Of a stretch of 35,380 nucleotides of DNA, positions 1 through 35,380 are shown one piece after another. Under the pieces are notes generated by a model. The model did no database searches and was not told the DNA's origin. It worked only from the letters and a program-made list of their open reading frames with translations. Positions within the stretch are counted from its first letter, which is position 1, and each line of letters opens with the position of its first letter. The stretch is taken from the IMG/VR virus record IMGVR_UViG_3300050015_000940, positions 1 to 35,380 of that record. One strand, 5' to 3'. The DNA is from a virus. Position numbers and translations under genes: made by a program.

Positions 1-631
1 TAATAGCAGGGCCTCTTTCAATAAGAGTTAATATTCCATATTTTTCCATTTCTTTAAGAAAATCTAACTCATATAAACCCTGATATTTTTTATCCTTATA
101 AATTTTTATTTTAGATTGAGCATATTTTGAATGAAATGTCATTTTTCCAGATTCCCATGCTTCTTTTATAGAAATTTGATTAGAGCAACTTATTTTAAAT
201 TTAGAATTTTCGGAATGATGCTTTCCAAGCATAGATGATGGATGCCCTTTTTTTGCTTTACTTATTTTATCTCTAACTTCTTTTCTTTTTGCAGGATTAT
301 TTTCTCCAGAGAATTGAGGAAGTTTTTCTCCTTTATTCCATGGAACTATTTCAAACATTGGATTTTTTTCTTGTTTTTTACTACAAGAAGAACAATAATG
401 TTTTTCTATATTTTCATTTAGATTTTCAATTCTATTTTTAAATTCACATCCACATTCATCGCATTTAAGTTCTAATCTAAATCTTCGATAAGAAGAAGTT
501 TTTAAAAAATACCAAGGTATTTCCAAAATATCTCCCTTTTTTATATTCTCAAATCCTTTTTTATTTAAAAAACCAATTCTTGAAGACCCATTTGCCTCTA
601 ACTTAATTTTTTCTTCTTTATTAATAAACAT
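1..631 (-). CDS. PD-(D/E)XK-type homing endonuclease, C-terminus cut by window edge
   Basis: A reading frame opens at the ATG at 629-631 and runs off the left edge after about 210 codons without a stop. Around residues 59-85 there are two CxxC pairs (CDECGC and CSSC), which suggest a zinc ribbon. A NUMOD3-like basic stretch with GKHHSENSKFK follows. Near the edge is YQGLYELDFL followed by IERGPAI. The same block (YxGxYELDFL, then QRGPSI or QRASFI) starts the catalytic domain of the two plus-strand endonucleases at 7306 and 9457, so this is a third relative. Its expected PDF...VEIK catalytic half lies outside the window. It is inferred to be a free-standing mobile endonuclease downstream of the nucleotidyltransferase gene. 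Family assignment rests on that similarity alone; the truncated end cannot be judged. Confidence 0.72.
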   Translation of the reverse strand, partial: MFINKEEKIKLEANGSSRIGFLNKKGFENIKKGDILEIPWYFLKTSSYRRFRLELKCDECGCEFKNRIENLNENIEKHYCSSCSKKQEKNPMFEIVPWNKGEKLPQFSGENNPAKRKEVRDKISKAKKGHPSSMLGKHHSENSKFKISCSNQISIKEAWESGKMTFHSKYAQSKIKIYKDKKYQGLYELDFLKEMEKYGILTLIERGPAI

Positions 632-685
632 TTTATTTTATATATTCAGAAATAAAAAGGGCTTTATTCCAACCCATGCTGGTCA

Positions 686-1831
686 TTATATAAATATTTT
701 AGGATATTGTTCTTTGGCTTCAGAAGGAAATATAAGTCCTTGTTCTTGAAGACACTCTGAAAATCTAGCAAGAATATCTTGCAATTTATCCTTCCATTTG
801 AAATTAGGACTGTGAATTACTGCCCAAAGCTTCTCAAATGTATTTATATCCGATGGTTTATACCCCTCACCTACTGTAAGTTCTGTAACCTCCTGAGGAT
901 TTGAAGTAACAAATTCGTCAAAATTAGGATCATTCTTACCATTTTTGACTAATCCTTTCTTCCCCATAAAGTTCTTTCTGACTCGAAATATTCCTTTTGG
1001 GTATCTTAGAATATTGGTTTCTAATTCTTCAACTCCATCATCTGGGGTTCTTTTAGTAATGTCTTTTTGCGTTTCTGTAATAAGTGCCATGAGAAGAATA
1101 TTTCTCATCTTACCTTTATATTTTGATTCATTTCCCTTAAAATCAGGAGAATGATATATGAATCTTGACCATTCTAAATCCGGGGTAATCATTAAATCTA
1201 TTTGGCAAGTCCCCTGAGTAGTGTCCCCGTTAATTGGTGCACCAAAAGAAACTATACAAAAACCATGATTAATCTTAATCTGTAATCCTTTTTCTGCTAA
1301 AGCATTTGCTAAAAATTGAACAGTATCATCTTCTTTTAAAGCATTCTTTGTCATAAGAGCTTCTGCAGAAACTGCTACATCAATATCTCCGTGTTTATCT
1401 CCCTCTAACTTTTTCCCATAGGATCCTATTGTGTCCACATCTTTTTTATCTAAACCAAGGAAAGGAATAACATATTTGTAAACCCAATCCATTGTTCCCC
1501 GAGCTTCTTCCCAAGTAACTGATCTGGATTCAGGAATTGCATTGCCTCCTTCATTTAGAGATTTCCAGTCTTTAAATCCCATAAAAGTATCTCCAACCGA
1601 TTCATTTTTTGTTGGTTGAAGAACTCTCTGAAGAATTGTAATCATCTTCAAAGAAGGTTTCGGAATAAGAGTAGCTGTTATTTGATAAACCTTTGGATCT
1701 CTTTTTCCTAAATATCTCCATCTCATTTTTTCTCCTGGAACTAAGTTAACTTCATAGAAATCGTCACCCTTCCATATGGAGTGTGTATAAAATGCGTTTG
1801 ATCTATTTTTATAAATCTGTAGGTATGCCAT
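686..1831 (-). CDS. Pol-beta-superfamily nucleotidyltransferase
   Basis: With the ATG at 1829-1831 the product has 381 residues. The core shows the nucleotidyltransferase signature: GSYGKK at 136-141, then GDIDVAVS at 148-155 with metal-binding D149 and D151, and a third acid in CQIDLMI (D212). Such enzymes transfer a nucleotide to a protein, RNA or small molecule; the substrate cannot be read from the sequence. The frame stays open upstream to 1942, but that start would lie deep inside the preceding gene, so I chose 1831. This overlaps the 2H phosphoesterase stop by 23 bases and implies co-transcription. A second possible start is the ATG at 1580-1582, giving MGFKDWKSLNEGG, which resembles the N-terminus of the upstream protein (MGFKSFNDWLAEG). 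If that is used, the first 83 codons encode something separate. Fold is well supported; role is unknown. Confidence 0.75.
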   Translation of the reverse strand: MAYLQIYKNRSNAFYTHSIWKGDDFYEVNLVPGEKMRWRYLGKRDPKVYQITATLIPKPSLKMITILQRVLQPTKNESVGDTFMGFKDWKSLNEGGNAIPESRSVTWEEARGTMDWVYKYVIPFLGLDKKDVDTIGSYGKKLEGDKHGDIDVAVSAEALMTKNALKEDDTVQFLANALAEKGLQIKINHGFCIVSFGAPINGDTTQGTCQIDLMITPDLEWSRFIYHSPDFKGNESKYKGKMRNILLMALITETQKDITKRTPDDGVEELETNILRYPKGIFRVRKNFMGKKGLVKNGKNDPNFDEFVTSNPQEVTELTVGEGYKPSDINTFEKLWAVIHSPNFKWKDKLQDILARFSECLQEQGLIFPSEAKEQYPKIFI

Positions 1832-2447
1832 CTTTTTTGTCTTTGTCTTTTTTAAGATTAACAACTTTTCTTGAAAGTTTATCTGGATCTGTACTTTTCT
1901 TTTTGTTTTTGTTTGGATGCCATGAATAAACGGCTTTATCAAATATTACTTTAAAAGGTTCGGTCAATGTTGACTTATACTTCTTTCCAAGTCCGGGTTT
2001 TACAAAAGCGATGGTCATGTGAGGGTTATATCCATCAAAATCCTGTGTATTAGGAAGTTTCATAAATAAATCACGATACCTTTGAAGCTGAGGGGTTACA
2101 GGAAGATTATATTTCACAACATCATAATCTTCATTTTCAAATACATCAATTTCTGTTACTGGGAGGATTAATTTTTGCATATTAGCTTCCATCATATCAG
2201 CTAATCTTTGTGGGTCTATTTCTTCTTCATGAATACCATAAATGATCGTCATGTGAGGCTGGGTTTCTTTTCCATAGGAATCGTCTCCTGGTTTAAGATA
2301 AAGATCATCTTCAGCAATACCGTCTAAATGAAATTCTTCCCAGTTATCAATATCTGCGTCCATCATGATGCAACCGTATTTTGGTTCATCCTTTGTACTC
2401 TTATGAGCCCCCTCGGCTAACCAATCATTGAACGACTTAAATCCCAT
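1809..2447 (-). CDS. 2H phosphoesterase (LigT/2'-5' RNA ligase-like), possible anti-CBASS type
   Basis: The protein has 212 residues and two HxT motifs, PHMTIIYG (H65, T67) and PHMTIAFV (H143, T145). Their spacing of about 78 residues is what the 2H phosphoesterase fold needs to put two histidines in one active site. Family members cut 2'-5' or cyclic phosphodiester bonds. In phages, one branch (Acb1, such as T4 57B) destroys the cyclic nucleotide alarms of CBASS immunity, and others act on RNA ends. The sequence does not decide between these. The first residues, MGFKSFNDWLAEG, resemble a T4 capsid-targeting peptide. The C-terminus from about 175 is lysine-rich and probably disordered. It is the first gene of a minus-strand pair with the nucleotidyltransferase, overlapping it by 23 bases. 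Confidence 0.8.
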   Translation of the reverse strand: MGFKSFNDWLAEGAHKSTKDEPKYGCIMMDADIDNWEEFHLDGIAEDDLYLKPGDDSYGKETQPHMTIIYGIHEEEIDPQRLADMMEANMQKLILPVTEIDVFENEDYDVVKYNLPVTPQLQRYRDLFMKLPNTQDFDGYNPHMTIAFVKPGLGKKYKSTLTEPFKVIFDKAVYSWHPNKNKKKSTDPDKLSRKVVNLKKDKDKKDGIPTDL

Positions 2448-2493
2448 AATGCTTTTTCATTTCTTTATTTATTCGATAAATAAAATAAAAGAT

Positions 2494-3255
2494 ATGCCTT
2501 CTAAATTCCCATTTTATGTAACAGATGACTGGAAGTTTTATGAGCATACTCCAGAAACTAAAATAATTAAAGCTATGACACCATCAATTTCACAAAAAAG
2601 ATTAGACGACTTAGGATGTGTTCTTGGTTTAGACTGTTCAAAATATCAACCAAATATCAATTGGGCTGCTGCAAAAACTGCAGGAATTCAATTTGCTTTT
2701 ATTAAAATGACCGAAGGAACAACAGGACATGAAGATAGTTTGTATAATGTAAAAGCTAGGGTTCTTTCTGCACAACAAAATGGGGTAAAAGTTGGATATT
2801 ATCATTTTGCAAGACCCGGTAATATAGCAGAACCAGAAGCTGATGCCAATGAAGAAATTCAAAATATTTTAGGTCATATTGGATTCTTACCTAAATCGGA
2901 TTTACCTCTTGCATTGGATCTTGAAGCTTATTCAACTCAGAATGTTTGGGATAATAAGGTGGATCACATGGATCGATTTGTTAGTACCATTATAGCTGCC
3001 TTAAAAGTTAGAAATATACCGGTAATAGTTTACTCTTATAAAAGTTTCTTAGATGATAACACAAATCATTCATTTGGAGCTTACCCTGTATGGATTGCAG
3101 CATATTTAAATAATCCAGAAGTTAGTTTACCTGTAGTCCCAATAGGTTGGGATACTTGGGATATTTGGCAATTCACAGAAAAAGGTCAAATCGACGGATA
3201 TACCGGGGATATTGACCTGGATATTATGAAACAAGACTTTTTTAATAAGTTCTAA
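2494..3255 (+). CDS. GH25 lysozyme (endolysin-like muramidase)
   Basis: A 253-residue glycoside hydrolase family 25 protein that should cut the MurNAc-GlcNAc bond of peptidoglycan during lysis or entry. Family landmarks appear in order: VLGLDCSKYQPNINW (first catalytic acid region), FAFIKMTEG, VGYYHFARP, LALDLEAY (the DxE pair), VIVYSYKSFL, PVWIAAYL and WDIWQFTEKG...GDIDLDIM. The start is set at ATG 2494, preceded by the A-rich TAAATAAAATAAAAGAT. An upstream in-frame ATG at 2428 would overlap the divergent phosphoesterase gene and add an unlikely leader. There is no signal peptide, so a holin or other export route would be needed. The gene is alone on the plus strand here, and its end overlaps the convergent gene at 3242 by 14 bases. 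Confidence 0.92.
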   Translation: MPSKFPFYVTDDWKFYEHTPETKIIKAMTPSISQKRLDDLGCVLGLDCSKYQPNINWAAAKTAGIQFAFIKMTEGTTGHEDSLYNVKARVLSAQQNGVKVGYYHFARPGNIAEPEADANEEIQNILGHIGFLPKSDLPLALDLEAYSTQNVWDNKVDHMDRFVSTIIAALKVRNIPVIVYSYKSFLDDNTNHSFGAYPVWIAAYLNNPEVSLPVVPIGWDTWDIWQFTEKGQIDGYTGDIDLDIMKQDFFNKF

Positions 3256-3568
3256 TAGCCTTTAAAAGTTTTTCTCCTTTAGTTGAAACATGCCATCCAT
3301 CTTCTCTTTTTTCCATAATACCTAATTTTTGAAAAATAGCGAAGGATATGGCTGCTATTTCTTTGGCATCTTTTATAGCATCTTTTATTTCGGCTTCGTT
3401 AAGTAGCGGAGTTCCACCAGTTTCTAATTTTTTATCTACTCTTGCTTTGATTGAATTAAAAACGGTAGCTTTGCTCATGAAAGGAACGGTTATCTCTGAA
3501 TCATAATCTCCCTTATTTATTTTTTCTTTAACTTTGTTCAGGAATACCTGAGCTGATTCATTATTCAT
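3242..3568 (-). CDS. Small protein with a possible winged-helix C-terminus
   Basis: Unrecognised protein of 108 residues from the ATG at 3566-3568. An upstream in-frame GTG at 3607 is possible, but the ATG has the A-rich leader usual here (AGAAAAATTACTAACT). The C-terminal part (SFAIFQKLGIM, DGWHVSTKGEKLL) reads like a helix-turn-helix followed by a beta-wing, as in small DNA-binding regulators. The N-terminal half is charged and helical. It lies downstream of a GIY-YIG gene and ends tail to tail with the lysozyme. Real gene likely; DNA binding is only a shape-based guess. Confidence 0.6.
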   Translation of the reverse strand: MNNESAQVFLNKVKEKINKGDYDSEITVPFMSKATVFNSIKARVDKKLETGGTPLLNEAEIKDAIKDAKEIAAISFAIFQKLGIMEKREDGWHVSTKGEKLLKAIRTY

Positions 3569-3639
3569 AGTTAGTAATTTTTCTGTATGTACCTTTATTG
3601 TATGCACCAGAACACGAAGAAGTAACCATTTAAAAGTAT

Positions 3640-4203
3640 TTAACGGTAATTTAACGCCTGAGTATGCTGATTGTTTCCATTTGAATTATTCGAAGGTTTT
3701 CCTAACTTAGAATTTCTCATTTTATCTTTTGTTTTTTCGGAAAATTTTCGATGAGGTTTTTTTAATTTTTCTTTAATTTCCTCAGATCTTTTTTTATTTC
3801 TATTTGAATCTCCAATTTGATTTTTGCTTTCTTTTGTATGATGCCATAACCCGATTCTTTCTCGGTTTGAATCACCAATTCGTTTTTTTCCTTCTTCAGA
3901 AATATTACAAGAAGCAAATTTTTTTATTCCTCCCCATGCATTTAAATTATAGCCATGAGGGTATGCACAATTAAATTGTTTGATATATTTTTCTTGAGCA
4001 TTAAAAGAATCTTCCCTTTTTGGAAAAGTTTCTAAAATTTCTCTTTTAAAATTTTTCCGGCCAAATTTTTTTATATCCTTTTTGAGAGCAGTTCCGCTTC
4101 CAATATAGGGGTCACTTTCCATATAAAATGTTTTGTGGTCTCCTACGTATTGTTTCCCATTTAATAAACAAGTAGTTACATAAACATAGTAAATTTCTTG
4201 CAT
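3640..4203 (-). CDS. GIY-YIG homing endonuclease (YVY/YVG variant) with NUMOD3 repeats
   Basis: A 187-residue free-standing homing endonuclease. The GIY-YIG module occupies about residues 5-100, with YYVYVTTCLLNGKQYVG in place of the canonical GIY and YIG. SDPYIGSG, NFKREILE and the likely metal-binding glutamate in NAQEKYIKQFN follow. The C-terminal part holds repeated NUMOD3-like DNA-binding motifs (EEGKKRIGDSNRERIG, KESKNQIGDSNRNKK, EKTKDKMRNSKLGK). It is the same subtype as the gene at 19923, with matching YIGSG and NFKREILE blocks. A late-promoter-like TATATAAA lies 11 bases upstream of the ATG, so it may have its own transcript. It sits between the RuvC-like gene and a small regulator-like gene. 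Confidence 0.88.
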   Translation of the reverse strand: MQEIYYVYVTTCLLNGKQYVGDHKTFYMESDPYIGSGTALKKDIKKFGRKNFKREILETFPKREDSFNAQEKYIKQFNCAYPHGYNLNAWGGIKKFASCNISEEGKKRIGDSNRERIGLWHHTKESKNQIGDSNRNKKRSEEIKEKLKKPHRKFSEKTKDKMRNSKLGKPSNNSNGNNQHTQALNYR

Positions 4204-4213
4204 AGATTTTTAC

Positions 4214-4223
4214 TTTATATATC
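4214..4223 (-). promoter_or_regulatory. Late-promoter-like element (GATATATAAA)
   Basis: On the minus strand this reads GATATATAAAGTAAA, close to the T4 late -10 box TATAAATA. The same string occurs at 20644, 26995 and 32241 upstream of other minus-strand genes. It lies 11 bases before the GIY-YIG start, which would leave almost no leader. AT-rich sequence makes chance matches likely. Confidence 0.35.
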
Positions 4224-4383
4224 TAAAGTTAATAAATGAGTTCATGTTAATTAAAGAATCGTTAAAATTTTAGAGAACTCAAAATTTAACCAGAATTTAA
4301 CAAACCCTTGGAAACTATCCCATTATCAAGCATAAAAAGAGTGCTCAGAGAGAGTTTAGAAGAGGGTCTCTAAGAAGGATCTC

Positions 4384-5010
4384 TCAAAAAAGATGGGGAT
4401 TCTTCTCCCTGAAAGTCTCTACAGCCCAGAAAGCATCCACAAGGTCATCTAAATGCTCAATCCAAGTCCCAGTTCTTTTTTGAAATTTTTCAGGGGTAGC
4501 TTTTAACTCATGGCGAAGTTGAAGATCAACGCCAGATTCTATGAAGGCACGAATCATATCTTCTTTCTTTTTTCCTTTTTGGGAACAACCTGCAGTTTTC
4601 TTAATAGTTATTGGCGCGTACGTCTCCATGTGGGAGAAAGGAATGGTTTCATCAAAAAGGTTTCTCATAAGCATATACTTATAACCTCCTAATTGAATTG
4701 CCATATTTCCGGAAGAATTATAGGAAAGTCCTTCAAAAGCAATATACCAATCCTTAGATAAATCATCTGGAAGAGATTCAACAATAAGATCTGCAAGGTA
4801 CATTGAGTTTTCGACTTCCCACTGCATTTTCTTAGAAGAATCCTTATCCTTATATTTTTTATCTACTCTTGTCCATACTTCAACTCCAGCACTTTCAAGA
4901 ATCTTTCTTTCCTTCTGATGTTCAAAAGGCCAAGACATTAAGCTGTACTTTCCGTGGTTGAAAAGACATGCAGCAGGTTTGTTGATTGAAAAATCAAAAC
5001 CAATAATCAT
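4384..5010 (-). CDS. RuvC-like Holliday junction resolvase / RNase H-fold nuclease
   Basis: A 208-residue protein that fits the RuvC fold. It opens with MIIGFDFSINKPAACLF, where D6 sits in the first beta-strand like the first RuvC acid. It continues with WYIAFEGLSY (second acid, E93 region) and ends with HLDDLVDAFWAVE, supplying the last acidic residues on the final helix. Phage RuvC-like enzymes resolve four-way junctions and trim branched DNA before packaging; T4 uses the unrelated endonuclease VII for this. The gene follows two hypothetical genes with gaps of 2 and 12 bases on the same strand, so it is likely co-transcribed with them. Resolvase activity is inferred from the fold and the acid pattern. 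Confidence 0.75.
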   Translation of the reverse strand: MIIGFDFSINKPAACLFNHGKYSLMSWPFEHQKERKILESAGVEVWTRVDKKYKDKDSSKKMQWEVENSMYLADLIVESLPDDLSKDWYIAFEGLSYNSSGNMAIQLGGYKYMLMRNLFDETIPFSHMETYAPITIKKTAGCSQKGKKKEDMIRAFIESGVDLQLRHELKATPEKFQKRTGTWIEHLDDLVDAFWAVETFREKNPHLF

Positions 5011-5022
5011 AAGTTAGCGGGT

Positions 5023-5499
5023 TTAAAAGGATTTTTTACGAAATTTTCTTTTTGTGGTTCCAGCCCTTCGAGCAATAGTATTGACGGCTTTCTCTCCAGC
5101 TGAGGAACCGGAATTAGCCGAAACTATTTTACCATTTTCTTTAGTAATGTAGGCACGCCAGGATTCGGGGTTAGAATAGTATCCATTATCTTTGATGCTT
5201 AAATACAAGTCATAATCTAATTTGAATGTTCTCCAATCATTTTCTTCTTGGTAATATTTAAATCCGAATATTGCTTCTAAAGGCAAATATTTAGTATCAA
5301 ATGGGATCTCTTCAAAATTAATGGCGGACATTATTTGATTGAAGCGTTCTTTTGCTTCGTCTCTTTCTTCTGTAGTTCCAAGTTTAAAATAATTGGTATC
5401 AAAATTTTGAACCCAGGATTTTATACCTATATCTAAGGTATCAAGAGGTTTTCCGCCTCTTTCAAAATTAGCGACTTCAAATACTTTTAAAGCTTTCAT
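5023..5499 (-). CDS. Hypothetical protein with N-terminal 'FERGG-PLDTLDIG' tag
   Basis: Unrecognised 158-residue protein. Its first 25 residues, MKALKVFEVANFERGG then KPLDTLDIG, closely match the start of the protein at 17687 (MRALKVYEAIDFTREGDPL) and an internal piece of the protein at 18170. The middle is rich in aromatic and acidic residues (FKYYQEENDWRTFKLDYDLY). The end is a basic tail (ARRAGTTKRKFRKKSF). The gap to the upstream gene is 2 bases and to the downstream RuvC-like gene 12 bases, so it belongs to a minus-strand operon. The tag suggests sorting to a common place such as the virion, but this is inference. Confidence 0.7.
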   Translation of the reverse strand: MKALKVFEVANFERGGKPLDTLDIGIKSWVQNFDTNYFKLGTTEERDEAKERFNQIMSAINFEEIPFDTKYLPLEAIFGFKYYQEENDWRTFKLDYDLYLSIKDNGYYSNPESWRAYITKENGKIVSANSGSSAGEKAVNTIARRAGTTKRKFRKKSF

Positions 5500-5501
5500 T
5501 C

Positions 5502-6332
5502 TTATTTATAGCAATAGCCTGGAAGAGAACCACCATAAACTCGGATAAGTTCTTTGAGTTCTGCTTCTGGAACATAGTCTTTTAGTGTCCAGTATCCTCT
5601 ACCGGATATAGGCCTCCAGGTTTGATCATTAATAAACTGTCTATAGTCTTCAAGTTTTCCGTTGGGTTTGTCACCCGAAGTGAATATAACTTTAAAATGT
5701 CCCGAATTATCTTTCCATATTTCAGCAGTATGTCCTTTGTAATCATCATGAACATTGAAATAATCGCATTCACCCGTTCCGAAGTTAACTCTTCCAATAG
5801 GAGATATGGAAGCTTGACGAAGATTTTTTCCACCAATTTCTGTTGCACCAGCTTCGGAGAATCTTCCGATTCCCAAACCTTTAAATATTTCGGAGTTTCC
5901 TCTTGAAAATCCACCTCCACCACTTGAAGCGGGGAAACCAGCAGGTTTTCTTTCAGCATTTGCACCGGCAACTCTTTCAGATGGAAGAAGATATTGAGTT
6001 TTATGTTTTCTTTCTAATTTTTCTCCTTTTCCGACAGGCCCTACTACTGGAGCAAGAACATCGGCAGAAGCTTTTGATCTAACTCCTGAACCGCCAAGTT
6101 CAACAGCACGATCATGGAAAATAGGGGTAATATCGTTACCTGGTCCAAATACCTGTTCAGCAGCTTCAGCTCTTGCCTGAGCTTTACCAGCATCCTGAAT
6201 GATTTTAGCCTGGGTTGTAGCTAATGATAACTCTTTAGCATGATCTCCATTAGCTTTGGTCTTTATATCTTGCATACGGACCACATCCTTTACACCGATG
6301 GCTTCGTTTATTGATTCTGCAACTAGTTTCAT
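5502..6332 (-). CDS. Hypothetical protein with glycine-rich linker, possible virion protein
   Basis: Unrecognised 276-residue protein. It starts MKLVAESINEAIG, similar to the neighbouring MKRLVTESLEEF and to T4 capsid-targeting peptides. Residues about 25-65 are alanine-rich and helical. A Gly/Ser-rich linker near 135-150 (PASSGGGGFSRGN) separates them from a C-terminal domain of about 100 residues with aromatic-rich beta-like strands (YFNVHDDYKGHTAEIW, GHFKVIFTSG, RGYWTLKDYV). Its ATG overlaps the stop of the GIY-YIG gene in an ATGA arrangement, consistent with insertion of that endonuclease between two genes of an older operon. Confidence 0.7.
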   Translation of the reverse strand: MKLVAESINEAIGVKDVVRMQDIKTKANGDHAKELSLATTQAKIIQDAGKAQARAEAAEQVFGPGNDITPIFHDRAVELGGSGVRSKASADVLAPVVGPVGKGEKLERKHKTQYLLPSERVAGANAERKPAGFPASSGGGGFSRGNSEIFKGLGIGRFSEAGATEIGGKNLRQASISPIGRVNFGTGECDYFNVHDDYKGHTAEIWKDNSGHFKVIFTSGDKPNGKLEDYRQFINDQTWRPISGRGYWTLKDYVPEAELKELIRVYGGSLPGYCYK

Positions 6333-6922
6333 ATTTCTGATTTTATTTTCTTATTCCAAGGTGTTTTCCCATACATAGGGTTACTTGACCCAATTTTAGA
6401 AATTGCCATTTTATCTTTTGTATTCTGGGATCTGATTACGCCTAAACAAAAATCATTTCCTTTATTTTTTAATCCAATTTTATCTCGGGTTTCTTTAGTA
6501 ACCTCTCTTCCTAATCCACTTAATCCAATATGTTCTTTCCAACTTTCGGATAAGACTCTTCCTTCTTGAGTCTTGCTAAGTTTTTCTTTGGATTCTTCTC
6601 TCCAAGTTAATCCTAATACTCCATCACCTCCTTTTGTTCCGTTATATCCATTAGTATAAGATTGGGATTCATTTATCCAATAAATTTCTCTTTTGGATAA
6701 AATTTCTCTTAAATCTTTTTTTGATTCGGATTTAAACTCTTCAATTATATCCCATTGGATACTATCCCATCCATATTTTCTAATGGCATTATAAAATTTA
6801 TTTTGGGTTCCTGCATTTGCATGACATTTATGAGATCTTTTTCGATTCTCAAAGTCTATAGTAAACCCAAAATATTTTTTATTTGAAGGTAAAGTTGCGC
6901 AATATATTATTCCTGTATACAT
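6329..6922 (-). CDS. GIY-YIG homing endonuclease with NUMOD3 motifs
   Basis: A 197-residue protein starting at ATG 6920-6922, one base after the stop of the upstream gene. A further in-frame start at 6949 would overlap that gene and is less likely. The catalytic module is at the N-terminus: MYTGIIYCATLPSNKKYFGF supplies the GIY...YFG strands, RSHKCHANAG holds the usual Arg, FYNAIRKYGWDSIQW follows, and the catalytic Glu is in SKREIYWINE. The C-terminal half has NUMOD3-like repeats (EESKEKLSKTQEG, KETRDKIGLKNKG, QNTKDKMAISKIG). It resembles the bacterial/phage SegA-type enzymes more than the YVY-type enzymes at 3640 and 19923. Both ends abut or overlap phage genes. Confidence 0.87.
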   Translation of the reverse strand: MYTGIIYCATLPSNKKYFGFTIDFENRKRSHKCHANAGTQNKFYNAIRKYGWDSIQWDIIEEFKSESKKDLREILSKREIYWINESQSYTNGYNGTKGGDGVLGLTWREESKEKLSKTQEGRVLSESWKEHIGLSGLGREVTKETRDKIGLKNKGNDFCLGVIRSQNTKDKMAISKIGSSNPMYGKTPWNKKIKSEI

Positions 6923-6923
6923 T

Positions 6924-7187
6924 TTACATGAATGCACCCGAAGGAACATTTGGTCCTGTATTATTTTTTCTATTTATTTCGATCTCATCAAGCTTATTGT
7001 TGATATATTTCCAGATCTCTTCCTTGTTCTCAACAACGTTTGATCCTAAGGAATGTTTATCTCTTAAAAGATCAAAACAAAGATCGCCAAGTTCTCCATA
7101 CTTGCGAAGCATAACCACCGGTTCTACTGATTCATTTATTGAATTTCCTCTGAATTCTTCTAATGATTCGGTTACTAATCTTTTCAT
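6924..7187 (-). CDS. Small hypothetical protein with capsid-targeting-like N-terminus
   Basis: Unrecognised 87-residue protein that opens the minus-strand cluster 7187-4384. The N-terminus MKRLVTESLEEFRGNSINES has the pattern of an amphipathic peptide ending in acidic residues, like MKLVAESINE in the gene at 5502. The rest is charged and helical (LRKYGELGDLCFDLLRDKH, EEIWKYINNKLDEIEI). The tail NTGPNVPSGAF looks flexible. Real gene likely from its position; function unknown. Confidence 0.6.
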   Translation of the reverse strand: MKRLVTESLEEFRGNSINESVEPVVMLRKYGELGDLCFDLLRDKHSLGSNVVENKEEIWKYINNKLDEIEINRKNNTGPNVPSGAFM

Positions 7188-7218
7188 ATTGTATTTAGAT
7201 TATTTAGATATATATTAA

Positions 7219-7273
7219 AAGGGGTTAGACTCTGGTAAAGTCAATCAGAAAGTTTTAAACTGACTGTCCCCTT
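7219..7273. repeat. Nested inverted repeat in divergent intergenic region
   Basis: Between the divergent starts at 7187 and 7306 lies a foldable stretch. AAGGGG (7219-7224) pairs with CCCCTT (7268-7273). Inside it AGTCA (7239-7243) pairs with TGACT (7261-7265), and GACT (7228-7231) offers an alternative partner for AGTC. It may be an operator, a leader-RNA structure for the endonuclease gene at 7306, or a terminator remnant. It has no clear U-tract on either side. Confidence 0.35.
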
Positions 7274-7305
7274 ATTATATATTATTCAAATAAAAAAGTT
7301 TAATC

Positions 7306-8250
7306 ATGAAAGAATTTAGTAAAACGGAAGCTGATCTTTTCATTTGTGAAGAGTGTAATTCGCTTTTTGCTAGTAAAAGAGGATTAGCTATGCATATTAA
7401 AAATCAGCATAATTCCAAATTATATTATGATAAATGGATTATGGATTTTAATGAAGATAAATGTAAAATTTGCAAAAATCAAACAGAATTTATCTCAATT
7501 CAAAAAGGATATAAAAAATGTTGTTCAAAAATTTGTTCTAATAAATATACCCATTTAAAAACGGAGGAATCTTTTATAAAGAAATATAGTAAACATCCAA
7601 AACAAACAGATGAAATAAAAAATAAATGTATAGAAAATCATTTAAAAGAATATGGGGTTAAAAATCCCTATCAAAGAAAAGAAATTAAAGACAAAATAAA
7701 ACAGACAAAATTTAAAAAGCACGGGGATGAAAATTATACAAATCGAAAAAAAGCAAAAGAAACTTGCATAAAATTATATGGGGTAGAGAATCCTTTTCAA
7801 AATAAAGAAATATTTAGTAAATGTCAAAAAACTTCATTATTAAAATATGGGGTTGAATATGCGAATCAAAATATAAATATTTATAATAAAGGACTTAAAA
7901 CTCGATTTTTAATCCATAAATTTAAAGATACAAATCTATGGTATCAAGGAACTTATGAATTGGATTTTCTAAATAAATATTATGATAAATTTAGTGATAT
8001 TCAAAGAGGGCCGTCAATTCGATATATTTATAATGGAAAGAATAAAGTCTATCATCCCGATTTTTATATTTCATCTTTAAATTTGATTGTTGAAATAAAG
8101 AGTACTTGGATTTTGAATAAGGATATAGAAATAGAAGAAAAGAAAAAAGCCACTATTTCTAATGGCTTTAAATATCTTATGATACTAGATAAAAATTATC
8201 AGAATTTTTTATCCCTTGCCCAAACTAATTCCAATTGCGGTTGTTACTAA
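7306..8250 (+). CDS. Zinc-finger PD-(D/E)XK homing endonuclease
   Basis: A 314-residue protein. Residues about 14-36 form a C2H2-like finger (CEECNSLF...MHIKNQH), followed by a four-Cys cluster (CKICKN...CCSKICSNKY). The middle carries tandem copies of a short basic motif: YGVKNPYQRKE, YGVENPFQNKE and YGVEYANQN. The C-terminal nuclease domain has YQGTYELDFL, then YHPDFYI...LIVEIKS, which is the PD-x(n)-E-x-K active site, and a lysine-rich helix. The gene at 9457 has the same order, and the gene cut by the left edge shares the YELDFL block. It is plus-strand and ends inside the last codons of the minus-strand gene at 8209 (42-base convergent overlap). Zinc and nuclease assignments are from motifs. 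Confidence 0.85.
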   Translation: MKEFSKTEADLFICEECNSLFASKRGLAMHIKNQHNSKLYYDKWIMDFNEDKCKICKNQTEFISIQKGYKKCCSKICSNKYTHLKTEESFIKKYSKHPKQTDEIKNKCIENHLKEYGVKNPYQRKEIKDKIKQTKFKKHGDENYTNRKKAKETCIKLYGVENPFQNKEIFSKCQKTSLLKYGVEYANQNINIYNKGLKTRFLIHKFKDTNLWYQGTYELDFLNKYYDKFSDIQRGPSIRYIYNGKNKVYHPDFYISSLNLIVEIKSTWILNKDIEIEEKKKATISNGFKYLMILDKNYQNFLSLAQTNSNCGCY

Positions 8251-8802
8251 ACGAGAAGTTAAGAGTTTCCCAAGGTTACCATTTTCCTCGATGCCCAATG
8301 CTCTACAAATAGCTCTACCAATTGCTGGACCTGCTAATGCTCCAACTGCTCCACCTGCTAATGCTCCTAAGAATCCTTCATCAACTTCTTCTTTATTATT
8401 TAATTTTTCTAAAAGAATTGCATAAGCTTTTTCTGCTTCTTGTAATTGTTCAGGAGATGTTCCCATTACTTCAGCTGCTTCAAAGATTTTTGAAGACTGA
8501 GCATATTTAATATCATAATAAGTCGGAAGTTTTTCTTCTTCTTTAACGGATTCAGCATTATCAAAACGGGATCCATCAGCTAAGCGAGCTTGAGCTAAAG
8601 TTTCATTTGTATGGGGTTCTTCTTTACCAGACCATTCAAGATCAGTATATTTCTGAAGAATAATTGGGTTGTGCTCAATATAGTTTTCAAAGATATATTT
8701 GGCTGGCATGTGAATAGAAATATTCTTCTGAGATAATTCAAAAGGCTTAGTTTCTACAAATTCCCATACTTTTCTTGCATTGAATTCAAATCCTGTTTTC
8801 AT
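8209..8802 (-). CDS. Hypothetical protein with glycine-zipper hydrophobic C-terminus
   Basis: Unrecognised 197-residue protein. Residues 1-130 are soluble-looking (FELSQKNISIHMPAKYIF, EKAYAILLEKLNNKEEVDEG). Residues about 143-163 (FLGALAGGAVGALAGPAIG) form a small-residue hydrophobic helix of glycine-zipper type. A second hydrophobic run (LLTSRLVTTAIGISLG) ends the protein. Such a pair of helices could insert in a membrane or pack in a virion structure. Holin function is possible but the long soluble N-terminus is unusual for a holin. A TATATAAA element lies 15 bases upstream of its start. Confidence 0.65.
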   Translation of the reverse strand: MKTGFEFNARKVWEFVETKPFELSQKNISIHMPAKYIFENYIEHNPIILQKYTDLEWSGKEEPHTNETLAQARLADGSRFDNAESVKEEEKLPTYYDIKYAQSSKIFEAAEVMGTSPEQLQEAEKAYAILLEKLNNKEEVDEGFLGALAGGAVGALAGPAIGRAICRALGIEENGNLGKLLTSRLVTTAIGISLGKG

Positions 8803-8816
8803 AATTTAAACGTTTA

Positions 8817-8827
8817 TTTATATATTA
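8817..8827 (-). promoter_or_regulatory. Late-promoter-like element (TAATATATAAA)
   Basis: Minus-strand TAATATATAAATAAA lies 15 bases upstream of the ATG at 8802 and downstream of the stop at 8825. It matches the T4 late box TATAAATA (ATATAAATA present). Support is pattern only, in AT-rich DNA. Confidence 0.35.
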
Positions 8828-9424
8828 TCCTAAAGTTCCAAGAGGAGTTGAGTTTGGAAATCCTACAATTGGGGATCCACCCCCATCATTTTTCTTAATG
8901 GTAAATCTATTGTATCTAAGATTTAGCTGGAATGTATTAAATTCTGCAGCTGTCTGAGCATAAGTTATTTGGAACTGGGATAATCTGGTTGGAATAATCT
9001 TTTCAAAGGTAAATGCTACTAATTCAAATCCGTGGTGATCCAGGAATGAAACATACATTGGTGGCCAAAAAGGAACTGTTTGTTGATAATTAATAAACTG
9101 TTCTATTTGTTCAAAAAATATCCAATATGAAATAAATCCTTCGGATAGTTTAAAAGTTACAGTTAAATTTTTATCAAAAATAGGTTCAAGTTCTTTTCCC
9201 CCTCTCCAAGCAATTTTGAATTGTTGCTGAGTTTGTTCAACAATTGGTAAAGATACTTCTGGAAAATCCATACTCTGAACACACGCATTCATAAAGTCTT
9301 CGAGAGTTTCGTAAGGGGTTTTCAATCTTCTCACAATTGGAGCCCATCTTGCATGAATTTCTGGATAAAAAAAATTCTGAGGAAATGAAACAACGAATTG
9401 ATTGTTCAAACTATTTAAAATCAT
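8825..9424 (-). CDS. Tail-tube-like structural protein (possible tube initiator/terminator or baseplate protein)
   Basis: A 199-residue protein with the look of the contractile-tail tube family. It has an N-terminal strand (NQFVVSFPQNFFYPEI), a helix (TLEDFMNACVQSMDFPEVSL) and alternating beta-strands (KNLTVTFKLSEGFISYWIFF, MYVSFLDHHGFELVAFTFE). It closes with FNTFQLNLRYNRFTI, the strand order expected of a tube protomer with the attached helix. It is not the main tube gene, which is at 28792. Contractile phages use extra tube-fold proteins such as gp54 or gp3 of T4 at the ends of the tube. Upstream, 9425-9456 is a short AT-rich divergent spacer shared with the endonuclease at 9457. Fold inference is from pattern only. 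Confidence 0.55.
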   Translation of the reverse strand: MILNSLNNQFVVSFPQNFFYPEIHARWAPIVRRLKTPYETLEDFMNACVQSMDFPEVSLPIVEQTQQQFKIAWRGGKELEPIFDKNLTVTFKLSEGFISYWIFFEQIEQFINYQQTVPFWPPMYVSFLDHHGFELVAFTFEKIIPTRLSQFQITYAQTAAEFNTFQLNLRYNRFTIKKNDGGGSPIVGFPNSTPLGTLG

Positions 9425-9456
9425 TATGAATATATAATTTAAATATATATCTTCTT

Positions 9457-10392
9457 ATGAAAAAAGAGACTTATAAATGTATGATATGCAATAAACCATA
9501 TTCTACTTTATCCCATTTATCTAGACATGTCAGCCAATTTCATGAAAATAAAAAACTTTATTATGATACTTATATGAAAAAGGAAGGAGAAGGTTTCTGT
9601 GCTGAATGTGGTTTACCAACTTTATATACTGATAGTTGGCAGCATGGGTATCTTAAATACTGTTCAAAAAAATGTAAAAAAATAGGAGTAGCTAAAAGTC
9701 TAGAAAAATCATCTCTAGAAATATATGGGGAAACAAATCCTAACAAAACTAAAAAAGTCAGAAATCGAATTAAAAAGACTAATAAAAAAAGATATGGCAA
9801 TTCATGTCCTATGCAAAATTCCCAAATTCAACAGAATATTAGAGAAAAAAATCTTAAAAATTTAGGAGTTGAATTACCATTTCAATCTCAAAAAATTCAG
9901 AAAAAAGGAGCAAAAACAAGAAAAGAATTATATGGTTTCGAATATACATATCAATCTTCAGAACTTTATGATAAGTGTAAATCGACTATGATAAAAAGAT
10001 ATGACGTTGAATACCCTTCGCAATCAGAGATATTATTTAATAAAGGACAAAAATCTGCTTTAATTTTAAAGAAATATAAGAATTCCGGAATTTATTATCA
10101 GGGAAGTTATGAATTGGATTTTCTTGAAAAATATGATCCCCAGTTTGATATTCAAAGAGCTTCTTTTATAAAATATAGTTTTGAAAAAATCCAAAAAATT
10201 TATTATCCTGATTTTTTAATCCCTTCTCTTAATTTAATTGTGGAAATAAAAAATCAGTATTTAGTAAAACGAGATAGGGATAAAATAGAAGCAAAAAAAA
10301 GAGCAACCATTAGCATGGGTTTTAATTTTATCATGATTATAAATAAAAATTATGAGGAATTTGAAAAACTTATTTCTCAAGTTGTTCTATAA
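9457..10392 (+). CDS. Zinc-finger PD-(D/E)XK homing endonuclease (paralogue of 7306)
   Basis: A 311-residue paralogue of the gene at 7306 with the same architecture. It has a C2H2-like finger at about 8-30 (CMICNKPYSTLSHLSRHVSQFH), a Cys cluster (CAECG...YCSKKCKK) and repeats of a basic motif (YGETNPNKTKK, YGNSCPMQNSQ, LGVELPFQSQ, YDVEYPSQSE). The nuclease domain follows: YQGSYELDFLEKYD, FDIQRASFIKY, YYPDFLIPS and LIVEIKN. Acids D and E with the Lys of EIK form the expected active site. It is inserted between a structural gene on the minus strand and a short plus-strand operon starting 10416. The two paralogues differ in most positions outside the motifs, so the duplication is not recent. Confidence 0.85.
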   Translation: MKKETYKCMICNKPYSTLSHLSRHVSQFHENKKLYYDTYMKKEGEGFCAECGLPTLYTDSWQHGYLKYCSKKCKKIGVAKSLEKSSLEIYGETNPNKTKKVRNRIKKTNKKRYGNSCPMQNSQIQQNIREKNLKNLGVELPFQSQKIQKKGAKTRKELYGFEYTYQSSELYDKCKSTMIKRYDVEYPSQSEILFNKGQKSALILKKYKNSGIYYQGSYELDFLEKYDPQFDIQRASFIKYSFEKIQKIYYPDFLIPSLNLIVEIKNQYLVKRDRDKIEAKKRATISMGFNFIMIINKNYEEFEKLISQVVL

Positions 10393-10415
10393 AGATAAAA
10401 TCTAATTTATTTAAT

Positions 10416-10673
10416 ATGGAAACAAAAGTTGTATGCAAGTGTATGTCTAAAAAAGAAAGTGCTAATACTTATCAAGGAGATGTTAAAGTACATCCAAAAG
10501 CATTTGTTATTGAACTCCAAGTTCCCTATGATCCCACATCGATTTATTATGCTATGTCAGGAGGAACTAATCTTTTTTTAAATACAATTAATCAGGATGC
10601 TGCTGAAATGTTTCAGATTGGAAAAGACTATAATATTCTAATCAGCCCCTCCGAACCTAATCAATCCCTTTAA
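10416..10673 (+). CDS. Small hypothetical protein
   Basis: Unrecognised 85-residue protein. The sequence is mostly beta-like (DVKVHPKAFVIELQVPYDP, FQIGKDYNILISPSEP) with a central FLNTINQDAAEMF helix, suggesting one compact domain. CKCMSKKE at the N-terminus has two cysteines but no full metal site. It starts 23 bases after the endonuclease stop and is followed after 27 bases by the gene at 10701, probably in one transcript ending at the terminator at 11391. Confidence 0.6.
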   Translation: METKVVCKCMSKKESANTYQGDVKVHPKAFVIELQVPYDPTSIYYAMSGGTNLFLNTINQDAAEMFQIGKDYNILISPSEPNQSL

Positions 10674-10700
10674 ATAACGCGAATAAAAATAAAATAAATT

Positions 10701-11369
10701 ATGGCAGAACTTGAAATTACAAATAAAGAAGATCTTGAAAGAGAATTAGCTAAGGCTATTGGTGAGGGAAAAAATAAACCTTCTCAAGAAGAAGTTGATG
10801 CAGCTGGAAAAGAATTGGAAGAAGCTTCTAAAGCTTTCCCTCTTACCATGTGGGCTATCGGAGAACCTAAAGATGCAAGATTATATTGCGACTATTTAAA
10901 TCATTATGTTCGCAATAGATTATTCTGGACAAAGAATGGTTGGATGGGAGTTGTTAAACTTGTTGAGGAACTTCAGGCCGCTTCAAATCTTCTCAATGGA
11001 AAGAATTCTTTGGAAGTTGGATACCAAGCATTGGAATTCATTTATTACTCTTTAATGAATCCAGGCGGAATTGGTCTTCAATCAGCTTTGGACTTTGAAT
11101 CTGAAGGAGAAAACTTTATTCCAGTTATGGAAGCTGTTGGAACAAAACTTAATGAAGCTCGCAATGAACTTAAAAGAATCCAGTTCCTACAAGATAAGTA
11201 TACCGCAATGCAACAAGGATTCTATCTTGAAATAGAACCAGCTAAAGCTCCTGAAGAACTTACTCTTCCTGAAATGGAATTAGATCTTACAAAAAATGAA
11301 GAAGCAAAAGAGACCCCTACCCTGTCACCAGAACTAGTAGCTCAGCTTGATTCACCAGCTCAAGACTAG
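10701..11369 (+). CDS. Hypothetical phage protein
   Basis: Unrecognised 222-residue, mainly helical protein with acidic ends. The N-terminus (KEDLERELAKAIGEGKN, SQEEVDAAGKELEEASKAF) and C-terminus (ELTLPEMELDLTKNEEAKE) are charged. The middle is aromatic and better folded (LYCDYLNHYVRNRLFWTKNG, LEFIYYSLMNPGGIG). The leader is A-rich (GCGAATAAAAATAAAATAAATT). A strong terminator follows 21 bases after the stop. No function assigned. Confidence 0.65.
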   Translation: MAELEITNKEDLERELAKAIGEGKNKPSQEEVDAAGKELEEASKAFPLTMWAIGEPKDARLYCDYLNHYVRNRLFWTKNGWMGVVKLVEELQAASNLLNGKNSLEVGYQALEFIYYSLMNPGGIGLQSALDFESEGENFIPVMEAVGTKLNEARNELKRIQFLQDKYTAMQQGFYLEIEPAKAPEELTLPEMELDLTKNEEAKETPTLSPELVAQLDSPAQD

Positions 11370-11390
11370 GTATTTAACAAAAATTTAACG

Positions 11391-11418
11391 AAAGCTCTTA
11401 TTTTATAAGGGCTTTTTT
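11391..11418 (+). terminator. Rho-independent terminator
   Basis: AAAGCTCTTAT (11391-11401) pairs with ATAAGGGCTTT (11405-11415) through a TTT loop, with one G-U pair, and runs into TTTTTT. It closes the transcript of the genes at 10416 and 10701. Confidence 0.85.
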
Positions 11419-11420
11419 AT

Positions 11421-11430
11421 TTACATTTAC
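11421..11430 (+). promoter_or_regulatory. Promoter-like TTACATTTAC element
   Basis: TACATTTAC follows directly on the terminator and lies 34 bases upstream of the ATG at 11464. The same string stands upstream of the genes at 22187 and 22891. TACATTTA fits the Bacteroidota -7 box TAnnTTTG except for the last base. Confidence 0.4.
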
Positions 11431-11463
11431 GCCGTATATTAATTTTAACTAATCTATATCGAT

Positions 11464-12336
11464 ATGAAAAAATTTGCAAGTATCTTGCTATTAATGGTTT
11501 TAAGCCTTTCTCTGTTCAGTCAGACGAAAACCGGTACGCTTAAAATCTTCTCAGAGCTGACCGGAATTACTGTTTATGTTGATGAAAGCAAACAGGTAAC
11601 TGAAGCAACAACCTTTGTATTGCCTATCGGAACTCATTATCTTAAAGTACTTGCCGATAAAGCTACTGTATATGGCGACTTAGTTGATATTAAAGAAAAC
11701 ACCGTCACGACCGTACTTATAAAGAATACAGGTCAGGTTCAAGAAAAAGTAATGGAAGCTAAAACTCAGGAACGACAGGATTATCAAAATTCCAAAATTG
11801 ATGTACTTTTAACTTCTAATGCCATCAGTACAACTACTGGAAAAAGTTCCTATTATCCTGGATTTTATGGTTATTATGGTTATCAGAAATCCAACACTGT
11901 AACAACTAATGTATCCGATTTTAAAATTATCGAAGGCGGAGTAAAAGAAATTAGTGATGTTGATCTTGCAACAATAGCTGGCAACCAATCGATATTAGAT
12001 GCTAATGCAAGAGTTAATATGCAGCAAAGAAAACAAGCAAATGTGGGAATGGCCATATTTTTGCCAAGTTTTATTATCGGTTCTGTAGTATTTGCGGATA
12101 TGGTTGTTAAAAAACCTTTCTTACATAAAGTCGGAACCACCGCATCCACCGGTGAATGTGCTGTAATGGCAGTAAGTCTTACCGGATTTATAATTGGATA
12201 TGCAGTTGTAATGGGTTCGGATAAACATCATCCAGCACATTATTATACTCCCGATGTTGCTAATGCAGATGCTCAAAAGGTTAATAAAGTTTTAAAACAG
12301 AAACTTGGCCTTCCTGAAAGTTACGATATAAAATAA
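11464..12336 (+). CDS. Exported PEGA-like protein with two C-terminal membrane segments
   Basis: A 290-residue protein with a clear signal peptide (MKKFASILLLMVLSLSLFSQ, cut expected near residue 20). Residues 24-70 read like a PEGA domain: GTLKIFSELTGITVYVDE, then LPIGTHYLKVLADK. PEGA domains are small beta-sandwiches common in bacterial envelope proteins. A Tyr/Gly-rich stretch follows (YYPGFYGYYGYQ). Two hydrophobic helices lie near the C-terminus (MAIFLPSFIIGSVVFADMVV and MAVSLTGFIIGYAVVMG). The gene has its own promoter-like element and terminator, as expected for an independently expressed 'moron' that alters the host envelope. Superinfection exclusion is a reasonable but unproven role. 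Confidence 0.7.
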   Translation: MKKFASILLLMVLSLSLFSQTKTGTLKIFSELTGITVYVDESKQVTEATTFVLPIGTHYLKVLADKATVYGDLVDIKENTVTTVLIKNTGQVQEKVMEAKTQERQDYQNSKIDVLLTSNAISTTTGKSSYYPGFYGYYGYQKSNTVTTNVSDFKIIEGGVKEISDVDLATIAGNQSILDANARVNMQQRKQANVGMAIFLPSFIIGSVVFADMVVKKPFLHKVGTTASTGECAVMAVSLTGFIIGYAVVMGSDKHHPAHYYTPDVANADAQKVNKVLKQKLGLPESYDIK

Positions 12337-12348
12337 AGTAATAAATTT

Positions 12349-12378
12349 AAAGGATTCTAGAAAACTAGGATCTTTTTT
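12349..12378 (+). terminator. Rho-independent terminator, copy 1 of a repeated cassette
   Basis: AAAGGATTCTAG (12349-12360) pairs with CTAGGATCTTTT (12365-12376) over an AAAA loop, with two G-U pairs, followed by T's. The same loop and right arm recur at 13425-13455. Confidence 0.85.
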
Positions 12379-12429
12379 GTTGTATAATGCACAAGTTATA
12401 TGTACACAGATAAATAAAAACAAGCAAAA
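12377..12429 (+). promoter_or_regulatory. Promoter-like leader, copy 1 (TTGTTGTATAA ... AGATAAATAAAA)
   Basis: After the terminator comes TTGTTGTATAATGCACAA, then TATATGTACAC, then AGATAAATAAAA, just before the lipoprotein ATG. The leader before 13518 has the same order of blocks. The repeat suggests a shared promoter and an A-rich translation start region. The exact -10 box is uncertain. Confidence 0.4.
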
Positions 12430-13404
12430 ATGAAAAAAATTCTTTTATTTTTATTCGCAGTAGTTATGTTGGTAGGACTAACTAATTGCAAAAAAGAGTA
12501 CCTTGGGGATTCAACGAAATACGTTAAATCTATTAATGGTACATTCCTTTCAAAAGATGTCAATGTAAGTACATCTAAATCTCTTGGACCTTTTGAAGCC
12601 CCCGCTGCTTCTACACGTAATTGGATTATGTATGCTATTAATTCTCCATTTTATGGTAATCAGCCATTTGCTCTCGTAAAAGGTTTGGAATTTCTTAATG
12701 GTTCTGCTGCCAATATTTGGTGGAGTACACCAGGTAATAATCCTATTGTATTTGGAGCTAATCAGGCAGTTTATTCTAACCTAACTCCAGCTGAACCGGT
12801 AAGATTGGTTATGGAAACAAAAGATAGTGATGGCAAAATAAATTATCTTGGTGTTCTTGATTTTAATCCTATTCAAGCTCATTTTCCTTTAACCGTTACT
12901 GGTAAAAGATTAGGAGATTTCTTTACAATTAATACAGAAGCTTTAACAAAACTTCCTGGTGCAAATCTTACAATCACTGTTAAATTTAATTTGGCCCCTG
13001 TTAATGTTGCCGGAACTGAATTAGGTGTATTATCACCTGCATCTGGTCCAGCTTCAGAAGGTGTAATAGGAGATTTAGATTTTGCAGACATATTATATGG
13101 AACACCGGTATCCCAAACCGTAACAGTTCCCAATAATACAGGGGATCTTCCTCTTTATTTTGGTACCGATAAAAAAGTTTTTGGAGAAGTGGTTATAACT
13201 ATAACAGAAGCTCCTTCATCATCTTCTCCTGGTGTTAGTGGTAGTGTAATTACGCTTACCGTTCCTGCATCTGAATTTGGTTTACCCGGTAAAGGTTCAA
13301 AGTTAACATTGCACACAACGAAATTAGGATGGTATGATAGCCAAACAATTACTTCTGCAGATGTTAATGTTACCATTCATCAAATAGATATTACCTTAAA
13401 TTAA
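12430..13404 (+). CDS. Phage-encoded lipoprotein of Bacteroidota type
   Basis: A 324-residue protein with a lipoprotein signal: MKKILLFLFAVVMLVGLTNC, with lipidated Cys20 after an LTN lipobox, followed by KKEY. In Bacteroidota a Lys plus acidic residues just after the Cys help export lipoproteins to the cell surface; KKE fits only partly. The rest is beta-rich with many Ser, Thr, Gly and Pro residues (PLGPFE-like loops, PSSSSPGVSGSVITLTVP). No enzymatic motif is visible. It is flanked on both sides by near-identical terminator/leader cassettes, so it is a self-contained expression unit. Receptor masking or superinfection exclusion is plausible but not shown. Confidence 0.75.
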   Translation: MKKILLFLFAVVMLVGLTNCKKEYLGDSTKYVKSINGTFLSKDVNVSTSKSLGPFEAPAASTRNWIMYAINSPFYGNQPFALVKGLEFLNGSAANIWWSTPGNNPIVFGANQAVYSNLTPAEPVRLVMETKDSDGKINYLGVLDFNPIQAHFPLTVTGKRLGDFFTINTEALTKLPGANLTITVKFNLAPVNVAGTELGVLSPASGPASEGVIGDLDFADILYGTPVSQTVTVPNNTGDLPLYFGTDKKVFGEVVITITEAPSSSSPGVSGSVITLTVPASEFGLPGKGSKLTLHTTKLGWYDSQTITSADVNVTIHQIDITLN

Positions 13405-13424
13405 ACAAAAAAGTTCACAATTTT

Positions 13425-13455
13425 AAGGGATCTTAGAAAACTAGGATCCCTTTTT
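13425..13455 (+). terminator. Rho-independent terminator, copy 2 of a repeated cassette
   Basis: AAGGGATCTTAG (13425-13436) pairs with CTAGGATCCCTT (13441-13452) over AAAA, with one G-U pair, followed by TTT. It is strong and ends the lipoprotein transcript. Confidence 0.87.
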
Positions 13456-13517
13456 GTTGTATAACACACGATGGGCTATATAAATGCACATAGATAAATA
13501 AAATAAAATTAATTTTT
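13454..13517 (+). promoter_or_regulatory. Promoter-like leader, copy 2 (TTGTTGTATAA ... AGATAAATAAAA)
   Basis: TTGTTGTATAACACACGATG, then CTATATAAATGCACAT, then AGATAAATAAAATAAAA precedes the ATG at 13518. TTGTTG and TATATA are 17 bases apart here, like a sigma-70 promoter, but the spacing differs in copy 1. Confidence 0.4.
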
Positions 13518-13886
13518 ATGGCAACAAAACCTACTACAACACCACAAAACTTTTTTGAAAAAAACATGAGATGGATAGCATTAGTTCTTTTAATCTTACT
13601 AATGTTTAAGTTCATACAGGGATGCAATCGTAACATGGGAACTACCATCAGAGAAAAACAAGCTACCCACATTATTGATTCATTAAATACCAAATATCAA
13701 AATTTGGAAAAAGAATCAACCGCAACAGTTGAAAGTTTAAAATTCGAACTAAAACTTCAAAGTAAATCTGCTGAGGAAGCTGATAAAAGAGCAAATGCTG
13801 TTCAATCGGTAGCGGAAAAAGTCAGAGCTAATACAACCGTTAATGTCCGAGGTGCTGAAAGAGATACCATAACCCGAAAAAAATGA
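13518..13886 (+). CDS. Single-pass membrane protein with coiled coil (spanin-like candidate)
   Basis: A 122-residue protein with one membrane helix at about residues 19-36 (WIALVLLILLMFKFIQG). A long heptad-rich coiled coil follows from about 50 to 105 (IIDSLNTKYQNLEKES, KLQSKSAEEADKRANAV). N-terminal anchor plus coiled coil is the plan of inner-membrane spanins (Rz) and of several phage envelope proteins. No outer-membrane spanin partner is embedded here. Its stop overlaps the next start (ATGA), and the next gene overlaps the one at 14107 in the same way, so all three are translationally coupled. Function not established. Confidence 0.65.
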   Translation: MATKPTTTPQNFFEKNMRWIALVLLILLMFKFIQGCNRNMGTTIREKQATHIIDSLNTKYQNLEKESTATVESLKFELKLQSKSAEEADKRANAVQSVAEKVRANTTVNVRGAERDTITRKK

Positions 13887-14110
13887 TATTTGTAAAAACT
13901 AAAAAACTCATCCACGGCAGAGCACCGATCGGCATATCCCGAATCGATGGTATGCCAATGTATAAATTTGAAAAATTTGAAGATCTTGTTAGGGAAGGAA
14001 TATCTTCTGAGGATTGTCAAATTATCACTGATACTAAAGGAAGCGTAGATTATGAAAGTATTCAACAAAAATTAAATATTGATAAAATAAAAAACATGAT
14101 AGAATTATGA
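13883..14110 (+). CDS. Small hypothetical protein in coupled operon
   Basis: Unrecognised 75-residue protein. It is short, with beta-like segments (MIFVKTKKLIHG, PMYKFEKFEDL) and a final helix (DKIKNMIEL). No membrane segment. It overlaps the preceding and following genes by 4 bases each (ATGA), which argues that it is real and made together with the two membrane proteins. Confidence 0.6.
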   Translation: MIFVKTKKLIHGRAPIGISRIDGMPMYKFEKFEDLVREGISSEDCQIITDTKGSVDYESIQQKLNIDKIKNMIEL

Positions 14111-15600
14111 ACTTTAAAAACTTTAAACTTTCAAATAAAGGACTTTATTGGGGTCTTATAGCAACGTTTGCCGTTCTTTATTTCTGTGTTGGTTTTGTAT
14201 CAACACTCCACTCGATAACGTTCTTCCATTTAGCTAATACGATGGGTCTTGCAATACTTCTAGGTTTAACCTATGAAGTTGGTCAAGCATCTGTTTTATT
14301 TTCTATATTAATGACCAAGGGAAAGGAAAAATTCCTTCCGTGGGCACTTATGATACTTTTAACTGCTTTACAGGTATCTGCTAACGTTTATGCATCGTTC
14401 AAATTTATGGCGACTTCAGGAAGCAATGATTGGCAGTATTGGCAGAAAGCGATTCTATTCGGAGTTCAAGCTAGTTCACCTGAAATGTATCAAGTAATTA
14501 TATCTTGGATTGCAGGTGCTTTACTTCCAGTAGTTGCTTTAGGTATGACCGCTTTAGTTGCTCAGAATATTAAACTTATGGCTTCTGGAGATGATGAAGT
14601 AAAAGTTGATTTATCTGATGAGACTCCAGCAATACCTGTTGAAGAAATAATTCAAAATGAAGTTAATCGAAGATTAGAGGAAGCTTTAAAAGAGAAAGAA
14701 GGCGTTGAACCGCCAGAACTGGAACCAATTAAGGAACAGGAGCCAGAACCTATTAAGGATGAGTCTGAACCAGAGATTATTCCAGAACCTAGAAAGGAAA
14801 TCATTATTGAGGATTTATTACCATCTCGAGAAGATCAATTAACGGGTTTAAAAAATGCCATTGTAAATAACATCCAACAGAAGGCCTCTCCTAATGAAGA
14901 AAATCCCCTTATTGGCGAAGGTGGTGTTCAAATTGTAAGACCCCCGGTTGTTATTAATATTGGGCCGGAAAATCAGGAAGAAGCAAATGCTGAATACGCA
15001 AAAAGTCTTGATCCTGAAGTTCGAATTGGTGAAGGCGGGATACAGGTTTTAAAAGATGCCCATTCTTATGATGCAAAAGGTAACCCATTAGAAGTTGTTG
15101 AAGTAATCAGGGAAAGACCAAAACCAGCAGAACCTACCGATGAGGAGTTGGAAGAAGAAGCTAAACAATATGAAGATCAATTAGATGAAGAAGCAAGCCA
15201 ATATATGGATATACATGATGCTTCTGTAAATTTAAATGATGCTCTTAAAAATGGTCAAATTAGTCTTCTTCCAATAATGGAGGATCTTCAGAAAAAATAC
15301 GAAAGTAATAATATACCCATTGAAGATAAAAAAGCTTTGATTAATGCATTGGAAGCTATTAAACAACCTGCTACAACAATTTATACAAATCCTCCAGCTG
15401 ATGCAATTCCAGATGAGGTAGCAAAAGAAACCATCATTCCTAATGCAAATATTATTTCTTTGGAAAACATCAAGCCGGTCAATAAAGTTCAGGGGTGGCA
15501 TTTTATGAAGGAATATGTTGATGAAGCTGGCAATATCTTTGAAAAAGGAAAATATGTAGGAAATGTAAAAAATGACCCTCAGAGATTAAAAAAAGCTTAG
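14107..15600 (+). CDS. Four-helix membrane protein with long acidic tail (0-frame product)
   Basis: A 497-residue protein. Four hydrophobic segments fill about residues 13-155 (YWGLIATFAVLYFCVGFV, NTMGLAILLGLTYEVGQA, WALMILLTALQVSANVYA, WIAGALLPVVALGMTALVA). From about 160 the chain is a Glu/Pro-rich tail with repeats such as EPIKEQEPEPIKDESEPE and two similar motifs (GEGGVQIV and GEGGIQVL). It ends in a small folded piece, GWHFMKEYVDEAGNIFEKG. No known family recognised. The stop at 15598-15600 directly follows TTA AAA AAA GCT, and the -1 frame continues for 100 codons; see the frameshift site and extension entries. It is the last gene of a three-gene coupled operon. Confidence 0.75.
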   Translation: MNFKNFKLSNKGLYWGLIATFAVLYFCVGFVSTLHSITFFHLANTMGLAILLGLTYEVGQASVLFSILMTKGKEKFLPWALMILLTALQVSANVYASFKFMATSGSNDWQYWQKAILFGVQASSPEMYQVIISWIAGALLPVVALGMTALVAQNIKLMASGDDEVKVDLSDETPAIPVEEIIQNEVNRRLEEALKEKEGVEPPELEPIKEQEPEPIKDESEPEIIPEPRKEIIIEDLLPSREDQLTGLKNAIVNNIQQKASPNEENPLIGEGGVQIVRPPVVINIGPENQEEANAEYAKSLDPEVRIGEGGIQVLKDAHSYDAKGNPLEVVEVIRERPKPAEPTDEELEEEAKQYEDQLDEEASQYMDIHDASVNLNDALKNGQISLLPIMEDLQKKYESNNIPIEDKKALINALEAIKQPATTIYTNPPADAIPDEVAKETIIPNANIISLENIKPVNKVQGWHFMKEYVDEAGNIFEKGKYVGNVKNDPQRLKKA

Positions 15601-15637
15601 GAGCGAGCACTGAAGGGGATGAAATCGTACCCGCTCC
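15588..15637 (+). other. Programmed -1 frameshift signal (A AAA AAA slippery site plus stem-loop)
   Basis: The heptamer A AAA AAA (15588-15594) is in the correct phase for the 0 frame (TTA AAA AAA GCT TAG). Five bases later, GGAGCG (15600-15605) pairs perfectly with CGCTCC (15632-15637), a GC-rich stem in AT-rich DNA. Inside it GAT/ATC (15618-15620 with 15624-15626) can form a second small hairpin. This is the classic layout of a bacterial -1 frameshift signal such as dnaX. Confidence 0.72.
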
Positions 15638-15896
15638 GCAAATTGAACCAGAAAATCCCGTTGAAGAATTAAATAAGCCCTCTCCCGGTAAAGAACTTAT
15701 CGATAGGATAAAGAGGGAAGATTCTCTTAAGAGGGAAGCTGAGAAAGCTGAAAAGCTTGAAGATTATGCTTCGGTAATTATAGATGGAGTTGAAGTTATA
15801 GATGCAAAGGCAGTTCCAAAGAAGCATGAACCTGCAAAAATAAATAAATTTGGGATACCCGAGCCAAAGGAAAGATTAAGCTGGGATAAAATTTAG
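15594..15896 (+). CDS. -1 frame extension of the membrane protein
   Basis: The -1 frame is open for 100 codons from AGC at 15594 to the TAG at 15894-15896 and contains no ATG, GTG or TTG near its start. It is therefore expected only as a fusion to the gene at 14107, giving about 596 residues. The content continues the style of the 0-frame tail: acidic and Pro-rich (EIVPAPQIEPENPVEELNKP), a charged helix (KELIDRIKREDSLKREAEKA), then VIIDGVEVIDAKAVP and a conserved-looking end PEPKERLSWDKI. A homopolymer sequencing error giving a false stop is the alternative; the stem-loop argues for a real signal. Confidence 0.68.
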   Translation, partial: SLGASTEGDEIVPAPQIEPENPVEELNKPSPGKELIDRIKREDSLKREAEKAEKLEDYASVIIDGVEVIDAKAVPKKHEPAKINKFGIPEPKERLSWDKI

Positions 15897-15932
15897 TTCC
15901 CAATCAGAAGGACCAAATCTTCACGATACAAA

Positions 15933-15951
15933 CGTGTAGGGACACGCCTAC
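15933..15951 (+). repeat. Small alternative hairpins
   Basis: CGTGT-AGGG-ACACG (15933-15946) can form a five-base-pair hairpin. An overlapping pairing, GTAGG with CCTAC, is the alternative. They lie between the frameshifted gene and its terminator; significance unclear. Confidence 0.25.
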
Positions 15952-15960
15952 TCACTTATT

Positions 15961-15999
15961 TCCCTTTTGACATATTAATCTATGTCTAAAGGGATTTTT
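15961..15999 (+). terminator. Rho-independent terminator
   Basis: TCCCTTT-T-GACATA (15961-15974) pairs with TATGTC-T-AAAGGGA (15981-15994) over a six-base loop with a single T-T mismatch, then TTTTT. It ends the 13518-15896 operon and precedes the A-rich leader of the gene at 16083. Confidence 0.88.
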
Positions 16000-16082
16000 A
16001 GTGTACGCATGAAATATGGTATCTATGAAAACATATTCCCCATAAATTAATCTCGAATAAATAAATAAAATAAAAGACTTAG

Positions 16083-17687
16083 ATGGCCAACAATGTAGAT
16101 CTATTCAATAATCCTAGCAATGATTACGTATATCCAGCTCTATCTCCTTGTGCTGGTAGCGGAGATGATATGACACTTGAGTTTTTACCCAATGATCAAA
16201 TTGGAATAATTCAGGGAAGCAACATATTAGAAAGCTTGTCTTTTGCAAGTTTAAAAATTCCTGTAACTGCATTTAACTCATTTAATCAAACAATCCAGCC
16301 AGGAGAAGTTATTTTTGTTCCCGGATTAACTAAGGGTCTTACCACGAGAGTATTAGGATTTTTATTTCCGTATTTTACAACAACTGATGAATCTAAAGAT
16401 CCCTACTTTATGAAAGTGGATCTTTCAATAAATTTTTACAAGAACTTTCAATATTTTAATTTAAATATTTCTGCTACAGCTGATGTTTCTAATAACGTTA
16501 GTATTGATACGGCATTGACCATTGCTTTAACAAATGCTCAGTCTAAAGTTATTGCTTCTTACGATCCTAGTGTTCTCACATTTTCAGCAACTCAGGATGG
16601 ATATAATTTTGATATTACTCATTTGCATTTAACCCTTATTGATACTTTTACTAATATAAATTCGCCATTCCCTTATATTGGGGTTACTCAGGATTTTTAC
16701 TTAGATGCATCTATAAACGTTCCCTATGCTAAATACCCAAATTCAGCTATTCAGGGGGTTATAATGAAATTGGATTATCCCCCAACAAATTATGCACCAC
16801 CTGTAAATAGTGGCGTAGGTAATTCCAACCAATTAAATTATCCTTATAGTGCTAATTATATAAATGGAGTAAATCAAGGTCCTTACAAAACGGTTTACGA
16901 TGATTGGGTTTATATTAATCATCTTATTGATCCAGTTACGATTTATAGTCCTATTGGAATTGCTAATTTCATCAATACTATTGTTTTTGATTCTTCAATG
17001 TCTTGGAATTTTGTTGGACCAATGCTCGCACCCGATGTATCTAGTTTAGTTATAGATGGTTCTATTATTGGCAGCGTAAAAATAAAAGATTGTTCTATTA
17101 CTGATTCAAGCATCTCTCATTGCCAAATTTATAAAACTGACATTAAAGATATTTTAACTTCCATAACTATTCAGGATTCTTCAATTGAAAATTCCAATAT
17201 TAATATGGTGGTTGTATCCCCTTCTCTTAGAATCAATATTCAGAATTCTTTAATCAATGATACTTCAATCATAAACTGCACGATTAGCGATACTTCAATT
17301 TACAAGTCATTTATTTATGATGCATCCTTGATAAATTGTACTCTTACTAACTGTACTTTTGATACAGTTGATGAAGAAAATTGCACATTTGTTACAATAA
17401 ATCAAAGTGCTGATGTTTCGACATTTTTTACAGATTCGTCAACTTTCTATACCAAGTCAGTAAAATCAGTTGCTGTAGGTATGGGAGGTCCTTCTTCTGA
17501 TACTGTCATGAGTGCAGGAGATTATTTAACTTGGGTTCAGGATAATAATCTTTGGTTTAAAGTTGGTGAATTTTATGTTTGGACAACTGCTCCTGATTAT
17601 ACGGATACAAAGAACCTTATTAATGGATTCTATGTTTTCAATCCCCATAATTTTGCAGTTAAGCTTGAATACATTTTGTTTATCTAA
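16083..17687 (+). CDS. Structural protein with beta-helix-like repeat region
   Basis: A 534-residue protein without signal peptide. The N-terminal 300 residues are beta-rich and typical of virion proteins (PGEVIFVPGLTKGLTTRVLG, YFNLNISATADVSNNVSID). Residues about 320-440 form an imperfect repeat with regularly spaced Ile/Ser/Cys turns (VIDGSIIGSVKIKDCSITD, SSIENSNINMVV, SLINDTSIINCTISDTSIY, ASLINCTLTNCTF), the pattern of a right-handed beta-helix or pentapeptide-like solenoid. A small C-terminal domain ends in FNPHNFAVKLEYILFI. Phage fibres, spikes and decoration proteins are often built this way. It begins after a terminator and the A-rich leader AATAAATAAATAAAATAAAA. Its stop overlaps the next start. 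Confidence 0.65.
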   Translation: MANNVDLFNNPSNDYVYPALSPCAGSGDDMTLEFLPNDQIGIIQGSNILESLSFASLKIPVTAFNSFNQTIQPGEVIFVPGLTKGLTTRVLGFLFPYFTTTDESKDPYFMKVDLSINFYKNFQYFNLNISATADVSNNVSIDTALTIALTNAQSKVIASYDPSVLTFSATQDGYNFDITHLHLTLIDTFTNINSPFPYIGVTQDFYLDASINVPYAKYPNSAIQGVIMKLDYPPTNYAPPVNSGVGNSNQLNYPYSANYINGVNQGPYKTVYDDWVYINHLIDPVTIYSPIGIANFINTIVFDSSMSWNFVGPMLAPDVSSLVIDGSIIGSVKIKDCSITDSSISHCQIYKTDIKDILTSITIQDSSIENSNINMVVVSPSLRINIQNSLINDTSIINCTISDTSIYKSFIYDASLINCTLTNCTFDTVDEENCTFVTINQSADVSTFFTDSSTFYTKSVKSVAVGMGGPSSDTVMSAGDYLTWVQDNNLWFKVGEFYVWTTAPDYTDTKNLINGFYVFNPHNFAVKLEYILFI

Positions 17688-18157
17688 TGAGAGCTTTAAA
17701 AGTATATGAAGCCATTGATTTTACTAGAGAGGGCGATCCCCTTGACAGATTGAATATCGGAAGAAAATCTCGATCCCCTCTGTTAAGAGCTCTTAAGTTT
17801 ATGAATACTGGGAAAATGCAGGAACAATTGGATGGAGAAGCTACCAATGATTGGTTAAAGGGAAATCCATCTTTATGTAAAGCTCTTAATTATGATCCCA
17901 ATAATCCGAAAGAGGTATTTGAATGGACAAATATATGGACTATAGAAACGGATTCTTATTGTGAAGAATATGCACCAGATGATGTGGATTATGAAGTTTT
18001 AGATAATGAATTCATTCCTACCGGTAAATATTGGGGGGTATCTAAGCCTGGAGAATATGATATTCGAGAAGGTGTTATCAAGGGAACTAACATTAAAGTA
18101 ATAAAATATACAGGTAGTGGAACCTCCGGATATGCAATGAGGAAAGAATGGTTATAA
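17687..18157 (+). CDS. Hypothetical protein with N-terminal 'F-RE-GDPLDRLNIG' tag
   Basis: Unrecognised 156-residue protein. It starts MRALKVYEAIDFTREG then DPLDRLNIGRKS, nearly the same as the gene at 5023 on the other strand (MKALKVFEVANFERGG, KPLDTLDIGIKS). Beyond the tag the two proteins differ. The body is acidic and aromatic (EVFEWTNIWTIETDSY, EFIPTGKYWGVS). It overlaps the end of the beta-helix gene by one base (TAATG) and is followed 12 bases later by another tagged protein, so the three form one plus-strand unit ending at 19120. Confidence 0.7.
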   Translation: MRALKVYEAIDFTREGDPLDRLNIGRKSRSPLLRALKFMNTGKMQEQLDGEATNDWLKGNPSLCKALNYDPNNPKEVFEWTNIWTIETDSYCEEYAPDDVDYEVLDNEFIPTGKYWGVSKPGEYDIREGVIKGTNIKVIKYTGSGTSGYAMRKEWL

Positions 18158-18169
18158 AATAAATACTGT

Positions 18170-19093
18170 ATGAACGCAGAACAAATTATAGTTGATCACA
18201 AGGAATTTTATTTCAATGCGGATACTTTAGAGGATCCAAAAGTTATAAGAGTATTTCTATTCGAAGATCCCCAGCTAGAACATGTAGCTAAGAATCCGGA
18301 AGGAAAAACTAGAATGGTTGACAAAGAGCAGATTCACGAAAACCTTAATGAATGGGGTGGCGGTGGAGCTGGATATGCAGTTTGGGGTGGTGGTTCGGGA
18401 AGACAGTTTGGTAACCCATCATCTGGCGGTAGATTTACTGGTAGAGGATTTGGATTTGGCCAATCATCGAATAACAATGGGGGATCGAATTTAATGTATA
18501 CCTACAGCATTGAACCTCTTAATCAAACTCTTCAGACAAAACCTACAATGCAGGAAGAAGGAGAATATATTCATGTTGGAACAGAAATTAGAGGAAAAGT
18601 ATTAGGAAAAGATAGATGGGTTGAAGCACAGGTTCTATCTATTGAAGAAGACTCAGATAACAATACATCATCTTACACGGTTTTAGATCCCGATACAGCT
18701 CAGTCTATTAAGATAGATCCAACTTCAGCGGAGGTCCTTAAGAAAGAGCTATCTCCAGAGATGATCGTACGTGACGTTGTTGGAGAAAATTATTATCCTA
18801 GAATCGGAGAATTTTTAAATGAAAAAATAGATTTTGAAAGAACCGGGGATCCTTTAAAAGCAATGAAAATTGGTAAAGAATATTTCAAACTCTCCGAAGA
18901 TGAAATCTTCGATGTTGTAGATCAATATTTTGAAGAAGCAGAACAATTTGTATTTGCCACCTACCCCGATATGAAATACACACATAAACAATATGATGAA
19001 GCTTTTAATCAATACATCAAGGAAAAAGAACCTCGTTTAAAATACGACAAGAGAAATTTTTATAAAATATACTGCAAATATGGACCACAATAA
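18170..19093 (+). CDS. Hypothetical protein with Gly-rich linker and internal tag motif
   Basis: Unrecognised 307-residue protein in three parts. Residues 1-60 are a small acidic domain. Residues about 62-107 are a Gly/Ser/Asn-rich linker (GGGGAGYAVWGGGSGRQFG, GRGFGFGQSSNNNGG). A beta-like domain follows (TEIRGKVLGKDRWVEAQVL). Near 212-236 is NEKIDFERTGDPLKAMKIG, the same motif that begins the proteins at 5023 and 17687. It is followed by a helical C-terminal domain (DEIFDVVDQYFEEAEQF, YTHKQYDEAFNQYIKEKE). The Gly-rich linker resembles that of the gene at 5502. The internal tag could mark the start of an ancestral second protein fused here. Confidence 0.68.
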   Translation: MNAEQIIVDHKEFYFNADTLEDPKVIRVFLFEDPQLEHVAKNPEGKTRMVDKEQIHENLNEWGGGGAGYAVWGGGSGRQFGNPSSGGRFTGRGFGFGQSSNNNGGSNLMYTYSIEPLNQTLQTKPTMQEEGEYIHVGTEIRGKVLGKDRWVEAQVLSIEEDSDNNTSSYTVLDPDTAQSIKIDPTSAEVLKKELSPEMIVRDVVGENYYPRIGEFLNEKIDFERTGDPLKAMKIGKEYFKLSEDEIFDVVDQYFEEAEQFVFATYPDMKYTHKQYDEAFNQYIKEKEPRLKYDKRNFYKIYCKYGPQ

Positions 19094-19095
19094 AA

Positions 19096-19120
19096 AAGGA
19101 GCTTATGCTCCTTCTTTTTT
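19096..19120. terminator. Bidirectional terminator between convergent genes
   Basis: AAGGAGC (19096-19102) and GCTCCTT (19107-19113) form a hairpin with loop TTAT, flanked by A's on the left and TTTTTT on the right. It can stop both the plus-strand gene at 18170 and the minus-strand gene at 19103, whose last codons it contains. Confidence 0.85.
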
Positions 19121-19936
19121 GTCCTTTAACCAAGGTACCTCAAATTTGTGTATCTTAGTTTCTAATTTCCTTACATATACGTGATTTTCCGGAACGTTGA
19201 ATAGCATAATAGCATCATCTCCTTCTTTCCATGTTTCCCATCTTTTTACAGCTTCGTCTATTAATTCCTTTTTGAAATGATTTTTTGCACTCCAGTTGAC
19301 AAGTTTCTTACGAATATCTCGTCTAATCCAAGCTGCATGACCCATTCGGATTTCTTCATCTTCAAAGACATAAGTTCCCACATTAAGCGGATTTAGGATT
19401 CTTCTTGTTGGATCTGTTGGTCCAGGAGCAGAACTTTCATAGGTATAGTTAAAGAAAGTTGAGTGAATGAAGGGAACAAAAGGACGAAATGGATATACTA
19501 AATAATGATCAAAATCCCTATAATAATTTACATAGGAACAATAAGTAATGGGCCAACCCATTTCATCAATTTTATTTTTAGCATATCTAAACTGATCCTT
19601 ATCATAAAATTCATCAGCATCAATATTTAAAATATGAGAATATCCTTTAGCTCTCATAAGATTAATTCCCATGTTTCTTTTTTCACATTCCTGATTTCTG
19701 GAATAAGCACCAAAGTCTGGTTTAAATTCGATCAATTCGTCTACAAGACCTAAACTTTTTAGTCTTTCCAATTCTGCCATATCTTTTCTATCCATTGGAT
19801 TTTTCCAATATGATTTCTTTTGATATATTGCAGCTACCCAGTCAATTTGATCTCGTATTTCTAAAATTAGATCATGTAAGAGTTCTGAGGAGTCAAACGC
19901 GTTTATCGTAATGCCGAGCTTTTTAATGTGAGCCAT
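19103..19936 (-). CDS. Glycosyltransferase, family 2-like
   Basis: A 277-residue protein that fits an inverting GT-A glycosyltransferase. The N-terminus has the first Rossmann-like strand and helix (KLGITINAFDSSELLHDLIL). FGAYSRNQECEKRNMG then leads to HILNIDADEFYDKDQF, with the metal- and nucleotide-sugar-binding DxD at D106-D108. Family 2 members with this ADEF(Y) ending often glycosylate protein or surface polymer. In phages such enzymes modify DNA, virion proteins or host envelope; the acceptor here is unknown. It starts at ATG 19936, overlapping the GIY-YIG stop by 14 bases, as expected if that endonuclease inserted just before it. Confidence 0.7.
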   Translation of the reverse strand: MAHIKKLGITINAFDSSELLHDLILEIRDQIDWVAAIYQKKSYWKNPMDRKDMAELERLKSLGLVDELIEFKPDFGAYSRNQECEKRNMGINLMRAKGYSHILNIDADEFYDKDQFRYAKNKIDEMGWPITYCSYVNYYRDFDHYLVYPFRPFVPFIHSTFFNYTYESSAPGPTDPTRRILNPLNVGTYVFEDEEIRMGHAAWIRRDIRKKLVNWSAKNHFKKELIDEAVKRWETWKEGDDAIMLFNVPENHVYVRKLETKIHKFEVPWLKDKKEGA

Positions 19937-20621
19937 CTTTCTTTAGTTTTGGTTTTTTTAAATTGTTTTTTCTTTCTTCCGAAAATTTTATACCCCAATT
20001 TGGATGATTTTCACCACTTAATTTTTCACTTATTAAATTAATGGATTCTTGGGTATGATGTTTTCCCTTTATCCAGGGTATTTTATCTTTATGTGAATCG
20101 CTTTGTTTTTTAATAAAAATTTCATATCGTTTGACCCCTTCTTCTAATCCATATATTTCAATTAGTTCTTTTTTAAATCCCTTTCCCTTTCTAGAAGTAG
20201 TTGTGCCCAATTTAGCAAGTCTTTGATTTTCTTTCATCCGATTTGCTTGCTCTATTCCATATAATTCTTCATATGTTTTCCCTTTTTGCCATTCTCTCTG
20301 TTTCTTTTTTGTATCTTCAGATTGTTCAGCGCCAGAAAAACCTATGCCCCCTTTTGGACATAAATTATATCCATTGGGGCAAAGAGTTTGAAATTTTTCT
20401 ATATACTCAGCTTCTTTATGTAAGGCATCTTCTCGATCTTTACATTCCTCCAATATTTCTCTTTTAAAATTTTTCTTTCCTTCTTTTTTTACAGATTTGA
20501 GAAAATATCTGCCGCTTCCAATATAATTATCCTCAATGTTATCAGTGGCATGCGAACCGACATATTGTTTTCCAGAGATTAAATTTGTAGTAATATAGAC
20601 GTAATTAAATTCCCTAGCCAT
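19923..20621 (-). CDS. GIY-YIG homing endonuclease (YVY/YVG variant) with NUMOD-like tail
   Basis: A 232-residue enzyme whose catalytic module starts with NYVYITTNLISGKQYVGSH, then DNYIGSG and KKNFKREILE, and a Glu in KEAEYIEKF. The same blocks occur in the gene at 3640, so the two are close relatives. The C-terminal part is longer and has YGIEQANRMKENQRLA and YGLEEGVKRYEIF, a repeated helix of a DNA-binding type, plus a NUMOD3-like end (TQESINLISEKLSGENHPNWG). A late-promoter-like TATATAAA lies 23 bases upstream. It overlaps the glycosyltransferase start. Confidence 0.87.
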   Translation of the reverse strand: MAREFNYVYITTNLISGKQYVGSHATDNIEDNYIGSGRYFLKSVKKEGKKNFKREILEECKDREDALHKEAEYIEKFQTLCPNGYNLCPKGGIGFSGAEQSEDTKKKQREWQKGKTYEELYGIEQANRMKENQRLAKLGTTTSRKGKGFKKELIEIYGLEEGVKRYEIFIKKQSDSHKDKIPWIKGKHHTQESINLISEKLSGENHPNWGIKFSEERKNNLKKPKLKKDGSH

Positions 20622-20643
20622 GACTATTAATGGGTATTTTTTA

Positions 20644-20653
20644 TTTATATATC
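20644..20653 (-). promoter_or_regulatory. Late-promoter-like element (GATATATAAA)
   Basis: Minus-strand GGATATATAAATAAA stands 23 bases upstream of the GIY-YIG ATG and contains ATATAAATA, very close to the T4 late consensus TATAAATA. It follows the terminator at 20690-20723. Confidence 0.42.
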
Positions 20654-20689
20654 CGTTAAGAATTCATGGTTAATGCCAGTTCTACAACA

Positions 20690-20723
20690 AAAAAGCTCCG
20701 AGTTTTAATACTCGAAGCTTTTT
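20690..20723. terminator. Bidirectional terminator
   Basis: AAAAAGCTCCGAGT (20690-20703) pairs with ACTCGAAGCTTTTT (20710-20723) with a single mismatch and a six-base loop. For minus-strand transcripts it ends the thymidylate synthase/membrane protein unit and insulates the GIY-YIG gene. Confidence 0.85.
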
Positions 20724-20976
20724 AATAATTTTTATGTTCTTTATTTTGATCTTTACCTTTTAATAATTCCAACCATAGTTTATCAATTCTTCTTTTTCTT
20801 TCTTCAGATTCTTTATGCATCTTTCTAATATCTTTTACAGCTTTGATTGCAAGAATAAGTCCTAAAACTATGGCTATCATAATGAAAACCGATAAAGCAC
20901 CACCAATTGTTTTATCTGTTATTCCAACATAAAAATTAAGGATTTCGTCTCTGATATATCTGAATATAATACCCAT
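20722..20976 (-). CDS. Small single-pass membrane protein
   Basis: An 84-residue protein with one strong membrane helix at about residues 25-45 (GALSVFIMIAIVLGLILAI). A highly charged helical tail follows (KDIRKMHKESEERKRRIDK). The N-terminus is short and aromatic. Size and layout would suit a one-helix holin, an antiholin or an accessory envelope protein, but nothing decides. It lies 14 bases downstream of the thymidylate synthase stop on the same strand, with a terminator right at its end. Confidence 0.6.
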   Translation of the reverse strand: MGIIFRYIRDEILNFYVGITDKTIGGALSVFIMIAIVLGLILAIKAVKDIRKMHKESEERKRRIDKLWLELLKGKDQNKEHKNY

Positions 20977-20990
20977 GAGATCTATATATC

Positions 20991-22064
20991 TTACTTTTTA
21001 TATCCTGTGTGTAATTCAGCGATAATTTTTTCATGACTTTCATAACCAATCAACTCAAAATCCTGAATGGTTAAGCTGAGAATATCATCAAGAGTTTTAA
21101 GCTCTTTATTTATTTTTAATTCAGGAAGAGGAAGGGGTTCTCTCTGGATTTGTTCTTTTGCTTTTTCTACATGGTCAACATATAAATGTGTATCCCCGCC
21201 AATCCAAGTAGATATTCCAGGAATCATGTTCGAAACCTGTGCAACGATCATAAGAAGCAAAGACATTGAAGCAATATTGAAAGGAACTCCTAAAATGGTA
21301 TCGCAAGATCTCTGGTACATGTTAAGATCTAGATAGAATTTAGGAATCTCGCATTCATCCAAAATTTTCTTAATGGTTTCAATGCTATCAAAGTTAATCA
21401 TCATTCCATTATTGCGTTCCCTGTAGATATTGTGTCTCCGGTCGAGAGTGAGAGGGCGTACAATAAATTGATACAGCAAATGGCAAGGGGGTAGAGCCAT
21501 TTTTTTAAAATCTGCTGCATTCCAGGCATTAATAATATGGTATCTGCTATAGGGATTGTCCTTTAATCCATCAATAACATTTTTAACTTGGTCTACACCA
21601 TTTTGATTTCTCCATTGGTACCCATAAACTTTGCCGAGATCCCCCAGCTGGTAACCAACCCATGTACTTGAAAGAACGACAGGATCATTCCAATCAATAT
21701 CTTTTGTGTATACGGTTAGATTTCCCTCTTTTATTTTTTCAATAAATTCATCCATGGTATAGGTTTTCATACCAGGTTTGTCAAAATGCTTCTGATACCA
21801 ACGATATGCATCGCCATCCCAGATATGAACATTATTATCTACAAGGTATTTTATATTAGTCTCCCCGCGTAAGAACCAGAGAAGTTCATGAATAATGGTC
21901 TTCCATGCCATTTTTTTAGTTGTAAGTAATGGAAAGCCATCAGCTAAATTCATTTTAATAACTCCATGAGAAATTCCTATGGTATTAGGCATATTTGCTC
22001 TGCCACTTTCTTTCTCAACCCCATTATCTATAATATTTTGAAGGAGGTCTAGATATTGTTTCAT
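20991..22064 (-). CDS. thyA: Thymidylate synthase
   Basis: A 357-residue ThyA-type enzyme that methylates dUMP to dTMP with methylene-tetrahydrofolate, supplying thymidine nucleotides for phage DNA. Landmarks are MKQYLDLLQ at the start (as in E. coli), FPLLTTKKMAWKTIIHELLW, LGKVYGYQWRN, the catalytic Cys in LPPCHLLYQF, and YQRSCDTILGVPFNIAS with DTHLYVDH near the end. The start is ATG 22062-22064, which matches the family N-terminus; a further in-frame ATG at 22101-22103 adds 13 hydrophobic residues with no counterpart. Between LYQF and LNMYQRS there are about 40 extra residues (DRRHNIYRERNNGMMINF...IPKFYLDL) not present in the short E. coli form. It is divergent from the gene at 22187. Confidence 0.95.
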   Translation of the reverse strand: MKQYLDLLQNIIDNGVEKESGRANMPNTIGISHGVIKMNLADGFPLLTTKKMAWKTIIHELLWFLRGETNIKYLVDNNVHIWDGDAYRWYQKHFDKPGMKTYTMDEFIEKIKEGNLTVYTKDIDWNDPVVLSSTWVGYQLGDLGKVYGYQWRNQNGVDQVKNVIDGLKDNPYSRYHIINAWNAADFKKMALPPCHLLYQFIVRPLTLDRRHNIYRERNNGMMINFDSIETIKKILDECEIPKFYLDLNMYQRSCDTILGVPFNIASMSLLLMIVAQVSNMIPGISTWIGGDTHLYVDHVEKAKEQIQREPLPLPELKINKELKTLDDILSLTIQDFELIGYESHEKIIAELHTGYKK

Positions 22065-22152
22065 AAAGATAATTTTATTAGTTATAGCCAAAAAAATGTT
22101 CATAGTTTTAAAAAATAAATGTGAAAATATTTTTTTACTTGGGAAGTATTTC

Positions 22153-22177
22153 GTACATTTACCTTGTAATTAAAAAC
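22153..22177 (+). promoter_or_regulatory. Promoter-like element GTACATTTACCTTGTAATT
   Basis: GTACATTTACCTTGTAATTAAAAAC is repeated almost exactly at 22859-22882 (one base shorter), each about 30 bases before an ATG. TACATTTA approximates the Bacteroidota -7 box. The exact repetition before two neighbouring genes argues for a real promoter. Confidence 0.55.
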
Positions 22178-22186
22178 TTAATCATC

Positions 22187-22804
22187 ATGGCAACCAAAGT
22201 AATTTCAATCGACCTCTTCGCAAAAGCAAAAAAAGAATCAGTATCTAAGAAAGCTGAAAAACACGAGATCCTTACCATATCTGCAAAGTTCGAAAAGAAT
22301 CTTGAGAGAATGGCAGAAATTGATGAGAAAATGGCTGAAATGGAAGCTGAAAGAGCTCTTCTTGACGGTGACGTTCGTGAAGCAGCTAAAACTGGTATGA
22401 TTGATCTTTATAACCAGAAAAATTCATTTCCCGGAACCCTTAAGGTTGAAGCTGGAAGTAGATCATTTCTTTTCATTACTTCTGACAAGTATATCAAAAT
22501 TGATGAGGAAGGCGCAAACAACCTTACCAAGAAATATGGTGACGACGTTGTTACAGAAAAAACTTTATTCACTCTGAATCCTGCAATGGTTGAAAAATAT
22601 GCTCCAGTTCTGAGCGACCTGATCATGAACAGCAAGAAAATCGCTGATGCTGACAAAGTAAAAATTATCGAGAACACTACTTCCTGGACCGTTGCTAAAG
22701 GAACTATCGAAAAACTTCGTTCAATCAACTTCGCTAAATTCAATCTTACACAGATTATCGAAGACATTCGTCCGATCTTCTCAGTAAAAGCGAACAAAGA
22801 ATAA
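22187..22804 (+). CDS. Hypothetical early-type protein, mostly helical
   Basis: Unrecognised 205-residue protein. The ATG at 22187 is preceded by the promoter-like element and AATTAAAAACTTAATCATC; an in-frame start at 22121 would precede the promoter and is rejected. The N-terminal 75 residues are a charged helix or coiled coil (KFEKNLERMAEIDEKMAEME). A central segment looks beta-like (GTLKVEAGSRSFLFITSDKY). The C-terminus is helical (EKLRSINFAKFNLTQIIEDI). Codons are more G/C-ending (GAC, ATC, CTT, CGT) than in neighbouring minus-strand genes, which suits strong expression. A terminator follows 21 bases after the stop. Confidence 0.7.
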   Translation: MATKVISIDLFAKAKKESVSKKAEKHEILTISAKFEKNLERMAEIDEKMAEMEAERALLDGDVREAAKTGMIDLYNQKNSFPGTLKVEAGSRSFLFITSDKYIKIDEEGANNLTKKYGDDVVTEKTLFTLNPAMVEKYAPVLSDLIMNSKKIADADKVKIIENTTSWTVAKGTIEKLRSINFAKFNLTQIIEDIRPIFSVKANKE

Positions 22805-22824
22805 TCAAAATTTCGTTAAAAAAG

Positions 22825-22856
22825 ATCCCAAATTATTTTTTAGTTTGGGATTTTTT
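22825..22856 (+). terminator. Rho-independent terminator
   Basis: ATCCCAAA (22825-22832) pairs with TTTGGGAT (22844-22851) over an A/T loop and runs into a T-tract to 22856. It separates the gene at 22187 from the next unit. Confidence 0.82.
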
Positions 22857-22858
22857 AT

Positions 22859-22882
22859 GTACATTTACTTGTAATTAAAAAC
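22859..22882 (+). promoter_or_regulatory. Promoter-like element GTACATTTACTTGTAATT
   Basis: Near-identical to 22153-22177, differing by one missing C. It sits directly after the terminator and 8 bases before the ATG at 22891, with ACCAACCAAA as the start leader. Confidence 0.55.
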
Positions 22883-22890
22883 CAACCAAA

Positions 22891-23031
22891 ATGGACTCAA
22901 AAAACACTATCACAGTTACAACCGAAGACGATCAGATTAAACTTCAGATTGCAGAATTTGAATCAAAAAAAGAGCTGGTTCTTGAAAGTGACATTCCTGC
23001 ATTTTTCTCACAGGATCCTTCAATATTCTAA
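22891..23031 (+). CDS. Small acidic protein (46 aa)
   Basis: A 46-codon gene from ATG 22891 to TAA 23029-23031: MDSKNTITVTTEDDQIKLQI at the start, ending PAFFSQDPSIF. It has its own promoter-like element, the A-rich start leader of this phage, codon use like the gene at 22187, and only two bases before the next start at 23034. Function unknown. The position right after the promoter suggests it is made early and co-translated with the ligase-like protein. Confidence 0.62.
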   Translation: MDSKNTITVTTEDDQIKLQIAEFESKKELVLESDIPAFFSQDPSIF

Positions 23032-23033
23032 GA

Positions 23034-23639
23034 ATGTACATTTATCCTCCGAGACCGGAAATTAAAATAGCTCCAGCAAGTCTGGGGCTTTTTGAGAGTC
23101 AGGATAGATTCCTTGCAGAACCAAAACTTAATGGAAGCGCAATGGAAATCTATTTTCCTGAACTTAAAACCTGGAACCGTCATAAAGCTCCATTATTCTG
23201 TAATATTGACAAAGTAGAATTGATGGATTTGAAAAAGGGAAAAGGAGATATGATTTTGTGCGGGGAGTACATGAATAAGAAATGCAAGGATGAGAATAGC
23301 GAATATTGGAATATTAAATACGTTATTTGGGATATTATCATGTTCGAAGGCAAACATCTTTTAGGTTCAACCTTTGAAGAAAGATATAATTTACTTTGCG
23401 AACTTTACCCGATTAACCCTGTCAAAAAACACCTTCATCAGATTTCAGAAAATTGTTTCAGAGTAAATGCTATCACTTCAGGCTTTCTTGAAACTTATAA
23501 CGATCTGACAAAATGGGATATGTATGAAGGACTGGTATTGAAAAGAAGAGATGGGAAATTGGAAAATGGAACGACGGAAAACAACAATACCAGAACCCAG
23601 ATTAAATGCCGTAAAGGAACAAAAAATTATAATTTTTAA
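23034..23639 (+). CDS. Minimal ATP-dependent ligase-like nucleotidyltransferase
   Basis: A 201-residue adenylyltransferase domain with the ligase motifs in order: motif I FLAEPKLNGSAMEIY (Lys31 would carry AMP; KLNG instead of the usual KxDG), motif III ILCGEYMNKK (E78), motif IIIa YVIWDIIMF, motif IV MYEGLVLKRR (E165) and motif V TQIKCRKG. The protein stops right after motif V, so the OB-fold domain found in ordinary DNA ligases is missing. It could be a nick-sealing enzyme of minimal type, an RNA ligase-like enzyme, or an adenylation-only relative. The end overlaps the convergent tape-measure stop by 4 bases. Assignment to the superfamily is firm; the substrate is not. Confidence 0.8.
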   Translation: MYIYPPRPEIKIAPASLGLFESQDRFLAEPKLNGSAMEIYFPELKTWNRHKAPLFCNIDKVELMDLKKGKGDMILCGEYMNKKCKDENSEYWNIKYVIWDIIMFEGKHLLGSTFEERYNLLCELYPINPVKKHLHQISENCFRVNAITSGFLETYNDLTKWDMYEGLVLKRRDGKLENGTTENNNTRTQIKCRKGTKNYNF

Positions 23640-26600
23640 TCAAAAGATAAAACCCCCTTGCCCTGTCCACTTGGTGAAAATTCAAATTTAACCTGTCCCG
23701 CTTTCATAGCATCAACAATCGAAGATCCTACATGTTGACCAATTTGAGCAGCAACTAAATCCCAATTTATAGGCATAGATTCGGCAGCAGCTGGAGCTCC
23801 CTTCATTGATTGGGATTTTTTGTCAATATTATCTGCTGTTGTATTTCCAGCTTGTTCAGATGCAGAAGGTCCACCAGTAGCAACTCTTATGGAACCTAAT
23901 TTTGTAAGTTTAGCTGAATCAAATCCGTCAAGACTTACAGAAAGTTCCGTGATGGATCTTGCTAAATTAGAAACGCTGTCCCCCATTTTTTGTAATGAGT
24001 CCAGGGATTCAGAAAACTTAGATAACGACTCTATAATTCCGCTAACTTTACCAATATTTTTTTCAGCTTTTTCTACATCTCCAGTTAGATTAGAACTTCC
24101 TAACGTTGTTGAAAATGAGGATAGATTGGCAACAATATGAGAAGCAACATCAGTTACTTTTACTTTATCAATAACTTTACCTTGGGCATCAAGTATAGGG
24201 ATTTCTCCAGTATTTCCGAACTGACCAAATGTTTTTAGGATTTCCCCAAATTTCATAATAGGTTCAAGAAGACCCGGTTTTTCTCTACCAAATGATAAAC
24301 CAAATACTTTAAAATATTTTGTTCCTAATAAGATAGAAGCTAGTTGTTGCATGCTCTTTCCTTTAGACCCTGTAAATTCAAACATAGCGGTATGTTTGGT
24401 AAGTTCATCAACAAATGTACCAAAGGAATCGGCAATATTTTTAGCTACAACAGTGATTTTTACTTTAGAAGGAACTTGTTTGAATTTAGCATTTCCATCT
24501 TCATCAACTCCATCTGGAACAAAATCAACATATCCTATTTCTCCTGCTGGACCAAATTGAGCAAAGGTTTTTAATAATTCTGCAAAGTCATGAATAGCAG
24601 ATAAAATTCCTCTTCTTCCAGTTAATGCTCTTCCTAATTTCTTTAAAGCTTTAGCTTTAGACATTGTTAATTGTCCAGTAGATTCAATAAGTCCAGTTAA
24701 AAAAGATGATAATGTAGCAGTCATGGTTCTTCCAACCTGTTCTACATTTATTTTTTCTCCGAATATTGGTTTACCATTCTTATCAGTTCCTGTAACAACT
24801 CTCATATTGCCTAGTTCAGCAAAAGCTGTAAGTGACCAAGCAAACAAAGATAAAGCAACAGACATAGAAACTAAAATAGCCACACCTGCGAATATTTTAG
24901 CACTGTTTTTCATAAATGCAGCTATTCCTGCAACTCCGGTTTTTCCACCTGATAAAGCTGAAAGACCACCGATGAATCCATTGATAGTTCCACCAATTAA
25001 ATTTGTAAGAGTTCCGGCAACATCTTTACCTGCTAATTGTTCCCCTACTTCTACTAATTTTTGTATGCTAAGAGCCATTACAAATAACGCTCCTCCCATT
25101 AACATCATAGTAATTGCACCAGATTTGATAATGGTGGATAATCCAGGAATACCTAATAATGAAAATGCAGCAATTGCACCAAGCAAAACTAAACCAAAGA
25201 TTCCGAGACCTTTGACCATACTTTTCTTGTTCTCATCTTTTTCTTCTTTTCCAGCATTTTTATCAAAAGTCATCCCGGTCATAAGCATCTTTGCAACCAT
25301 AGCAAGTCCTAAGACTGTTATAGCAAATATTGCTAAACCTGCTGACATAAGAAGAATTGTTTTAAATCCTCCATCCACGAAAGGTTTAGCTAAATCCAAA
25401 GCTGCAAAAGCTAAAGCCATAATGCCTATAATACCCACCATAATGAGCATTCCTTTTATAATACTGCCATTGGATTCCCCTTTAAATATAAGTGGAAGCA
25501 AACGTATGGTAAGAGCAAATGAAATAATTCCTAATGCTAAAGCAGCAAGTCCAAGACCCATGTCTTTAATAACACTGGTCCCTCCTTTAACAAATTTAGC
25601 AGCTAAATGAAGTGCTCCAAATGCAACAAGAAGTGCAATGATAGTCATACCCAAAAATGGCAATACATCGGATGGTTTGGCCAAACTTAAAAGCATTCCT
25701 GCTAGTACAAAAGATCCTGCAAATGCAACAATACCTAGGCCTAAATACATAAATCCTTCTCCAATATCCTTAAGAACATTGAATCCCCTTAAAGCTTTGC
25801 TAGCTTTATTCATTACATCTATTCCTTTTTGAATCTTTTTAGCTGTAGCCGGTTTTCCTTTCTCCTCAATAAAGTGAAATAAAAAGCCTAAACTCTTTAG
25901 AGCTGCTGCCATTGTTTTTTCCTTGATCTTAGCAATAGAGTTAACACCAGCCGTTAATCCTGGCATAGCTTTAACTAAAGCTTCTAATGATTCGCTTAAT
26001 ACCTTTATATCGGAATTTCCCTTCTTTTTAGCTTGGAGCTGAATAAAATCAAATAATTTTCTAAGATTGAAAAGAGCTTTATCTATAACTTTGGCTTTCA
26101 GTTTTCCAATAAGATCCAATCCGCTTCCAATTCCTGGTAGGGATTGGCCTAAATTGATCATAAAGATAGAAATATCTTTAATGCTCTTACTTATTTTAGA
26201 AGTGCCGGGTTTTCCTTTATCTTCAATGAAGGTAAATAGCATTCCCAAACTTTTTAAAGCCATCGCCATAGATTTTTCTTTAATCTTAGCAATGGATGAT
26301 ATTCCTGCTTCTAGACCTGGTATTGCTTTCACTAAAGCTCCGAGAGCTTCAGTTAGTATTTTTACATTATCCGAACTTTTCTTTTTGCCAGCTTCTCTAA
26401 GAAAATCAAAAAGTTTTCTAAGATTGAAAAGAGCTTTATCTATAACTTTGGCTTTCAGTTTTCCGATTGTATCAAGACCCGATGCTATTCCAGGTAATGA
26501 TTGACCTAGATTGATCATGAAAATAGAAATATCCTTTATACTCTTAGCTACTTTGGCAGTAATTAATCGACCATTATAATCTATGAAATTAAATAGGGAT

Positions 26601-26977
26601 TGCATGTTTCCCAAAGCACCATTAATGTTTCTAATACTGCTTATTCTTTCAATTCCAGCAGTCATTCCTGGTAATGCTTGTCCCAGATTCATCATAGACA
26701 TCGATAAATCTTTTAGCCCGCTACCTCCCTTTTTAACCTTGTCGGCAGATATAAGCATCTGATCCATAAAGGAAAAGAAGGTTTTTATAGTTTTTGGATT
26801 TGCCCCTTTAAATGAGCTAAGACCTGCGCCTAAATTAGATAAGAGAGATGCAGTGGATTTTGGTTCTTTAGGTGCAGCAGCTGGTGCTCCAGCAGGCTGG
26901 CCACCTCCCTTCATATTTTGTTCTATTCTTCCTACAACTTGAAGGATCCCGTATAAAAGTTCGTTAGCTTGCTGCAT
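23636..26977 (-). CDS. Tape-measure protein
   Basis: A 1113-residue protein with the usual tape-measure traits: very long, helical, a low-complexity Pro/Ala region near 30-40, and a central block of hydrophobic helices (about residues 395-720; for example LGLGIVAFAGSFVLAGMLL). It sits after the tail chaperones in the tail cluster. Residues about 90-385 are built of five copies of a unit of roughly 60 residues, alternating in two types (INLGQSLPGIASGLDTIGKL and LGALVKAIPGLEAGISSIAK), with a super-repeat of 119 residues. It sets tail length and is ejected during infection. An HNH gene separates it from the chaperones. A TATATAAA element lies 18 bases upstream of the ATG. Confidence 0.88.
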   Translation of the reverse strand: MQQANELLYGILQVVGRIEQNMKGGGQPAGAPAAAPKEPKSTASLLSNLGAGLSSFKGANPKTIKTFFSFMDQMLISADKVKKGGSGLKDLSMSMMNLGQALPGMTAGIERISSIRNINGALGNMQSLFNFIDYNGRLITAKVAKSIKDISIFMINLGQSLPGIASGLDTIGKLKAKVIDKALFNLRKLFDFLREAGKKKSSDNVKILTEALGALVKAIPGLEAGISSIAKIKEKSMAMALKSLGMLFTFIEDKGKPGTSKISKSIKDISIFMINLGQSLPGIGSGLDLIGKLKAKVIDKALFNLRKLFDFIQLQAKKKGNSDIKVLSESLEALVKAMPGLTAGVNSIAKIKEKTMAAALKSLGFLFHFIEEKGKPATAKKIQKGIDVMNKASKALRGFNVLKDIGEGFMYLGLGIVAFAGSFVLAGMLLSLAKPSDVLPFLGMTIIALLVAFGALHLAAKFVKGGTSVIKDMGLGLAALALGIISFALTIRLLPLIFKGESNGSIIKGMLIMVGIIGIMALAFAALDLAKPFVDGGFKTILLMSAGLAIFAITVLGLAMVAKMLMTGMTFDKNAGKEEKDENKKSMVKGLGIFGLVLLGAIAAFSLLGIPGLSTIIKSGAITMMLMGGALFVMALSIQKLVEVGEQLAGKDVAGTLTNLIGGTINGFIGGLSALSGGKTGVAGIAAFMKNSAKIFAGVAILVSMSVALSLFAWSLTAFAELGNMRVVTGTDKNGKPIFGEKINVEQVGRTMTATLSSFLTGLIESTGQLTMSKAKALKKLGRALTGRRGILSAIHDFAELLKTFAQFGPAGEIGYVDFVPDGVDEDGNAKFKQVPSKVKITVVAKNIADSFGTFVDELTKHTAMFEFTGSKGKSMQQLASILLGTKYFKVFGLSFGREKPGLLEPIMKFGEILKTFGQFGNTGEIPILDAQGKVIDKVKVTDVASHIVANLSSFSTTLGSSNLTGDVEKAEKNIGKVSGIIESLSKFSESLDSLQKMGDSVSNLARSITELSVSLDGFDSAKLTKLGSIRVATGGPSASEQAGNTTADNIDKKSQSMKGAPAAAESMPINWDLVAAQIGQHVGSSIVDAMKAGQVKFEFSPSGQGKGVLSFD
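26057..26464 (-). repeat. Exact 51-base repeat within the tape-measure gene
   Basis: The 51 bases at 26057-26107 recur exactly at 26414-26464, 357 bases (119 codons) apart, both coding for the segment around KLKAKVIDKALFNLRK. Exact DNA identity within a diverged protein repeat suggests recent duplication or gene conversion. Confidence 0.85.
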
Positions 26978-26994
26978 TTATAGAAACGCTTTTC

Positions 26995-27004
26995 TTTATA
27001 TATC
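26995..27004 (-). promoter_or_regulatory. Late-promoter-like element (GATATATAAA)
   Basis: Minus-strand GGATATATAAAGAAA lies 18 bases upstream of the tape-measure ATG and is the same as the element before the sheath gene (GATATATAAAGAAA at 32241 region). It would restore transcription after the inserted HNH gene. Confidence 0.45.
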
Positions 27005-27020
27005 CCTACAAAATAAAAGA

Positions 27021-27461
27021 TTAAGGTTTCTGAAATAATTTAAATTTCTGAAAAGCTTCTTCGATTGTATCGAATTCATAAAGTATGGATGAAAAATAAA
27101 CTAAATATTTTAATCCATTAAAAGTGAGATATGGATAAGGGCTTTTCTTTCCAAATAATGAATTCTCTCTATTAGTTTCTTGAGTAACCCATCGTAAATT
27201 TTCGATATTATTATTTAACCTATTTCTATCTCTGTGATCGACTTCCGGATAATTGTTGGGATTTTCTATAAAAGTTATTGCTACCGTTCGATGAATTTTT
27301 ATTACATGACCTTTATTATTTTGGGACAAAGTAACTTGATAATATTTTCCTCTTTTAGTTATTTGAGGTTTTAATATTCTTCCAAATTTTATATTTCGAA
27401 CATTTCCAAAATTGCTAATTTCATAATTTACAAATCCCTTAATTGGTAAATATTTTTCCAT
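27021..27461 (-). CDS. HNH homing endonuclease with NUMOD4 domain
   Basis: A 146-residue enzyme. NUMOD4 fills the N-terminus (YEISNFGNVRNIKFGRILKP). The HNH_3-type nuclease follows: IHRTVAITFIENPNNYPEV, then VDHRDRNRLNNNIENLRWV with His76 and Asn84/Asn88 in the usual spacing. The ending (SPYPYLTFNGLKYLVYFSS) resembles an AP2-like or NUMOD1-like binding tail. It is inserted between the tail chaperone and tape-measure genes, an order normally unbroken in tailed phages, and it is preceded by a terminator. Confidence 0.9.
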   Translation of the reverse strand: MEKYLPIKGFVNYEISNFGNVRNIKFGRILKPQITKRGKYYQVTLSQNNKGHVIKIHRTVAITFIENPNNYPEVDHRDRNRLNNNIENLRWVTQETNRENSLFGKKSPYPYLTFNGLKYLVYFSSILYEFDTIEEAFQKFKLFQKP

Positions 27462-27472
27462 AGTTTTATTTA

Positions 27473-27499
27473 TAAAAAAAGGATCCCGAAGATCCTTTT
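27473..27499 (-). terminator. Rho-independent terminator with UUCG-type loop
   Basis: On the minus strand AAAAGGATC and GATCCTTTT pair around TTCGG, followed by T's (27474-27480 complement). It ends the chaperone transcript just before the HNH gene. Confidence 0.85.
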
Positions 27500-27504
27500 A
27501 GTTT

Positions 27505-27774
27505 TTAATGTTTGATAGAGGGAATTTTTGGAGTGGGAAATCCTCCATAATTAGTTTTTCCGACGTTAGGCATTTTCATTTGTTTGGAATTCTTTTCGTA
27601 TTCCTTTTCCTGAGCCTTATTTCGTTTTTCTTCTTCCTCGTTATGTTCTTCAATTTCCTTTAGAAGATATTCAATTTCATAAAATTCTAATTGTCGTATG
27701 TCAACAGGGGAAACATTCCTCTGCATAAATACGAATGCAATTTTATGCCAATTTGCTAAACGGATTTGAAACAA
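27505..27774 (-). CDS. Tail assembly chaperone, T-part (probably expressed by frameshift)
   Basis: An 89-codon frame counted from a TTG at 27774; the same frame is open back to 27804 but has no ATG before residue 17 (27726). The content FQIRLANWHKIAFVFMQRN, then LEFYEIEYLLKEIEEHNEEE, fits the second part of tail assembly chaperones: a helix, a (P/E)FYEIEYL motif, then a charged coiled tail. It overlaps the 315-residue gene upstream by 32 bases in the +1 frame and precedes the tape-measure region. Most tailed phages make a G-T fusion here by frameshifting. A separate short protein from the ATG at 27726 is the alternative. Confidence 0.62.
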   Translation of the reverse strand: MFQIRLANWHKIAFVFMQRNVSPVDIRQLEFYEIEYLLKEIEEHNEEEEKRNKAQEKEYEKNSKQMKMPNVGKTNYGGFPTPKIPSIKH

Positions 27775-28690
27775 GGAAAAGAGATTTAATCCCGCCCTGA
27801 AAGTTTAGCGGGATCACCCGCTCGCCTCCTTTTTCGTCTCGATATTTGATAACAGGATCAATAGTATCTGAAAATATCTTTCTAGTTTCTGTTAGAAGGG
27901 AAACTTCTAAGTCCGACCAGCTATTACTTTCCATGACAGCTTTTTCATAAGTAGCGTCATTTAATCCCCTCCAATCACCGATGACAAAAGGAGCAAAATT
28001 GACAAAATCTTCATCAATAGGCTCTTGCATTTGACGTTTACGAATGATATACTGTTTTAGCCAGTTAGTAACACCAGCTGAGGGAAGATATACCCTTAAT
28101 TTCTTACCATTTTTCTGAGTGAAAACTATGCATCTTTCTTCTGGAGAATAATACTGCATAAGTTGATCATCAAAGGTAATATAGCTTATCATATCCTTAA
28201 CAACGTCGATACGATTTGATTCGGATACTTTAACCTGTAATTGGTTTTCTCCTTTTACAAATGTTCTTTCTCTAATTGCAAGAATAATATAGAATCTATC
28301 TACCTCTTTAATGTCTCTCCAAGAAGAAAGACGGTTATTTGGATATTTAACATTGCAACATTTTTCCAATACCCAGTTAAGCATATCATCCAAAGATGAA
28401 AGATCTTCTTCATTTAAAGTTGACCAGTGACGAATTTCTCCACCAGTAGCAGAACGAATAGTTATTTCAGTTCCTTCTGGATAAAATAGTCCTTGAGTTG
28501 GAAGGTCAGTAAGTTTGAGTTTTTCCCAACCAATTTCATTTTGAACATCGTGGAGTTCCGCTGTTTTTTGCCAAGGCAATTTAGCTCCGGTCGTGGGCGT
28601 TAAAGGTGCACCTACTACATCATTTGCAGGAACTTCAGATTTTTGAACGAATTCCTTAATTTTTTCTTCATTTAAATTATTTTCTGGCAT
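27743..28690 (-). CDS. Tail assembly chaperone, G-part / baseplate-hub chaperone-like
   Basis: A 315-residue protein between tube and tape measure. The core begins KLTDLPTQGLFYPEGTEITI, the 'P(S/T)xGxFYPEG' start shared by phage tail chaperones and T4 gp26/gp51-type hub proteins. It continues with RSATGGEIRHWSTLNEEDL, MLNWVLEKCCNVKYPN and DRFYIILAIRERTF. Such proteins bind the tape measure and keep it soluble until the tube forms around it. It ends GIKSLFLVSNPFSKLA and stops at 27743. The +1 frame continues into the T-part. Residues 1-55 are polar and probably disordered. Confidence 0.72.
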   Translation of the reverse strand: MPENNLNEEKIKEFVQKSEVPANDVVGAPLTPTTGAKLPWQKTAELHDVQNEIGWEKLKLTDLPTQGLFYPEGTEITIRSATGGEIRHWSTLNEEDLSSLDDMLNWVLEKCCNVKYPNNRLSSWRDIKEVDRFYIILAIRERTFVKGENQLQVKVSESNRIDVVKDMISYITFDDQLMQYYSPEERCIVFTQKNGKKLRVYLPSAGVTNWLKQYIIRKRQMQEPIDEDFVNFAPFVIGDWRGLNDATYEKAVMESNSWSDLEVSLLTETRKIFSDTIDPVIKYRDEKGGERVIPLNFQGGIKSLFLVSNPFSKLA

Positions 28691-28746
28691 ATTTACATTA
28701 TTTAGACTATATACTATTATATCGTTAAAAACATGATAGTTTTAAC

Positions 28747-28775
28747 AAAAAAAGAGAGCCAAAGCTCTCTTTTAA
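28747..28775 (-). terminator. Terminator after the tail tube gene (usable in both directions)
   Basis: AAAGAGAGC (28751-28759) pairs with GCTCTCTTT (28764-28772) over CAAA. The run of seven A's at 28747-28753 gives a U-tract on minus-strand RNA. It can trim or attenuate the sheath-tube transcript before the chaperone genes. Confidence 0.83.
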
Positions 28776-28791
28776 TAAATATTGTTTATGG

Positions 28792-29388
28792 TTATACGAT
28801 TGTTTCGTCCCAAACGTCGCAGGCGATTGTATATCCGGCGATTCTGTAAATTTCCTCACTCATGTACTCAAGATCCGGTACGTTTAGAGGAGTGATTGGG
28901 AATACATTGTAAAGTTTCCATTGCCAGAAAGGATTAGCAGCTCTATCATAAAGGGTGATTAATACCCAAGGAGCAACGTAATCGGCTTTAAGTCCGGTTC
29001 TACCAGTTAGTGGATCATATACAAGGTCGTTCCATTTTCTTAGGGTCTTTAAAACGTAAGCACTAGGTGTACGGTTTAAGTTGACTTCAAAAGATAGTCC
29101 AACATCCATAGTGGTCTTTTCAGGTTTTGCCTGAGCAAACCTTCTGGTTGCCCACTTATACTGCTGAGCTACAGAAGAAGTTGGGAAAGAGTTGGACTCA
29201 AGTCCAGTGATCTTAATTATATTCTCGAGTAGGAGATTCGTATTTTCAGTTGTAGAACCCACTCCGACAGGAAGTGCTATCTGAACTGTAAATAGATTTA
29301 AATATGCGGGTTCATAGAGCTCTTGTGCAGCCCTTGAATTTCTCCAATGGGGTAGGCCAAATGTGCCTTGACTTGTGAAATCTGCCAT
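28792..29388 (-). CDS. Tail tube protein (T4 gp19-like)
   Basis: A 198-residue tube protomer forming the inner channel of the contractile tail. Typical features: an N-terminal arm with Pro/Trp, first strand YLNLFTVQIALP, LLENIIKITGLE, the loop region TSSVAQQYKWATRRFA, then TTMDVGLSFEVNLN, a helix (YVLKTLRKWNDLVYDP) and closing strands (APWVLITLYDRAANPFWQWK, YRIAGYTIACDVWDE). It lies 28 bases after the sheath stop on the same strand, the order gp17-18-19 seen in T4. A short TTTATTTTATTTATTCATT-type AT leader lies between them. A terminator follows its stop. Confidence 0.92.
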   Translation of the reverse strand: MADFTSQGTFGLPHWRNSRAAQELYEPAYLNLFTVQIALPVGVGSTTENTNLLLENIIKITGLESNSFPTSSVAQQYKWATRRFAQAKPEKTTMDVGLSFEVNLNRTPSAYVLKTLRKWNDLVYDPLTGRTGLKADYVAPWVLITLYDRAANPFWQWKLYNVFPITPLNVPDLEYMSEEIYRIAGYTIACDVWDETIV

Positions 29389-29416
29389 ATCGCGTTACTT
29401 TTATTTTATTTATTCA

Positions 29417-32161
29417 TTAAGCTGTTGTAAATCCGCCTGAACTTGCTCCACCAGTCTTATTAACGGTAATTCTCTGGATAATCTTCTCCATACCCTTAGT
29501 AACCCAAACTCCGATGTCGATTATTGCGAAAGCTTCGTCAATTATATCTGGGGTGTTGTTAGTTTCATCCATTACAATTTCGTATTGTGAAAGTGCTCCG
29601 GCATCTTTTATACTCTGTAAAATAGGAGTAATTGCGTTTACAATAGTTAATCTTGTTACAGCGTTGTTGTAGTTGAATACGAAATTCTTAAGTACCTCTT
29701 CAACCTGTAATTCGATTGTATTTAATAGCTCTCTAACGTGTAAGTAGTTGTAATCACTCTTAATTGTCTGGAAAGCTGTTCTGTTTGAGTAGATCATAAT
29801 CTCGCCTGTTGCAGTTCTTTCAACGATTGAGTTGTATCCAAATGGTTCAAGATAATTTCTATCTTGCTGATCAAGCATATATTCTACACCTGCTAAAGCT
29901 GGGTTCGAAATGATACCATTTTTGTTTGCAACGATAGCAAATGGATCGCCTCCTAAGAACTTTCTAACGAAACTGTTAGAAATATCTGCTGCTGGGGGAA
30001 CTAATACTGTTGTATCGCTGTCAGTCATACTAAGGAATGGTCCGAATACTCCGGTAAATTTAGCTCCGTTGTCTTCATCTGGTAAAGTAAACTGGAATGA
30101 ACGAGGCATTTCAGGGTTACCACCTTGAGGAATAAATGCGGTGTTAAATATTGGTTTTGGATCTACGCCTGGAATAAATACGTCGCAGAAATAAGGATCC
30201 TGAGATGTTGCAAATTGTGTTAATGAAGGAGCACTTATAATAGCTGTGGTTTTACCTCTTTTCTTAGCAAGACGTGATAAGTAAACTTTACCACCGCAAT
30301 TAGGTCTTAGTCCGTATCCCATTGTATCAACTACATATCTGTAGTTAATCATATCTGGGTTAGTTAATCCTCTTAGAATTCCCTGGTCTTCAAGCATTGA
30401 GTAAATCTTGATAATACCTTCTTCAACGTTTGGTTGTCCGGTTTTTGAATATCCAGGAAGGTGATTAGCAGTTAACTTAAGGCCCTGAAGCATTAAGAAT
30501 TTATATTGAGGGGTTACATCGTCGATAGGTTTCTGAACATAAACTTCAGAAGCGTTCTGAGTATAAGCCCAGATAGGTTCAGATGTTCCGATAATATAAT
30601 TCATCGAAGTATCCGTTACTTTAGAAATAACATAAGCTACCCCGCCTCCGGTTGTTGAAGCACTTGGATCTTTTTTGATTAAAGTTCCAATAGTAATTAA
30701 AGCTTGCTGAGCTGGACCCATTTTAAATGTTTTTCCAGTTGTATCCAAAAGGGACATAATTGGAATAGTAGTGTGCATTATGTCATTTGGAACATTTAAG
30801 TCATAACTTAAAAAGTCTGACTTAATGTTTACCCCAGCAACTCCATATAAAGACGAATTTTGTACAACTGCTGGTGATACAAATACTGATACATCGACTG
30901 TGTTTCCACTTGCATCAAAGTAAGCAACATTTTGTACAACTGCTGGTGATACGTATACGGAAGCATTTAATGTGATATAAGTTATTGAAGCATCAAAAGT
31001 TGCTGGTGATATGAATAACGAAACGTCAGCTGGTATTAGTGCACTAGCATCAAGGAAATAAGTTGAAGTATTAGTTGTAAATATTGCAGGGGTATCAAAA
31101 TGATTAAAGGGTACGCCAACTGCTGTTACTCCTTCATTAATAAGTCCGTGTCCTACAAGGTCGACGGTATATTTTGCTGCATCTGTTGCAGAACCATCTC
31201 CGATTTCCCATTCACTCTGATTTTCATCCCAGATAAGTTGATCAAGTGCCTGCTGATTAACATTAGCTAAAACACCTGTGATTGGGGTAGAGGAATTGAT
31301 AATATCTTCAATATACTGATTAGCTCCAGTTTGATCTCTGAAATCCGGAATAATTGTTCCGATCCATGATCCTATCAAGTTAACCTGTGGAAGATTAATA
31401 AATGCTTGTAACTGAGATGGAATTATACCTTCAGCATTAAAATATGTTGAGAAGAATGGGTCTGTTGAAAGACTCTTATAATTGGTCCATCTACCTTCGA
31501 TTGCAATAACCTGGATAAAATAATCTTTTAACAAGTCATAAGGACGGATCCACTCAAAAGGAATGTTTGTATTTGAACCGTACCAATCTTTTGCTGCAAC
31601 ACTGTATCCCTGAAGTCCAACAGCTTTTCTAACGATAACTGATAGATCTCTGGTTCCAACGTTTGCTACTTGTAAAAGTGAAGTACTTTCAGCATTTGGA
31701 ACACCTTCTTTATTTCCAGCAACTCCTAATAGATAATCTGAATCTGCTTTCCAGAATCTTTCTCTGTTGAAGAAATTGATATATGGGTCAGTATAAACTC
31801 CATTATTGGAAACGTCACATGCAACTGATAAGTCAGCAAATCCTACAGATTCTGTAGAAGGATCTGCGCCAACATTTAGTAAACTTATTGCGAATACTGG
31901 TGCTTGAAGCAAGCAAGTATCAATTCCTCTCTGGAAAAAAGAACCTTTTCTTTCAAGTTTTTTATCAGTGTCAGCATAAAATCTGTAACGATCTCTAGTT
32001 GAACGAATAAAAACAGGTGCGTTAAATGGTCCGACTTTCGAGAAACCAGCTACTAATCTAAGTGACTGTGTAGTAACTGTAATTCTTTCTGATTGATCAA
32101 TCTCAATGGTGTAAACACCGGCAGATTGAAATTGAGATAGGTCGAGAGCTAATTTAGCCAT
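29417..32161 (-). CDS. Tail sheath protein (T4 gp18-like), with an extra repeat insert
   Basis: A 914-residue contractile sheath protein. The N-terminus SAGVYTIEIDQSERI and LVAGFSKVGPFNAPVF, followed by FIRSTRDRYRFYAD, is typical of myovirus sheaths. The C-terminus has the conserved core (GRNYLEPFGYN-like DRNYLEPFGYNSIVERT, IMIYSNRTAFQT, YLHVRELLNTIELQVEEVLK, FNYNNAVTRLTIVNAITP). It is much longer than T4 gp18 (659). The extra mass includes residues about 365-445, a beta-repeat with copies of ADVSLFISPATF, NASVYVSPAVVQN and VDVSVFVSPAVVQN. Such inserts sit on the outer surface of the sheath. Transcription may start at the TATATAAA at 32241. Confidence 0.93.
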   Translation of the reverse strand: MAKLALDLSQFQSAGVYTIEIDQSERITVTTQSLRLVAGFSKVGPFNAPVFIRSTRDRYRFYADTDKKLERKGSFFQRGIDTCLLQAPVFAISLLNVGADPSTESVGFADLSVACDVSNNGVYTDPYINFFNRERFWKADSDYLLGVAGNKEGVPNAESTSLLQVANVGTRDLSVIVRKAVGLQGYSVAAKDWYGSNTNIPFEWIRPYDLLKDYFIQVIAIEGRWTNYKSLSTDPFFSTYFNAEGIIPSQLQAFINLPQVNLIGSWIGTIIPDFRDQTGANQYIEDIINSSTPITGVLANVNQQALDQLIWDENQSEWEIGDGSATDAAKYTVDLVGHGLINEGVTAVGVPFNHFDTPAIFTTNTSTYFLDASALIPADVSLFISPATFDASITYITLNASVYVSPAVVQNVAYFDASGNTVDVSVFVSPAVVQNSSLYGVAGVNIKSDFLSYDLNVPNDIMHTTIPIMSLLDTTGKTFKMGPAQQALITIGTLIKKDPSASTTGGGVAYVISKVTDTSMNYIIGTSEPIWAYTQNASEVYVQKPIDDVTPQYKFLMLQGLKLTANHLPGYSKTGQPNVEEGIIKIYSMLEDQGILRGLTNPDMINYRYVVDTMGYGLRPNCGGKVYLSRLAKKRGKTTAIISAPSLTQFATSQDPYFCDVFIPGVDPKPIFNTAFIPQGGNPEMPRSFQFTLPDEDNGAKFTGVFGPFLSMTDSDTTVLVPPAADISNSFVRKFLGGDPFAIVANKNGIISNPALAGVEYMLDQQDRNYLEPFGYNSIVERTATGEIMIYSNRTAFQTIKSDYNYLHVRELLNTIELQVEEVLKNFVFNYNNAVTRLTIVNAITPILQSIKDAGALSQYEIVMDETNNTPDIIDEAFAIIDIGVWVTKGMEKIIQRITVNKTGGASSGGFTTA
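30857..30952 (-). repeat. 72-base tandem repeat in the sheath gene
   Basis: The 24-base string ATTTTGTACAACTGCTGGTG-ATAC at 30857-30880 recurs exactly at 30929-30952, a period of 72 bases (24 codons), coding for VSPAVVQN. A weaker third copy of TGCTGGTGAT is at 31001-31010. Confidence 0.85.
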
Positions 32162-32240
32162 ATTTTTAAAACTTATTTTTATTATTTATTCACATAGAAA
32201 AACTGGAAAAACTTCTTTCTATCTTTAAATAATGTGTTTC

Positions 32241-32250
32241 TTTATATATC
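32241..32250 (-). promoter_or_regulatory. Late-promoter-like element (GATATATAAA)
   Basis: Minus-strand GATATATAAAGAAA, identical to the element before the tape-measure gene. It lies 80 bases upstream of the sheath ATG and just after the terminase stop, leaving a leader of ordinary length. Confidence 0.45.
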
Positions 32251-32277
32251 GATGCTAAAATATTCCCAATTTAACTT

Positions 32278-34302
32278 TTATCGTCTACCTCCCCACATTG
32301 TCGAGCCCGAACTAGAACCAGAATACCTTGGTTTGTTAGCATTCTGATATATTTTTTGTAATTGAGCCATCTCATTTCCAGAAACATCATCATTATTATA
32401 GAGATTATGGAAAGAATCATCGCTTAATTCTTCCGGGGTTTCTATAGGAGTTTTAAGAAGCTCAGAAATATATCTTTTTATTGGGGAATCATCTAAATCC
32501 TGAAGAAAGTCATATAGCCAATCACCATATTCGGGTTCTTCATAAAGTCTTGCAGTATTAATACATGCCATTGCAGCATCGTCATGTTTTGCTATACCCT
32601 TCCAAGAAAGTTTTACCTTACCAAAAGCTCCAAATTCTCCAGTAGTTTTTGAATCATTCGGAATTAGGCATTTAGTTTCGACTAATTTTCTTGCAAGTTT
32701 GCAGAAGAAGTCTTTATCTTGTTTTTGGCGGAATCCTGCTTTTCTTCTTGGGGGTTTTTCTCCTGGAACTGGAGCCGTGTGATATGAATGCATAACGCAT
32801 CCTTCAAAATAACCATCATGATCTGCAAATTTATCAAGAAACCTCTTACCATTAAAGTTCATTTCTGTAACTAATTTGCAGAAATCCCCGCCAAATTGGT
32901 CAAATACAAGTGCCTTGTTAACTTGAGCCATAACTTCCTCATCTCCATAATTGTCAAAGAATATTCCAACCTGTCTCATTCGAAACATATTTTGGATTTT
33001 TCTTTCATCTTTTCTGAGTTTACGAAGTTTTACCATAGATTTAGGTTCTACTTTGTAAATAGCGGTAACATTAAAGTCATTATCCTTCTTTTCCTCATCC
33101 TCATCTTTTCCATCGGCAATATCATTGGATAAAACAAAACGATCCCTTTTATCAAAACTATTATTTGGATCAAATCCGGGATGCCAAAGTAATTTGTCTC
33201 GATAAAGATCTTCAGACAAAGCGGATTTTTCTAATGGATGATATTTATATTTTTTCTCATTCTTTTTAAGCCATCTCATTTGATTTGGTGTTAAAAGAAG
33301 ATTACTTTTACGGTCAAATAAAAGTTCATATTCCTGAGCAAATTCTTCTTCCCCAAAGTTTGCTTTGATTTCTTCCATCCAAGCATCATCGTGGCCAGGA
33401 ACTTCCCAATAGTCGACTCTCTTAAATTTAAAAGTGTTTTTTCCTGTATTAGCTTTATCCCATATTTCATAGAATAAGTTATCCATGCCGTCGGGCGTAG
33501 ATGAGATAATACATTGGGAAACTAATGAAGAGGATAAGGTAGGATAAACAGATCTCCAGAATGATTTAACAAGTTTCTGGTTGATGTGAGCAAACTCATC
33601 GATGTATAATACGTGGATGGTAAAACCGATAGATGCTGTTTTGGTGGTAGCTTGAGAAGTAAGCATACATCCATTATCGAGACGAAGACCTAAAGCCCCG
33701 ATGGATTTTATACCAGGCTTCATAAAGAATGGTAGTCCTCGGAATACATCAACAACCTTTGCTACAATTTCTGTAGTAGTGGCCTGTTTGTTAGCAAGAA
33801 TAAGTAAGTTTCTATCTGTGTGAAAGCAAAGATACCAAGCAAAGAAAGCTGAAATAGTTGTAGTATTGTGGGACAAAATCCCGTTTGAATAAAATCGGTG
33901 TTCTGGTGAATTAACCGTTACATCAAACATTGAGATTTTTTGTGAATATTTTTTTATATTAATAACTCTTGATAATCCCCTTTTTGTTTGGATACAATTC
34001 CCTACTTTTAAATTCTTAATAAATACCTCATTCATTAATTTATTAAAAACTATGTGATTATCTGCCCCCTCTAGATACATGCCATTTTCTAAATCCACCC
34101 TCCATAGAGTATAAGGCTGGGTTTTATGGATTTGAGAAATGGGTTTAAAACCCATATCAGTTTCAATTTCTAAATTCTCTATAGATATGCTTTCAATAAT
34201 TTTCTTACTATTATCATTTTCATCTAAATTTAAATGACGATATTCCCATTTTTCGATAAGTTGAATTAAAAATAAGATAAGATATTTAAGGGTTTTTTTC
34301 AT
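32278..34302 (-). CDS. C-terminal half of a split large terminase, fused to a C-intein
   Basis: A 674-residue product. Residues 1-146 are an intein C-fragment ending in GILSHN. Residues 147-674 are the terminase from just after the P-loop lysine: TTTISAFFAWYLCFHTDRN aligns with T4 gp17 after SRQLGK. Walker B is VLYIDEFAHI (D235, E236), the coupling motif SSTPDG is at 267-272, and nuclease acids are in LSNDIADG (D394) and KHDDAAM (D574, D575). The N-terminal half with Walker A is absent and must lie beyond the right edge. A TAG stop lies four codons upstream of the ATG, so this is a separate gene and not a readthrough. The ATG overlaps the end of the Vsr-like endonuclease gene by 17 bases. Active terminase would need protein trans-splicing. 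Confidence 0.9.
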   Translation of the reverse strand: MKKTLKYLILFLIQLIEKWEYRHLNLDENDNSKKIIESISIENLEIETDMGFKPISQIHKTQPYTLWRVDLENGMYLEGADNHIVFNKLMNEVFIKNLKVGNCIQTKRGLSRVINIKKYSQKISMFDVTVNSPEHRFYSNGILSHNTTTISAFFAWYLCFHTDRNLLILANKQATTTEIVAKVVDVFRGLPFFMKPGIKSIGALGLRLDNGCMLTSQATTKTASIGFTIHVLYIDEFAHINQKLVKSFWRSVYPTLSSSLVSQCIISSTPDGMDNLFYEIWDKANTGKNTFKFKRVDYWEVPGHDDAWMEEIKANFGEEEFAQEYELLFDRKSNLLLTPNQMRWLKKNEKKYKYHPLEKSALSEDLYRDKLLWHPGFDPNNSFDKRDRFVLSNDIADGKDEDEEKKDNDFNVTAIYKVEPKSMVKLRKLRKDERKIQNMFRMRQVGIFFDNYGDEEVMAQVNKALVFDQFGGDFCKLVTEMNFNGKRFLDKFADHDGYFEGCVMHSYHTAPVPGEKPPRRKAGFRQKQDKDFFCKLARKLVETKCLIPNDSKTTGEFGAFGKVKLSWKGIAKHDDAAMACINTARLYEEPEYGDWLYDFLQDLDDSPIKRYISELLKTPIETPEELSDDSFHNLYNNDDVSGNEMAQLQKIYQNANKPRYSGSSSGSTMWGGRR
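33865..34302 (-). other. Split-intein C-fragment (146 aa) inserted in terminase Walker A
   Basis: This segment of the terminase gene contains Hint-domain blocks. The block B region is LENGMYLEGADNHIVF, with His83. Block F is ISMFDVTVNSPEHRFYSN. Block G is GILSHN, with His145 and the splicing Asn146. The first extein residue is Thr147. The nucleophilic Cys1 and block A are not here, so they must be in a short N-fragment encoded elsewhere. An atypical split near the N-terminus, with a small N-piece and a C-piece of over 120 residues, is known from the environmental T4-type terminase intein VidaL T4Lh-1. Confidence 0.85.
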
Positions 34303-35347
34303 AAATAAAATCTATACATTTTTTTACAGTATTTTCCGGATTTTTCTTATATTCATTTTCCCAAATATGCAAAATCTCATATCCGGCATTTTTCAATATG
34401 TAATCCCTATCGTATTCTCTTTTTTGGTTTTCGGGGGTATTTCTATGCCAGTAAACCCCATCGAATTCAATTATCTTATTTTTATCTAATATAATAAAAT
34501 CCGGGCATAAAACTTTATTACTTAAAATTAATCTATATTCATTGTTTATATCATTATCCACACAAGTTGCATAAAAAATTTGTTTAAAATCTTTTTTAAT
34601 TTTAAGGTCTAGTGTTTTAAATAATATTTGAGAAATATTTGAATAATTTTGTTTTTTATAATTTTTTAACCATTTTTCCTGTCTCCCTCTCCATCTTTCT
34701 AACCCTTTTTCCTCCCCGTATTTTTCTATACATTTTTTTAACGAAAAAGTTGTTTGCCTTTCTTTTAACTTTTCTTTTGCTTCTTCTTCAGAAAATCCTC
34801 TTTTTAAATAATATTCTAAAGTGGTATCAAATTCTCTTTCGCTTAATGACCCTTTTAAAAATTTTTTATAATCATTTTCGGATAAATTTCTTTTTTTATA
34901 AAATTCTTTGCTAAATGGGGATAATTCTTTTCTTTTTTGTTCAGACATATTATTTTTATGGACAGGATTTTTTTCTCCTTTTACCATTTCAGAAAACATT
35001 TTTCTATATTTCTCTTCCTTCATGTGTTTACCCGAATTAACAGATATATTTTTTATATCATTTTCTGTACAAACAGGGGAATCGGGAAATTCTTTCCTAT
35101 AATCTTTTATAGTTTTATCAGGATGAGAAAATTTTATGTGTTGGCCGTATATTCTCGTAACTTTTTGACCGCACCATTTGCATATGATATAGTCTTTTCC
35201 TTCTATACCAGATAAATATTTTTCCCTCTTTTTATCTGAATAAGTTTTGCTGTATTTGTCTTTGCATTTTTGAGAACACATTTTAACTCTTCCATCTGAT
35301 GTAGAAAATTCTTTGTTACAAATAATACATTTTTTTATAGTTTCCAT
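34286..35347 (-). CDS. Vsr-like (EDxHD) homing endonuclease in the terminase split
   Basis: A 353-residue protein. N-terminal zinc-binding pieces are CIICNKEFSTSDGRVKMCSQKC (two Cys pairs) and CKWCGQKV...HIKFSH. The middle is basic and helical with NUMOD-like stretches (SEQKRKELSPFSKEFYKKR, LKERQTTFSLKKCIEKYG). The last 77 residues form a Vsr-type nuclease: LCPDFIILDKNKIIEFDGVY-WH, then KREYDRDYILKNAGYEILHI and WENEY, which matches the E-D-x-H-D pattern of the I-Bth0305I-like family. It starts at ATG 35345-35347 and ends inside the first codons of the terminase C-half. A nuclease of this family between the halves of a split-intein gene is the 'fractured gene' arrangement. Confidence 0.88.
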   Translation of the reverse strand: METIKKCIICNKEFSTSDGRVKMCSQKCKDKYSKTYSDKKREKYLSGIEGKDYIICKWCGQKVTRIYGQHIKFSHPDKTIKDYRKEFPDSPVCTENDIKNISVNSGKHMKEEKYRKMFSEMVKGEKNPVHKNNMSEQKRKELSPFSKEFYKKRNLSENDYKKFLKGSLSEREFDTTLEYYLKRGFSEEEAKEKLKERQTTFSLKKCIEKYGEEKGLERWRGRQEKWLKNYKKQNYSNISQILFKTLDLKIKKDFKQIFYATCVDNDINNEYRLILSNKVLCPDFIILDKNKIIEFDGVYWHRNTPENQKREYDRDYILKNAGYEILHIWENEYKKNPENTVKKCIDFIYEKNP

Positions 35348-35380
35348 AATATATATTTTATAGCTTTATGACAATGTATT

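Follow-up and report, generated by a model that had tools for sequence, protein, structure and literature searches.

Several proteins encoded in a 35,380-nucleotide stretch of viral DNA (the window) start with short sequences that resemble the signal of the T4 internal proteins, which raises the question of whether they form a set that is loaded into the phage head and injected with the DNA. The window, 35 kb long, is part of the genome of a T4-related huge phage. The large subunit of the terminase (32278..34302, minus strand), used as the marker for phage placement, was nearest to that of LR756500 (37.5%), a 462 kb metagenomic phage; the Lak megaphages came next, and LR745206, PAU, and PTm1 were among the lower matches. 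A second contig (G002) contained part of the window phage at 100% identity. ORF calling followed a simple longest-ORF approach, with the first ATG taken as the start.

Candidate tags in the window

All four N-termini for which an earlier note had proposed a T4-like targeting signal are encoded as claimed on the minus strand: MGFKDWKSLNE/GG (1582), MGFKSFNDWLAE/G (2447), MKLVAESINE/A (6332), and MKRLVTESLEE/F (7187), where the slash marks the position at which cleavage would occur. Each of them contains the motif PhixE. The loose rule of Met, hydrophobics, and an acidic residue was found at 5 of 39 ORF starts in the window versus 28 of 199 internal Met residues (P=1.0). Because such sequences are no commoner at window starts than after internal Met, the noted pattern alone proves nothing, and the rule was rejected as sole evidence, its frequency in the window being at chance level. 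Within the window alone, this lack of enrichment favors the explanation that the N-termini arose by chance, Met-hydrophobic-acidic starts being common in AT-rich phage genes. Against chance, scoring with a profile built from the tag of the window's lineage, for which internal Glu sites served as the control (n=4946), set apart 6332, 17687, and 5499: the 6332 N-terminus scored higher than all 4946 control sites and was the best in the window, and the remaining candidates had p values of 0.0006 (17687), 0.0014 (5499), 0.0097 (7187), 0.06 (1582), and 0.09 (2447).

The top-scoring tag, MKLVAESINE (6303-6332), belongs to a 276-aa protein (5502..6332, minus strand) that matched no Pfam family. MKRLVTESLEE (7155-7187) opens an 87-aa protein (6924..7187, minus strand) and is similar to MKNLVKESINE/KF and to MxxKLVxESLEEF of contig G001; the 6332 and 7187 tags are without the aromatic residues of the T4 signal. 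The two best additional cases, absent from the earlier note, have bipartite tags. These are a 158-aa protein (5023..5499, minus strand) with MKALKVFEVANFERGGKPLDTLDIG at 5425-5499, whose homologue in G001 retains the tag, and a 156-aa protein (17687..18157, plus strand) with MRALKVYEAIDFTREGDPLDRLNIG at 17687-17761, whose homologue in G006 carries MKALKVLEAYNFQRGQNPKRSLSLG. A 307-aa protein (18170..19093, plus strand) contains internal tag-like sites, MVDKEQIHENLNE (18314-18352) and FLNEKIDFERTGDPLKAMKIG (18812-18874), and its homologues in G001, G006, G015, and G016 have the lineage tag at their start, near the first internal site. We regard 2447, 6332, 5499, and 17687 as good members of the tag set and 7187 as a probable one, so that from the set first proposed 2447, 6332, and 7187 were retained, whereas 1582 is doubtful because of an ambiguous start and several untagged homologues.

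The 2447 protein (1809..2447, minus strand) carries its tag, MGFKSFNDWLAE, at 2412-2447 and its body from about residue 22. Pfam comparison gave 2_5_RNA_ligase2 at 8.5e-6, just under the cut-off, and Acb1 at E=2.7e-5 with 24.4 bits, short of the curated cut-off of 27. Both HxT motifs (H65-x-T67 and H143-x-T145) were invariant. In the AlphaFold model the body was 2H-like and residues 1-19 were mostly of low confidence; fold matches of the body in the PDB were Usb1, CPDase, LigT, and Acb1 (7t26). With two HxT/S motifs and a modelled 2H fold, the features that define the superfamily, the body is a 2H enzyme (2H phosphoesterase). Its tag residues F-N-D-W-L-A-E (2412-2447, minus strand) place an aromatic, an aromatic, a hydrophobic, and Glu at the spacing of T4 Y4, F7, I8, and E10; the lineage-profile score was poor, yet the fit to the T4 pattern was exact. 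Support for this tag comes from the tag-like N-termini of phosphoesterase homologues, which start with MGFVSLKDWLME (G005), MKEFISYKNWVRLNE (L004), and MKLKKYKQFIKE (LR745206), the last being LR745206's own tag. The G001 homologue has the tag segment internally, between acetyltransferase and phosphoesterase domains, and the fused acetyltransferase-phosphoesterase frame of G006 is likewise open, making the same arrangement probable there; such an internal segment suggests that fused cargo may be cut apart at this point.

The nucleotidyltransferase (Pol-beta type; 686..1582, minus strand) has a possible tag, MGFKDWKSLNE, at 1550-1582. G53-S54, D66, D68, and D129 were invariant in five homologues, corresponding to GS...DxD and a third acidic residue, and weak fold matches, from a low-confidence model, were to Pol mu, TdT, and Cid1. 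Homologues occur in Lak, G001, and G005, of which G005 has the tag and Lak and G001 are without it; a pattern search of viral contigs returned no close relatives of the nucleotidyltransferase. The start is uncertain because the frame extends without a stop codon to 1831 and is joined in phase to what is left of the beginning of a gene that stands alone (442 aa) in G001. The ATG at 1582 is preceded by a GGAG box 8 nt upstream. The nucleotidyltransferase is only possibly tagged cargo. Of the two enzymes that, according to the earlier note, might be packed in the head, the phosphoesterase is a good candidate, given the tag-like N-termini of its homologues, and the nucleotidyltransferase a weak one.

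Tag families in relatives and their link to the head

Clustering of ORF N-termini in whole relatives against internal-Met controls, with related-body pairs left out, revealed large star clusters: MKYIKEYEEFLLEA in LR756500, MIKKYNQFINE and MKYLKxFNES in LR745206, MKTLTQLYEA in PAU, and MNKNIKKLLESLFDD in Lak-A1. The same clustering gave no such tag family in PTm1, RaK2, or phiKZ. The T4 internal proteins and Alt were recovered, too few for a cluster, and P-SSM2 had three MKSFxQFLxE-like starts. By profile count, 26 of 618 proteins were tagged in LR756500, 80 of 883 in LR745206, 22 of 283 in PAU, and 22 of 566 in Lak-A1, with about one expected in each; distinct bodies accounted for 17 of 26, 73 of 80, 22 of 22, and 21 of 22 of these, respectively. 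At a strict threshold there were no internal tag matches in these four genomes, and placement in them was N-terminal only; the exceptions to such placement are the cleavage half of the DMGIG lineage (see below) and the internal sites of the window 18170 protein. The tag codons vary synonymously, which indicates that selection acts on the protein and excludes the tag as a conserved mRNA element. Our literature search found no papers on tags in huge phages.

The tag families of several relatives thus lie far above the internal-Met and internal-Glu controls and are absent in phiKZ, PTm1, and RaK2, so that chance is largely refuted as the origin of the tag family and is a very improbable explanation overall. 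It is this strong comparative evidence, and not the loose pattern unenriched in the window, that sustains the claim that injected proteins share a targeting signal like that of T4. Capsid targeting is supported because the tags are phage-specific and common to unrelated bodies; the points against it are that PTm1, RaK2, and phiKZ have no tag family, that the Lak and G001 nucleotidyltransferases are untagged, that the phosphoesterase tag of G001 is internal and the fused frame of G006 also open, that the aromatic residues of T4 are missing at 6332 and 7187, and that searches found neither a head protease nor a capsid gene in the window lineage.

In T4, mutation mapping of the signal assigned targeting to residues 4 and 7 and processing to residues 8 and 10 (PMC9026906). 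The LR756500 tag, Y-x-x-F-[IL]-x-E, has the spacing of T4 residues 4, 7, 8, and 10, and its columns were strongly conserved across the 26 proteins (Y 25/26, F 24/26, [LIV] 25/26, and E 22/26). All of the T4 determinants (aromatic-4, aromatic-7, hydrophobic-8, and Glu-10) were present in 23 of 26 LR756500 tags, in 22 of 80 LR745206 tags, and in window 2447, and T4-type aromatics occurred in 1 of 22 PAU and 0 of 22 Lak tags.

The prohead protease that the earlier note supposed to be in the genome was found as a gp21-type enzyme in complete relatives, but not in the window fragment or the closest window-lineage contigs. The gp21-family protease was identified in LR756500, Lak, PAU, PTm1, and G025 and below threshold in LR745206. 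A match in G019 was a 152-aa paralogue next to replication genes and is probably not the head enzyme. A search for a window-lineage capsid gene found none, and relatives of the tail sheath and portal gave context only. In LR756500, LR745206, and G025 the protease is fused to a scaffold-like region. Tag-like [YFW]..[FYWH]PhixE sites in the protease-scaffold ORF numbered 11 versus 0.26 expected in LR745206 and 3 versus 0.17 in LR756500, this protein being the richest in tag-like sites in both genomes, and the G025 protease-scaffold had 10 PhiNE sites versus 1.2 expected. In all 29 variants (29/29), the major capsid protein also had PhixE where its propeptide is predicted to end. These results link the tags to the head, because PhixE is common to tags, capsid propeptide, and scaffold and a gp21-type protease is present in complete relatives.

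In PAU, a cultured phage with a Sphingobacterium host, 14 of 19 tagged genes lay no more than 12 kb from the gene for the gp21-type enzyme (P=6e-10). Four of the five PAU proteins that the depositors called 'internal capsid protein' are tagged (gp142, gp154, gp199, and gp270; gp70 is untagged; P=6e-5), and tagged gp152 has the depositors' note 'scaffolding'; these notes are independent annotation, not virion data. A search of solved structures (PDB) gave no match for the PAU capsid or for two of the tagged proteins of this phage. The tag might instead sort proteins elsewhere (to the replication compartment, the membrane, or another part of the virion) or serve as a degradation or interaction tag, as the genome-wide distribution of tagged genes in LR756500 and LR745206, not just near head genes, could indicate. 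The residue match to the T4 signal, the presence of PhixE in capsid propeptide and scaffold, and the PAU clustering with its 'internal capsid protein' notes make such a role improbable.

Two-part tags and possible polyproteins

Contigs closely related to the window (G005, G006, and L318) carry M[KR]AKxVNE followed by another block, FERGxDPKxxMxIG, and a related group has the longer tag MKLVKEHINE/KFTEDSDPIxDMGIG. The DMGIG tag had no match in cultured phages by short-peptide tblastn. Scanning for the DMGIG block returned 101 stretches and 195 ORF copies, of which 122 were N-terminal and 71 internal. A hydrophobic P3 residue, two positions ahead of the Glu, was present at 163 of 163 scorable DPxxDMGIG sites (166 unique), compared with 50% of all Glu in the same proteins, a count that overstates independence since the sites are mutually related. 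The N-terminal half (V-K/R-E-H) was conserved at starts and not at internal copies. Most internal copies followed one another at distances of about 110-150 residues (median 124), and a single protein of 827 aa had as many as six copies. This internal repetition of the cleavage half suggests that some of the cargo may be made as polyproteins.

A different explanation is that KFTEDSDPIxDMGIG merely marks the conserved beginning of a single family of duplicated domains and is neither a portable tag nor a cleavage junction. The chaining of 95 of 163 following bodies into one single-linkage family and the clustering of copy spacing near 110-130 residues fit such a domain; what makes it unlikely is that the bodies after the block fell into 54 families, 43 of them singletons and some with ankyrin repeats, and that different N-terminal halves precede it (MKLVKEHINE, MRAKFINE, or MKFTSYNDWLNE, which in L379 stands immediately ahead of the block) while PhixE is constant. 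Our preferred reading is that of cargo polyproteins, with the duplicated domain family as the main rival.

Proposed packaging and known systems

From these sequence comparisons we consider it quite likely that the N-termini serve as T4-type capsid-targeting tags, and we infer packaging, cleavage, and injection of the proteins that bear them. The tagged proteins would be made late, and a leading segment of 10-16 residues, which probably forms an amphipathic helix, would join the prohead scaffold core as in T4. The phage's gp21-type protease would then cut after the Glu of PhixE, and the mature protein would remain in the head and enter the next host with the DNA. Each lineage has its own tag consensus; in a group related to the window phage this is a two-part tag with a variable N-terminal half and a conserved putative cleavage half, PhiNE/KFTEDSDPIxDMGIG, which takes the form FERGxDPKxxMxIG in the contigs closest to the window and whose repetition between domains would yield cargo polyproteins that are cut up in the prohead. 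The predicted window cargo comprises the phosphoesterase (2447), 6332, 5499, 17687, probably 7187, and only possibly the nucleotidyltransferase.

Tagged proteins outside the window include an Rnl1-like RNA ligase, a poly(A)-polymerase head domain, a 2H-exonuclease fusion, a SMODS-associated NUDIX protein, leucine-rich repeat proteins, and a metallopeptidase-VWA protein, and the cargo may act in RNA repair or counter-defence. More tentatively, with the balance slightly against so broad a picture, T4-related huge phages, at least some of them on Bacteroidota, might head-load tens of proteins by lineage-specific tags, some as beads-on-a-string polyproteins, often led by a single targeting half and with a PhiNE/KF...SDPIxDMGIG prohead-protease site ahead of each domain. 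The enzymes of RNA-repair type (RNA ligase, poly(A)-polymerase-like nucleotidyltransferase, and 2H phosphoesterase), a SMODS-associated NUDIX protein, and ankyrin and leucine-rich repeat proteins would then form a prefabricated counter-defence kit. If this is true, dozens of ready-made proteins are possibly delivered into each bacterium, and the injected set of uncultured huge phages becomes legible from sequence: a short tag would flag dozens of candidate effectors or anti-defence proteins per genome, mostly without known function. The system would also allow the specificity of prohead proteases to be tested in compact form and could supply new tags for packaging.

The tag system is of the known T4 capsid-targeting kind, much expanded. 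IPI, IPII, IPIII, and Alt of T4 (MKTYQEFIAE/A, cut by gp21) are likewise unrelated proteins with an N-terminal tag of 10-16 residues; Y-x-x-F-[IL]-x-E recurs in LR756500 and part of LR745206, the PhixE site is common to both systems, and a gp21-family protease is encoded in the complete relatives, below threshold in LR745206. T4 has a handful of tagged proteins, whereas the huge relatives have 20-80 with lineage-specific tags, and the bipartite DMGIG tag, the internal repeats, and, in several relatives, the protease-scaffold-like fusion are unlike T4. The 2H fold and HxT motifs of the anti-CBASS nuclease Acb1 are shared by the window 2447 protein, but LigT, CPDase, and Usb1 match 2447 equally well or better. 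In phiKZ and SPN3US, the prohead protease removes propeptides from head-packaged ejection proteins, as proposed here, but several of these propeptides exceed 100 residues (PMC5694885), and we found no shared short tag family in phiKZ. Polyvalent proteins are multi-domain and thought to be packaged and injected, like the proposed cargo (PMC5512222); their release has been proposed to occur through embedded peptidase domains (PMC5512222), whereas the junctions described here resemble prohead-protease substrates.

Tagged enzymes and multi-copy block proteins

The single phage LR745206 was found to carry four enzyme-type proteins with the T4 capsid targeting sequence-like N-terminal segment (tag), namely an RNA ligase, a poly(A)-polymerase-like protein, a 2H-exonuclease, and a SMODS-associated NUDIX protein (at 470485, 516201, 448257, and 340824, respectively). 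In proteins encoded on related contigs (L359 9039-11522, L399 5140-7020, and L386 710-2716), the PhiNE-KF...DMGIG block, the proposed cleavage half of the bipartite tag, occurs four to six times; some of these proteins contain ankyrin repeats.

A gp21-like paralogue and a PAU protein annotated as capsid

A second gp21-like paralogue, present in G019 (L325 1429-1887), where it adjoins replication/recombination-type genes, and in LR756500 (154951-155127), is probably not the head protease. The PAU product of 94-1182, annotated as an internal capsid vertex protein, showed weak but recurrent matches to bacterial sigma factors (E about 1e-5).

Gene organization of the window

The nucleotidyltransferase frame (686-1831) is joined to the initial ~70 aa of another gene, which forms a stand-alone 442-aa ORF in the related contig G001 (31833-33161). 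GIY-YIG and HNH-like homing endonuclease genes, judged by eye from translations, are densely packed in the 35 kb window (3640-4203, 6329-6949, 7306-8250, 9457-10392, 19923-20621, 27021-27461, and 34286-35347). The terminase ORF (32278-34302) begins with a segment of about 145 aa, ending in ...YSNGILSHN, that resembles the C-terminal portion of an intein; alignment of the Lak, PAU, and PTm1 terminases begins at residue 147.

What the first reader, a model, noticed from the sequence alone, without database searches (positions are those of the whole stretch)
32278..35380. Fractured terminase gene: split intein with a Vsr-like homing endonuclease in the break
The sequence shows a gene that begins with an intein C-fragment and continues into terminase after the P-loop lysine, directly preceded by, and overlapping, a free-standing Vsr-like endonuclease gene. 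Fractured genes with split inteins and EDxHD endonucleases have been described from environmental DNA; this looks like a full example in a Bacteroidota-type T4-like phage. DNA packaging would depend on trans-splicing at the catalytic ATP site.
Basis: partly seen in the sequence, partly recalled or inferred. Interest (0 to 1): 0.88.

Follow-up and report, generated by a model that had tools for sequence, protein, structure and literature searches.

The report
Terminase gene split by mobile intein
A phage gene for the motor that packs DNA into virus particles is broken in two by a mobile element, and the two half-proteins are most likely stitched together afterwards by a self-splicing intein that is itself in two pieces; related phages show the same break at several stages, from unbroken to invaded to decayed.

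Summary
On the minus strand, 32278-34302 encodes a 146-residue C-terminal intein fragment ending SHN|T, fused to the large terminase (TerL) just after the Walker A lysine. It overlaps by 17 nt a 353-residue EDxHD/Vsr-type endonuclease gene (34286-35347). The contig ends 33 nt further on, so the N-terminal half is off the window. Relatives supply it: a TerL N-half ending RQxGK|Cys plus N-intein, then the endonuclease, then the C-half. Ten related records (mostly fragments) hold TerL only as halves. The window's TerL nests among intact TerLs. In one contig pair the endonuclease is 99.9% and the C-intein 97% identical in nucleotides, the adjoining TerL 73%: the cassette moves. This is a fractured gene with an atypically split intein, in a variant I did not find described: Walker A site, Cys1/Thr+1, split inside an added alpha-helix. 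In an AlphaFold model of one unsplit relative that region is a single helix (residues 37-68); each fragment of the split form carries part of it. Trans-splicing and cutting are inferred, not tested.

The parts
35366..35380 (-). possible last four codons and stop (N-T-L-S-stop) of the upstream terL N-half / N-intein gene, cut by the contig end
   Evidence: reading; three relatives' N-inteins end in -LS-stop. Weak: four codons only.
34286..35347 (-). free-standing homing endonuclease gene (353 aa), EDxHD/Vsr type
   Evidence: HMM without the window 417 bits; fold nearest I-Bth0305I; D283, E294, G297, H301 invariant in the 34 members of A9.
34289..34651 (-). catalytic domain of the endonuclease (about residues 233-353)
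   Evidence: VIA-align range 236-353 on 3r3p, Z 11.1 over 96 residues; 233-352 on Vsr 1cw0, Z 10.3.
35120..35194 (-). Cys/His zinc-finger-like stretch (about residues 52-76), candidate DNA-binding module
   Evidence: 10 of 34 family members match Pfam ROS_MUCR; the window's own member does not reach the threshold; position inferred from conserved C56 and H75.
34286..34302 (-). 17-nt overlap of the endonuclease end with the C-half start
   Evidence: the two genes overlap in 33 of 45 rows where this could be measured.
33865..34302 (-). intein C-fragment, 146 aa, with block B (A80 D81 x H83), block F and C-terminal S-H-N
   Evidence: HMM without the window 235.6 bits against 10.4 for the best of 1000 shuffles.
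34195..34302 (-). head of the C-fragment (residues 1-36): C-side part of the severed alpha-helix and its linker; I13, E17, K34
   Evidence: I13, E17 and K34 in 72 of 72 aligned sequences; residues 12-36 more conserved than the intein body; helix 37-68 in the model of unsplit L077.
32278..33864 (-). TerL C-terminal extein, beginning with Thr+1 after the Walker A lysine (528 aa plus stop)
   Evidence: PF03237 E 6.4e-13, PHROG 2; 17 of 18 intact rows read RQ(T/I)GKTTT across the junction and one RQSAKSTT.

Best explanation
This is the downstream part of a fractured terminase gene. Upstream, off the contig, lies a gene for the TerL N-terminus ending in RQxGK, followed by an N-intein of about 50-60 residues that starts with Cys. 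The two half-proteins are translated separately and associate. Shown from sequence, in relatives: the three-gene order, the conserved splicing residues, purifying selection on both intein fragments, no intact TerL in the records searched, and movement of the cassette between TerL alleles. Inferred: the fragments dock, partly through the two parts of an added helix; a class 1 intein reaction (Cys1, branched intermediate on Thr+1, Asn146 cyclisation) joins GK to TTT and restores Walker A; only then can TerL hydrolyse ATP and package DNA; and the endonuclease is a homing enzyme that cuts intein-free terL near the Walker A codons, so that the cassette is copied into intact alleles in mixed infections.
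For: Complete order N-half / endonuclease / C-half in relatives such as L004, L010, L018, L034, L035, L051, L061. Of 62 distinct rows with both halves visible, 39 carry a forward endonuclease above threshold between them, 8 a fragment or weak hit (one, L149, looks intact on inspection), 2 a reversed one, 6 other content, 7 nothing. TerL only as halves in 10 of 10 records, mostly fragments. Of 88 distinct rows with a C-intein, split or not, 85 end HN, 2 SN and 1 SQ; 86 keep block B; +1 is Thr in 79 and Ser in 9; residue 1 is Cys in 65 of 68 readable. dN/dS: N-intein 0.08-0.20 (8 pairs), C-intein body 0.06-0.35 (11 pairs). The window TerL nests among intact TerLs. L128/L142: endonuclease 99.9% over 264 codons, C-intein 97.1%, following TerL 72.7% nt; 12 mismatches in the 1200 nt before the junction, 66 in the 300 nt after it. 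Intein fold near VidaL, Cat and gp41-1. No Rfam family at gathering score in 5 loci.
Against: No splicing, cleavage or expression data. The N-half of the window's own phage is not seen; an exact search with the contig's end found no overlapping contig. Docking of the two helix parts is not modelled: the only intein model is of an unsplit relative. Pairs used for dS were chosen for similar inteins, which biases that comparison. L085, L087 (SN; identical inteins) and L061 (SQ) lack the penultimate His, and L061 also the terminal Asn.
Confidence: 0.9

Rival explanations
1. The two TerL halves work as separate subunits, or the intein only cleaves; no trans-splicing takes place and the intein fragments are remnants.
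For: No experiment shows splicing. Some members lack the penultimate His (L085, L087, L061).
Against: Splicing residues are kept in nearly all rows and both intein fragments are under purifying selection, also in a pair of which one member, L079, has no endonuclease (L079/L081: N-intein 0.08, C-body 0.16). The break separates the Walker A lysine from its Thr.
Confidence: 0.05
2. The intervening sequence is removed at the RNA level (group I or II intron with an endonuclease).
For: Phage endonucleases often sit in introns; ICP1 terL is spliced as RNA (PMC10448857, passages).
Against: Intein fragments flank the break in frame; unsplit relatives read through as one protein with the intein; no Rfam family reached its gathering score in 5 loci (a negative scan does not exclude an undescribed intron).
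Confidence: 0.02
3. The break is an assembly or binning artefact joining pieces of different phages.
For: The window and a second contig (L002) stop at about the same place, just upstream of the endonuclease.
Against: N-half, endonuclease and C-half recur in order in 39 distinct rows, from many metagenomes, and in a 462 kb record, LR756500.
Confidence: 0.02
4. The endonuclease no longer drives homing and the element is only inherited vertically in the window's lineage.
For: Endonuclease decay or loss is frequent: 7 rows none and up to 8 fragments or weak hits of 62. The window's nearest C-intein in the tree is only 69% identical, so its arrival is not recent.
Against: In the window the reading frame is full length and has the family's invariant residues, and its TerL branches among intact TerLs.
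Confidence: 0.25

Closest known systems
Fractured genes with split inteins and EDxHD endonucleases (Dassa et al. 2009: not held; known here from its title in other papers' reference lists and from recall; a fractured gene, AceL NrdHF, in PMC7891396, passages)
   Same: Two half-genes, split intein, free-standing endonuclease between them; here of the EDxHD type.
   Different: Here the gene is terL, the site is Walker A, and the split is atypical (short N-fragment). AceL NrdHF has 98+48 residues and a GIY-YIG endonuclease.
AceL-TerL, GOS-TerL and consensus Cat, atypically split TerL inteins (PMC11766414, passages and table; Cat structure 6dsl)
   Same: TerL host (by name), short N-fragment and long C-fragment; fold match Z 14.2 to Cat.
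   Different: AceL 25+104 and GOS 37+115 residues with Cys+1. Here about 50-60 + 146, Thr+1. By my recall their junction is the CEF(LG) site, like L058's third break and that of phage Va1, not Walker A.
VidaL split intein (6vgv)
   Same: Nearest solved fold: Foldseek E 3.1e-8; Z 15.4 over 108 residues, 27% identity.
   Different: The alignment begins at model residue 85; the helix 37-68 is not covered by it.
I-Bth0305I, EDxHD homing endonuclease (3r3p; PMC3943268, passages)
   Same: Best profile and fold match: E 0.0047, Foldseek rank 1 (E 0.0056), Z 11.1 over 96 residues.
   Different: I-Bth0305I is deposited as a mobile intron protein; this one is free-standing in a split gene. The matches cover only the C-terminal domain.
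TerL inteins of mycobacteriophages (PMC5050341, passages)
   Same: Inteins in the TerL ATPase domain near functional motifs; five tested ones spliced, two tested had endonuclease activity.
   Different: Tested as single-gene constructs; 'split intein' does not occur in that text.

Membership tests
Fractured gene with split intein and intervening endonuclease | host gene in two reading frames, each fused to one intein fragment | tested here: met
   Met in relatives. In the window only the C-half is visible.
Fractured gene with split intein and intervening endonuclease | free-standing endonuclease gene between the halves | tested here: met
   39 of 62 distinct rows with both halves have a forward endonuclease above threshold; in the window it lies directly upstream of the C-half.
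Fractured gene with split intein and intervening endonuclease | no intact copy of the host gene | tested here: inconclusive
   None in 10 of 10 relative records or in the window, but the window and most of the records are fragments; none is rated at least 90% complete.
Fractured gene with split intein and intervening endonuclease | protein trans-splicing | not testable with these tools
   Needs biochemistry.
AceL/GOS-TerL atypically split inteins | N-fragment of about 25-37 residues and C-fragment of about 104-115 | tested here: not met
   N-fragments 38-83, median 54.5 (60 rows); C-fragments 104-153, median 146 (67 rows; by first fitting ATG), against the table. The window's C-fragment is 146.
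AceL/GOS-TerL atypically split inteins | Cys at +1 | tested here: not met
   +1 is Thr in the window and in 79 of 88, Ser in 9.
AceL/GOS-TerL atypically split inteins | same insertion site in TerL | tested here: inconclusive
   Here it is the Walker A lysine; the AceL/GOS site is recalled, not read. A second, CEFLGS-type break in L058 is compatible with it.
Atypically split intein (general) | split near the N-terminal end, after block A and before block B | tested here: met
   Block B lies in the C-fragment; the Cys1 end lies in the N-fragment.
EDxHD/Vsr homing endonucleases | Vsr-like catalytic fold | tested here: met
   3r3p rank 1 in Foldseek, Z 11.1; Vsr 1cw0 Z 10.3. Foldseek E-values are weak (best 0.0056).
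EDxHD/Vsr homing endonucleases | conserved catalytic residues | tested here: met
   D283, E294, G297, H301 invariant in 34 of 34; profile positions 282-345 align to 3r3p, 278-341 to Vsr. Which residues are catalytic is recalled.
EDxHD/Vsr homing endonucleases | site-specific cleavage and homing | tested here: inconclusive
   Mobility of the cassette shown for L128/L142; cleavage not testable here.

The most novel reading that the evidence does not exclude
A structural subclass of naturally split inteins whose break falls inside a purpose-added alpha-helix: each fragment keeps part of the helix, and the two parts serve as the docking device that brings the TerL pieces together at Walker A. The subclass runs through a cycle whose stages are seen in relatives: unsplit intein with one helix, fracture at the helix with an EDxHD homing endonuclease in the gap, decay and loss of the endonuclease (in L085/L087/L088 leaving its last ~20 codons fused to the N-half), and possibly re-fusion, since unsplit members sit next to split ones in the trees.
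Probability: 0.45. Interest if true: 0.75.

Novelty: new variant of a known kind. Interest (0 to 1): 0.62.

Why it matters
TerL is essential and often used to classify phages (PMC12350094, passage); in phages like these it will look truncated or missing. The family offers a natural series of stages in the life of a split intein, which makes the question of how inteins become split, and whether they can rejoin, open to direct test. Fragments that seem to carry their own docking helix could serve as protein-ligation tools, and the endonucleases are candidates for enzymes that recognise a highly conserved Walker A coding site.

Tried and rejected
Helical hairpin: from sequence I first read the added segments as two helices meeting at a turn (note). 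The AlphaFold model of unsplit L077 shows one continuous helix, residues 37-68, so I dropped the hairpin. Only this one unsplit intein was modelled.

RNA intron: no Rfam family at gathering score in L004, L010, L018, L034, L061; the other loci were not scanned.

The window's own N-half: an exact search of IMG/VR with 28 bases of the contig end gave 0 matches. The contig L002, identical over the two genes, ends at about the same place.

Alignments A4 and A5 placed the short N-fragments wrongly and were not used. Fold searches of the endonuclease cover mainly residues 233-353 and of the intein mainly 79-194; the rest was not searched alone, so nothing is claimed on its fold.

Contrary or weak results: Foldseek for the endonuclease has no match at E <= 0.001 (best 0.0056); the profile match to 3r3p is E 0.0047; the single endonuclease sequence found no endonuclease in the PDB sequences. 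The C-intein tree has few strong branches (14 starred of 69) and no starred set of up to half the rows holds the window; the endonuclease-present label is hardly clustered on it (23 changes, shuffled mean 24.7). The TerL tree has long branches (L153, L058, L152, L034, L150, L107 and others); the window's place beside 6 intact rows has SH-aLRT 92, not starred, while the 12-row set with 10 intact rows is starred. One search listed 25 pairs with similar C-inteins: C-intein nt identity was above that of the next 250 TerL codons in 20, equal in 3 identical pairs, below in 2. I took 11 of these pairs; C-intein body dS was below TerL-C dS in 11 of 11, but the choice of similar inteins favours that. 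Head-helix dN/dS was 0.02-0.59 in the 9 pairs that gave a value, so not always low.

Rows dropped: of 157 sources, 11 repeat the window's or another locus's contig and 5 (by my reading: L056, L060, L064, L065, L156) could not be classed; 141 loci became 106 after removing near-identical ones. Seven more were left out of the TerL tree; short or helix-less types and some others out of the C-intein tree (76 rows) and the conservation count (72 rows, 3 of them unsplit). For the trees I set by hand 8 rows with endonuclease sequence but no classed N-half (W, L019, L037, L071, L090, L118, L142, L144; in L071 and L090 only an edge of the gene is visible) to 'split with endonuclease'; L149, scored as remnant, looks like a full endonuclease.

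Not in print: searches, 89 of an open-access library listed no paper whose title or passages seen describe a Walker A-site split TerL intein with a severed helix. Most subscription papers are not held; Dassa 2009 is not held. I read passages only, no whole paper.
Full report
What is there. On the minus strand the window ends with two overlapping genes. The downstream one, 32278-34302, encodes 674 residues: 146 residues of intein C-fragment ending in Ser-His-Asn, then Thr-Thr-Thr-Ile-Ser-Ala-Phe-Phe and the rest of TerL. The terminase part is recognised by Pfam PF03237 (E 6.4e-13) and PHROG 2 (E 8.9e-28). The upstream one, 34286-35347, encodes 353 residues with a C-terminal MTES_1575/DUF559 match. 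They overlap by 17 nt. The next gene downstream is a tail sheath protein (PF17482; PHROG 34521), so this is probably a contractile-tailed phage. The window is a 35,380-base virus record that stops 33 nt upstream of the endonuclease start. Neither match is chance: HMMs built without the window give 235.6 and 417 bits, while the best of 1000 shuffled versions give 10.4 and -0.6.

The missing half. A scan of IMG/VR with the 674-residue protein found 30 loci, and one with the endonuclease 31. Where enough upstream sequence exists and TerL is split, the third gene is there: a TerL N-terminus of mostly 87-140 residues ending in R-Q-x-G-K (R-Q-T-A-K in L017 and L018), followed by Cys and an N-intein. 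Eighteen distinct rows have an uninterrupted TerL: 17 read RQ(T/I)GKTTT at that point and one, Caulobacter phage Cr30, RQSAKSTT. A search of ten related records with an intact TerL as query found it only as halves in all ten. LR756500 (462 kb) and the 276 kb record of L042 also carry a match to the ATPase region elsewhere; in LR756500 it is a 272-residue reading frame with altered motifs by eye and no Pfam match. LR756500 has one more 41-residue match. Most of the ten are fragments of 12-100 kb, so an intact copy outside them is not excluded. In the window an intact TerL finds only the C-half.

Splicing competence by sequence. Among 88 distinct rows with a C-intein (8 of them unsplit), 85 end in HN, 2 in SN and 1 in SQ; block B is kept in 86; +1 is Thr in 79 and Ser in 9. 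Residue 1 is Cys in 65, Ser in 1 and Thr in 2 of the 68 N-fragments that could be read; the two Thr may be wrong placements of the search pattern. dN/dS was 0.08-0.20 for the N-intein in 8 pairs and 0.06-0.35 for the C-intein body in 11. The chemistry itself is inferred from class 1 inteins.

The fold. A profile of 44 family members matches the solved inteins gp41-1 (E 2.8e-12), VidaL (3.3e-12) and Cat (2.8e-9). The AlphaFold model of the unsplit L077 intein (mean pLDDT 89.9, pTM 0.73, 40 rows; residues 1-40 less certain) has an intein core; by Z the nearest solved structures are VidaL (15.4, 108 residues, rmsd 2.2) and NpuDnaB (14.5), with Cat at 14.2. Ahead of the core lies a single helix, residues 37-68. 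By my alignment of the sequences, the break of the split forms falls near residue 50 of L077, inside that helix. N-fragments of the split forms commonly end in a stretch like L-T-x-L-E-K-I-K-x-K-L-Y, and C-fragments begin with one like M-K-x-x-L-K-x-x-I-L-F-L-I-x-x-I-E-K-x-E-Y. In 72 sequences (3 of them unsplit) I13, E17 and K34 are invariant, and residues 12-24 and 25-36 have a mean majority frequency of 0.68 and 0.71, against 0.60 for the intein body and 0.48 for residues 1-11. That is unexpected for a mere linker. That the two parts dock on each other is inference.

The endonuclease. Its profile best matches I-Bth0305I, an EDxHD homing endonuclease (3r3p, E 0.0047), then Vsr (E 0.11). The model (mean pLDDT 87.4, pTM 0.40) has a C-terminal domain nearest 3r3p (Foldseek rank 1, E 0.0056; Z 11.1 over 96 residues), a Neisseria endonuclease-like protein (Z 11.0) and Vsr (Z 10.3). 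D283, E294, G297 and H301 are invariant in 34 of 34. Ten of 34 members match a Ros/MucR zinc finger, a plausible DNA-binding part.

Mobility. In a TerL tree without the intein (99 rows) the window lies in a starred set of 12 rows of which 10 are intact, beside 6 intact rows (SH-aLRT 92); the most similar row, L006, is intact and 79% identical over 320 columns. Presence and absence of the intein needs at least 6 changes. The cassette can outrun its host gene: L128 and L142 share the endonuclease at 99.9% over 264 codons and the C-intein at 97.1%, but the adjoining TerL only at 72.7% nt. Twelve mismatches in the last 1200 nt before the junction give way to 66 in the first 300 nt after it. Weaker contrasts of the same kind are seen for L096/L103 and L047/L091. 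I take mobility as shown for the family and likely, but old, for the window.

Life cycle. After removing repeats, 106 distinct rows remained: 39 split with a forward endonuclease, 8 with a fragment or weak hit, 2 with a reversed one, 7 with none, 6 with other content, 8 unsplit, 18 intact without intein, and 18 without a classed N-half upstream. These shares reflect how the loci were found. In L085, L087 and L088 the N-half runs into about 20 residues resembling the end of an endonuclease, as if the rest had been deleted. Unsplit forms sit next to split ones in the C-intein tree (L077 with L082, L107 with L102, L147 with L149), and at least 5 changes between the states are needed (6 on the TerL tree). 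Direction cannot be read from these trees. Endonuclease and C-half overlap in 33 of 45 rows, which suggests coupled translation.

Comparison. The arrangement is that of a fractured gene, and the split is of the atypical kind known from AceL-TerL, GOS-TerL and VidaL. It differs from the two TerL inteins in the +1 residue (Thr), in fragment sizes (about 55 + 146, against 25 + 104 and 37 + 115), in the severed helix and, as far as I recall their site, in position (Walker A). I therefore file it as a new variant of a known kind. Short members without the helix at the same site (L057, L058), and one at the P-loop of a RecF/SMC-like, gp46-like ATPase (L059), show that the endonuclease family is not tied to the helix.

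Noticed in passing
L058:2881-8789: TerL apparently interrupted three times: the Walker A split (with its endonuclease), a second intein beginning at SFN|C with an HNH/NUMOD3 reading frame (5029-5820) in another frame, and a third break FE|S...SHN|CEFLGS, as I recall the AceL/GOS site, with its own DUF559-type endonuclease (6454-7611).
   Followed up: partly
L059:579-4965: The same endonuclease family and a short split intein at the P-loop of a RecF/SMC-like (gp46-like) ATPase, next to a calcineurin-like phosphoesterase gene (gp47-like).
   Followed up: partly
L064 (Vibrio phage Va1):1149-4566: TerL split at another site (NFE|C ... HN|CNFLG), with the endonuclease fused in frame to the C-intein and TerL C-part.
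   Followed up: partly
L062, L063, L067 (Vibrio phages Kuja, BX-1, VPALA): Sequenced phages with named hosts and an unsplit intein at the same Walker A site; no hit to the endonuclease HMM in these loci and no helix like that of L077 by eye. Annotated as terminase (Kuja, VPALA) or hypothetical protein (BX-1).
   Followed up: partly
L061 (LR756500):3956-6749: C-intein ends SSQ|T instead of SHN|T, and a second TerL-like ATPase reading frame with altered motifs follows (no Pfam match); the 276 kb record of L042 has a similar extra match.
   Followed up: partly
L030:672-1808; L105:4144-5370: Endonuclease of the same family in reverse orientation inside the break.
   Followed up: no
L066 (Caulobacter phage Cr30):2986-5716: A relative of the endonuclease directly upstream of an intact TerL (RQSAKST), without intein.
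   Followed up: no
L054:9457-12825; L135:5971-9336: The C-half carries a further, unsplit intein (PF14890 E 1.5e-15 in L135), LAGLIDADG-like by eye, at a DD|C position in the nuclease part of TerL.
   Followed up: partly
L065 (Nitratidesulfovibrio phage):200-4744: DNA polymerase B (PF00136 E 1.3e-26) that seems split by an intein, with a relative of this endonuclease between the halves.
   Followed up: partly
L044:2440-3372; also L048, L050: Extra genes between endonuclease and C-half, which are 0.6-3.4 kb apart in L044, L048 and L050; the one in L044 has an HEFSH motif like zinc peptidases by eye, but no Pfam match.
   Followed up: partly
window 20994-22103 (-): Thymidylate synthase (PHROG 160, E 3.4e-100).
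   Followed up: no
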